Assembly: GCA_025612375.1 (NCBI GenBank)
Contig: JAAXKN010000001.1
Coordinates: forward strand, 1-40,668
DNA length: 40,668 bases
Reading direction: 5' to 3'
DNA from: Ignavibacteria bacterium
GTDB taxonomy: Bacteria; Bacteroidota; Ignavibacteria; Ignavibacteriales; SURF-24
Shown here: positions 1 to 40,668 of the stretch, piece by piece
Numbering within the stretch: position 1 is the stretch's first letter
Layout of the letters: each line of letters starts with the position of its first letter
The notes under the pieces: model-generated
What the model was told of the DNA's origin: nothing
The model's input: the letters and a program-made list of their open reading frames with translations, nothing else
The model's database searches: none
Program-made: the position numbers and the translations under genes

Positions 1-29
1 CGGATTTAACCAGTAAATAATGTTCTGGC

Positions 30-56
30 AGGAGGAGGGCTTTAAGCCCTCCTCCT
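30..56 (+). terminator. GC-rich hairpin, probable Rho-independent terminator
   Basis: A perfect 11-bp stem (30-40 with 46-56) encloses a 5-base TTTAA loop. It is followed by a short pyrimidine-rich stretch rather than a clean T run. It probably ends a plus-strand gene whose last codons lie at or before the window edge, since all three plus frames stop by base 20. It could equally serve transcripts arriving on the minus strand from the chemotaxis operon. Confidence 0.6.
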
Positions 57-66
57 TCCCTTATAA

Positions 67-204
67 TTACATCTCAGACTCTCCCCCGTTCCAGGATCCC
101 AAATTCCTTAACATGTAAGCCCTTCTTTCCTTTATAAACCTCTTTAGCTCAGTGACTTCCCCGTCAAGTGATATCCCCGCTTCGCCTAGATATGGATCTT
201 CCAT
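67..204 (-). pseudogene. Possible CotH-type C-terminal remnant
   Basis: A minus-strand reading frame of 45 codons runs from an ATG at 204 to TAA at 67, and is open upstream to a stop at 247-249. Its product has the segment ELKRFIKERRAYMLRNLG, which resembles the C-terminal end of CotH-kinase-like (spore-coat H) proteins, where a helix of the form LK.FI..R...L precedes the stop. No ribosome-binding site is evident before the ATG, and the rest of such a protein (usually several hundred residues) is absent because the chemotaxis gene lies immediately upstream. I read it as a decayed or truncated gene end. It could also be a real small ORF or chance; the family assignment is from memory of the motif only. 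Confidence 0.35.
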
Positions 205-287
205 GTATGCCCCTTTTGTAAGGCGCGCCTTTAGGGGTGTCTTTACTTAAAACAAATTCATATTTCCTTTGTGAACTCTTTTGCCTT

Positions 288-2123
288 TTATCTGAATGTC
301 CTTACCAGCCTTCCGTTACTTTTTACTGCCAGCATTCCTGTACTTTCATTAAGCTTAAAGCCTCCTACCAGTTCCTTAAGATCCGTCATCAGCTTATTTA
401 AATCTTCTGCTGTATGTGCAATTTCCCTCGTACCGGCTGCACTCTGGTGTGTTACCGATGCAATGCTTTCAATGTTTTTACTGATCTCTTCTGCCGAAGC
501 CGACTGCTCCTCGCTTGCCGCGGCAACCTGTGCTACGGTATCCGAGACTTTCTGGTTTATTTCAAGTATCCTGTTTAGTTCCATCGAAACCGCCTCTGTA
601 AGCGCCATCCCTTCCTCTACGGCCTTGCTAGCTGTATTCATTGAGTTATCGGCTTCTTTAGCCTCACCCTGAATTTTCTTTATCGTGTCTGCAATCTCTT
701 TTGTAGCCTTGGTTGTGCGTTCGGCAAGTTTCCTTACCTCGTCTGCCACGACAGCAAAGCCCCGGCCCTGCTCACCTGCACGGGCAGCCTCAATTGCGGC
801 ATTTAAGGCCAGAAGATTCGTCTGGTCTGCAATTTCATCTATTACCTGCGTAATTTCACCAATCTGTTCTGTCCTTTTTGCAAGCGAGGCTATTTTCTCT
901 CCCGTCGACCTGGTGGATTCCACAATATTTTTCATTCCATCTTTTGTGTCTTTAATTTTTTTTGCCCCTTCTTCTGCGCTCCTGCTTGCAAGCATGGAGT
1001 TCTCTGAAGCCGTTTCCGCAAACTTTGTGCTTTCAAGAATAGTTCTTGTCATCTCTTCAATCGACAGCGTGATCTCTTTTGTCTTCTGGCTTTGGTCAGA
1101 AGCCCCGGCTGCCATCTGTTCGCTGCCCGTGGAGATCTGATCGGCCGCATTTGCAGTCTTCTTTACCGAATTTATAACCGACAATATCATCTTGCTTGTA
1201 TTTGCAACTGCACTGTTAAACCCGCTGTAAAGCTTCCCAATCTCATCATCACGCTCAATGGGAAGATTAACCGTCAGGTCCCCTTCTGAAAACCTGTTCA
1301 TTTCATTAAGAATCAGATCCACCTTCTCAGAAAGATAATTTTTCTGCTCCTTCAGCAGCTTGCTGTGCTCTTCTGCCTGCTGCATTGCCGTTTCTGCCCT
1401 CTTCTTTTCATTCATTAAAGAGTCCGTAGCCTCCCTTATATTCCCGATCATTGTGTCAATTGCCTTTGAGAGCTGGCCGAGCTCATCGGTCGAACGGATT
1501 TTTATTTTTGAGGTCAGATCGCCATGCCCTACCTTTTCTGCCGAATTTTTCAAGATTTTAATCTGCCTTATAAGATAGGTCCCGAGCAGAATGATCGCTC
1601 CCGTTCCGATTAAGAATATTATCAGGTTTGCCAGTGCCAGTATTATTTCCCTTTTTGAAAGTTCTTCATGCATCTGCTTAAGTGAATAAGCCATTACTAT
1701 GGATCCAAGATTCCTGTCATTGTATTTTATAGGAACCTTTACCATCAGATAATCATCCGTGCTTTGTACCGGGGAGCCGGACAGGATCTTGCTTTTATCG
1801 ATTTTCATGTTATTTGGATTGTGTGTCACGATGCTTGTGTTTGTCTCATCCATTATATCGATGTACTCAATATTTCTATCCCCTTTCGCCCAGTTGAAAG
1901 CGGTCTGCACGTCGTTAAAATTGCTTTCACTTAAGCCTGAGCCCACGGAAAAAGCAAGCATTTGCGCAAATGTACTCACATGATTTTTTGCAAAACCGAT
2001 GCTGTCGGATTTCTGCGACCTGAAGCTGTAATAAAAGTTCACACCCGATAGGCTTAAAAGCAGGATGCTGAAAACAAGCATGAATTTTGCCTGAAGCGAA
2101 TTCTTAATGAAATTTATATTCAT
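288..2123 (-). CDS. Methyl-accepting chemotaxis protein
   Basis: Transmembrane chemoreceptor of 611 residues that would signal to CheW/CheA. A first membrane helix lies at about 13-32, a periplasmic sensor of about 125 residues at 33-158 (small Cache/PAS-like size, ligand unknown) and a second helix at 160-184. A HAMP domain follows at 185-236 and a second HAMP-like unit at about 268-314 ([10 protein letters not shown] then RDDEIG). A long coiled-coil signalling domain ends near 590. The highly conserved hairpin tip is intact at about 430-465 ([19 protein letters not shown], then [12 protein letters not shown]). There is no C-terminal CheR-docking pentapeptide. It is the last gene of a minus-strand set with a small periplasmic binding-like protein 59 bp upstream and a porin before that, which suggests that the receptor reads something handled by those two proteins (inference). 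Confidence 0.93.
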
Positions 2124-2182
2124 AGCGATCTGTTACCTTATTTTAATTCTAGTAATTCCTTTGCTCTTTACTCTGCGGGTTT

Positions 2183-2602
2183 TTATTCTATTTTAGCAAC
2201 CACCCTTACCGATCCGTTCACATTTTTCAGCTCAACAAAGCCAATTGCACCGGGTGTTGAGGCAACTCTGGAAACTATTTCATCGTCAGAGTACAATGCC
2301 TGGGGCGCACTTCCAGCCCCGGTAAGCTGAACTCTCATCCATGTTTTTTTCAGTTCCGCGTTGGATTTACCTATGTAACGGTAAAACTTTTCCTTTGCAC
2401 TGTCCTCTGTCTTCAGGTCAAAGACGACAATTTTCTGCCCGTTATCCCATTTTTTTTCTGAAATGGAATATATGTCAAGAAGCTTCGCTTTATTAATACT
2501 GCCGACAGGTACGGATTTATTTACAATAACAGCTACCTGCGCGCTCATATCAGCTTTAATGCACAGGAATAAAACGGAAAGGAATAATAATTTTGCTTTC
2601 AT
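2183..2602 (-). CDS. Small PstS-like periplasmic protein
   Basis: Predicted exported protein of 139 residues with an N-terminal signal peptide (hydrophobic stretch 4-16, likely cleavage after SAQ near 22). The mature part looks like the phosphate-binding-protein-like (PBP) fold seen in short 'phosphate ABC transporter substrate-binding' homologues: VIVNKSVPVGSINKAKLLDIYS, then KKTWMRVQLTG and TPGAIGFVEL. True PstS proteins are about twice as long, so this is a single-lobe or minimal version and phosphate binding cannot be assumed. No Pst transporter genes are nearby. Instead it sits 32 bp after a porin and 59 bp before a chemoreceptor, so a ligand-presenting role for the receptor is plausible. 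Family call fairly sure, function unknown. Confidence 0.75.
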   Translation of the reverse strand: MKAKLLFLSVLFLCIKADMSAQVAVIVNKSVPVGSINKAKLLDIYSISEKKWDNGQKIVVFDLKTEDSAKEKFYRYIGKSNAELKKTWMRVQLTGAGSAPQALYSDDEIVSRVASTPGAIGFVELKNVNGSVRVVAKIE

Positions 2603-2634
2603 CTCTATTTGCCCAATTTTATTTCATAATTCAA

Positions 2635-3801
2635 TTAAAAGAATACGCTCGCGCCAATTAAGTAGTACTTGACGTTTACACCGCTCGATTTTATCTGCTG
2701 GAACTGCAGTTTTAAGAGTATTTCCTCGTTCGGCTTAAAGCCTCCTCCAAAACTGTAGCCCTTAATTGCTTCGCCTCCCATTGCAGTATTATCTTTGATG
2801 TAGTCAAACTTGGTATATGCATAAAGGCTTTCGTTTATATTGTAGGCAAGATTTGCATAGTAAAACGTCTTGTCAAAGTTGGAAGCCCCGGGCCTTAATC
2901 CCGGCCGCCCTTCTGCAGGAGCCATCGGCCCCGGGAGGGCTGCAGCACTGAGCTTTGCTTTCTGTTCATCTGTCAGCTGGTGCAGCACCCTTATGAACTC
3001 TGTTTCAAGGTTAAATCCGGCAAGCGAGTACGAAAGGTCAACTCCGAGCCTTGTCCTGTTGATGTTTCCTATTCCTGAGGCCATCTGATTGTGCTTGTCT
3101 TGAGTGGCCGAAAAGCCGAGTTTCAGGTTTGCATAATCCAAACCGATCCGCCCTCCGAAGAGCTTGAAAGTTGTGGTATCTGTTCCCGATGTTCCACCGC
3201 GCGATGAATCAGTTGCCGTATATGCATCCTCGCTGTTTCCGGCATACAATGAATAATTCAGCCTAAGGTCACTTCCTGCGGGTAACTCCCCGGATACTTC
3301 AATGTTTGCCCTCTGCGGAACAAAGTTGGAGGTAGACATGATTTCTTTTAAGGCTGTCTCATAGACCAGCGGCCTGAAAATATATGGAAGAATAATAGTC
3401 CTGTTCTTTATCGTATTTAAGTTGTTAAACGAGGGTATGAACATACCGCCTCTTATATTCAAAAGGTCGCTGTAGCTGTAGCGCAGCCAGGCTTCTTCAA
3501 GGTTAAAGGCGCCCCAGTTGCGCTCTGTGGAAAATGAATTTGTCAGCTCGAAGTTGACAAAGGCGCTGAAACTGTTGCTTATATCCTTTGAAAGGAAAAG
3601 GTTCATCTGCTGCTGCCAGAAAGTATTCTGATTTTTTGTCTGCTCAACACCCGACATCTGCTTCATCCTCATCTGCTGCTGGTAAAATGAGGTCTGAAAA
3701 AAACCGTAAAGTTTTAACCCGTAAATATCCGACTGGGCATGCGCAATGTTTGCCGCCGAAAACATGATTAAAATAACCGATAACACGTGCTTTATTTTCA
3801 T
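2635..3801 (-). CDS. Outer-membrane porin-like beta-barrel protein
   Basis: Protein of 388 residues with a clear signal peptide (1-22, cleaved at AHA|Q). Alternating hydrophobic and polar strands separated by short turns follow throughout, ending in an aromatic residue pair (FF) as outer-membrane barrels do. The start ATG is preceded by AGGAG at a normal distance. An N-terminal Gln/Met-rich segment (about 38-66) and a Pro/Gly-rich segment (about 292-305) are probably exposed loops. It is first in the minus-strand set with the PstS-like protein and the chemoreceptor. I infer a diffusion channel for an anion or small solute; the substrate is not readable from sequence. Confidence 0.8.
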   Translation of the reverse strand: MKIKHVLSVILIMFSAANIAHAQSDIYGLKLYGFFQTSFYQQQMRMKQMSGVEQTKNQNTFWQQQMNLFLSKDISNSFSAFVNFELTNSFSTERNWGAFNLEEAWLRYSYSDLLNIRGGMFIPSFNNLNTIKNRTIILPYIFRPLVYETALKEIMSTSNFVPQRANIEVSGELPAGSDLRLNYSLYAGNSEDAYTATDSSRGGTSGTDTTTFKLFGGRIGLDYANLKLGFSATQDKHNQMASGIGNINRTRLGVDLSYSLAGFNLETEFIRVLHQLTDEQKAKLSAAALPGPMAPAEGRPGLRPGASNFDKTFYYANLAYNINESLYAYTKFDYIKDNTAMGGEAIKGYSFGGGFKPNEEILLKLQFQQIKSSGVNVKYYLIGASVFF

Positions 3802-4044
3802 TGTTTCTCCTGCCGTTTTAATAAATTACTTTGAATGAAAGCTGAATAAGTCAGTATCAACTTTGCACCTTTAGACATATAGAAATTCCTTTTATTCCAT
3901 CGGTTAAAAATATTTTTACATTTTTTTTATTTTTCTTATTTCTGCAGAAGTATAACACCGGAATTATTTTTTCTTATTCAGACTTTCTTTCGCTATTTTA
4001 ATTCCTGAAATTGTCCGACTTTTCCAGGCATCACAGGAAATAAT
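3802..4044. other. Divergent intergenic region, AT-rich
   Basis: This 243-bp gap separates the minus-strand porin operon from the plus-strand protease gene, so it should hold promoters for both directions. It is strongly AT-rich with a T-tract around 3920-3940. I found no convincing -35/-10 pair, operator palindrome or small ORF in it. The only clear signals are the ribosome-binding sites at its two ends. Confidence 0.5.
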
Positions 4045-4926
4045 ATGAAGCACAGGCTTACTCTTTACTACGCTTTAACTATTGCCTTTTCATGGTCAAT
4101 ATTTATTGCGGTTGATGGATTTCTTATCCCCGGAGAGCACGATGCCGGTATTGCAAAGCTTATTGCCTTATATGGACACGCAGCGGCAATGCTTGGACCT
4201 TTACTGGCTGGAATCGTTACGCTTAAATATGGCGGGAAAAGCCTCTTAAATATGGACTGGAAGCCAAATAAATTCTACAGATATGGCCTTTATTTCTTTT
4301 TTTCAATATGGATTTTACCTGCCGCTTTATATCTGCAGTTCGATAAGGCCATGAGGCTCAATTTATCGCTTAACGGTTATGATTTAGTTTTTATTGTTTC
4401 TTATTTATTAGTCGGATGGATTGCGGGAATTGGCGAAGAATATGGATGGACCGGCTTCATTCTGACAGAACTCTCAGGGAAAATCGGGAAGTGCAGGGCC
4501 GTTTTTGTCTCCGGTATCCTAAGAGGACTGTGGCACCTGCCGTTACTTATAATCCCAATAAGCACAAAATTCTTTGCCGGCAAAATTTCACTAGTTCAGT
4601 TTCTTCTGCTTGGCATTATGTTCATTTTTCAGCTGTCTATTTCCAACATCTTTATGAGCGCTTTGTTTGGCAGTGTCTGGTATAAAACCAGGAGCATCCC
4701 GCTGGCCGGATGGCTCCATTTTCTATACGATTTTTTCAGGGATATGTCGCTCCTTTTCTTTACCGGTTTCTTTAATACTCCTGCATTCAGGTTTGGCTGG
4801 GCAATACCTTTTTATTTTGCCGCACATATAGCTTTTACACGGATTGCAAAAGAAGAAGGGTATTCAAATTACCTGGAAGTTTTTGTAAAACATGGCATGC
4901 GTGGTAAATTAAAGAACGGGTCTTAA
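4045..4926 (+). CDS. CPBP-family intramembrane metalloprotease homologue
   Basis: Integral membrane protein of 293 residues with about seven to eight hydrophobic helices, matching the CPBP (CAAX protease and bacteriocin-processing, Abi) family. The diagnostic motifs are present in order: the glutamate pair E131-E132 in GEEYGWTGF, H164 in GLWHLP, and H225 with D229 in WLHFLYD. In most relatives the first motif is EExxxR; here the arginine position is T136, a deviation from the consensus. The catalytic glutamate and both histidines are kept, so activity is possible. The ATG is preceded by AGGA nine bases upstream. It stands between a divergent porin operon and the cyd genes, and its substrate is not indicated by context. 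Confidence 0.85.
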   Translation: MKHRLTLYYALTIAFSWSIFIAVDGFLIPGEHDAGIAKLIALYGHAAAMLGPLLAGIVTLKYGGKSLLNMDWKPNKFYRYGLYFFFSIWILPAALYLQFDKAMRLNLSLNGYDLVFIVSYLLVGWIAGIGEEYGWTGFILTELSGKIGKCRAVFVSGILRGLWHLPLLIIPISTKFFAGKISLVQFLLLGIMFIFQLSISNIFMSALFGSVWYKTRSIPLAGWLHFLYDFFRDMSLLFFTGFFNTPAFRFGWAIPFYFAAHIAFTRIAKEEGYSNYLEVFVKHGMRGKLKNGS

Positions 4927-5038
4927 TGTTGCCCTTTTCTTGTATGCGGTAAAACCAGGTGTAAATTCATTTTAATTCCCTCAAAGGGAAAAAATAGTTG
5001 AATTTTCCCTATATTTTATTTAACGTAATGCAACATTA
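4924..5038. repeat. Inverted repeat and overlapping hairpins before cydA
   Basis: TAATGTTGC at 4924-4932 is repeated inverted as GCAACATTA at 5030-5038. Between them, TTCCCT/AGGGAA (4976-4981 with 4985-4990) and AGGGAAAA/TTTTCCCT (4985-4992 with 5003-5010) share one arm, so the two hairpins exclude each other. A further small hairpin, TAATG/CATTA, lies at 5026-5038. The layout could be a leader control element for cydAB or merely the weak terminator of the upstream gene. No match to an FNR-type box was seen. Confidence 0.4.
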
Positions 5039-5090
5039 GTGTTCACTGGGCACTTAAATATCTATTTTACCATTAACACAGGATATTTTA

Positions 5091-6458
5091 ATGGACACAG
5101 CATTACTGGCACGTATACAGTTCGCCTTCACTTTGGCATTCCATTATATATTCCCTCCCATGAGCATAGGACTTGGTCTTATTCTCGTAATTATGGAAGG
5201 GATGTACATAAAGACTAAAAACAAAATCTACGAGGAGGTAACCCAGTTCTGGGTTAAGATCTTTTCCCTTATGTTTGCAATGGGTGTCGCTACCGGAATT
5301 GTAATGGAATTTGAATTCGGCACCAACTGGGCCGCTTATTCCCGCTACGTTGGCGACGTCTTCGGAAGCGCCCTGGCCTCGGAGGGTATATTTGCATTTT
5401 TCCTCGAGTCGGGCTTCCTCGCAATACTCGTCTTCGGATGGGATAAGGTCTCCCCCAGGGTACATTTCTTCTCAACTATTATGGTCTCTTTGGGCTCAAT
5501 GATGAGCGCCGTCTGGATCATTGTCGCCAACTCCTGGCAGCAGACACCCGCGGGATTTCATATTGTTGGACACGGACTTTTAGCCCGGGCCGAAATTACA
5601 GATTTCTGGCAGATGGTCTTTAACCCCTCCACACTTCAGAGGCTCTCCCATACACTCTCCGGAGCCTGGCAGGCGGGAGCATTCCTGGTTATAAGCGTAA
5701 GCGCATTTTACCTGCTTAAAAATAAATATACGGAGTTTGCAAAATTTTCTCTAAAAGTTGGCCTTGCGCTTGCCGTCTTTGCTTCCCTGTTCCAGCTCTT
5801 AACCGGCCACCAGAGCGCGGCACAGGTCAGTTCAACACAGCCCGCAAAGCTCGCGGCTTTCGAGGCGCATTTCGACTCGCTTGCTCCCGCAAGCATGCAC
5901 CTCTTCGGAATTGTAGATGAGAAAAACCAGCAGGTGAAATACGGAATTTCAATACCTGGACTTTTAAGCTTTCTTGTCCACGGGGACCCCTCAAAGCCGG
6001 TTACAGGACTTAATGCATTTAAGAAGTCCGACCTGCCGCCCGTACAGTTCGTATTCCAGACATATCACTTAATGGTGGCTATAGGAATGACGCTCATTTT
6101 AATCAGCCTCCTTAGCCTGTTCTTCCTCTGGAAGAAAAAACTGTACATCAGCAAATGGTGGCTTAGAATACTTGTTGCCTCTGTCCTCCTCCCCCAGGCG
6201 GCTAACCAGTTGGGGTGGTTTTCTGCCGAGGTCGGGCGCCAGCCCTGGGTGGTCTACGGACTCTTAAGAACCACTGACGGGCTTTCTAAAGCCGTTCATT
6301 CAGGACAGATACTCTTCTCGCTTATACTTTTTACTTTTGTATATGCTCTTCTTTTTATCCTGTTTATTTATCTGCTCGACCGCAAGATCAAACACGGCCC
6401 TGCGCACCCGGGCGAGATGAAATCCGAGTACGATCGCCAGCAGGAAATTTTCACATAA
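5091..6458 (+). CDS. cydA: Cytochrome bd oxidase subunit I
   Basis: Quinol-oxidising subunit of cytochrome bd, an oxygen-scavenging terminal oxidase of the inner membrane, 455 residues. Haem ligands are recognisable: H18 (in FHYIFPP) and H187 (RLSHTL), with M328 in YHLMV as the likely b558 ligand. The paired glutamates of the proton/oxygen path are E98 and E106. The conserved GRQPW motif is at 382-386. The stretch between about 240 and 310 (the Q loop) is short, as in non-enteric or cyanide-insensitive types. AGGA lies nine bases before the ATG. cydB follows after 61 bp. No cydX or cydCD is seen in the window. Confidence 0.97.
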   Translation: MDTALLARIQFAFTLAFHYIFPPMSIGLGLILVIMEGMYIKTKNKIYEEVTQFWVKIFSLMFAMGVATGIVMEFEFGTNWAAYSRYVGDVFGSALASEGIFAFFLESGFLAILVFGWDKVSPRVHFFSTIMVSLGSMMSAVWIIVANSWQQTPAGFHIVGHGLLARAEITDFWQMVFNPSTLQRLSHTLSGAWQAGAFLVISVSAFYLLKNKYTEFAKFSLKVGLALAVFASLFQLLTGHQSAAQVSSTQPAKLAAFEAHFDSLAPASMHLFGIVDEKNQQVKYGISIPGLLSFLVHGDPSKPVTGLNAFKKSDLPPVQFVFQTYHLMVAIGMTLILISLLSLFFLWKKKLYISKWWLRILVASVLLPQAANQLGWFSAEVGRQPWVVYGLLRTTDGLSKAVHSGQILFSLILFTFVYALLFILFIYLLDRKIKHGPAHPGEMKSEYDRQQEIFT

Positions 6459-6512
6459 AAACTCACGGAATAAAACTTACAGTATAAAACTTAAGGGTGT
6501 AAAACTTACGGA
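6456..6512 (+). repeat. Four-copy imperfect tandem repeat between cydA and cydB
   Basis: Four copies of a 14-15 bp unit resembling ATAAAACTTACGG lie end to end (6456-6469, 6470-6483, 6484-6498, 6499-6512). The first overlaps the cydA stop codon and the last supplies the GGAGA ribosome-binding site of cydB. Each copy carries TAAAAC or a close variant. It probably arose by slippage; whether it sets cydB translation is unknown. Confidence 0.7.
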
Positions 6513-6519
6513 GAATTAA

Positions 6520-7536
6520 ATGGATCTTAATATAATCTGGTTTCTTTTAATCGGCGCTTTGATTTCGGGCTATGCCGTACTGGACGGCTTTGACCTCGGA
6601 ATTGGAGCCCTGCACCTGTTTACTAAAACAGACGAGGAGCGAAGAGTAATGCTCAATTCAATAGGACCTGTATGGGACGGCAATGAAGTCTGGCTCGTTA
6701 CGAGCGGCGGGGCCCTCTTTGCGGCTTTCCCCGAGGTTTATGCTACCGTCTTCTCCGGCTTCTATACGGCTTTTATGCTCCTTCTCTTTGCCCTCATCTT
6801 CCGCGCCGTGGCAATTGAGTTCAGGAGTAAAGAACCGATGAGGTGGTGGCGCCAGATGTGGGACGTGGCTTTCAGTGCAGCCAGCATTTTCATTGCCTTG
6901 CTTATGGGCGTGGCACTTGGCAATATAGCCATTGGTATTCCGCTGGCCCCGACCAAGGAGTTTACAGGAACATTCTTTACACTCCTTAATCCTTTTGCTG
7001 TTTTGGTAGGCATTACAACTGTCGCCCTTTTTATGATGCACGGGGCAATCTATGGCGTAATGAAAACTGAAGGAACTATGCACGCCAAATTGCGCGGCTG
7101 GGTAAATAATACAATTATATTTTTCGTCATCTGCTACGTTGCTACCACCATGGCCACGCTTATTTATCTGCCTCATATGGCCGACCATTTTAAGGCTTAC
7201 CCTTACCTTTTCCTGGTCGCAATACTGAATATGCTTGCAATTGCGAATATACCGAGGGAAATATTCCACGGAAGGGATTTTAACGCCTTCCTGTCCTCTT
7301 CGGCCAGCATACTGCTCCTTTTAATTCTCTTTGCAATCGGGATATTCCCCCATATGGTAATCTCCAACCCGGATCCGCAAAACAGCCTGGACATCTATAA
7401 CGGGGCTTCATCCCAGAAAACACTCATGATTATGCTGATTGTTGCAATCATAGGGCTCCCCTTCGTCTTAGGCTATACCGCAAGCATACACTGGATTTTC
7501 AGGGGTAAGGTAAAGCTGAATCAGACCAGCTACTGA
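6520..7536 (+). CDS. cydB: Cytochrome bd oxidase subunit II
   Basis: Second structural subunit of cytochrome bd, 338 residues, about eight to nine membrane helices. The family signatures are clear: GYAVLDGFDLGIG near 18-30, GPVWDGNEVWLV near 49-60, and a GGALFAAFP segment. It is slightly shorter than the enteric enzyme (about 379) but normal for this lineage. GGAGA lies upstream of the ATG at 6520. It is co-transcribed with cydA and the pair is closed by a strong hairpin at 7548-7573, so the operon contains only these two genes. Confidence 0.97.
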   Translation: MDLNIIWFLLIGALISGYAVLDGFDLGIGALHLFTKTDEERRVMLNSIGPVWDGNEVWLVTSGGALFAAFPEVYATVFSGFYTAFMLLLFALIFRAVAIEFRSKEPMRWWRQMWDVAFSAASIFIALLMGVALGNIAIGIPLAPTKEFTGTFFTLLNPFAVLVGITTVALFMMHGAIYGVMKTEGTMHAKLRGWVNNTIIFFVICYVATTMATLIYLPHMADHFKAYPYLFLVAILNMLAIANIPREIFHGRDFNAFLSSSASILLLLILFAIGIFPHMVISNPDPQNSLDIYNGASSQKTLMIMLIVAIIGLPFVLGYTASIHWIFRGKVKLNQTSY

Positions 7537-7547
7537 TATATTTCAAA

Positions 7548-7610
7548 GGCTCCACGTCTTAAAGCGTGGAGCCCCGGAATTAAGCCCCCCAAAAATCGCT
7601 ATTTTTCTCC
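7548..7610 (+). terminator. Terminator of the cydAB operon
   Basis: A perfect 9-bp stem, GGCTCCACG (7548-7556) with CGTGGAGCC (7565-7573), begins 12 bases after the cydB stop codon. T-rich tracts follow further down (about 7600-7615). The U run is not immediately adjacent, so termination may be imperfect. Confidence 0.7.
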
Positions 7611-7706
7611 CCTTTTAAAAAGATTAGCTGTACAATTTAATTTTTTCTCCTTATTATTAATCCGTCTTTTACCGCTGAATTGCAAACTAGGGGAGGATTG
7701 TTTTAA

Positions 7707-8435
7707 TTGAAAGTGCTTATCGTTGATGATTCTGATATCATCAGAAAAGTAATGAAGACATTTTTCGAAGACTTCAACATTGAAGTCGTAACCTGCAGTA
7801 ACGGTCTTCTTGGAATTAAAAATACGATCGAGGAAAAACCTGATTTTGTATTTCTGGATCTTAACATGCCCGGAATGAACGGCTACGATACGCTTAAGGT
7901 GGTTAAATCGATGGAACAGACAAAACATATCCCCGTTGTCGTCATTACCTCGCTTAATAACCAGAAAGATATAGACGACTTAATGACTATGGGAGCTTCA
8001 AAGGTTCTTTTTAAGCCGCTGAAGAAAAAAGAAATTGTTCAGGCATTTGAGGATATATGGGGTGAAAAGGTCCTTTCGGAAATGAAGGTAAAAAAACTCT
8101 TCGGCGAAAAAGAAGAAAAAGAGGCCGAAGAACTTTCAAAGAGGTCTGAAATTGAAATCAGGGTTGCTATGGTCAAGCTCTTCCTCAGAACAGCGGACCT
8201 GCGGAAAAATGATATACAAAACTTTCTGGAACTCGAGAACTACCTCCAGCTCAGACACATGGTGCATGAACTGCGCGGCATAGGAGGCACAATCGGATAT
8301 CCCAGACTTACACTTTTAAGCGAACACGTTGAAAATATGCTCTCCAAGCCTGAGAATTCATACGTAAAAAGCGAGCTAAAGGAATTCTGCGGAAAGATCC
8401 TTGAACTCATCGACCAGATTAAAGAGGAAAACTAG
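7707..8435 (+). CDS. Response regulator with C-terminal HPt domain
   Basis: Phosphorelay protein of 242 residues. The receiver domain spans 1-118 with the acidic pair D7-D8, phospho-acceptor D51 in FLDLNMPG, switch T81 and K103. A charged helical linker (about 120-148) leads to a histidine-phosphotransfer-like domain at about 150-240 with the motif HELRGIGGTIG, giving H187 as candidate phospho-histidine. There is no DNA-binding or enzymatic output. The start is TTG at 7707: a stop codon lies directly before it and GGGGAGGA sits at a good distance, so no other start is possible. It is a lone gene between two terminators; its kinase partner is not in the window. The receiver assignment is certain and the HPt call rests on the one motif and helical content. 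Confidence 0.88.
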   Translation: MKVLIVDDSDIIRKVMKTFFEDFNIEVVTCSNGLLGIKNTIEEKPDFVFLDLNMPGMNGYDTLKVVKSMEQTKHIPVVVITSLNNQKDIDDLMTMGASKVLFKPLKKKEIVQAFEDIWGEKVLSEMKVKKLFGEKEEKEAEELSKRSEIEIRVAMVKLFLRTADLRKNDIQNFLELENYLQLRHMVHELRGIGGTIGYPRLTLLSEHVENMLSKPENSYVKSELKEFCGKILELIDQIKEEN

Positions 8436-8466
8436 CAGCTTTGGAGATTTGTTAAATTATTTGGGA

Positions 8467-8513
8467 GAGTTCACCAGTGGTCCTATACCCCCATTTGTGA
8501 ACTCCCCCTTTTT
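8467..8513. terminator. Bidirectional terminator between convergent genes
   Basis: GAGTTCAC (8467-8474) pairs with GTGAACTC (8497-8504). On the plus strand CCCC and five T follow directly. It separates the plus-strand response regulator (stop 8435) from the minus-strand surface-protein gene (stop 8523), so it can end transcripts from both sides. Confidence 0.75.
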
Positions 8514-8522
8514 ATGATATTC

Positions 8523-10130
8523 TCACTTAATCAGTAGGAGCTTTTTAACCGCCGTAAATTCACCTGCCTCAAGCCTGTAGAAGTATACACCCGTCGGCAT
8601 GCCGGATGCATCAAATTCCACGTGATAATTCCCTGCCGTCTTGTCCTGGTTTTCAAGTACTTTTACCTCGGTGCCCAGAACGTCATAAATTGCCAGCTTT
8701 ACCCTCGTGTCCCTGGGTAAAAAGTAGCTTATTGTAGTTGTCGGGTTAAAAGGATTAGGATAGTTCTGCGACAGGCTGAACTGCTTAACCATCGATTTTT
8801 CTGCCGTTAATGCCGCAATGGAGGATGTGTATTGAATGTCTACAACCGAGGCCTGCGGAATCGTCAGCCTGCTTTTCCCGTTATTGTAATACATTGTAAT
8901 GTCAGTCATTGCTGGCGCCCAGGCGCCGTTATTCCAGACCAGGTATTCTCCGTGTGTGGCATTGCCGTTAATGTCATAGGTGTAATTAAGCGTGTTGTAA
9001 TTCATCCACGCTCCTTTGTCATTTAACTCCCAGAGACTCTTTAGAAGATTCCCTTTTGTATCGTAAGTATCAGTATTTCTGGCATAAGTTACCCATGAGG
9101 TGTCCCCCCAGAGCTCCCACGTATCTGTCAGCATTTTGCCCGTTGTATCATAGGTGTATTTGTCTCTCGAGTAGTTCACCCAGGCTCCGTTCTGCCATTC
9201 CTCGGAAAGGTAAGAATCCAGGTTATTCTTGCTGTCGTAGGTATATGTATAGCGGCTGGTGTTAACCCAGGCACCATTCTGCCATTCTTCCGAAAGGTAT
9301 GTCAGCATGTTGTTGTTATTGTCATACGTCATCGTAATCCTTTCGACATTTACCCACGCGCCGTTCTGATACTGTTCCGCCAGATATGTCAGCATGTTAT
9401 TATTTTTGTCGTACGTCATCGTATACCTGTCGTTATTCATCCAGGCGCCGTTCTCAAACTTTTCATAAAGGTATGTCAGCATGTTGCCGCTGTTGTCATA
9501 TGTCATCGTAATACGGTCTACATCCACCCAGGCGCCGTTTGTCCATTCCTGGTAGAGGTCCGAAAGCCTGTTGCCGCTGTTGTCATAAGTATAAGTAAGC
9601 TTCCAGTAATTTTCCCAGGCATTATTCTTCCAGGCCTCTGAAAGCTGTGAAAGAGGGTTATTCATATTGTCGTATGTATAGGTAAATCTGTAGTATTTCA
9701 CCCATGCTCCGTTGTCAAAAATCTCCCATAGTTCTGTTAGAGGCATATTCTTGCTGTTGTACGTGTATGTGTACCTGTCATAATTAAACCAGATTCCGTT
9801 TGCCTTAATTTTTATTATCGCCACAGCTACGTTACCGCTGTCATCATAGGTATATGTGGTCCTTAGGGAGTCGTCAACTGTTATCTCTTTCGGATGGTAG
9901 GTGGTATCCAGTTTACCTGCTTTCAGATTCTTGTCCCTCAGCCTCTGCACTATCCCTTCAGTCAGGTTATAAGGTAAAATCCTGTGTGTTGTCGGCTTTA
10001 GAACGAGTTTTGCGGTTTCTGTGCGGTGGGGCTTTACAACTTTACCGGGCACCCTTTCAGTAACGGTCTGCGGAACAACAATTCCGGCTAAAAAGAAGAA
10101 AAGAATTAAAGACTGAAAAAACTTTTTCAT
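8523..10130 (-). CDS. T9SS surface protein with eleven 29-residue repeats (copy A)
   Basis: Secreted protein of 535 residues. A signal peptide covers about 1-20 and a spacer reaches residue 90. Eleven consecutive repeats of exactly 29 residues each run from 91 to 409, and the last ~85 residues form a T9SS type A sorting domain (QNYPNPFNPTTTISY, then GVYFYRLEAGEF and a terminal KLLLIK). Each repeat follows the pattern YTYD..GN.L..L.E.W.NGAW....R, with aromatic residues at positions 1, 3, 5, 19 and 24. It is reminiscent of YD/RHS repeats but longer and strictly periodic. The protein should be exported, then anchored or released at the cell surface by the Por/T9SS machinery. No enzymatic motif is seen. 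A paralogue with the same repeat number lies at 13357-14958. Confidence 0.9.
   Translation of the reverse strand: MKKFFQSLILFFFLAGIVVPQTVTERVPGKVVKPHRTETAKLVLKPTTHRILPYNLTEGIVQRLRDKNLKAGKLDTTYHPKEITVDDSLRTTYTYDDSGNVAVAIIKIKANGIWFNYDRYTYTYNSKNMPLTELWEIFDNGAWVKYYRFTYTYDNMNNPLSQLSEAWKNNAWENYWKLTYTYDNSGNRLSDLYQEWTNGAWVDVDRITMTYDNSGNMLTYLYEKFENGAWMNNDRYTMTYDKNNNMLTYLAEQYQNGAWVNVERITMTYDNNNNMLTYLSEEWQNGAWVNTSRYTYTYDSKNNLDSYLSEEWQNGAWVNYSRDKYTYDTTGKMLTDTWELWGDTSWVTYARNTDTYDTKGNLLKSLWELNDKGAWMNYNTLNYTYDINGNATHGEYLVWNNGAWAPAMTDITMYYNNGKSRLTIPQASVVDIQYTSSIAALTAEKSMVKQFSLSQNYPNPFNPTTTISYFLPRDTRVKLAIYDVLGTEVKVLENQDKTAGNYHVEFDASGMPTGVYFYRLEAGEFTAVKKLLLIK
8904..9860 (-). repeat. Eleven tandem 87-bp coding repeats (copy A)
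   Basis: The repeat region of the surface protein is an in-frame array of eleven 87-bp units encoding 29 residues each. The central units (about 9160-9600) are the most alike at DNA level, suggesting recent duplication or conversion. The final unit (NATHGEYLVW) is divergent and shared with the paralogue, so it probably caps the fold. Confidence 0.85.
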
Positions 10131-10174
10131 AATTAACCTCCTGTCATATTTTATTCATAGTCCTGTCCCTGTTT

Positions 10175-12979
10175 CTACTTGATATAAATCATTTTTTTTG
10201 CGGCAGCATAGTTTCCTGAATGAATGGAATAAAAGTAGATGCCGCTGGATAATCTTTTTAAGCTTTCGCCGTTAAATCTTATTGCGTATTCACCCTGATC
10301 CTTGTAGTCATTTAATAAAGTACTTACCTCCTTTCCATTGGTGTCGTATACCTTCAGAGTCACATGGCCCGCCTGCGGAAGACTGAAACGTATTACTGTC
10401 TCAGGATTAAATGGATTAGGATAATTCTGGAACAGCTCGAATTTTCCCGGAGCCGTATTGTTTTCTTTAGCCAGCCCTTTATTTCCTCCGGTGAATTCAC
10501 CTGCAAATATCCCCCGGCCATGCGTCCCGGCTGCTATTTTGCCGTCTGATTTTCTTGATGTGATAAAATTAACTATTGTGTTTCCTATTTCATTCTCCCC
10601 TTCCTGAGTCCAGAAAGTGTTCTCTCCATCCATTTTCATGCTTGCAAAGACGCCGATGCTGGTTGCAACAAGATATACAGCCCCGTTATTTACAGGCAGA
10701 ATGGAGGCACCCCTTAAGGAAGGTCCCGGAAGCCTGGCCTCACCGGCAAGGTTTCCTTCAACTGCCGAATAAGTCGCACCTCCGTTGGAAGAATAATAGA
10801 GGCCTATGATATTGTAATTAGACATTACCACCAGTATCTCATTTCCGTTATCAGGGTTGACACATATGTGATGTATATAAGATCCTGCGGGCGCCCCCGG
10901 AATGGGTATTTCCCTGGCGCCTGAAGTTGCCCCCTGTGAATTTTCAAGCTTGTAAACCTTCGGTTTTTCGTAATAGGAGAATGCCGCGCAGTAAATGGTA
11001 CTGGAAGGGTTGTTCCTTGAAACTGCCAGTGCCGTAATCTTATACCTTTCCGGAATATGAAATGCCGTCATCTTCTCCCATCCCTGCATCGTCCCTGCTA
11101 CATAATCCGGCAGGCTGCTTATCTGCCTGTTTCTCCAAATTACGTTTCCTGCAGGATAGTAAATTACATCTTCATTGCTGGGATCCACGCCAAAAGGATC
11201 AATAAAGAGCTGATTTTGTGCATCCATGGGGTAAATCAACGACCAGTAGCCTTCGTCTGGCTTTCCTTCTGCTGTATAGCGGTAGCGGATCAGGCGCCCT
11301 TCCTGCGAAGAAACAAAAGCGAACTTTTTCCCCAGATATGCCCAGCTGCCGTCGCCGGAGCTTTCATCTGTTGATTTAGAAGTAACATTCCCGTCAAACG
11401 TAAAATATGGCGAACCGTTATCCTGCGTTCCGCCTACTATTCTGTTGTCATTTGCCCGCTCGGAAATTGTAACCATATAAAACTGCGTAACGTTATAGCT
11501 GTTGTTCTTATTCTCCCAAGGGAAAAATTCCGCGTAGAGAATATTGGTTATATCTGAAGTGTAGCTGAGCCCTCCATCGTGGCCCACCCAGACTTTTTTG
11601 GGATCCGCAGGATCGAATGCAAATGCGTGTATGTCGGGATGTAGCCCCGGATAAAACATCCAGCCATTTGGTATCTGATGATACCCTCCGATCCAGTGTA
11701 TCCTCCTGTTGTTAGGCTTTGATGCAAAGCCGTTCATCGTGCGGAAAAGACTTGTGGCCCCAATAATTACCAGGTTCTCATCATCAGGCTTTACTCCAAG
11801 CGTAAGATTGTAGCAGCCCTGAGTTAGTATTACCCCGTTATAATCCTTGTTGAAATCGGGCAGATTTCCTGACCTGTCTTCATTTGCCCCGGTCTTAAGA
11901 TTCATCTTATAAAAACGCATGTCATCTTTTCCGTCAACCGTCTGCCCCGTGTCGGTGAGTATATAGATTATATCCGGGTTTGATGGAGCTGCTGCTATCA
12001 CAGAGCGCCTGTGTGAGGAGGGAAATGTGGAAGGAGTAATTTTAACCCAGCTTGAGCCTTCATCAGTCGACTGATATACCCCCGGCTCATTCTTTGAAAC
12101 ACTTCCCAGAAACCCCGAAGAAATCACAGCAACAAGTACTCCCCCTGGTGTTTCAGCCACGTCACTGTATTCATGCTCTCGCGGCCCTCCCAGTATGCTG
12201 GAGAACGTAATTCCTCCATCTGTTGAACGCAAAAGTCCGAAGCCCGCAGTAGCTATAATAATGTTCCCTTTTTGAGTCACTATTATCTTTATGCAAAAAT
12301 CAAAATAATTCCAGTCTGTAAAGTTATTGTCCCTCGTGGACTCCAGCACGAACCAGCTTTCGCCCTTGTCAGTCGATTTATATACCCCTGTGCCCGAAAA
12401 CATTGCATAAGGCGCACAGGCCGAAGTAAAGGGATATTCTCCGCACACATAGTACCAGTTATTGGTATAGCCCGCACGCCTGTCCTGTGCTATTGAGGTA
12501 ACGCTTAAGACCTGCTCGGCAGTACTTTTAATCTTCCACGAAGTACCGTTGTCGGTGGATTTCCACATACCGCCTGAAACTCCTCCGGCTAGAATTGTGT
12601 TCGGGTTTGTCACGTCTATTGCCAGCGCCCTGGTTCTTCCGCCTACATCGTTGGGCCCTGCCTCCTTCCAGTTAAATAACTGAGCCGTCTTACCAAGGCC
12701 GGCAGCATTTTTTTTCAGAACTTTTGCAAATTCCAGCTCCCTCTGCCTTATGGCTCCCGGTATCTGATTGGTTGCAGGATCTCTTAGCATCATGAAAAAA
12801 TATTCAGCCCGCCCTTTTTTTTGTTCCACCGTTCCCTTTGGAGAGGAGGTTGATTTTACTTTTCCGGGCCGCGTCTTTTGGGAACGGTTTTGATTGTCAT
12901 TTAACTCAGTGGAAAAAGTCAGTAAAAGAAACACGATCAGGACGCCTAAGGCTATGATCCTCTTTTTCGGCATTCTCAC
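10175..12979 (-). CDS. VPS10/sortilin-like propeller protein with T9SS sorting domain
   Basis: Secreted protein of about 935 residues. After an N-terminal hydrophobic segment (IIALGVLIVFLLLTF) come repeated blades of the BNR/sortilin type, recognisable by STDNGTSW, STDKGESW, STDGGITF, STDEGSSW and SSNGGATY. The C-terminal ~85 residues are a T9SS type A domain (QNYPNPFNPETVIRF, then GIYFYSIHSG and KKMIYIK). BNR propellers of this type occur in secreted glycan-active or binding proteins, but no catalytic residues can be named here. Start choice: AGGAGGTGG lies 7 bases before a GTG at 12979 and 13 bases before an ATG at 12973. The upstream ATG at 13027 has AGGAG directly abutting it, which is unfavourable. 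It lies between the two 29-residue-repeat paralogues. Confidence 0.88.
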   Translation of the reverse strand: MRMPKKRIIALGVLIVFLLLTFSTELNDNQNRSQKTRPGKVKSTSSPKGTVEQKKGRAEYFFMMLRDPATNQIPGAIRQRELEFAKVLKKNAAGLGKTAQLFNWKEAGPNDVGGRTRALAIDVTNPNTILAGGVSGGMWKSTDNGTSWKIKSTAEQVLSVTSIAQDRRAGYTNNWYYVCGEYPFTSACAPYAMFSGTGVYKSTDKGESWFVLESTRDNNFTDWNYFDFCIKIIVTQKGNIIIATAGFGLLRSTDGGITFSSILGGPREHEYSDVAETPGGVLVAVISSGFLGSVSKNEPGVYQSTDEGSSWVKITPSTFPSSHRRSVIAAAPSNPDIIYILTDTGQTVDGKDDMRFYKMNLKTGANEDRSGNLPDFNKDYNGVILTQGCYNLTLGVKPDDENLVIIGATSLFRTMNGFASKPNNRRIHWIGGYHQIPNGWMFYPGLHPDIHAFAFDPADPKKVWVGHDGGLSYTSDITNILYAEFFPWENKNNSYNVTQFYMVTISERANDNRIVGGTQDNGSPYFTFDGNVTSKSTDESSGDGSWAYLGKKFAFVSSQEGRLIRYRYTAEGKPDEGYWSLIYPMDAQNQLFIDPFGVDPSNEDVIYYPAGNVIWRNRQISSLPDYVAGTMQGWEKMTAFHIPERYKITALAVSRNNPSSTIYCAAFSYYEKPKVYKLENSQGATSGAREIPIPGAPAGSYIHHICVNPDNGNEILVVMSNYNIIGLYYSSNGGATYSAVEGNLAGEARLPGPSLRGASILPVNNGAVYLVATSIGVFASMKMDGENTFWTQEGENEIGNTIVNFITSRKSDGKIAAGTHGRGIFAGEFTGGNKGLAKENNTAPGKFELFQNYPNPFNPETVIRFSLPQAGHVTLKVYDTNGKEVSTLLNDYKDQGEYAIRFNGESLKRLSSGIYFYSIHSGNYAAAKKMIYIK

Positions 12980-13027
12980 AATTCCACCTCCTCTTTGGCT
13001 AAATTGCTGGAAATAAAAGCGGAACAT

Positions 13028-13356
13028 CTCCTGAAGAATCTGCTTTTTTTTGCTTTTTATGTGACTGATCTCTGGTTATTATAAGGAAAGGCGTATAAAT
13101 AGCGGCAATTTGGATTTTGAGAAGTGAAAAGTGCAAAGAAGTCCTGCGACCTCTTGTGGTACGTCTCCGCCTCTAACCTCACATAAAATAAGTCAGACTT
13201 CAGAATGACTTCAATTCAGGTTTGAATAATTATATATTTTTCCCAAAATGAAGTCAAGGATAAAGGAAGTATAAACTAACCTTTATGTATGTGAGATTGC
13301 TTTCGGCATCTAAAGCGGCCTTTTTTTAAGTAAAAGCTTCATTAACTCTTTTTATC
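13028..13356. other. Gene-free interval, about 330 bp
   Basis: Both flanking genes are on the minus strand, so this holds the end of the copy B transcript and the leader of the propeller gene. It is AT-rich. The one weak structure is GCTTT/AAAGC around 13299-13315, followed on the plus strand by a T run (13321-13327). It would only work as a terminator for plus-strand transcripts, of which none are evident. No small ORF with a ribosome-binding site was recognised. Confidence 0.45.
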
Positions 13357-14958
13357 TTACCTGATGAGTATAAGCTTCTTAACGCCCGTAAAATCGCCTG
13401 CTTCCAGTTTGTAGAAATAAACACCGCTGGGCATACTTCCTGCATCAAACTCTGCGGTGTAGCTGCCCGCAGACTTGAAAGAATTTTCCAGTACTTTAAT
13501 TTCCCTTCCCAGTATGTCATAGACCGATAACTTTACTTTGCTCTCATGCCCGATTGAGTAGCTTATCTGAGTTGCCGGATTGAAAGGATTAGGATAGTTC
13601 TGCAAAAGGCTGAACTCTCTAAAGTAAAGTTTTCCCCCTGCAATGCCTGCCAGAATGGAATTATACTGGACTTCGGCAACAGAGGCCCCTTCAAAGGTCA
13701 TATTATCATGTTTTTTGTTGTAGTACATGATAAGACTGCCTTTTGAAAGCTTCCAGGCTGTATAATCCCACATTAAGTATTCACCATGCGTGGCATTGCC
13801 GCTGGCGTCATAAGCATAGTTATATGCGCTGAAGTTTACCCATATATCATTAAGCCGGTACTCCCAGAGGTCGGTTGTCATATTGCCCATGGGGTCATAT
13901 GCGCGAGTATTCTTCCCGTAAAGGCTCCATGCATTATTTTCAAACTCTTCTGTAAGAGCCGAGAGCATATTGCCCCATTCGTCATAGCTGTATGTAATCT
14001 TCCAGGCTTCCAGCCAGCTGCCGTTTTTCCATTGCTGGCTTAATAAGGTTTCCAGCCTGCCGGAATTTTCATAAGTATAGGAATTTCTGTTTACGAATTC
14101 CCAGCTGCTGTTTTTCCATTCTGAGGATACATAGCTGATCACGTTACCTGCTGCATCATATTCGTAGGTGTACATGTTTACATTCTCCCAGCTGAAGTTC
14201 CTGTATTCCTGGATCAGATATGTAAGCATGCAGCTCTTGGCGTCATAGGTAAAAGTATAATAACTTATGTTAATCCAGTTTCCGTTTTTCCACCCCTCCG
14301 AAAGGTAAGAAAGCATATTGCTTTTAATGTCGTACGTATATGTATATCTGCTGTAGCCCATCCAGTTTCCATCAATCCATTCCTCAGAAACATAGGTAAG
14401 CATGTTCCCATTGCCGTCATAAGTGCATGACGTCCTGAAAGAATTTTCCCATGCATTGTTTTTCCACTGCTGAGAAAGAGATGTAAGCACGTTTCCTTTG
14501 TCGTCATAAGTATATGTCAGCTGTCTTTGGTTTTCCCAGGCTTCGTTTTTCCAGATTTCCCGGAGTTCCTGCTGAAGATTCCCAAAGCTGTCATAGCTGT
14601 ATCTCTGCCTTTCAACAATTGCCCAGTGCCCGTAGGGCTTGCTTTCTGAAAGAAATGCAACCAGGCTGCCGCCTTCGCCATAGGTGTAAGTATGTCTTAG
14701 CGAGTCATCAATTACAACGAGTTTAGGCCTGTAGAAACTTGAATCCCTCTTTCCCGTTTTTAAGGCCCTATACTCCTGCGGCAGCTTTAGAGGATTAACT
14801 TCAGGCGGACTTACGGGTCTTATAGCCCCCGGGTCCTTTTTTTGACATTTCCCCCACTGCTCTATAAGGAGGCTTTGCATGCCTGCATAATGACTTTGTG
14901 CCATTACCGCTCCGGCAAAGGAGAATAAGAGTATCAGGCACTCCAAAAACCTTTTCAT
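13357..14958 (-). CDS. T9SS surface protein with eleven 29-residue repeats (copy B)
   Basis: Paralogue of the protein at 8523-10130, 533 residues, with the same plan. The signal peptide is about 1-20 (cleavage near VMA|QS) and a spacer ends in DDSLR. Eleven repeats of exactly 29 residues occupy 89-407, and the T9SS sorting domain has QNYPNPFNPATQISY, GVYFYKLEAGDF and KLILIR at the end. Repeats again carry YTYD..GN near the start and W at positions 19 and 24, but the two proteins differ at most other positions, so the duplication is not recent while repeat number and period are preserved. AGGAGG stands seven bases before the ATG. Function unknown; a surface adhesin or structural role is an inference from architecture. 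Confidence 0.9.
   Translation of the reverse strand: MKRFLECLILLFSFAGAVMAQSHYAGMQSLLIEQWGKCQKKDPGAIRPVSPPEVNPLKLPQEYRALKTGKRDSSFYRPKLVVIDDSLRHTYTYGEGGSLVAFLSESKPYGHWAIVERQRYSYDSFGNLQQELREIWKNEAWENQRQLTYTYDDKGNVLTSLSQQWKNNAWENSFRTSCTYDGNGNMLTYVSEEWIDGNWMGYSRYTYTYDIKSNMLSYLSEGWKNGNWINISYYTFTYDAKSCMLTYLIQEYRNFSWENVNMYTYEYDAAGNVISYVSSEWKNSSWEFVNRNSYTYENSGRLETLLSQQWKNGSWLEAWKITYSYDEWGNMLSALTEEFENNAWSLYGKNTRAYDPMGNMTTDLWEYRLNDIWVNFSAYNYAYDASGNATHGEYLMWDYTAWKLSKGSLIMYYNKKHDNMTFEGASVAEVQYNSILAGIAGGKLYFREFSLLQNYPNPFNPATQISYSIGHESKVKLSVYDILGREIKVLENSFKSAGSYTAEFDAGSMPSGVYFYKLEAGDFTGVKKLILIR
13738..14694 (-). repeat. Eleven tandem 87-bp coding repeats (copy B)
   Basis: In-frame array of eleven 29-codon units in the copy B surface protein, the same number and unit length as in copy A. 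Units here are more divergent from each other than in copy A. The last unit again contains NATHGEYL followed by W. Confidence 0.85.
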
Positions 14959-15330
14959 AATAAGCCTCCTTTAGGAAAATGGGATTTTTATTGGATAAGC
15001 AATCTGCTAAGGTGTTAGAGATGGGAGACCGTCTGTTGAAATTCACCCGCTTTAGGAAGAACGATTAAAAAGAGGTGCAATTGTAGTGATGCGGCTTTTC
15101 TTGTTGCTTCCGTGAGCCCTGCCCCAGGGTGGCACAGCTCCGCACGTAAACTCACACGAATCCGGAAAGTCTAGCCCTGGGAAATTCAGCCCTGGAAAAT
15201 TTGGCGTTGAGATGATATAAATTATTTAACGTTTCTTAACAAGGGAAAGTAAGTAAGCGGATATATTGTGCAATAAGAGGTACAAAGATAGCCATAAGGG
15301 GCCTTTTGTATTCCCCGGGGACGGGCCCTG
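14959..15330. other. Gene-free interval with GC-rich hairpins, about 370 bp
   Basis: This is the leader of copy B and the tail region of the 1173-residue protein, both on the minus strand. It contains a CCCTG/CAGGG hairpin (15117-15121 with 15125-15129) and a 15-bp tandem pair beginning AGCCCTGG (15173-15187 and 15188-15202, 13 of 15 bases alike). A GC-rich foldback, GGGCC/GGCCC, lies near 15298-15330 directly after the stop codon of the upstream gene and may act in termination, though no U run follows. I could not match any riboswitch class. Confidence 0.5.
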
Positions 15331-18300
15331 CTAGAAGAATGCCCTTATCTCGGCTCTTGCCGTATGGACTACCCTTCCTTTTCCCTGCTGGCGGCCGTCA
15401 TAACCGATTGTTGACTGCAGGTTGCCCGTAAAACGGTAGTCCATATTAAAACGCCAGAAGTAATTCTTCCCTATGAAATTTCCTTTCGTCATCTCAAAGG
15501 GAATGTAGTTTGCAAGCGTATTTGCCAGAAGCTCATTTCTCTCAAACTCCAGTCGCATTCTGCCAGTCCCGGCAAAGGAAAGCGTGAGCCTTAAGACCTG
15601 GGAATTCTGATCTATAACTGTGGGGCTCTTCGGCAGATTGTCCTCTGTCCTCCCAAATGTAAGCTTGAAACCTGCCTCAAGCGTCTTTATCGGCCTGTAC
15701 GAAAAATCGGTTGCTATGCTGTTGCCCGTAAGCATCCTCGAGCGGTTGAAGCTCCCCATGGAAATCAGGTTATCGCTCGTGTTTACAACATCCGTCTCAT
15801 TGCTTACCTCCTCTATCAGCCTCATTCTCATTCTAAGGCTTCTTTCCCTGTTATAGCCCCTTTCCAAGCCCCCGCTGTACTGATAGAGATTCTTTGTCTG
15901 CATATACCTGAAACGGAAAGAAAGCTCACTGCTGTTTTCAAAGAGAAAGAAATCCTGCTGAAAGAGGTTGCTTCCGCGGATCGTAGTTGAATCGTTCAGA
16001 AAAGATGAAAAGTGAAGAAGATATATCTTCTTAAAGTCTGTTTCTGTAGAATTTTCCTCAATCCTTAGGAATGTCTCACTTGAAACCGGCCTAAGGAAAA
16101 ACCCGGCAAGCGTGTTTTTATTTAACAGGCGGCCGAAGTTTAATTTCCACCTTGAGTTCAGTTTCAGATCCACTACTGGAAAAAGCTGGTCGGTCGGAAG
16201 AGTTGTTACAATATAATCCCCGTCATAGAGCGTAAGCTCAAACTCCCCCTCATCGGCAATCCCGTTCTGATTCAGGTCCCCAAGGTACTTGTAGCTTCCC
16301 GTACCCTGCGGCACCTTTACAAATACCCTCTGCAGCCTGGAAGCCCTTTGGGTTGAGCCTTCGTAGAACAGATCTCCCGAGAGGAACTCCTTCCAAAGGC
16401 TTAACCTGGTCTGTGAACGTACTAATATCGTCTGGTTGTCTGCAAAACCTCTTCCCTTGAAAAGCGGCGTATACTTCTTATCCCTTACTGCAAAGCTTAT
16501 GGATGAGTTGAAATCCTTTGTACCCCGGTAACTAAGGTTATACGACTGCGTAAAGGATTTGGCTTGCCGCATTATCTGGCCGTCCAAAGGACTTAAGTCA
16601 ACTCTGAACGAATACTGTGTCTGGAAGTTTAAGCCCCCGATGTTCATAAACTCCAGTGCCGGGCTTACTTCCGTGTAATTTGTACTTCCGAATAAAAGAG
16701 AATCGGCAGAGGCAGAATTGTCTTTCTTGTTTTCTGATGTAAATTCAATTGAAGGCTTTACCTTATTCCACAAAACCAGGTAAGAACTTGCTCTCTGCCT
16801 CAGCCACCTGCTTGTAGTAAGGAGATTGTTGGAACTGACGTAATCCAGCTGATACTCGGCATTGTACTTTTCCTTGTCACTCAGGCTGAAATTGCTTAAA
16901 TAGCGGTCTGAACTAAGCACGTTCTCCCTTTTCAGGTGCCCGTATGTAAAATCAGCGTTCAGGTTGTTCCCATACTGGTACTTTAAGCCGGCTTCCCTCA
17001 GCTCTTCGTCCCTGTTATTTGCGGCTTCCGGTATGTCATAATTACGATTAAATTCCACCTCATTTATGCGGTCTAAAGTCGAAAAGTCCTTCTGTATAAA
17101 CCTGTCTTTGTAGCTAAGGCCTGCCTTGCCCAGGTTTGTCCCAAAAATTTCAATATCCCTCGGCTTTGCCTGGAAGAAAATATTTCTGGCTGAACCAAAG
17201 TTGTTGCTGCTGTCAGCTGAAGAAAACCGGTTGTGGTTAAGAAGGCTTCCCGAGATTTCAAAGCTCAGGCTCACGTCTTTATATGGCAGATATTCAAGCA
17301 CCATGTTTCCCGTCTGCCTTAATTCCGGCATAGGAAGAAATATAATCGGCATATACCCCCCGCGGCCGACCCCTACGAACCTGTATTTACCTAGGCTTTC
17401 CTTTTCATAGTCGCCCTTACCCTGCCCCGTATAGCTGAAGTTTACATTGTATCGCCCCAATCCCGGGTTAAAAACGTAATATGTGTAAGGCGACCCGTTA
17501 ACGAGTGTGTCAACGCTGGAATATGTTCCTTTAATATTACCAAGTGAATCTGCCTGCGCCATCTGAACGCCTGACTTTGAAGCCTTTAGGCGGTCGCCTC
17601 CAGCAAGTTCAAGAATCCTCTTATCCGCATCTGAAATTGAAACGTCAATCGGGGCATCCTGGTTGTCCCCCTCCCTGAAGAACCCCAGGCTGAGGTTAAG
17701 TTTTTTATCCAGCTGGCTGGTTTGGAAGCTGCTTCCAAAGAAACTCCTGGCAAAACGCCTGTCGGAATACTCAAAATCAATTACAATGCGGCTTTCCGAA
17801 GTAATGAGCCTCTTGGGCGTAAATGTCACCTGCGCTGTCGAATAATCGATAGTATAATCGTTATTCTCCCCTCTTTTCATCGCCTCACCGTCAATATAAA
17901 CCCTTTCACTCCCGGCTATTACCACAATATCCCTTTCATTGTTTGTGCCCGAGAGCTGGTAAGGCCCCTGCACCCCTTCACTTCCAATGAACTGGTTCGA
18001 GTTGAACCTCCCTTTTGAGTTTGCAACGGCAACAGTGCCTTTGTACTTCTCAAAATTTAGTTCCGACTTTAAGCCCTGAAGTTTCCTCGTAACAGCCCCG
18101 AATTCCCCAGTCCTGCTCTGGAAGTCATAGTCGCCGAAGGTACCCGTGGCATTAGGATGCCTGAGCTCAATGAATACCTTATCCAGTTCATCCAGCCTTT
18201 CTGTATTCCCCTCGGGCTGAATCGGAATGTTCTCATCCGACAAAGCTGCAACAATTTCAATGTTTTCTGAGAGTTTCCCCGACATCTGGAGCCTCAGGCC

Positions 18301-18852
18301 GCTGTTTAAGGTCATATCCCTGGTTGTACCAACGGTAAAACCTCTTACCAGTGTCCCGCTTTTCTGAAGATCCTTGCCGAAAATGGACTCCGGGCTGAAG
18401 GGCGCGTTTTCAGTCTTCAGTACCCTCAGCGTGTCACGTGAGTCTTTTTCAACCCTGGTCTCCAGAATCCTTCTTTTATACTCCTTCTGAAGCGCCGTCC
18501 TGTAGCTCCTGTATGTAATAATGAGTGTGTCAAGCACTGAAGCCTTAACTGAGTCGGACAAGATGACATAAGCCTTCGGATAAGAAACCTGGTACTCCCC
18601 GGGCCTTAAAATTTTCCCCTTAAACTTTACCTGCTCGCTGAAAGGAACAATACTTAACTGTGAAAGAGGATAAATATTCTTTAAGTTGACCTGAATTGTA
18701 TCAGTAACAACATAAGTGGAATAATTTTCCTGCGCGAAAAGCTTACTGCCGCCATGACAGATTAAAATTAGTAGGAAAAAGAGATATTTAAGGATAAGCT
18801 TCAATAGTAAACTTGAATTTTTGATGCATAAATCTAAGGAGCCCTGATCCAA
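15331..18852 (-). CDS. Large predicted outer-membrane protein, family not recognised
   Basis: Protein of 1173 residues with a hydrophobic signal segment (about 16-33, cleavage near LFA|QEN). A roughly 120-residue N-domain precedes a segment starting SGTLVRGFTVGTTRD and continuing with QMSGKLSENIEI, vaguely like the opening of SprA/Sov-type outer-membrane proteins. The remaining ~900 residues are strand-rich, barrel-like sequence ending in FF. A calcium-loop-like motif, DLNQNGIADEGEFE, fits the DxNxNGxxDxxE pattern. The apparent start is TTG at 18852 with no good ribosome-binding site; another TTG at 18804, just before the hydrophobic core, is a possible true start. It follows a TonB-dependent receptor by 79 bp and is probably co-transcribed. 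Outer-membrane location is likely; role unknown. Confidence 0.75.
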   Translation of the reverse strand: MDQGSLDLCIKNSSLLLKLILKYLFFLLILICHGGSKLFAQENYSTYVVTDTIQVNLKNIYPLSQLSIVPFSEQVKFKGKILRPGEYQVSYPKAYVILSDSVKASVLDTLIITYRSYRTALQKEYKRRILETRVEKDSRDTLRVLKTENAPFSPESIFGKDLQKSGTLVRGFTVGTTRDMTLNSGLRLQMSGKLSENIEIVAALSDENIPIQPEGNTERLDELDKVFIELRHPNATGTFGDYDFQSRTGEFGAVTRKLQGLKSELNFEKYKGTVAVANSKGRFNSNQFIGSEGVQGPYQLSGTNNERDIVVIAGSERVYIDGEAMKRGENNDYTIDYSTAQVTFTPKRLITSESRIVIDFEYSDRRFARSFFGSSFQTSQLDKKLNLSLGFFREGDNQDAPIDVSISDADKRILELAGGDRLKASKSGVQMAQADSLGNIKGTYSSVDTLVNGSPYTYYVFNPGLGRYNVNFSYTGQGKGDYEKESLGKYRFVGVGRGGYMPIIFLPMPELRQTGNMVLEYLPYKDVSLSFEISGSLLNHNRFSSADSSNNFGSARNIFFQAKPRDIEIFGTNLGKAGLSYKDRFIQKDFSTLDRINEVEFNRNYDIPEAANNRDEELREAGLKYQYGNNLNADFTYGHLKRENVLSSDRYLSNFSLSDKEKYNAEYQLDYVSSNNLLTTSRWLRQRASSYLVLWNKVKPSIEFTSENKKDNSASADSLLFGSTNYTEVSPALEFMNIGGLNFQTQYSFRVDLSPLDGQIMRQAKSFTQSYNLSYRGTKDFNSSISFAVRDKKYTPLFKGRGFADNQTILVRSQTRLSLWKEFLSGDLFYEGSTQRASRLQRVFVKVPQGTGSYKYLGDLNQNGIADEGEFELTLYDGDYIVTTLPTDQLFPVVDLKLNSRWKLNFGRLLNKNTLAGFFLRPVSSETFLRIEENSTETDFKKIYLLHFSSFLNDSTTIRGSNLFQQDFFLFENSSELSFRFRYMQTKNLYQYSGGLERGYNRERSLRMRMRLIEEVSNETDVVNTSDNLISMGSFNRSRMLTGNSIATDFSYRPIKTLEAGFKLTFGRTEDNLPKSPTVIDQNSQVLRLTLSFAGTGRMRLEFERNELLANTLANYIPFEMTKGNFIGKNYFWRFNMDYRFTGNLQSTIGYDGRQQGKGRVVHTARAEIRAFF

Positions 18853-18931
18853 AAGTCAAAAGTGAAAGATTTACCCTAAAAGGCAAAAATCAGGCTGAAT
18901 TCCCCATTTTTTGGATTTATGCATAACAGGA

Positions 18932-21229
18932 CTATAGTTCAAGGCATATGCCTATCGAAGGGACAATGCCAAGTATCGGGTCGTTGGCTATCCGGTTTTC
19001 AGCTTTCTCCCACCGGATCATGCTCCGGGCTTTATGATTGTACAGGTTTTGTATGTCGAGGTAAGTCCTTAGTTTCCATCCGCCTAAATCCCATTTCCTG
19101 TCCAGCCTCACATCAAGGCTGTGCTGCTCCTCCATGCGCACGGTGTTATAAAGCGTAGCGTCCTGTTTCCCGTCGCTGCTGAACGGGGTGTAGGGCATGC
19201 CGCTTGCAAAGCGGAACTTAAGATCCACCTCCCATTTCTCGTCAAAGATGTATCCCAGTGCCATGTGTATAATCCAGGTCTGGTCGTAGCTTCCCAGGCG
19301 CTCAATGTTATCCAGCCCCTCGAAAGTGGCCTTGCTCCACGTGATGTTTAACGCCCCCCAGAAAGGGCTTTCTGAAAACCTTTTCTGAATTGAGAATTCC
19401 ACCCCTTTAACCCATCCTTTTCCCAGGTTGACAAGGGAATCGAGCCCGAAGGATGCAAAGTTATCGTCAATCCCGGCAAAGCCTGCCCCGGTGTTAGACA
19501 TCACCAGATACGGCCTCTCTACGCTTACAGGATAACCCTGGTAGGTTTTATAAAAGCCTTCAAGCGTCAGTTTCGTATCCTCAGACAAACTCTGGTCAAT
19601 CCCTATTGTAAGCTGATCGCTCCTGAAACTCTTTAGCCTTTCGTTTGCGGGGTTAATTGAATTCCACAGGTCATTTGGCGTCTGACGGAAGACCCCGGCG
19701 CTGAAGTTCATGTTTGTTGATCTTGAAAGCGACAACTGTGTAAAAAACCTGGGAGAAAGTGTGTTGTCCTCCCTTCCTGAATCATAAAAGTCAGCCCTCA
19801 GACCTGCTCCAAGCTTCAGCTTGTTCCAGAAACGGTGGCTGTACTGGGCATATATCCCCCCTTTCATATATTCCTTCCGGATATCTATTCCTTCTGTTGC
19901 CAGCGTCTCATCGAAAGACGTTAAATAGTCTCTTAGCTTTACGTTTGCGTCAAAATTTACCAGCTTGGCCAGCGTCCCGAAGTCCAGCTCGTCTTCAGGC
20001 GAAAAGTTCAGCACAAAATCCCCTTTTATCGTATTTTCTTCCTCAGTGGACCTGTATTCAAATATATTGTTCGGAACGGTTTCATATCCAAAATGAATAC
20101 TGCTGTAGCTGAGGTTAAAGTACCCTTTGCTGAAAATGCTCTTAAATGTTGCCGCACCTATGTAGTTGTTCTGATGGCTTCCCATTGCACGTGGATTTTC
20201 ATCCCTCAGGTTTCCGGCTATGTTAAAAAACTTCACACGGTCAATTACACCGAAAAACAGGAATGAGAGCTGGCTGAAATTGTTAAGTTTTGTGTTTGTC
20301 TTTGCAAAAAAGTCGTAGTACTCAGGAGCAAAAGAAAAACCTGAGGCCCGGAAGATAAAGTCGAGGTAGCTCCTTCTGGCCGAAAGGATAAATGTGGATT
20401 TTTCATTTACCGGCCCCTCCATGCTGAGTGCGAACTGCGTTGCTGACAAAACCGCCTTTCCGCCAATTCTGTCGTTTCTTCCCTCCCGCAAGTTTACCTG
20501 TGTGACACTGGAGATCTTATCTCCGAAGGAAATCGGAAAGCCTCCCGAAGAAAATGAGGTTGAGCTTACAAAATCCATGTTTATAAAGCTCATCACTCCC
20601 CCCGAAAAGCCCTGGTTTCCAAAGTGATTGATGTTTGGCAGAATAATGCCGTCAACAGTATAAAGGTTCTCGGCCGGGCTGCCTCCCCTTACAACAAGGT
20701 CGTTTCTGTAGTTGTCTGCCTGCGCCACGCCGGGAAAAATTGCAAGGCTCCTTACAATGTCGTCAAAATTCCCGGAAATCCTTTTTACTTCCTCATTGTT
20801 GAATTTAACAGATCCCACAAACTCATTCATGTCTTTCTGGAAATATCTGGGCTTAATGGTTACACCGGGAATTTCTGCCAGCCTTTCGGTAAGGAAAAAG
20901 TTCTGCACCAGGTCTGAAGCCGTAAGGCTGAAATGTTCCCAGACTTGCGTCTTGTACCCCGCAGCAGTTATAATTACCCTGTAGCTCCCTTTCGGGATAT
21001 TAATCAGCGCATACTCACCCTTGTCGCTGCTGTAGGCAATGTAGTTCTCGTTCAGTTCTATGGTGGCACCTGTAATGGGCTTTAATGTAACTGAATCGCG
21101 GATTATTCCCGAAAGACTACCCCTTTGCGCATAAGCTGATCCGCTGCTTAATAAAACCACTACAGACAAGATTGCTGGAAGAAAAACATATGAAAGTCTA
21201 TATAGGACATCGTATCTCTTTGTATTCAC
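18932..21229 (-). CDS. TonB-dependent outer-membrane receptor
   Basis: Outer-membrane active transporter of 765 residues. The signal peptide runs to about 34 (AYA|Q), followed by a carboxypeptidase-regulatory-like domain (about 36-113; GIIRDSVTLKPITGATIEL, then DKGEYALINIPKGSYRV). A plug domain lies at about 120-235 (PGVAQADNYRNDLVVRGG, then NLYTVDGI), and a 22-strand-type barrel follows. This N-terminal domain is typical of Bacteroidota/Ignavibacteria receptors. No SusD partner is present, so it is not a Sus-type glycan importer by context. The gene before it is the MacB-type operon, after a terminator. The gene after it is the large outer-membrane protein. The substrate cannot be told from sequence. 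Confidence 0.92.
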   Translation of the reverse strand: MNTKRYDVLYRLSYVFLPAILSVVVLLSSGSAYAQRGSLSGIIRDSVTLKPITGATIELNENYIAYSSDKGEYALINIPKGSYRVIITAAGYKTQVWEHFSLTASDLVQNFFLTERLAEIPGVTIKPRYFQKDMNEFVGSVKFNNEEVKRISGNFDDIVRSLAIFPGVAQADNYRNDLVVRGGSPAENLYTVDGIILPNINHFGNQGFSGGVMSFINMDFVSSTSFSSGGFPISFGDKISSVTQVNLREGRNDRIGGKAVLSATQFALSMEGPVNEKSTFILSARRSYLDFIFRASGFSFAPEYYDFFAKTNTKLNNFSQLSFLFFGVIDRVKFFNIAGNLRDENPRAMGSHQNNYIGAATFKSIFSKGYFNLSYSSIHFGYETVPNNIFEYRSTEEENTIKGDFVLNFSPEDELDFGTLAKLVNFDANVKLRDYLTSFDETLATEGIDIRKEYMKGGIYAQYSHRFWNKLKLGAGLRADFYDSGREDNTLSPRFFTQLSLSRSTNMNFSAGVFRQTPNDLWNSINPANERLKSFRSDQLTIGIDQSLSEDTKLTLEGFYKTYQGYPVSVERPYLVMSNTGAGFAGIDDNFASFGLDSLVNLGKGWVKGVEFSIQKRFSESPFWGALNITWSKATFEGLDNIERLGSYDQTWIIHMALGYIFDEKWEVDLKFRFASGMPYTPFSSDGKQDATLYNTVRMEEQHSLDVRLDRKWDLGGWKLRTYLDIQNLYNHKARSMIRWEKAENRIANDPILGIVPSIGICLEL

Positions 21230-21283
21230 GTTTACCCCTCTGTTTCATTGGCATCATTGAAAGAAAGCTGGTTTTAAGGAATG

Positions 21284-21332
21284 ATTATACGGTCTTAATT
21301 ATGGTCCCATATACTATTCATATATATAGTAT
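21284..21332 (-). promoter_or_regulatory. Candidate promoter region of the TonB receptor gene
   Basis: On the minus strand a perfect TATAAT lies at 21284-21289, about 55 bases before the receptor start. An AT-rich palindrome, ATACTAT...ATAGTAT (21311-21317 with 21326-21332), stands just upstream. No good -35 hexamer is visible at the proper distance. The palindrome could be an operator, but AT-rich palindromes arise easily by chance. Confidence 0.3.
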
Positions 21333-21350
21333 AAAAAGAAAGGTAGGCAT

Positions 21351-21391
21351 AAAAAAATGCCCTACCGGGTCTTGTGACCCAGATCAGGCAT
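21351..21391 (-). terminator. Terminator of the efflux operon
   Basis: Read on the minus strand, an ATGCC/GGCAT outer stem and a GGGTC-ACAA-GACCC inner stem are followed at once by seven T. It lies about 50 bases after the stop codon of the last permease gene and before the receptor promoter region, a textbook position. Confidence 0.8.
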
Positions 21392-21440
21392 TATTAAATT
21401 TTTAAGATGTTTATTAGAAATGAGGGAATACGGGAGTTTC

Positions 21441-22670
21441 TTACTCGTACCTCAGAGCTTCAATAGGATCTAAGTTTGATGCTTTTATAGCAGGGTAAAC
21501 CCCGAAGACGAGGCCTACGGCAGAGGTAACAATAAGCCCTACAGCAATCCAGAAGACGGGAACAACAACTGATGCCTTAAGAAGAACTGCAATTATATTA
21601 CCCCCTATGAGCCCCAGAATTATGCCGGAGATTCCGCCTAAAAGACTTAAAACCGTTGCCTCTGCAAGGAACTGAAACCGGATAGTATTTTTCTGAGCCC
21701 CTATAGCCTTGCGTATACCGATCTCTCTTGTCCTTTCGGTCACGCTTACAAGCATAATGTTCATAATGCCTATTCCTGCTGCAACAAGTGCTATAAAGGC
21801 CACAACTCCGGCGCCGACCCTGAAATACTTCGTGATGTCATTAAACTGCGAGATCAGCTGGCTGTTTGTTACAATTTCAAAATCATTTTCTTCTCCCGGT
21901 GATACCTTGCGGATTGTCCTGAGCGCCCCGATCACCTGATCCATGGTAGCCTGGTAGCGCTTGTTGTCGGGAGCCTGTATATTAAACTCGGCCGATGACC
22001 TGTCGCCGTAATACTTCGTAAATACAGAAATCGGAATAATAAGGAAGTTATCCTGGCTTTGACCCAGCACGCTCCCTTTTTCCTTAAAGCGCCCTATCAC
22101 CTCAAGCCTCATGTTATCCACAGTAACTTTCTGTCCTATGGGGTCAATCGACTTAAAGAGTTTCTTTACGATATCGTTACCGATAACGCATACGTTTCTG
22201 GCGTAAAGCATATCCTGCCTTGAAAAACCGCGCCCGTCGTCAATTACATAGCTCGAAGTCGTAAACTCGTCATTGTTAACGCCCACCATGTAAACATTAG
22301 GGTTTGTAGCCTCTTTGTTATACTTTACCATGCGGCTTCCCTGCCCTAGGGAAATTCCTACTGCAACCGGAAGATTGGTCATTTCTTTTAACTTCTCCCC
22401 CTGCTCTACCGTCAGGTCCTTCCTGTTGCGGTACTTCATCCAGGCGCCGTGCCCGGTCTGTATGGCAGGATACTTCTGCACTATGATATTGTTTGTCCCT
22501 ATGTCGTTAAAGGCGTCTTCAAACGTCCCTTGAATGGCTGAAATTGCAGTCATAACAATTATGATCGAGAAAAGCCCTATGGCTATTCCAACCAGCGTCA
22601 GAATAGAACGGGTTTTGTTGCTCCTGAGAGAGTTTAACGCCATTATTATGCTTTCATATATCTGTACCAA
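21441..22670 (-). CDS. MacB/FtsX-type ABC permease, B type (pair 2)
   Basis: Inner-membrane permease of 409 residues with the MacB layout lacking a fused ATPase. One N-terminal helix (about 22-46) is followed by a large periplasmic domain (about 47-280) and three C-terminal helices. The cytoplasmic coupling segment reads ERTREIGIRKAIGAQ and the C-terminus ALRYE. Its periplasmic features (RNRKDLT, GEENDFEI) match the permease at 24095-25327 rather than its neighbour, so I class both as B type. It starts 12 bp after the A-type partner stops and is last in the operon. The ATPase would have to be supplied by the gene at 26582-27307. Confidence 0.9.
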   Translation of the reverse strand: MVQIYESIIMALNSLRSNKTRSILTLVGIAIGLFSIIIVMTAISAIQGTFEDAFNDIGTNNIIVQKYPAIQTGHGAWMKYRNRKDLTVEQGEKLKEMTNLPVAVGISLGQGSRMVKYNKEATNPNVYMVGVNNDEFTTSSYVIDDGRGFSRQDMLYARNVCVIGNDIVKKLFKSIDPIGQKVTVDNMRLEVIGRFKEKGSVLGQSQDNFLIIPISVFTKYYGDRSSAEFNIQAPDNKRYQATMDQVIGALRTIRKVSPGEENDFEIVTNSQLISQFNDITKYFRVGAGVVAFIALVAAGIGIMNIMLVSVTERTREIGIRKAIGAQKNTIRFQFLAEATVLSLLGGISGIILGLIGGNIIAVLLKASVVVPVFWIAVGLIVTSAVGLVFGVYPAIKASNLDPIEALRYE

Positions 22671-22682
22671 CTTTCCCCCTCA

Positions 22683-23930
22683 TTATTCATATCTTAAAGC
22701 TTCAACAGGATTCATCTTGGAAGCCTTGTAGGCAGGCAGGAATCCCGATACTACTCCAACCAGTGCGGCAATGAAAAACGATATCAGCACAATGTTCAAA
22801 GGCATTGAGGTCGGAATAAACTGATTAATTATAAGGCTTACAGGAAAAGCCAGAATAATCCCTATGGCTCCTCCTATCATGCATATGATTGCGGCTTCGG
22901 CAAGGAACTGCAGAAGAATGGACCACGTCTTGGCCCCTATGGCTTTTCTTATACCTATCTCCTTGGTCCTTTCCTTGACTGAAACGAACATAATGTTCAT
23001 AATTCCAATTGCACCGACAAAAAGCGACAAAGCCGTTATTACAAGCCCTGCAATTGCAACCGTACCGATTATCTTGTCGTACATCTGCGTAAAGGCTTCC
23101 TGCTGGTTGATTGCAAAGTCATCAGTTTTGTTGGAGGGGACTTTTCTTATTGCGCGCATAATATCCCGGATCTCTTCCTTAACTTCGGGCATTTTGTTTA
23201 TGTCTTTAACCTTTACGTTAATCCTGAAGGAGTCCCTCCTGGGTCCGAAGGCTTTCTTGAAGACTCCGATCGGCATAATTACCTGCCCGTCCATGCTGAA
23301 GGAACCTAAAAATCCGCTTCCCTGCTTTTCCAGCACACCTATTACCCTTAAGGGGATTCCGTTTAGTTTTATCATTTTATTTATCGGATCTTCATTTGGG
23401 AACAGGTTGTCCACAATGTCCTGCCCAATAATGCAGACTTCGTGATTTGACTTCTCCTCAAAGTCTGTCATAAATCTTCCCGTAGCTGGAAAGGTTCCGG
23501 TGGTTTTTATGTAATCGGCCGTAGTGCCCCAGATGATAGTTGTTGTTGCGCTCTTTTCCTTGTATTTGGCCGTTGCCCCGAAGCTTCTCAGGTTTGGAAC
23601 AACTACTTCAACCGAAGGAACCGATGCCAGCTGCGCCTTTAGCTTTTCGTACTGGTCCATTGTAATATCCCGCCTGTTTCTCTGCAGGTGCCAGTCCTCG
23701 CCGCTGAACCATTCGAATTTCTCCACAAAAAGGACGTCAGAGCCTATTGAAGCAATCGACTGTATAAAGGAATTCTTTAAGCCTGTAATTGCTGTGGACA
23801 TAATTGTTACAGCGAAAATGCCTATTACAATTCCCAGAGTAGTCAAAATTGAGCGCATCTTGTTCGCTCTGATTGCTCTGAGGGAAATAATTACACCCTC
23901 TTTTACATCCACCAGAAAGTGCTTAAACAT
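22683..23930 (-). CDS. MacB/FtsX-type ABC permease, A type (pair 2)
   Basis: Inner-membrane permease of 415 residues with one N-terminal and three C-terminal helices around a periplasmic MacB-like core. It matches the permease at 25327-26562 feature by feature: an aromatic EKFEWF...EDW stretch followed by RNRRDITM, then FVGAIGIMNIMFVSV, ERTKEIGIRKAIGAK, INQFIPTS and MNPVEALRYE. It is therefore the A-type member of the second pair. A terminator-like hairpin lies just upstream (24029-24058), so pair 2 may be transcribed at a lower level than pair 1 or from a promoter in 23931-24028. Confidence 0.9.
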   Translation of the reverse strand: MFKHFLVDVKEGVIISLRAIRANKMRSILTTLGIVIGIFAVTIMSTAITGLKNSFIQSIASIGSDVLFVEKFEWFSGEDWHLQRNRRDITMDQYEKLKAQLASVPSVEVVVPNLRSFGATAKYKEKSATTTIIWGTTADYIKTTGTFPATGRFMTDFEEKSNHEVCIIGQDIVDNLFPNEDPINKMIKLNGIPLRVIGVLEKQGSGFLGSFSMDGQVIMPIGVFKKAFGPRRDSFRINVKVKDINKMPEVKEEIRDIMRAIRKVPSNKTDDFAINQQEAFTQMYDKIIGTVAIAGLVITALSLFVGAIGIMNIMFVSVKERTKEIGIRKAIGAKTWSILLQFLAEAAIICMIGGAIGIILAFPVSLIINQFIPTSMPLNIVLISFFIAALVGVVSGFLPAYKASKMNPVEALRYE

Positions 23931-24028
23931 AAATAGATCTGCTTATTTTAATGTTAGTTGTAAATATCGGTCTTAAAATATAGTTTTGCCCTGAAAAAAC
24001 AAAACTATTATGTTTCATGAAAAAGACA

Positions 24029-24062
24029 AGGTAAAGCACCGCTAAAAGTGCTTTACCTCTTT
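24029..24062. terminator. Internal hairpin between the two permease pairs
   Basis: AGGTAAAGCAC (24029-24039) pairs perfectly with GTGCTTTACCT (24048-24058) around an 8-base loop. T-rich sequence follows on both strands (TCTTTTTT on plus, TTGTCTTTTT on minus). In the direction of the operon it should terminate, wholly or partly, after permease pair 1. Confidence 0.75.
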
Positions 24063-24094
24063 TTTGTGTGCATACTTAAATTACCAGGCAGCCA

Positions 24095-25327
24095 TTATTC
24101 GTATCTCAGTGCCTCAATAGGGTCTAAATTTGCGGCTTTGTAGGCTGGATAAGTCCCAAATGTTATTCCGATGGCAAGACATACTATTACACCTGTCAGT
24201 ACAGACATGATTGGAAAAGTCGGCGTCGCCTTTAAGAGGAGCCCGGCAAGGTTGCCTATCCCGACTCCGAACAGAATTCCTATTATGCCTCCGGAGACGG
24301 ACAAGACAACAGCTTCAAATAAAAACTGTATCAGTATATTTTTCTTCTGCGCCCCGATGGCTTTTCTGACCCCGATCTCTCTCGTCCTTTCAGTCACGCT
24401 CACAAGCATAATATTCATAATGCCCACGCCTGCAGCAAGAAGCGCAATTGCGGCAATTACCATTGCCCCTATCTCGGCCCCCTGCTTAATGCCGTTAATA
24501 GTCTGCATTACGGTCTCGTTCGAGAATATTTCAAAATCGTTCTCTTCTCCTGCCCCTACCTTCCTTATCGTGCGCATGTAGCCTACTGCCGATTCAATCG
24601 TCTGGTCGTATGTATCCTTTCCGCGCGACATGACTGTAATGTTGATGCTGTTATTTGTCTTTCCGTAAAAACTCTGGTATGCCGTTATAGGCATTACAAC
24701 AAAGTTGTCGCGGCTCTGTCCGAACATCTCACCCTGCGATTCATAAACCCCTATTACCTGGAGCTTCTTCCCGTCAACTCTTATATACTGCCCGATCGGA
24801 TCGACAGACGTGAAAATCTTTTTTGCGACGTCTTTACCAACTACACAAACGCGGCTGTAGTGCTCAACGTCGGAGTTGTTTATTGCCCTTCCATCCTCAA
24901 CAACCCACTTGTTGTTCGGCTGAGCCTCGGGTGTAATTCCGGAGATCTGTACGTTGGGATTTGTCTCAATACTTTCGTACTTAACTATCTTCCCGAAATT
25001 CCACTGCTCAGCTCCCACGTACTCAGCTATTGTCAGAAGATCCTTAAGTCTGTAATACTCCTCAAGCGTAAGATCCTTCCTGTTCCTGAATTTATCACGC
25101 GAACCCGGGCCACCTTCCTGCATGGCCGGAAACTTTTGTATCTGGAATGTATTCTGCCCCAGCATGGAAGTGCCTTCTTCAATGCTGTTCTGCAGCATTG
25201 CTATAACCGTGCTTATGGAAATTATGGAAAATATACCTACCACAATGCCGAGTATTGTTAGAAACGACCTTAACTTATTTACCTTTAAGGCATTGAATGC
25301 AACGAGAAATACTTCCTTGATCTTCAT
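24095..25327 (-). CDS. MacB/FtsX-type ABC permease, B type (pair 1)
   Basis: Permease of 410 residues, the same type as the one at 21441-22670: RNRKDLT, GAGEENDFEI, AAGVGIMNIMLVSVTERTREIG, RKAIGAQ and a LDPIEALRYE end. Its ATG overlaps the stop codon of the preceding A-type gene by one base (TAATG), so translation of the two is probably coupled and a 1:1 product ratio likely. Topology is one plus three membrane helices with a periplasmic domain of about 240 residues, as in MacB-type mechanotransmission exporters. Confidence 0.91.
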   Translation of the reverse strand: MKIKEVFLVAFNALKVNKLRSFLTILGIVVGIFSIISISTVIAMLQNSIEEGTSMLGQNTFQIQKFPAMQEGGPGSRDKFRNRKDLTLEEYYRLKDLLTIAEYVGAEQWNFGKIVKYESIETNPNVQISGITPEAQPNNKWVVEDGRAINNSDVEHYSRVCVVGKDVAKKIFTSVDPIGQYIRVDGKKLQVIGVYESQGEMFGQSRDNFVVMPITAYQSFYGKTNNSINITVMSRGKDTYDQTIESAVGYMRTIRKVGAGEENDFEIFSNETVMQTINGIKQGAEIGAMVIAAIALLAAGVGIMNIMLVSVTERTREIGVRKAIGAQKKNILIQFLFEAVVLSVSGGIIGILFGVGIGNLAGLLLKATPTFPIMSVLTGVIVCLAIGITFGTYPAYKAANLDPIEALRYE

Positions 25328-26562
25328 TATTCATACCTCAATGCTTCCACAGGATCCATCTTCGCGGCAGAATACGCGGGCGCGAAACCTGAAATTACCC
25401 CTGTAATTAGTGAAATACCTATTGCAAGAACGACTGCATCGGCCTGAAAGGAAGTAGGCAGAAACTGGTTTATTATTTTACTCAAAATAACGGCTCCTAT
25501 AAGGCCTATCAGACCGCCTAAAAGGCAGAGCACTACGGCTTCAGTTATAAACTGCCCCAGTATCGTCCTTTTTTTGGCCCCTATTGCCTTACGGATACCA
25601 ATTTCCTTGGTTCTTTCCTTTACAGAAACAAACATGATGTTCATAATTCCTATTGCGCCAACAAAAAGCGCAAGCCCCGTAATTATGAGCCCTACAATCT
25701 GTATTATACCAACCGTGCTGTCGTATATCTTGGTCAGGCCCTGCTGCTGATTAATTGAAAAGTCGTCTTCCTGGTGATATGCCAGGCCTCTTACCTTCCT
25801 CATTATCCCCTGGGCTTCCTCAACCGTCTTTTCTATCATCGCCGTATTTGCCACGCGGGCTACAATTGTCACGCTCCTGAAGTGCTCACTCTGAAAATAC
25901 TTGAAAACGTTCCCGATCGGAAGGTACACCTGCTTATCCGGATTCATGCTTCCAAGCATGAAGCTCCCCTGCTCGGCAAGCACTCCAATTACTTTGAACT
26001 TCTGCCCTTTGATCTTTATTGTCTGATCAATGGCATCACCCCTGGGGAAAAGGATCTTCGCAACGTCACTTCCCAGAACCACAACGTTCCTGTTCCCGCG
26101 GCTTTCAACGTCGTTAAAGAACCTTCCCTGGCTGAAAGTAAAGTTCGTTGTACCCAGATAATCATTTGTGGTTCCGGTCAAAATGGTGGACTCGGTTGTA
26201 ATTGCGCCGCTTTTCAGCGTTTGAGCCGTCCAGACCTGCGGCGCAATAGCTACGGGGAGCTTTGCCATTTCCTTGTACTTGGCAAAATCCTCCATCGTAA
26301 TATTCCGCCTGTTCCTGGTCTTCCACCACTCCTCATCCTGGAACCACTTCCATTTATCGATATAAAGGTTATCTGAACCAAGAGCGCTGATGCCATTCTG
26401 GAATGATGTATCTATCCCCTTAATAGCAGTTGACATCAGGACAACCGAGGTTACACCAATAAAGATCCCTATTGCCGTCAAGGCAGAACGGATCTTATTG
26501 GCCTTAATTGCCCTGTATGAAATCGAAAGCCCCTCTTTTAGTTCGAACAAAAAATTCTTCAT
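25327..26562 (-). CDS. MacB/FtsX-type ABC permease, A type (pair 1)
   Basis: Permease of 411 residues. Membrane helices lie at about 25-47, 284-313, 341-365 and 375-397. The periplasmic core spans 48-283 and opens with a tryptophan-rich stretch (70-80) before RNRRNITM. The coupling segment ERTKEIGIRKAIGA is at 316-329. It is the first permease after the ATPase gene (19 bp) and overlaps the B-type partner by one base. The pattern of one separate ATPase plus different A and B permeases suggests a heterodimeric transporter, unlike E. coli MacB, which is a homodimer with a fused ATPase. Confidence 0.91.
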   Translation of the reverse strand: MKNFLFELKEGLSISYRAIKANKIRSALTAIGIFIGVTSVVLMSTAIKGIDTSFQNGISALGSDNLYIDKWKWFQDEEWWKTRNRRNITMEDFAKYKEMAKLPVAIAPQVWTAQTLKSGAITTESTILTGTTNDYLGTTNFTFSQGRFFNDVESRGNRNVVVLGSDVAKILFPRGDAIDQTIKIKGQKFKVIGVLAEQGSFMLGSMNPDKQVYLPIGNVFKYFQSEHFRSVTIVARVANTAMIEKTVEEAQGIMRKVRGLAYHQEDDFSINQQQGLTKIYDSTVGIIQIVGLIITGLALFVGAIGIMNIMFVSVKERTKEIGIRKAIGAKKRTILGQFITEAVVLCLLGGLIGLIGAVILSKIINQFLPTSFQADAVVLAIGISLITGVISGFAPAYSAAKMDPVEALRYE

Positions 26563-26581
26563 ATCGCTTCTTTGCTTTCTT

Positions 26582-27307
26582 TTATTGGTTGACAGTAAAT
26601 TTACGCCCGTTCGGTATGTACCTGTTCTTTACGGGCTCGTCACGTTCAATTAAACCGTCCTTGATCCTGATAATTCTTGCGGCATGCTCTGCAATGTATT
26701 CCTCATGCGTTACAAGAATAATTGTATTACCCTGCAGATAAATTTCATTGAACAAGGTCATGATGTCTTCACCTGTCTTTGAATCCAGGTTGCCCGTAGG
26801 CTCGTCGGCCAGTATGATTGCAGGCTTTGTCACCAGTGCGCGCGCAATAGCTACCCTCTGCCTTTGTCCGCCCGAGAGCTCGTTCGGCTTGTGGTGGATT
26901 CTGTCCTCAAGGCCCACATTGATGAGTGCCTCTTTTGCCCTTTCCTTTCTTTCCTGTGAGGGAACCCCGGCATAGATGAGCGGAAGTTCAACGTTATGAA
27001 GCGCATCGGACCTGGGAAGAAGGTTGAATGTCTGGAAGACAAAACCGATCTCCCTGTTTCTCACCTTTGCCAGGTCGTTGTCTGTCATCTGGCTTACGTT
27101 AACTCCCTTGAAATCATATATGCCGCTTGTCGGCGTATCCAGGCATCCCAGCATATTCATCAAAGTCGATTTGCCTGACCCCGAAGGGCCCATTATGGCT
27201 ACATATTCATTCTTGTCTATCTTTATCGATATATCCCTTATAGCATGAACTTCTTCTGTACCAACCTGATATACTTTGCTGATATGTTCAATGTTTATTA
27301 TATTCAT
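26582..27307 (-). CDS. ABC transporter ATPase, MacB/LolD type
   Basis: Nucleotide-binding subunit of 241 residues with all motifs intact: Walker [10 protein letters not shown] at 40-48, Q-loop Q92 in [11 protein letters not shown], signature LSGGQ at 144-148, Walker B ILADEP with D168 and E169, D-loop near 175 and switch H201. It belongs to the LolD/MacB/FtsE class that drives four-helix permeases. It is the only ATPase in the operon although four permease genes follow, so it probably serves both pairs. The gene lies 28 bp after the adaptor gene. Confidence 0.95.
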
Positions 27308-27335
27308 TTTATATCCGATTCTTTAATTGCTTTAT

Positions 27336-28616
27336 TTATTTAGCGCCTTTGCCTGCGCCTTCAACCCTTACGTTTGAATTCTCTGCCAGTTCGCGTGAAA
27401 TGGCCCTGTATGAACCGCTTACAACCTTTTCATTGCCGGTAAGTCCGCTTATGATTTCAATGTAGTTGTCGTCGCTTATACCGGTCTTAACCTCTTTCAT
27501 CTTGGCCTTGTTGTTTTCAATTACAAATACAACTTCCTTCGGCTTCTTGTCCTTGATCTTATCGTTCTTAACCTGGATGGGGCCGCTGTCTTCACCCTCT
27601 TTCTTCACTTCAGGAGCCTTGTTGCCCCTGGCTGTTACGCTCTGAATCGGAACGGAAAGTACATTATTCTTTGTTTCGGTTTCAATGTCTGAGTTGCAAG
27701 ACATTCCGGGCCTGATGCTGTTGTCGGTATCGGTAAGCCTGATCTTTATTTCAAAGTTTACCACTTCCTGCTGCGTGCCTTCAGCCGTTGTCTTTGCGCT
27801 GTTGCCTATCTGTGAGACAACTCCCTTGAACTCTTTGTTTCCAAAGGCATCTATCTGAATCTTTGCAGTGTCGCCGAGCGAAACCAGCACCACGTCGTTT
27901 TCATCAACTTCAACCGTTGCTTCCATCTTCGAGAGGTCGGCAACCGTCATGATGTTTGTACCCTGGCTGAAGCCCGAACCAAGCACCCTTTCACCAAGCT
28001 CAACGTTGAGCTGGCTAATGGTGCCGTTCATCGGAGAATAAATAGTCGTCTTGTATAGGTTCTCCTGTGCTTCCTTGAGAGCTGCCTGGAACTGGGCTAC
28101 AGATGACTTCTGTGAATCGAAATCGCTCTGTGCGCTCAGGAAATTTGACTTTGACTGCTCCAGCTCGGCGTCACTTGAAAGCTTCTTCCTGTAGAGCTCC
28201 TGAATTCTCTTATAATCAGCAGCTACCTTGTCTAAGACCGCCTTGCTCCTCTGCAGCCCGGCCTTTGCGCTTTCAAGCGTTGCGGCTGCCCTGTCGCGCG
28301 CTGCCATGTATGTATCAGGCTTTATTTTTATAAGCAGCTGACCTTTCCTTACAATGTCACCTTCCTTCACAGGAAGTTCAACAATCTCTCCGGTTACTTC
28401 GGGAGTTATTATTACCTGGTACTCAGGGTTAATTTTTCCTGTGGCAGATACCCTCTGTGTAATATTTCTTTTCTGTACAGATTCTGTCTGTACGGGAATG
28501 ATCTGCTCTTTGTTACCGCTGAAGACGAGCAGTAAGACCAGGACAGTCACCATGAGCCCTATTCCGCTGAAAATATAAATTTTCTTCCTGGATTTCTTTT
28601 TGTTTCCGTTTGCCAT
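27336..28616 (-). CDS. MacA/HlyD-like periplasmic adaptor
   Basis: Membrane-fusion protein of 426 residues. An N-terminal anchor helix (about 13-33) precedes a half lipoyl motif around 73-95, and an alpha-hairpin coiled coil (about 100-190) is rich in Ala, Lys, Gln and Ser. The second lipoyl half and beta-barrel (about 190-310) follow. The membrane-proximal domain is interrupted by a charged Lys/Glu-rich insertion near 330-355. The adaptor should bridge the inner-membrane permeases and the TolC channel. A gap of 23 bp separates it from the tolC-like gene and GGGAG precedes the start. The charged insertion is not usual for MacA and may be a flexible loop. Confidence 0.93.
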   Translation of the reverse strand: MANGNKKKSRKKIYIFSGIGLMVTVLVLLLVFSGNKEQIIPVQTESVQKRNITQRVSATGKINPEYQVIITPEVTGEIVELPVKEGDIVRKGQLLIKIKPDTYMAARDRAAATLESAKAGLQRSKAVLDKVAADYKRIQELYRKKLSSDAELEQSKSNFLSAQSDFDSQKSSVAQFQAALKEAQENLYKTTIYSPMNGTISQLNVELGERVLGSGFSQGTNIMTVADLSKMEATVEVDENDVVLVSLGDTAKIQIDAFGNKEFKGVVSQIGNSAKTTAEGTQQEVVNFEIKIRLTDTDNSIRPGMSCNSDIETETKNNVLSVPIQSVTARGNKAPEVKKEGEDSGPIQVKNDKIKDKKPKEVVFVIENNKAKMKEVKTGISDDNYIEIISGLTGNEKVVSGSYRAISRELAENSNVRVEGAGKGAK

Positions 28617-28639
28617 TGAATTATCTCCCTTGCAATAAA

Positions 28640-29986
28640 TTATTCAAATTTTTTATAATCTAATATACCCAAATAGTATTCCAGCTGTGATTTCAGCCTG
28701 TAGAAATCAAACCTGTTATTGATGTTCGTCTGCAGAGCAAGTGTATAGTTTGAGCTTGCAAGCAGAAGGTTGACAAATGTACCTGATCCTATGTTGTACT
28801 TTTCCTGTTCAATCTGGCGGTTCTGCTGTGCAGAAAGGACGTTCTTGGCGCTCACTTCCAGCCTTTTCTGTGCCGCCTGAAAATCCAGGTATGTTTTCTT
28901 CAGATCAATTTTTATCTGGCGCTCCAGCTCTGTTAATTCAATTTCCCTCGTCTTTGCCTGAACCTTCGAATACTCGACATTGTTTTCAGTGGCCCATCCG
29001 GAAAATATAGGAAGGCTTAAAGTCAGTCCAACCGAATACCCCCTGCTCTTAAAAAGCTCACTCATCGATCCGGCCGTTGATCCGAATGAATTATTGTTCG
29101 ACAGCTGTGGATAATAATACCCTTTTGCTATTGTAATTCCGTTGTTTGCACTCTCTAATCTATATTGTGCGCTCTTATAATCCAGCCTATTATTTAGGGC
29201 ATCTTCAACTGCAGCCCTGATGTTGCTGTACTGGTTTAAGAACTGCTCGCCTTCTAAAACCCTCGTAGTGTCGGTTTCAATCGGGTCAGATATGTTAATC
29301 TCCGACATCACATCCAGCCCTAAGTATGTCATAAGCTGGCTCTGATACGTATCCAGGTCATTTTTAGCCTGAATTAAAGCCAGTTCTGAATTTCCTACGT
29401 TTACCTGCTGGGCATAGACGTCAGCCAGCGTAACAGCACCAAGCTGGTTCCTTTCTGTAAAAATCTCAAGGTTTTTCTTGTTGTAAGCCAAATCATCTTC
29501 CCTGACCTTTAAGACCTGCTTTGCATTTAAGACCAGGTAATAGTCGGCAATTGTATTAAAAACGATATCCTGCTTTACCCTCTCCAAAGACAGGCGGGCA
29601 GCCTCAAGGTCGTTTTCTCTCTGCGAAATTGTGGCAAAGTTTGCCAGACCGTCAAACAAGGTCCACTGCGTCTGTGCCCCTGCCGTGTAGGCACGGCTTT
29701 CCTGGTTGCCCGACCTGAAAACCAGTGTACCTCCCTGAACAAATGTTCCCCCCGGACCCTCTGACCTGTCCCACCTCCAGCTTCCTGAGGCACCAAGGCT
29801 CGGCAAAAGCTGCCCATAGGCTGCCTTTAGGTTCGATTCGTTGGACTTCAGGCTTACAACATTTTTTGCTAATGTAGTATTCTTCTGCAGCGCTATTTTA
29901 ACGGCATCATCCAAAGTTAAACTCTGCTGTGCCTTTGCATTAATGGAAAGAAGAAATATCATCAACAATGAGATATAAAAGCGCAT
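28640..29986 (-). CDS. TolC-family outer-membrane efflux channel
   Basis: Outer-membrane factor of 448 residues with a signal peptide (1-19, AKA|QQ) and two repeats of long amphipathic coiled coils, the usual OEP organisation. LTLDDAVKIALQKN at the mature N-terminus and a second-half helix with QNRQIEQEKYNIGSGTF are typical. It is the first gene of the efflux operon, with AGGAG seven bases before the ATG. Together with the adaptor, ATPase and permeases it would form a tripartite envelope-spanning exporter. The substrate (drug, siderophore, peptide or lipid) is not indicated. Confidence 0.93.
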   Translation of the reverse strand: MRFYISLLMIFLLSINAKAQQSLTLDDAVKIALQKNTTLAKNVVSLKSNESNLKAAYGQLLPSLGASGSWRWDRSEGPGGTFVQGGTLVFRSGNQESRAYTAGAQTQWTLFDGLANFATISQRENDLEAARLSLERVKQDIVFNTIADYYLVLNAKQVLKVREDDLAYNKKNLEIFTERNQLGAVTLADVYAQQVNVGNSELALIQAKNDLDTYQSQLMTYLGLDVMSEINISDPIETDTTRVLEGEQFLNQYSNIRAAVEDALNNRLDYKSAQYRLESANNGITIAKGYYYPQLSNNNSFGSTAGSMSELFKSRGYSVGLTLSLPIFSGWATENNVEYSKVQAKTREIELTELERQIKIDLKKTYLDFQAAQKRLEVSAKNVLSAQQNRQIEQEKYNIGSGTFVNLLLASSNYTLALQTNINNRFDFYRLKSQLEYYLGILDYKKFE

Positions 29987-30144
29987 TATTTACTCCTGTT
30001 ATGTATCGGCGTGAAAAATAGTTAATCCCGAAAAAGTTTGCATTTTGAAGGATTTGAATCCCCCAAATGAAGCAATTAAACAAATTTTGCAATCTCGTAT
30101 ATTTGGACGAACTGAAAAGATGAAAAGTTACATAGGTCTATAAA

Positions 30145-30224
30145 AAAAATCGGGGCCGGCCCCTTAAAAGAATGGAAAGGATTCATTTGAACCCGTGAAG
30201 CCTCAAAAGGCTCAAAAAAACGGG
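30145..30224 (-). terminator. Terminator after the tRNA nucleotidyltransferase-like gene
   Basis: On the minus strand, soon after the stop codon, a two-part hairpin (CCCGT/ACGGG outside, AGCCT/AGGCT inside, 30192-30224) is followed further on by GGGGCCGGCCCC (30152-30163) and then GA plus eight T. The second element with its T run is the likely terminator. It separates this gene from the efflux operon. Confidence 0.65.
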
Positions 30225-30230
30225 AAATAG

Positions 30231-31634
30231 TTACTGTTTCAGGAACTCCTCTTTTATTTTCATGAGGTAATCATATGCTTCCTGGTAATTATTTCCTATC
30301 TTACCGTCAAGAATCGCGTCTTCAATGGCCTTCTTTAGCTCCCCTACTTTCTTTGAAGGCTTCAGGTTGCATATCTGCATTATTTCCTCGCCGCGGACAG
30401 GCGACTGGAAGGCTCTTAATCTGTCTTTTTCCCGAACATCCCGGACCTTATTCATTACTTTCTCATAGTTCGCAAGATACCTGGAGACTTTTTTTATGTT
30501 CTTGCTCGTAATGTCCGCGCGGCATAAGGTAATCAGATCCTCCAGGTCATCCCCGGCAGCCACAATAAGCCTCCTTATGGCGGAATCTGTCACTTCCTCG
30601 TCTACAAGCGCAATCGGCCTCAGGTGCAGCCTGATAAGCTTGGTTACATACTCAAGCTTTGTCAAAGGAAGCCTCATGCGGTGGAATATTTCCTCCATCA
30701 TCCTGGCCCCTGCCTCCTCGTGCCCGTGGAATGTCCAGCCTGTGCCTTCAATAAACTTTTTCGTCTGCGGCTTTGCAACGTCGTGCAAAAGTGCGGCAAA
30801 ACGGAGCCAGACGTTATCTGTCATCTCTGAAATATTATCTACTACCGTGCAGGTATGCAGAAAAACATCCTTGTGGTGGTAATCTTTCCTCTGGTCAACC
30901 CCGGCCAAATTGGCAATCTCAGGAAAAATTATCCTCATTATCCCAGTCTCGTAAAGAAGCTTTAAGCCTACCGAGGGCTTCGGGGACATCAGGATTTTCA
31001 GGAATTCATCCGTTATCCTCTCCTGCGAGATGATCTGAAGCCTCGAGGCCATTTCACCTGCTGCCTTGTAGGTCGTTTCATCAAGCTCAAAATTCAGTTG
31101 ACTGGCAAACCTTACGGCCCGCATTATCCTTAAAGGATCATCGCTGAAGGTTACAAATGGGTCGAGTGGGGTTTTGATTACCCTCTTTTCTATATCCTTA
31201 AGCCCCTCAAATGTATCCAGCAGACTTCCGAAATCTTCACTGTTTAATGAAATGACAAGAGTATTTATGGTAAAATCCCTGCGCTTGATGTCGTCTTCAA
31301 AAGTCCCCTCTTCAACTACAGGCTTGCGGCTCATCCTGTTGTAGGATTCCCTCCGGGCTCCTACAAATTCCAGGTCCAGCTCCCCATACCTGAAGTGTGC
31401 CGTTCCAAAGTTCTTGTAAACCGCTATTTTACTTACTTTCAGCTCTTTTGCCAGGGCCGAAGCGTATTCGGTGCCGCTTCCAACGACAAGAAAATCTATT
31501 TCACTTCTAGGCCTTTGAAGCACCAGGTCACGTACATACCCGCCCACAATGTAAAGCTTAAAGCCCAGCTTGCCGGCAGCTTCTGAGGCTGTTTCAAATA
31601 AAGGGTTTTCCAGTAAATGAGACTTAAATTCCAT
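30231..31634 (-). CDS. tRNA nucleotidyltransferase / poly(A) polymerase family protein with HD domain
   Basis: Class II nucleotidyltransferase of 467 residues, the size and domain order of bacterial CCA-adding enzymes. The head domain has GGYVRD at 31-36, the carboxylate motif at 45-47, and RRDFTIN at 118-124. The RNA-binding neck and body (PLRIMRAVRFA at 167-177) come next. The C-terminal HD domain has H260, H284-D285 in LLHDVAKP, and HGHEEAG near 303-309. The carboxylate motif reads E-I-D where family members have D-x-D, so the first metal-binding Asp is Glu here. CCA addition (or A addition) in the cytoplasm is the likely role, but the substitution leaves some doubt about which reaction is catalysed. 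Confidence 0.88.
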   Translation of the reverse strand: MEFKSHLLENPLFETASEAAGKLGFKLYIVGGYVRDLVLQRPRSEIDFLVVGSGTEYASALAKELKVSKIAVYKNFGTAHFRYGELDLEFVGARRESYNRMSRKPVVEEGTFEDDIKRRDFTINTLVISLNSEDFGSLLDTFEGLKDIEKRVIKTPLDPFVTFSDDPLRIMRAVRFASQLNFELDETTYKAAGEMASRLQIISQERITDEFLKILMSPKPSVGLKLLYETGIMRIIFPEIANLAGVDQRKDYHHKDVFLHTCTVVDNISEMTDNVWLRFAALLHDVAKPQTKKFIEGTGWTFHGHEEAGARMMEEIFHRMRLPLTKLEYVTKLIRLHLRPIALVDEEVTDSAIRRLIVAAGDDLEDLITLCRADITSKNIKKVSRYLANYEKVMNKVRDVREKDRLRAFQSPVRGEEIMQICNLKPSKKVGELKKAIEDAILDGKIGNNYQEAYDYLMKIKEEFLKQ

Positions 31635-31705
31635 AATAAAGGGTCAATCTTAAAAATATAAAGTTAACGAAAAAAAGCTTCCTTAAACAGCATCAATTTC
31701 AAAAT

Positions 31706-33928
31706 TTACTGCCATTTTGCCTTTGAGAGTGTCATTTCTCCAAAATTAATGAACCAGTTCAACTTTTTCAGCCCCGGACGCAGCACCTCCTGGTAGTCAT
31801 TATCGCCTTTGTAGCTTAATGCCATAACCATTAGCCTCCGGGCGTCCTGAAATTCCATGTTATTTAAGGCATAGCCTGAAAGCCTGAAGGCCGCATAGCT
31901 CGACTGGAAGCTCCCGACACTGATCCTGCCCGTCCACTGCCCCATAAAAGTGCTGTAATTTTCCTTAAGCCTTTCAGAAAGGTCACTTATAACGGGTATT
32001 GCTGAATAACTAATTGAGTCACTGTTCATCTTCTTTAATATAGTATACTTGTCAAAGTCGCTGCCTGAAAGATATCTTAAAGTCAGTGAGGTGTCCTTTA
32101 ACAATTCAAGCCTAACCTGGCTTAAATAGTCATACTCCCTTGAGGCCTTCTGCCCCAAAAGCTTTAGGTACATGGCACGGGCTTCCTCAAAATTCTTATT
32201 TATTGCATATAAATCTGCCGCCATGAGCTCCAGGTTGTAGAAGTATGAGGTCTTATTGTACTTATCCAGATTCTCCTTTAGTACGTCCAGTGCCGCCTCT
32301 GGCTTATCCAGTTTCTTTAGGCTCATTACATATCCTAAAAGCGCCTGGTAGGATTCCGAATATTTAAGAAGCCTCCAGAAAAAATTCCCCGCCTCAGCAT
32401 ACCTGCCCGCGTTGTACATATCCCAGGCGCGCTCTATGTTTTCAGCCAGAAATCTTGCACAGACTTTCTTAAATATAGGCTTTCGCCCGTAATAATATTC
32501 CGCTTCCTCAGGGCTCCCTTTAGGGCTGTATAAGGAAATAAAAGCGTAGTACTCAGAAGTCAGGCTGCTTAATGGCCTGCGGTAAACCTCCTGGTAATCA
32601 CCTCCCTTATAGATCTCCTTAAACTTATCTATTCCGTACTTATCTATGAGGAACCTGATAAAAGAGCCCGAGTATATGTACGAAAGCGAGGAGAGTTCAC
32701 CGAAAAAATTAAGACCCTGAAACAGTCTTTCTATCGGAAACTTAAAGTTATTGTTATATGCAAGTGAAGCCATATAGTGAACCGTATGCCCGTCACTTTC
32801 GTCCTCAAGCGCTACAGCCAGCCCCTCAAGCAAAGATGGGTTAAATCCATAAGAGATCTTAAAGGGCGTAACACCAAATTCCGAAGAAATGCAGTGCACT
32901 ATTTCATGCTGAAGTGTGCGTTCATAATTGCCGTAATTTATGTATAACTGGTAAAGCCACGGCTTTGCCACGTCGGCATTTGCACTGCCGAAGAGATCTT
33001 TTTTTTCTTCTGAATCATAGAACAAAAACGTTGTCACCTTCTTTGAAGGCTTTACCTTAAGAGCCTCTGATATCTCTTCAAAATAATATTCGTTGTGAAG
33101 AAGGATATTCTTGACGGCTTTAGCCTCAATTCTGGTGTCGTAATATATTTCAAAGTGCTCGGAGCTGGCGTGCCCGGATAGCTCACGGATAAGCCTGGAC
33201 TTAGTAGTTGAATATCCCAAAGAGTCGCCGGAAAGGATAAATAACACCGCTGTAAGTAAAGTAACAGCATAGAACGCTGCCTTGCGGCCAGCCTTAATAT
33301 CCTTTTTCCTTATAAGCCTTAGTGCCGCACAGGCTGCGGAGGCAAAATATAATATGTTCAGCAGTCTGTAGATTATGAGCTTAAAATCAATCTTTACCGC
33401 CTCGTCGTAAATTGTACCCGGGTAATACCCTATAATTGGATTATAAAAATATATCTGGGGATTAAAATAGATATATAAAACAGGCAGAAATAAAATTATA
33501 AGAAAAAGAGCCGTAAAAATGATATAGCTGTACTTTTTTGACACAGGATAACAGATTACCCCAAGTGAGCTCCCGACTGCTGAAGCCGGCATGGTAAAGA
33601 CCAGGTAATAAAATACCCCCTGGATTAAAGAACAGTTTTTTGTAAAAAGCGCTGCAATTAGTCCCATTGCAAGAGGAAGTAGAAATATAAGAAGTATGCT
33701 TGGAAAGAGTTCCCTGAGGAAAATGGCCGCGTCTTTTTCAACGGCACCCTTCTTAAGAAGCGAGATTGCAAGTATGCCGCTAAATAAAGTAATGAGTATT
33801 CCGTTTATGGCGGAATACTCATACCCTAAAAGATTAGTAAGGGGCAGATTCAGAAGTACTATGTTGCCTATTAGCAGCAGTAAAAGTTCAAAAGTCAGTA
33901 TTTTCTGTTTGAATATGGCTTTCATCAA
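31706..33928 (-). CDS. Membrane-anchored gluzincin-type metallopeptidase with TPR-like tail
   Basis: Protein of 740 residues in three parts. Residues 1-235 are an inner-membrane region with about seven hydrophobic helices. Residues ~255-480 are a peptidase-MA-like domain with an intact zinc site, HEIVH at 341-345 and a downstream glutamate, E368, in LLEGLA. Residues ~495-660 look like tetratricopeptide-type helical pairs (for example YNAGRYAEAGNFFWRLL and LDKPEAALDVL). The catalytic domain is probably periplasmic. It ends upstream of the nucleotidyltransferase gene, and its start lies 7 bp after the murA stop, so it is likely co-transcribed with murA and the kinase. Substrate unknown; envelope protein turnover is an inference. 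Confidence 0.82.
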   Translation of the reverse strand: MMKAIFKQKILTFELLLLLIGNIVLLNLPLTNLLGYEYSAINGILITLFSGILAISLLKKGAVEKDAAIFLRELFPSILLIFLLPLAMGLIAALFTKNCSLIQGVFYYLVFTMPASAVGSSLGVICYPVSKKYSYIIFTALFLIILFLPVLYIYFNPQIYFYNPIIGYYPGTIYDEAVKIDFKLIIYRLLNILYFASAACAALRLIRKKDIKAGRKAAFYAVTLLTAVLFILSGDSLGYSTTKSRLIRELSGHASSEHFEIYYDTRIEAKAVKNILLHNEYYFEEISEALKVKPSKKVTTFLFYDSEEKKDLFGSANADVAKPWLYQLYINYGNYERTLQHEIVHCISSEFGVTPFKISYGFNPSLLEGLAVALEDESDGHTVHYMASLAYNNNFKFPIERLFQGLNFFGELSSLSYIYSGSFIRFLIDKYGIDKFKEIYKGGDYQEVYRRPLSSLTSEYYAFISLYSPKGSPEEAEYYYGRKPIFKKVCARFLAENIERAWDMYNAGRYAEAGNFFWRLLKYSESYQALLGYVMSLKKLDKPEAALDVLKENLDKYNKTSYFYNLELMAADLYAINKNFEEARAMYLKLLGQKASREYDYLSQVRLELLKDTSLTLRYLSGSDFDKYTILKKMNSDSISYSAIPVISDLSERLKENYSTFMGQWTGRISVGSFQSSYAAFRLSGYALNNMEFQDARRLMVMALSYKGDNDYQEVLRPGLKKLNWFINFGEMTLSKAKWQ

Positions 33929-33935
33929 TTAAGGT

Positions 33936-35204
33936 TTAATATTCCGCCCCGGCAACCCTTTCTATACGGGCACCCATTGAGATCAGTTTTTCTTCAATTC
34001 TCTGATAGCCTCTGTCCAGGTGATAGATTCTGAGCACTTCGGTTTCTCCCTCAGCGGCAAGGCCCGCAAGAACCAATGAAGCGCTGGCCCTAAGGTCGGT
34101 CGACATTACCTTTGCACCCTTAAGCTTTTTCACACCTTTAATTACAACGCTGTTTTCCCTGATCTCAATATTTGCACCCAGACGGTTTAACTCCGGCACG
34201 TGCTTGAAGCGGTCAAGATATATTGAATCGGTAACCGTTGAAACCCCGTCGGCCAAAGCCATAAATGCTGTCCACTGCGCCTGCATGTCTGTTGGAAATC
34301 CCGGGTAAATGGAAGTTGCAACTTCAACAGGCTTTATATCATTCAAGTTTGTAGCATCAAGTTTAATGCATGATTTATCAACCGTGAGATTTGCCCCGGA
34401 ATCTTCCAGCTTTACTAATACAGCATCCAGGTGACCAGGGGTAACGTTCTCAAGCTCCACTTTCCCGCGCGTAATTGCGCCTGCAATAAGAAGTGTACCG
34501 GCCTCAATCCTGTCCGGTATATTTGTTGTCTCAGCTGCCTTAAGCTCGTCAACGCCCTCAATTTCCATTACTGAAGTGTTGATGCCGTTTATCCTGGCAC
34601 CCATCTTGACCAGGTATTCTGCCAGGACAGTAATTTCAGGTTCAATTGCCGCGTTCGTAATTATTGTGGTCCCTTTGGCCAGCGTTGCAGCCATCATAAG
34701 GTTTCCTGTAGCCCCAACGGAAGACACGTCAAAATGGATCCTGGCGCCTTTAAGCTTATCGGCCTTTGCAATAATATAGCCGCCGTCAAGCTCAATATCG
34801 GCTCCCATTTTCTTTAAGCCTTCAAGATGCAGATTTATAGGCCTCGGACCCCAGGCGCACCCTCCGGGAAGAGATACCTTGGCATACCCGAATCGCGATA
34901 AAAGTGGGCCTAAAACGTAAACCGATGCTCTCATTTTCTTTACGTGCTCATAAGGAGCTGTCTGGCTTGTAATGTTTGACGTATCGAATCTTAATGTAAA
35001 ATCCTTAAACTCAGTCTCAACTCCCAGGTTGTTCAGAAGCTTGATCATCGTATAGACATCGTTGACTTCAGGAGTGTTATATAAAACATTCTCTCCTGCA
35101 TTTAACAGAGCCGCGGGCATAATAGCCAGTGCCGCGTTCTTTGCTCCGCTTACTGCTACTTTCCCTTTTAAGGCTTTTCCACCTGTAATTACAAATTTAT
35201 CCAA
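33936..35204 (-). CDS. murA: UDP-N-acetylglucosamine 1-carboxyvinyltransferase
   Basis: First committed enzyme of peptidoglycan synthesis, transferring enolpyruvate from phosphoenolpyruvate to UDP-GlcNAc in the cytoplasm; 422 residues, the normal length. K22-N23 in SGAKNAAL and the catalytic Cys C116 in LPGGCAWGPRP are present, as is D306 in PGFPTDMQAQ. The residue after the Cys-Ala pair is Trp where Ile is usual. The Cys makes it a fosfomycin-sensitive type by family knowledge. It lies between a kinase gene (34 bp upstream) and the membrane peptidase (7 bp downstream), away from other mur genes. Confidence 0.97.
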   Translation of the reverse strand: MDKFVITGGKALKGKVAVSGAKNAALAIMPAALLNAGENVLYNTPEVNDVYTMIKLLNNLGVETEFKDFTLRFDTSNITSQTAPYEHVKKMRASVYVLGPLLSRFGYAKVSLPGGCAWGPRPINLHLEGLKKMGADIELDGGYIIAKADKLKGARIHFDVSSVGATGNLMMAATLAKGTTIITNAAIEPEITVLAEYLVKMGARINGINTSVMEIEGVDELKAAETTNIPDRIEAGTLLIAGAITRGKVELENVTPGHLDAVLVKLEDSGANLTVDKSCIKLDATNLNDIKPVEVATSIYPGFPTDMQAQWTAFMALADGVSTVTDSIYLDRFKHVPELNRLGANIEIRENSVVIKGVKKLKGAKVMSTDLRASASLVLAGLAAEGETEVLRIYHLDRGYQRIEEKLISMGARIERVAGAEY

Positions 35205-35238
35205 TTTTCATCCTTTAGCTAAATAGTATCAAATATAT

Positions 35239-37143
35239 TTAAAATTTTACAATGGTTCCATTTACGCCGACAGCATAGACCTTCTTGCCCGGAGTCAGTT
35301 TTATCCTGCTTAAAGAGGCAAATACATTCGTCCTGGCCTCCGACCAGTTTAAGCCCGAATCACTAGTAAGGAGAACTTTACCCTGGTTGCCTACAATGAA
35401 ACCTATTTTTTCATCAATAAATTCAATTGCCGACAGTCCCGAATTAAGGCTCCCCTTAACCTTCCTCCAGTCCTGGCCTGAATTGTCCGTCATAAAGACT
35501 TCCCCGTTGCCGCCTGCGGCAAATCCTGTCCTGCTGTTTATAAACTTAACAGCCCTCAGATAGTTTGAGCTGAAGGAGGGCCTTTTCTCCCAGCTGAGTC
35601 CTTTGTCCATAGTTCTGAAACACTCCCCGTTCCAGCCTACAATAAAACCTGTCCTGGCATCCGGAAAATCTATGTCGAACAGTGTATTCTCTGACGGAAT
35701 GTCCACTCTCACCCAGCTATCCCCTTCATCCGGAGTCCTGAGGACAGTGCCTCCTGCTCCCAGAATAAACCCGGTTGAGCTGCTAGTGAATTTTACCCTT
35801 AAAAGTACGTCCGTGGACCTGACATCTACCCTCTGCCAGCTCAGCCCCTGATCGCCTGACCTTAGGACTAAGCCCCCTTCACCGACGGCAAAGCCCACGC
35901 CTGAGCGCGTAAAGGCAACGTCAAAGAGGGTCCTGTCAATAGGCGTTTGAATTTTCTCCCAGCTCTGCCCGGAATTAACTGTCCTTAAAATAAGCCCCTT
36001 ACTGCCGCAGCAAAAGCCCGTCGAATCGTTTGTAAAGAAAACTGAGTTAAGGTCATCCTTCAGGCTGCTGTTTAATAGGTTCCACCTGAAATATTTCAGC
36101 TTTTCCCCGCTATAGCCCGGAATCAGGGCCTGCTTTTCTTTACCCGCCAGAGCGGGAGCAAGTGGGTTCCGCCCGCTTTTCCAAAGCTCAAGCACCTGCG
36201 AAAAAGAAAAATAAATTATACCCAGAAACGAAACTACGATTAAAAATGAATAAAAAATAGCTTTAAACTTATACCCTTGTGAATTTCTCTTTTGCCGCAA
36301 GGAACCTTCCTGCCCCGTAAAAACAGGCATGTCACCTTCCAGAGCCTCAAGCTCAAACAAAAACTCCTGGCACGTGGAAAACCTTGCCTGAGGCTTTTTA
36401 CTTAATGCTTTCTTGATTATGCTGTCGATCTTTGCCGGCAAGCCCGGCATTAATGCAAGCAGGTCCGGTGGATCTTTCTTCAGGTGCCCTTCGGTTATCT
36501 CCTGCTCGGTTTCAAAGTTAAAGGGCGGAGCCCCGGCTAGCATTTCAAACAAGGTAATGCCTATAGAGTAGATGTCGCTCTCAATATTGGCTTCTTCCCC
36601 TTTTATCTGCTCTGGACTCATGTAAAGAAGCGTGCCAACGTTTCTTCCCGGGCTGGTAAGCGTTTTATCAACTATGGACTTCGATATTCCGAAATCCATT
36701 ATCTTGGAAACACCCTCTGAGTTAATAATTATATTTGAGGGCTTGATATCCCTGTGTACAAACTTTTTCGAATGCGCGTATGCTGCTGCTGAAAGGACCT
36801 GCTTAATAATCGGTAAAGCCTCGCTTAAATCCAGCCTTTGCCTTTTTTCAATCAGATGCTCAAGCGTCTCCCCTTCAACGTATTCCATTACAATTCCAAG
36901 GAGGCCTTCCTCTTCAAGATATCCGAAAACAGGAACAATGTTCTGGTGTAAAAGCTTGGCCTGGTTCTTAGCCTCTTTTTCAAACCTTTCCTTGAAACGG
37001 GCATTCTTTACAACCTGCGGCTTTAAGATCTTGATGGCAACGTACCTGTCCAGCCTGGTGTCTAAGGCTTTATAGACAATACCCATGCCGCCCTGGCCCA
37101 GCTGTGAGATAATCTTATAATTATTTATTACTTTGCCGATCAT
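35239..37143 (-). CDS. Ser/Thr protein kinase with periplasmic seven-bladed propeller
   Basis: Transmembrane Hanks-type kinase of 634 residues. The cytoplasmic kinase domain (9-265) has the glycine loop GQGGMG, K38 (VAIK), catalytic HRDIKPSN with D132, DFG at 150-152 and the MSPEQ activation segment. A single membrane helix spans about 294-314. The outer part (about 350-634) consists of six blades of exactly 41 residues (starting 365, 406, 447, 488, 529, 570) plus a partial seventh. Each blade carries GF..G..G..LRT.D.G.SW, the YCF48/BNR pattern. An N-terminal strand before blade 1 (FRWNLLNSS) would close the seventh blade. It probably senses an envelope cue and phosphorylates a cytoplasmic target. 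Its position just before murA suggests a cell-wall link, which is inference. Confidence 0.93.
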   Translation of the reverse strand: MIGKVINNYKIISQLGQGGMGIVYKALDTRLDRYVAIKILKPQVVKNARFKERFEKEAKNQAKLLHQNIVPVFGYLEEEGLLGIVMEYVEGETLEHLIEKRQRLDLSEALPIIKQVLSAAAYAHSKKFVHRDIKPSNIIINSEGVSKIMDFGISKSIVDKTLTSPGRNVGTLLYMSPEQIKGEEANIESDIYSIGITLFEMLAGAPPFNFETEQEITEGHLKKDPPDLLALMPGLPAKIDSIIKKALSKKPQARFSTCQEFLFELEALEGDMPVFTGQEGSLRQKRNSQGYKFKAIFYSFLIVVSFLGIIYFSFSQVLELWKSGRNPLAPALAGKEKQALIPGYSGEKLKYFRWNLLNSSLKDDLNSVFFTNDSTGFCCGSKGLILRTVNSGQSWEKIQTPIDRTLFDVAFTRSGVGFAVGEGGLVLRSGDQGLSWQRVDVRSTDVLLRVKFTSSSTGFILGAGGTVLRTPDEGDSWVRVDIPSENTLFDIDFPDARTGFIVGWNGECFRTMDKGLSWEKRPSFSSNYLRAVKFINSRTGFAAGGNGEVFMTDNSGQDWRKVKGSLNSGLSAIEFIDEKIGFIVGNQGKVLLTSDSGLNWSEARTNVFASLSRIKLTPGKKVYAVGVNGTIVKF

Positions 37144-37257
37144 TTTTGACTTAAAAATAAATGGAAATTTACAGGAAGTGTCAGATAATGCCGATTTTTT
37201 TCAGCTAAAAGTAAAAATATAATTATGCAAATACAACTTCATGAGCCGAATAAAAAC

Positions 37258-37641
37258 CTATTTCCCGGTCTTTTTACCCTTTAAAGGCTTATCCGTATCC
37301 TCATCAAACTCCAGGTGGAACTTGTGCAGGAACCTGTGGAAAACAGGAGCAAAAAGAACACCTACAATTACAAGGAAAACAATGCCGGAGAACAATGCAT
37401 AAGCCGAAGCAAAAAGTTTGCCTGCCCTTGTACTGATTGGGTTTACAGGACCCATGCCGCCCAGGATCATCGAAGAATTCAGAATTGCATCTACCCAGCC
37501 CAGCCCCTCAATGTAGTGGTAGCCCGCAATTCCAGCAAAAAGCGAAAGCACAACAATGCCTGAGGCCACCCAGAAGTGGTTCAGCATTCTTAAGAGGAAC
37601 TCGGCTTTGGGAAGAAGAGGCTCGTGGCGTTTTTCATACAT
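37258..37641 (-). CDS. Two-helix membrane protein resembling a channel pore module
   Basis: Protein of 127 residues. Helix 1 (about 23-43), a re-entrant-like segment with NSSMILGGMGPVNP (55-68), helix 2 (about 76-100) and a charged cytoplasmic tail rich in His, Asp and Lys follow the order TM, pore loop, TM of two-helix potassium channels. The selectivity filter TVGYG is replaced by GGMGP, so potassium selectivity is not supported. I recognise the pattern but not a named family. It follows a DoxX gene by 38 bp on the same strand and is probably in its operon. Confidence 0.6.
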   Translation of the reverse strand: MYEKRHEPLLPKAEFLLRMLNHFWVASGIVVLSLFAGIAGYHYIEGLGWVDAILNSSMILGGMGPVNPISTRAGKLFASAYALFSGIVFLVIVGVLFAPVFHRFLHKFHLEFDEDTDKPLKGKKTGK

Positions 37642-37679
37642 AAGGCTCCTCCATTATTTCACTTACAATACGGGTATGG

Positions 37680-38132
37680 CTATGAAAAATCCACCCCTTT
37701 TTCCCGGCTCTTCCTCTCCCAGAAGTAATCTATTCCATACCTTCCGCTGCCGTAGAGGAAAATTGTAATTGCTATTGTTAGCAGCGTCAGTGGGAACTCA
37801 ACTCCTGCGGGAGCAAAAAAACCGTTTGGCAGGTGTACCCTGAATATTGCAACCAGCATTATTACTGCAATTCCTGCCGAAGCAACCCTTGTTATAAGGC
37901 CGAGCAGAACCAGTATGCCGAAAATGAATTCACCAAATGCATCCATATATGCAAGAACAGGCGGGATCCCCATGCCTGTAAACATCCCTATCGTTACACT
38001 AAGCCCCTTTCCACCAAAGGCACCAAAGACCTTCTGTGCCCCGTGGGCAATAAAGACAACTCCCAGAATAATTCTCAGTAAAAGAATTACAACAGAAGCA
38101 TTTACCCATGGCCCGAACAGCAGTTTCTTCAT
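37680..38132 (-). CDS. DoxX family membrane protein
   Basis: Protein of 150 residues with four membrane helices. The family signature is present near the N-terminus (LLLRIILGVVFIAHGAQKVFG), followed by GKGL, a MGIPP loop, FGEFIFGILVLLGL and a C-terminal YGSGRYGIDYF. DoxX homologues are linked to thiosulfate:quinone oxidoreductase in Acidianus and to redox-stress complexes elsewhere; many, like this one, have no assigned substrate. It heads a minus-strand pair with the two-helix protein and is divergent from etfBA. Confidence 0.9.
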   Translation of the reverse strand: MKKLLFGPWVNASVVILLLRIILGVVFIAHGAQKVFGAFGGKGLSVTIGMFTGMGIPPVLAYMDAFGEFIFGILVLLGLITRVASAGIAVIMLVAIFRVHLPNGFFAPAGVEFPLTLLTIAITIFLYGSGRYGIDYFWERKSREKGVDFS

Positions 38133-38158
38133 AGTACTCCTCTCTTGGTTTGCGTCTG

Positions 38159-38186
38159 AATATAGTATAGTAAAATGATTTGTCAG
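38159..38186 (-). promoter_or_regulatory. Candidate promoter of the DoxX gene
   Basis: On the minus strand CTGACA (38181-38186) and TATATT (38159-38164) are separated by 16 bases, about 27 bases before the DoxX start codon. This is a reasonable sigma-70-like pair, but hexamer matches in AT-rich DNA are weak evidence. Confidence 0.35.
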
Positions 38187-38212
38187 TTTCTAAGAAATTC
38201 CGCACAAAAAAT

Positions 38213-38240
38213 TTGAAAAGGACGCAAAAAGCAATATTTT
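38213..38240 (+). promoter_or_regulatory. Candidate promoter of etfBA
   Basis: TTGAAA (38213-38218) and TATTTT (38235-38240) are 16 bases apart on the plus strand, leaving an untranslated leader of about 60 bases before etfB. The match is moderate and unsupported by any other signal. Confidence 0.3.
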
Positions 38241-38309
38241 AGTGTAATTGATTTTATATCTGTGTATCTTTATATTTTTGATGAATCTTTCGAATTAATT
38301 GGAGGTAAA

Positions 38310-39056
38310 ATGAAAATAGCAGTCTGCGTAAGTCACGTTCCGGATACTGCTACAAAAATTGTTATCGGTTCTGACAGTAAGACAATTGATCCTAACGGCG
38401 TTACCTACATAATCAATCCTTATGACGAGTTTGCAGTAGAAGAAGCCCTGAAGACAAAGGAAAAGCTGGGTGGTGAGGTTGTCGTCATTAGTCTGGGGAA
38501 AGAAGCAAATAAAGAAACTATCAGGAAGGCCCTTGCCATGGGAGCTGACCAGGGAGTTTTACTGAAGGATGACCTTCAGAGGGACCCTGTTGCAGTGGCA
38601 AAGGCACTCTCAGAGGAAATTAAGGCACAGGGAGCCGAACTCGTGTTTTTCGGCAAACAATCTGTTGATTATGACAACTCAATAACAGGACAGCTTACGG
38701 CTGAAATGCTCGGATATAATTGCGTATCGGTAGTTGTTGATCTGAAAATTGAGGGCAGTAAAATTATTGCCGAAAGAGAAATTGAAGGCGGTCGTGAAGT
38801 CGTTGAAACCAGCCTCCCTGCTGTAATTACAGCCCAGAAAGGCTTAAATGAACCAAGATATGCTTCACTTAAAGGCATAATGGCGGCCAAGAAAAAAGTA
38901 ATCGAAGAAAAACCCGCTCAACAGTCCGGGAAAACTCTTGAGATCTTAAAGATGAAAAAGCCGGCAATGAAACAGCCCGGCAGAATTATCGGCACCGATA
39001 AGACTGCAGTTGCCGAACTGGTCCGTTTACTTAAAGAAGAAGCAAAAGTCATTTAA
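38310..39056 (+). CDS. etfB: Electron transfer flavoprotein, beta subunit
   Basis: Small subunit of ETF, 248 residues, which with the alpha subunit passes electrons from acyl-CoA and other flavin dehydrogenases to the quinone pool. Typical marks are MKIAVCVSHVPDT, INPYDEFAVEEAL, VISLGKEANKETIRKALAMGAD and FFGKQSVDYDNS. Sequence style fits the classical respiratory (group I) type; I see no strong sign of a bifurcating type. The frame is open upstream to an ATG at 38262, but GGAGG sits six bases before the ATG at 38310, which aligns with the family start, so I use 38310. etfA follows after 14 bp. Confidence 0.95.
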   Translation: MKIAVCVSHVPDTATKIVIGSDSKTIDPNGVTYIINPYDEFAVEEALKTKEKLGGEVVVISLGKEANKETIRKALAMGADQGVLLKDDLQRDPVAVAKALSEEIKAQGAELVFFGKQSVDYDNSITGQLTAEMLGYNCVSVVVDLKIEGSKIIAEREIEGGREVVETSLPAVITAQKGLNEPRYASLKGIMAAKKKVIEEKPAQQSGKTLEILKMKKPAMKQPGRIIGTDKTAVAELVRLLKEEAKVI

Positions 39057-39070
39057 AAGGGAATTGAATT

Positions 39071-40039
39071 ATGGCAAATAAAATCATAACATTTTTAGAG
39101 CAAAGGAATGGCATCCTTAAGAAGTCTTCTCTGGAGACTGCTAAAGAAGCCGTAAAATTGGCTTCTGCGCTTAATTATGAAGTTGAAGCCGTGGCAATCG
39201 GAAATAACGTTGAAGATCTTGAAAGCGTCGGCAAATACGGTATAGGTAAGGTTACTTTCTTCAAAAGTGAGAGTCTTGCAAATTATTCCTCATCTGCATA
39301 CGCCGCTCTGGTTTCAGATTACGCAAAAACAACAGATGCAGACATTTTACTTTTCTCAAATACTGCAATGGGTAAAGATCTTGCACCTCTTGTCTGTGTA
39401 AAACTTGCAGCCGGAATACTGATGGACTGCGTGAGCCTGGAGGTTTCATCCGGTGAAATTACTGCTACACGCCCGGTCTTTGCCGGCAAGGCACTCGTTG
39501 AGGCAAAAATAACTTCACAGAAGAAAATCTTTACTCTCCGCCCGAACGTTTTTAATATCGGTGAATTGGCTGACAATAAGGCTGAAGTCACGGCTAAAAA
39601 CGTCGAAAACCCTGATCTCAGAACAAAAGTAGTGGAAGTAAAGAAGTCCGAGGGCAAGCTCGACGTAGCCGAGGCTGAAATTATAGTCTCAGGCGGCCGC
39701 GGCCTCAAGGCTCCGGAAAACTTCCACCTGGTCGAGGAACTGGCAGACACCCTTGGCGCCGCAGTCGGAGCCTCACGTGCCGTGGTCGATGCAGGCTGGA
39801 GACCTCATAGCGAACAGGTCGGGCAGACGGGGAAGACCGTTTCTCCTAACCTTTATATCGCAGTCGGTATCTCCGGTGCAATCCAGCACCTGGCAGGAAT
39901 GTCATCCTCCAAATATATCGTCGCTATAAACAAGGATAAGGACGCTCCCATCTTCGGAGTGGCCGACTACGGCATAGCAGGTGATATTTTTGAAGTTCTG
40001 CCGGCACTGACAGAAGAGATAAAAAAAATTAAAGGTTAA
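39071..40039 (+). CDS. etfA: Electron transfer flavoprotein, alpha subunit
   Basis: FAD-carrying large subunit of ETF, 322 residues. The C-terminal FAD domain is complete: SGGRGLK at 207-213, GQTGKTVSP at 251-259, YIAVGISGAIQHLAGM at 262-277, and NKDKDAPIF with ADYGIAGD at 287-305. The N-terminal half is the usual nucleotide-fold domain. Order beta-alpha with a 14-bp gap is the standard arrangement. The electron acceptor (ETF:quinone oxidoreductase) is not in the window; electrons could eventually reach the bd oxidase encoded at 5091-7536. Confidence 0.95.
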   Translation: MANKIITFLEQRNGILKKSSLETAKEAVKLASALNYEVEAVAIGNNVEDLESVGKYGIGKVTFFKSESLANYSSSAYAALVSDYAKTTDADILLFSNTAMGKDLAPLVCVKLAAGILMDCVSLEVSSGEITATRPVFAGKALVEAKITSQKKIFTLRPNVFNIGELADNKAEVTAKNVENPDLRTKVVEVKKSEGKLDVAEAEIIVSGGRGLKAPENFHLVEELADTLGAAVGASRAVVDAGWRPHSEQVGQTGKTVSPNLYIAVGISGAIQHLAGMSSSKYIVAINKDKDAPIFGVADYGIAGDIFEVLPALTEEIKKIKG

Positions 40040-40145
40040 AAGTCCCCTGGCCCTTTTTTCCCCATAATCCCTTTTTACGGATTTGTGGAATTGAAAAAAA
40101 AGCATATTTTATAATAAGGCTCATTAACCTTAAAAGAGGTAGTAA

Positions 40146-40668
40146 TTGAATAAAGTTCAGGTGGAAATACTTGGTTTATCATCCACTCCTTCGGCGGGTG
40201 GTGCGTATGCAATCCTTCTAAAGGAAGTCTATGGCGTAAGAAGACTCCCGATTATTATCGGGGCTTTCGAAGCCCAGGCAATTGCACTCGAGATTGAAGG
40301 CATCAAGCCCCCGCGCCCCCTTACACATGACCTTCTCAAGAATGTCATAGATAACCTGGGTGCGGCTGTGCAGGAAATCCTTATCGATGAACTGAGGGAT
40401 AATACTTTCTTTGCTAAAATAGTCCTTGAAGTGTCTTCCCTGACAAACGACGTCGACTCGAGGCCCAGTGACGCTATTGCACTTGCCGTAAGAACACAAT
40501 CCCCTATTTATGTTAATGAGGAGGTTATGAAGGCGGCTGCTTTTATTCCTTCGGGAGAAGAAGAAGCCGCTGAAAATATGGAGGAGAATATGCCGGACGA
40601 GGAACCCACTGAAAAAGCCGCTCCTTCGGGATCGAGGGAATCCAAACTGGCTTCACTTCAGAACCAGC
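40146..40668 (+). CDS. Bifunctional nuclease (DUF151) family protein, 3' end missing
   Basis: Partial protein of 174 residues that runs off the window. The BFN fold signatures are seen: VEILGLSSTP at the N-terminus, YAILLKEVYGVRRLPIIIGAFEAQAIAL, then RPLTHDLL and SRPSDAIALAVRT. The segment after about 135 is acidic (EEEAAENMEEN), a linker to a further C-terminal part that cannot be seen. The start is TTG at 40146, preceded by AGAGGT; there is no ATG at a suitable place and the family begins with this segment. A TATAAT at 40110-40115 lies upstream. Relatives from plants and Thermotoga are nucleases or have unknown roles, so the biochemical activity here is uncertain. Confidence 0.88.
   Translation, partial: MNKVQVEILGLSSTPSAGGAYAILLKEVYGVRRLPIIIGAFEAQAIALEIEGIKPPRPLTHDLLKNVIDNLGAAVQEILIDELRDNTFFAKIVLEVSSLTNDVDSRPSDAIALAVRTQSPIYVNEEVMKAAAFIPSGEEEAAENMEENMPDEEPTEKAAPSGSRESKLASLQNQ

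What the first reader, a model, noticed from the sequence alone, without database searches (positions are those of the whole stretch)
8523..14958. Two surface proteins each built from exactly eleven 29-residue repeats
Proteins A and B each contain eleven units, all 29 residues long with no insertion or deletion, between a similar N-terminal spacer ending DDSLR and a T9SS sorting domain. Aromatic residues recur at fixed places (Y at 3 and 5, W at 19 and 24). Conventional YD/RHS repeats are shorter and irregular, so this may be a distinct repeat fold, perhaps a beta-solenoid or long beta-ribbon exposed on the cell. Fixed repeat number despite clear sequence divergence implies that the length matters. 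The last unit (NATHGEYL) is conserved in both and looks like a cap. This is my best candidate for something undescribed.
Basis: partly seen in the sequence, partly recalled or inferred. Interest (0 to 1): 0.72.

Follow-up and report, generated by a model that had tools for sequence, protein, structure and literature searches.

The report
Surface YD-hairpin repeats with variable positions
Two neighbouring exported bacterial proteins are each built from eleven 29-residue beta-hairpins of the known YD/Rhs type, and in their wide family the units share a constant frame but differ at the same few positions, as one would expect of a surface that recognises something.

Summary
In detail: A and B each have eleven 29-residue units with no indel. 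The fold is not new: AlphaFold models give a curved antiparallel hairpin sheet whose best solved matches are Rhs, Tc and teneurin YD-shells and the small Bacteroides domain DUF3836; B also passes Pfam's RHS_repeat cut-off. Eleven is the commonest count but not fixed: 92 flanked arrays have 4-13 units (34 have 11, 4 have more), and other copies in this genome have 11, 10 and 8-9. The set is still a distinct variant: free-standing, no recognised toxin or Rhs core, T9SS tail, a 29- rather than 21-residue unit, near-regular spacing (572 of 705 steps exactly 29). Unexpectedly, units within an array share a frame but differ at positions 1, 14, 16, 18, 27 and 28 nearly as much as units of different arrays do; these sites are rich in Tyr and Ser. 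I read the family as surface recognition or adhesion proteins with a constant frame and variable sites. Ligand binding is inferred; positive selection is not proven.

The parts
8523..10130 (-). Gene A, 535 aa: signal peptide (by eye), spacer, 11 x 29-residue array, cap, T9SS tail
9861..10130 (-). A residues 1-90: signal peptide and spacer; its last strand (mature residues 56-63) is predicted as part of an N-terminal cap hairpin
8904..9860 (-). A array, residues 91-409, eleven 29-residue YD-type hairpin units
8820..8903 (-). A residues 410-437: degenerate half unit, predicted C-terminal cap strands
8535..8762 (-). A T9SS sorting domain (PF18962), residues 457-532
13357..14958 (-). Gene B, 533 aa, same layout; 45% identical to A overall
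13738..14694 (-). B array, residues 89-407, eleven 29-residue units; B passes PF05593 RHS_repeat and TIGR01643
13654..13737 (-). B residues 408-435: degenerate half unit, predicted C-terminal cap strands
13369..13596 (-). B T9SS sorting domain (PF18962), residues 455-530
10175..13027 (-). 950-aa T9SS protein with weak Vps10/BNR similarity between A and B; not part of the repeat family; absent at the syntenic place in the same-genus genome

Best explanation
A and B are members of a large, toxin-less family of YD-hairpin repeat proteins exported by the type IX secretion system. Each 29-residue unit is one beta-hairpin: strand 11-20, a two-residue turn at 21-22 flanked by the W19/W24 pair, strand 23-34 (34 = position 5 of the next unit), then the five-residue YD loop DxxGN. 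Eleven hairpins plus N- and C-terminal cap strands (27 strands in the model of A) form one strongly curved antiparallel sheet. The frame (W24, Y5, W19, D6, N26, loop and turn) is kept, while positions 1, 14, 16, 18, 27 and 28 differ from unit to unit. The most likely use is recognition: a cell-surface adhesin or receptor whose specificity is written by these positions, perhaps for glycans or other cells. Shown by sequence: array, tail, family, constant/variable pattern. Predicted: the fold. Inferred: surface display, ligand binding, and that the sheet makes about one turn of a YD spiral.
For: T9SS tails over cut-off. AF2 models: mature A pLDDT 78.8, pTM 0.63, array blocks 75-95; B array with flanks pLDDT 90.5, pTM 0.77, array blocks 85-97. 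Foldseek: Rhs/Tc/teneurin shells first for both, E 7e-14 to 4e-8. VIA: Rhs core 8qjd Z 13.9, 269 aligned, rmsd 6.9; DUF3836 4r8o Z 9.2, 92 of 98 aligned, rmsd 2.3. Sequence profile to DUF3836 chain 4r03 E 2.2e-5. Variable sites: identity within arrays 0.10-0.13 against 0.07-0.10 between arrays at the six positions, whereas 13, 17, 21, 22 and 23 gain 0.13-0.17 within arrays (86 arrays, 640 units). In the 14 arrays with mean identity over 0.45 the six sites average 0.17 and the rest 0.62; L014 has 0.24 against 0.86. The same six sites come out on top in 27-30 of 30 random halvings of the arrays. Tyr is 15.7% there against 2.0% at eleven other strand positions, a set that leaves out the conserved sites 3, 5, 19, 24 and 26. 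Two close pairs keep the six sites: L028/L068 pN 0.02 with pS 0.31-0.34; L069/L085 0.01 with 0.13-0.18.
Against: No ligand, expression or localisation data. Signal peptides were judged by eye. Positive selection is not shown: the pN/pS of about 4.6 in the youngest unit pairs is inflated by choosing pairs on pS. With pairs chosen on one half of the frame codons, pS of the other half is 0.38-0.45, pN at the six sites 0.56-0.59 and pS of those codons 0.53-0.57, which also fits sites that are merely free. Other close pairs do not keep the six sites, or only as well as chance: L054/L066 pN 0.61 (pS 0.40-0.77), L039 pair 0.56 (0.48-0.58), L092/L088 0.22 (0.25), L092/L031 0.28 (0.24-0.30). The six sites are slightly more alike within than between arrays. 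By strand parity two of them (1, 28) lie on the opposite face from the other four.
Confidence: 0.6

Rival explanations
1. A passive spacer, stalk or coat: the array is a stiff surface sheet whose length and curvature matter, and the six positions are simply unconstrained outward-facing residues without a specific partner.
For: Debiased pN at the six sites is close to pS of the same codons, as for free sites. Several close pairs have pN near pS there. Counts cluster at 8-11 and fall sharply above 11, as for a size-limited structural part.
Against: Loop and turn positions 7, 9, 21 and 22, presumably exposed, are homogenised within arrays while the six strand sites are not, opposite to simple exposure. 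The Tyr/Ser-rich make-up is not that of the other strand sites compared. L028/L068 and L069/L085 keep the six sites.
Confidence: 0.2
2. A fast-evolving target of attack: the protein is a phage receptor or antigen and the variable positions reflect an arms race rather than recognition by the protein itself.
For: The A array is 61% identical to its syntenic same-genus relative while five neighbouring proteins are 70-92%. L054/L066 have nearly identical tails (pN 0.02, pS 0.21) but six-site pN 0.61.
Against: Conserved six sites in L028/L068 and L069/L085. The variation falls on the same frame positions in unit after unit and across arrays. Array dN/dS of A against its relative is low (0.06), though pS is saturated.
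Confidence: 0.12
3. A small Rhs-like shell that carries or delivers a toxin.
For: Fold and motif relationship to Rhs and Tc shells; RHS_repeat over cut-off in B.
Against: No Rhs core or toxin domain was matched in A or B by Pfam or NCBIfam; the array is followed by a T9SS tail; 27 strands in the model of A against 76 in RhsA. The genome has a separate, irregular YD protein with a DHLGS motif near its end (that this marks an Rhs core is recalled).
Confidence: 0.05
4. A new repeat fold (beta-solenoid or other), unrelated to YD repeats.
For: The 29-residue period and the Trp pair are not those of canonical YD repeats; TM-scores to whole shells are low; VIA Z values stay near the level at which repeats can match by common arrangement.
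Against: DSSP shows antiparallel hairpins; YD shells lead every fold list; B passes PF05593 and TIGR01643, and L027 passes PF12930.
Confidence: 0.03

Closest known systems
YD/RHS repeats (PF05593, TIGR01643) in Rhs effectors, Tc toxin BC shells and teneurins
   Same: YxYDxxG motif; one hairpin per repeat; curved antiparallel sheet (consensus and hairpin from passages of PMC6297184 and PMC6425310)
   Different: Unit of 29 residues with a W19/W24 pair and GN rather than GR; regular spacing; no recognised core or toxin domain; T9SS tail; about one third of the strands of RhsA (76 strands, three turns; passages of PMC8765631)
DUF3836 (PF12930; solved 4r03, 4r8o) and the solved protein 3msw (BF3112), from Bacteroides and Parabacteroides
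   Same: Same hairpin with YxYD...W...W; 4r8o 92 of 98 residues at rmsd 2.3, 3msw 130 of 139 at rmsd 5.2; L027 passes PF12930 with 48.5 bits, cut-off 25
   Different: Solved chains of 98-139 residues, not arrays: the unit profile finds one unit in three of four DUF3836 loci and none in the fourth; two residues longer between the Trps in the units seen; no T9SS tail was looked for there
Porin-like Bacteroides proteins 4ghb and 3tzg
   Same: Curved antiparallel sheets, Z 7.6-8.2
   Different: Weak match (rmsd 6.2-9.0); relation not tested by sequence
Repeat scaffolds with constant frame and variable positions (TAL effectors, ankyrin-type binders, lamprey receptors; recalled, no call)
   Same: Near-identical units that differ at fixed positions
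   Different: Unrelated folds; binding is known there and only inferred here

Membership tests
YD/RHS repeat proteins | Match to the curated repeat models | tested here: met
   B: PF05593 30.5 bits (cut-off 22), TIGR01643 19.2 (15.8). A does not reach it: PF05593 15.7 as a whole protein, 19.9 for the array alone. 14 of 25 family members match PF05593 at E <= 0.01
YD/RHS repeat proteins | Beta-hairpin per repeat in a curved antiparallel sheet | tested here: met
   Predicted models only and fold matches
YD/RHS repeat proteins | Repeat of about 21 residues, irregular | tested here: not met
   572 of 705 steps are exactly 29 in 81 complete proteins; TIGR01643 is 42 positions for two repeats
Rhs/Tc toxins | Rhs core domain and C-terminal toxin | tested here: not met
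   No core or toxin match in A or B by Pfam or NCBIfam; T9SS tail at the C-terminus
DUF3836 | PF12930 gathering score (25 bits) | tested here: inconclusive
   L027 48.5, met; B 22.7 or 27.1 with its neighbours in the frame; A 11.1
DUF3836 | Fold of solved members | tested here: met
   4r8o Z 9.1-9.2, 4r03 Z 8.4-8.7, on predicted models
T9SS type A cargo | C-terminal sorting domain | tested here: met
   PF18962 45.6 and 44.0 bits, cut-off 27; TIGR04183 45.7 and 47.3, cut-off 23
T9SS type A cargo | Export to the cell surface | not testable with these tools
   Signal peptide judged by eye; no localisation data
Diversity-generating retroelement target | Reverse transcriptase near the variable gene | tested here: not met
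   One RVT_1 match in the genome, on contig C65, not on C1, C3 or C30, which hold the arrays

The most novel reading that the evidence does not exclude
The family is a modular recognition scaffold: a roughly one-turn YD-hairpin sheet displayed by T9SS, in which duplication and conversion keep the frame constant while about six Tyr/Ser-rich positions per unit (about 66 in an 11-unit array) write a specificity that orthologues preserve. Eleven is preferred because, with the caps, it completes about one turn of the spiral (76 strands in three turns in RhsA gives about 25 per turn; 27 strands in the model of A).
Probability: 0.3. Interest if true: 0.75.

Novelty: new variant of a known kind. Interest (0 to 1): 0.55.

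Why it matters
YD repeats are known mainly as toxin shells and as the teneurin scaffold. A common, toxin-less, secreted family with regular units would show the fold used as a free-standing surface module, would give DUF3836 a context, and offers a natural repeat frame with variable positions that could be read, and tested for binding, unit by unit.

Tried and rejected
Fixed count of eleven as a hard rule: rejected. The count is nevertheless inherited to a degree: on a tree of the part after the array (89 rows, few columns, many open forks) it changes at least 41 times, against a mean of 49 and a minimum of 42 in 200 shuffles, and of the eleven pairs most alike in this part (identity 0.77 or more) ten have equal counts; the most alike pair differs by one unit (L054 11, L066 10). 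Eleven versus other changes 24 times (shuffled mean 27, minimum 20), no better than chance.

Strict positional orthology of units: strong for A against the same-genus protein (0.61 same position, 0.43 other; p 0.0002), weak for A against B (0.42, 0.36; p 0.017). Over all 36 pairs of nine proteins, 16 have p under 0.05 without correction, mostly with small excesses, and 20 do not.

Positive selection by dN/dS: the first estimate was rejected as biased after the split test; in the biased set 17 of 19 arrays had six-site pN above pS. Synonymous change between A and its same-genus relative is saturated.

Diversity-generating retroelement: no reverse transcriptase match on the array contigs; contig C65, which has one, shows no direct repeat of 60 bases or more; base make-up of codons at the six sites is close to that at the rest.

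Neighbourhood as a clue to function: cytochrome bd genes, a response regulator and outer-membrane proteins, not informative. The 437-541 extra residues after the array in L026, L027, L055 and L052 gave no Pfam domain before the tail (L026 was not scanned). Plasmid search gave two weak matches at 26-30% identity. Other Pfam names that matched some members (for instance LytB_SH3 in 5 of 25) were taken as low-complexity or aromatic-repeat matches and not followed.

Fold lists: OspA, a flat sheet, is listed with one row at rmsd 22.8 (235 aligned) and one at 6.4 (122 aligned); large barrels are at rmsd 8.5-10.2. I take this as a curved sheet, but it is weak evidence.

Literature: searches showed no paper on this 29-residue family in the listings seen; DUF3836 gave 0 papers. 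The library lacks most subscription journals, and no bioRxiv preprints are held. Papers were seen as passages only (PMC6425310, PMC3482391, PMC6297184, PMC8765631).

Full report
What is there. A (8523-10130, minus) and B (13357-14958, minus) each hold eleven 29-residue units without indels, far above shuffled expectation. Both have a T9SS sorting domain over the curated cut-offs and a similar spacer ending DDSLR. Between them lies a 950-aa T9SS protein with weak Vps10/BNR similarity. In the same-genus genome G001 the syntenic place has a single array protein with 11 units, 58% identical to A and 43% to B, between orthologues of the response regulator and of the 1173-aa protein. So the window's A + propeller-like protein + B either arose by duplication and insertion or was reduced in G001.

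Family. With a profile of the two arrays, 54 of 96 genomes searched (this one included) have a match at E <= 0.001, in 34 of 52 genera. With a ten-row profile, 34 of 395 genomes drawn from the phylum match at E <= 1e-10, with at most five first-look candidates scored in each. The named relatives are an Ignavibacteriales MAG with two adjacent 11-unit genes (L039) and a Bacteroidales MAG (L040, 6 units). This genome has at least five array genes: A, B, two on contig C3 and one on C30.

Counts. I scored units with a profile made from 409 exact 29-mers and a chaining script. The sample is the loci fetched, not all matches. Of 105 non-redundant family frames (score at least 100 and at least 4 units), 92 have at least 36 residues before and 75 after the array: 4 units in 1, 6 in 2, 7 in 5, 8 in 14, 9 in 11, 10 in 21, 11 in 34, 12 in 2, 13 in 2; 13 frames were dropped as cut or short-flanked. 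L084, L122 and L130 are counted among the 92 though they lack the YPNP/FPNP tail motif. Degenerate end units can be missed, so counts can be one too low (the C30 gene scores 8 and 9). In the 81 frames passing a stricter completeness test, 572 of 705 steps are exactly 29. Eleven is thus the mode with a sharp fall above it, not a constant.

Fold. AlphaFold2 on mature A with a four-row alignment gave block pLDDT 75-95 over the array and poor confidence in the first 54 residues. The B array with flanks gave pLDDT 90.5 and pTM 0.77. Each unit is strand 11-20, turn 21-22, strand 23-34, loop 6-10. Foldseek put Rhs, Tc and teneurin shells first for both models. VIA gave Z 11.9 at best for A and 13.9 for B, with rmsd mostly 4-7, and DUF3836 structures at rmsd 2.3-4.0 over 92-99 residues. 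The tool warns that Z under about 13 for repeats may mean a common arrangement; here sequence supports the relation: RHS_repeat and YD_repeat_2x over cut-off in B, PF12930 over cut-off in L027, profile hits to 4r03 (2.2e-5) and 4r8o (0.0012), with YenC2 only at 0.06. TM-scores to whole shells are low (0.05-0.48), as expected for a part against a whole of different curvature, but they are no proof of the overall shape.

About one turn. RhsA has 76 strands in three turns (passages of PMC8765631), about 25 per turn by my division, although some of these strands belong to plug and core. The model of A has 27 strands from residue 56 to 414. That eleven units plus caps make about one turn is a hypothesis; I had no coordinates to measure closure.

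Constant frame, variable sites. Over 86 arrays with 640 exact units, identity between units of one array exceeds identity between arrays most at 7, 9, 12, 13, 17 and 20-23 (by 0.09-0.17), while positions 1, 14, 16, 18, 27 and 28 stay near the between-array level (0.10-0.13 against 0.07-0.10); strongly conserved sites such as 5, 19 and 24 also gain little, because they are alike everywhere. In the 14 arrays with mean identity over 0.45 the six sites average 0.17 and the rest 0.62; in L014 the values are 0.24 and 0.86, and its consensus reads as a fixed frame with holes. The six positions were first picked from these data and then came out on top in 27-30 of 30 random halvings of the arrays, using unit pairs with pS under 0.3. 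They hold 15.7% Tyr and 13.3% Ser, against 2.0% and 7.0% at eleven other strand positions chosen without the conserved sites 3, 5, 19, 24 and 26. By strand parity 14, 16, 18 and 27 share one face and 1 and 28 lie on the other (inference).

Selection. Young unit pairs gave pN 0.488 at the six sites against pS 0.106 (16 pairs, 5 arrays) and 0.559 against 0.241 (88 pairs, 19 arrays). Choosing pairs by pS biases this: with pairs chosen on half of the frame codons, the other half has pS 0.38-0.45 and pN 0.21-0.26, and the six sites have pN 0.56-0.59 with pS 0.53-0.57. So the six sites diverge between units at about, or somewhat above, the synonymous rate, while the frame is constrained. Ten close pairs were compared (some are paralogues; six-site pN, then the range of pS at the six sites and the rest): kept in L028/L068 (0.02; 0.31-0.34) and L069/L085 (0.01; 0.13-0.18); below pS in A/G001 (0.32; 0.71-0.76, saturated), L026/L055 (0.36; 0.52-0.63) and L078/L079 (0.27; 0.43-0.48); ambiguous in L026/L027 (0.12; 0.03-0.19); near pS in L092/L088 (0.22; 0.25), L092/L031 (0.28; 0.24-0.30) and the two L039 genes (0.56; 0.48-0.58); and diverged in L054/L066 (0.61; 0.40-0.77). 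The tail value of L069/L085 in that call is an artefact of a cut contig end.

Reading. A surface recognition or adhesion protein is the best account of an exported array with a fixed frame and Tyr/Ser-rich variable sites. RHS repeats have been proposed to bind carbohydrates (passage of PMC3482391) and the teneurin shell is thought to bind heparin (passage of PMC6425310). A passive structural sheet with free outward sites remains the main rival.

Noticed in passing
window 10175-13027 (-): 950-aa T9SS protein with weak Vps10/sortilin and BNR similarity (PF15902 29.2 bits, cut-off 33) between A and B; missing at the syntenic place in the same-genus genome.
   Followed up: partly
G000 whole genome: At least 150 matches to the T9SS C-terminal tail in one 5.2-Mb genome (150 of 210 candidates were scored).
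   Followed up: no
L105 (G000 contig C94): A large YD/Rhs-type protein of about 1000 aa with irregular spacing of the YD motif in the same genome, a natural comparison for the regular arrays.
   Followed up: partly
L136 (G000 contig C65, 6682-7374): The one RVT_1 reverse transcriptase match of the genome lies about 2.5 kb from a T9SS tail; no direct repeat of 60 bases or more on the contig, so no sign of a diversity-generating element.
   Followed up: partly
L026, L027, L055, L052: Array proteins of 845-1042 aa with 437-541 residues after the array; the three scanned with Pfam (not L026) show no domain there before the T9SS tail.
   Followed up: partly
window 35239-37143 (-): Protein kinase domain fused to YCF48/PSII_BNR-type repeats.
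   Followed up: no
window 21441-29986 (-): Cluster of MacB/FtsX-type permeases with an ABC ATPase, an HlyD-type adaptor and an outer-membrane efflux protein.
   Followed up: no
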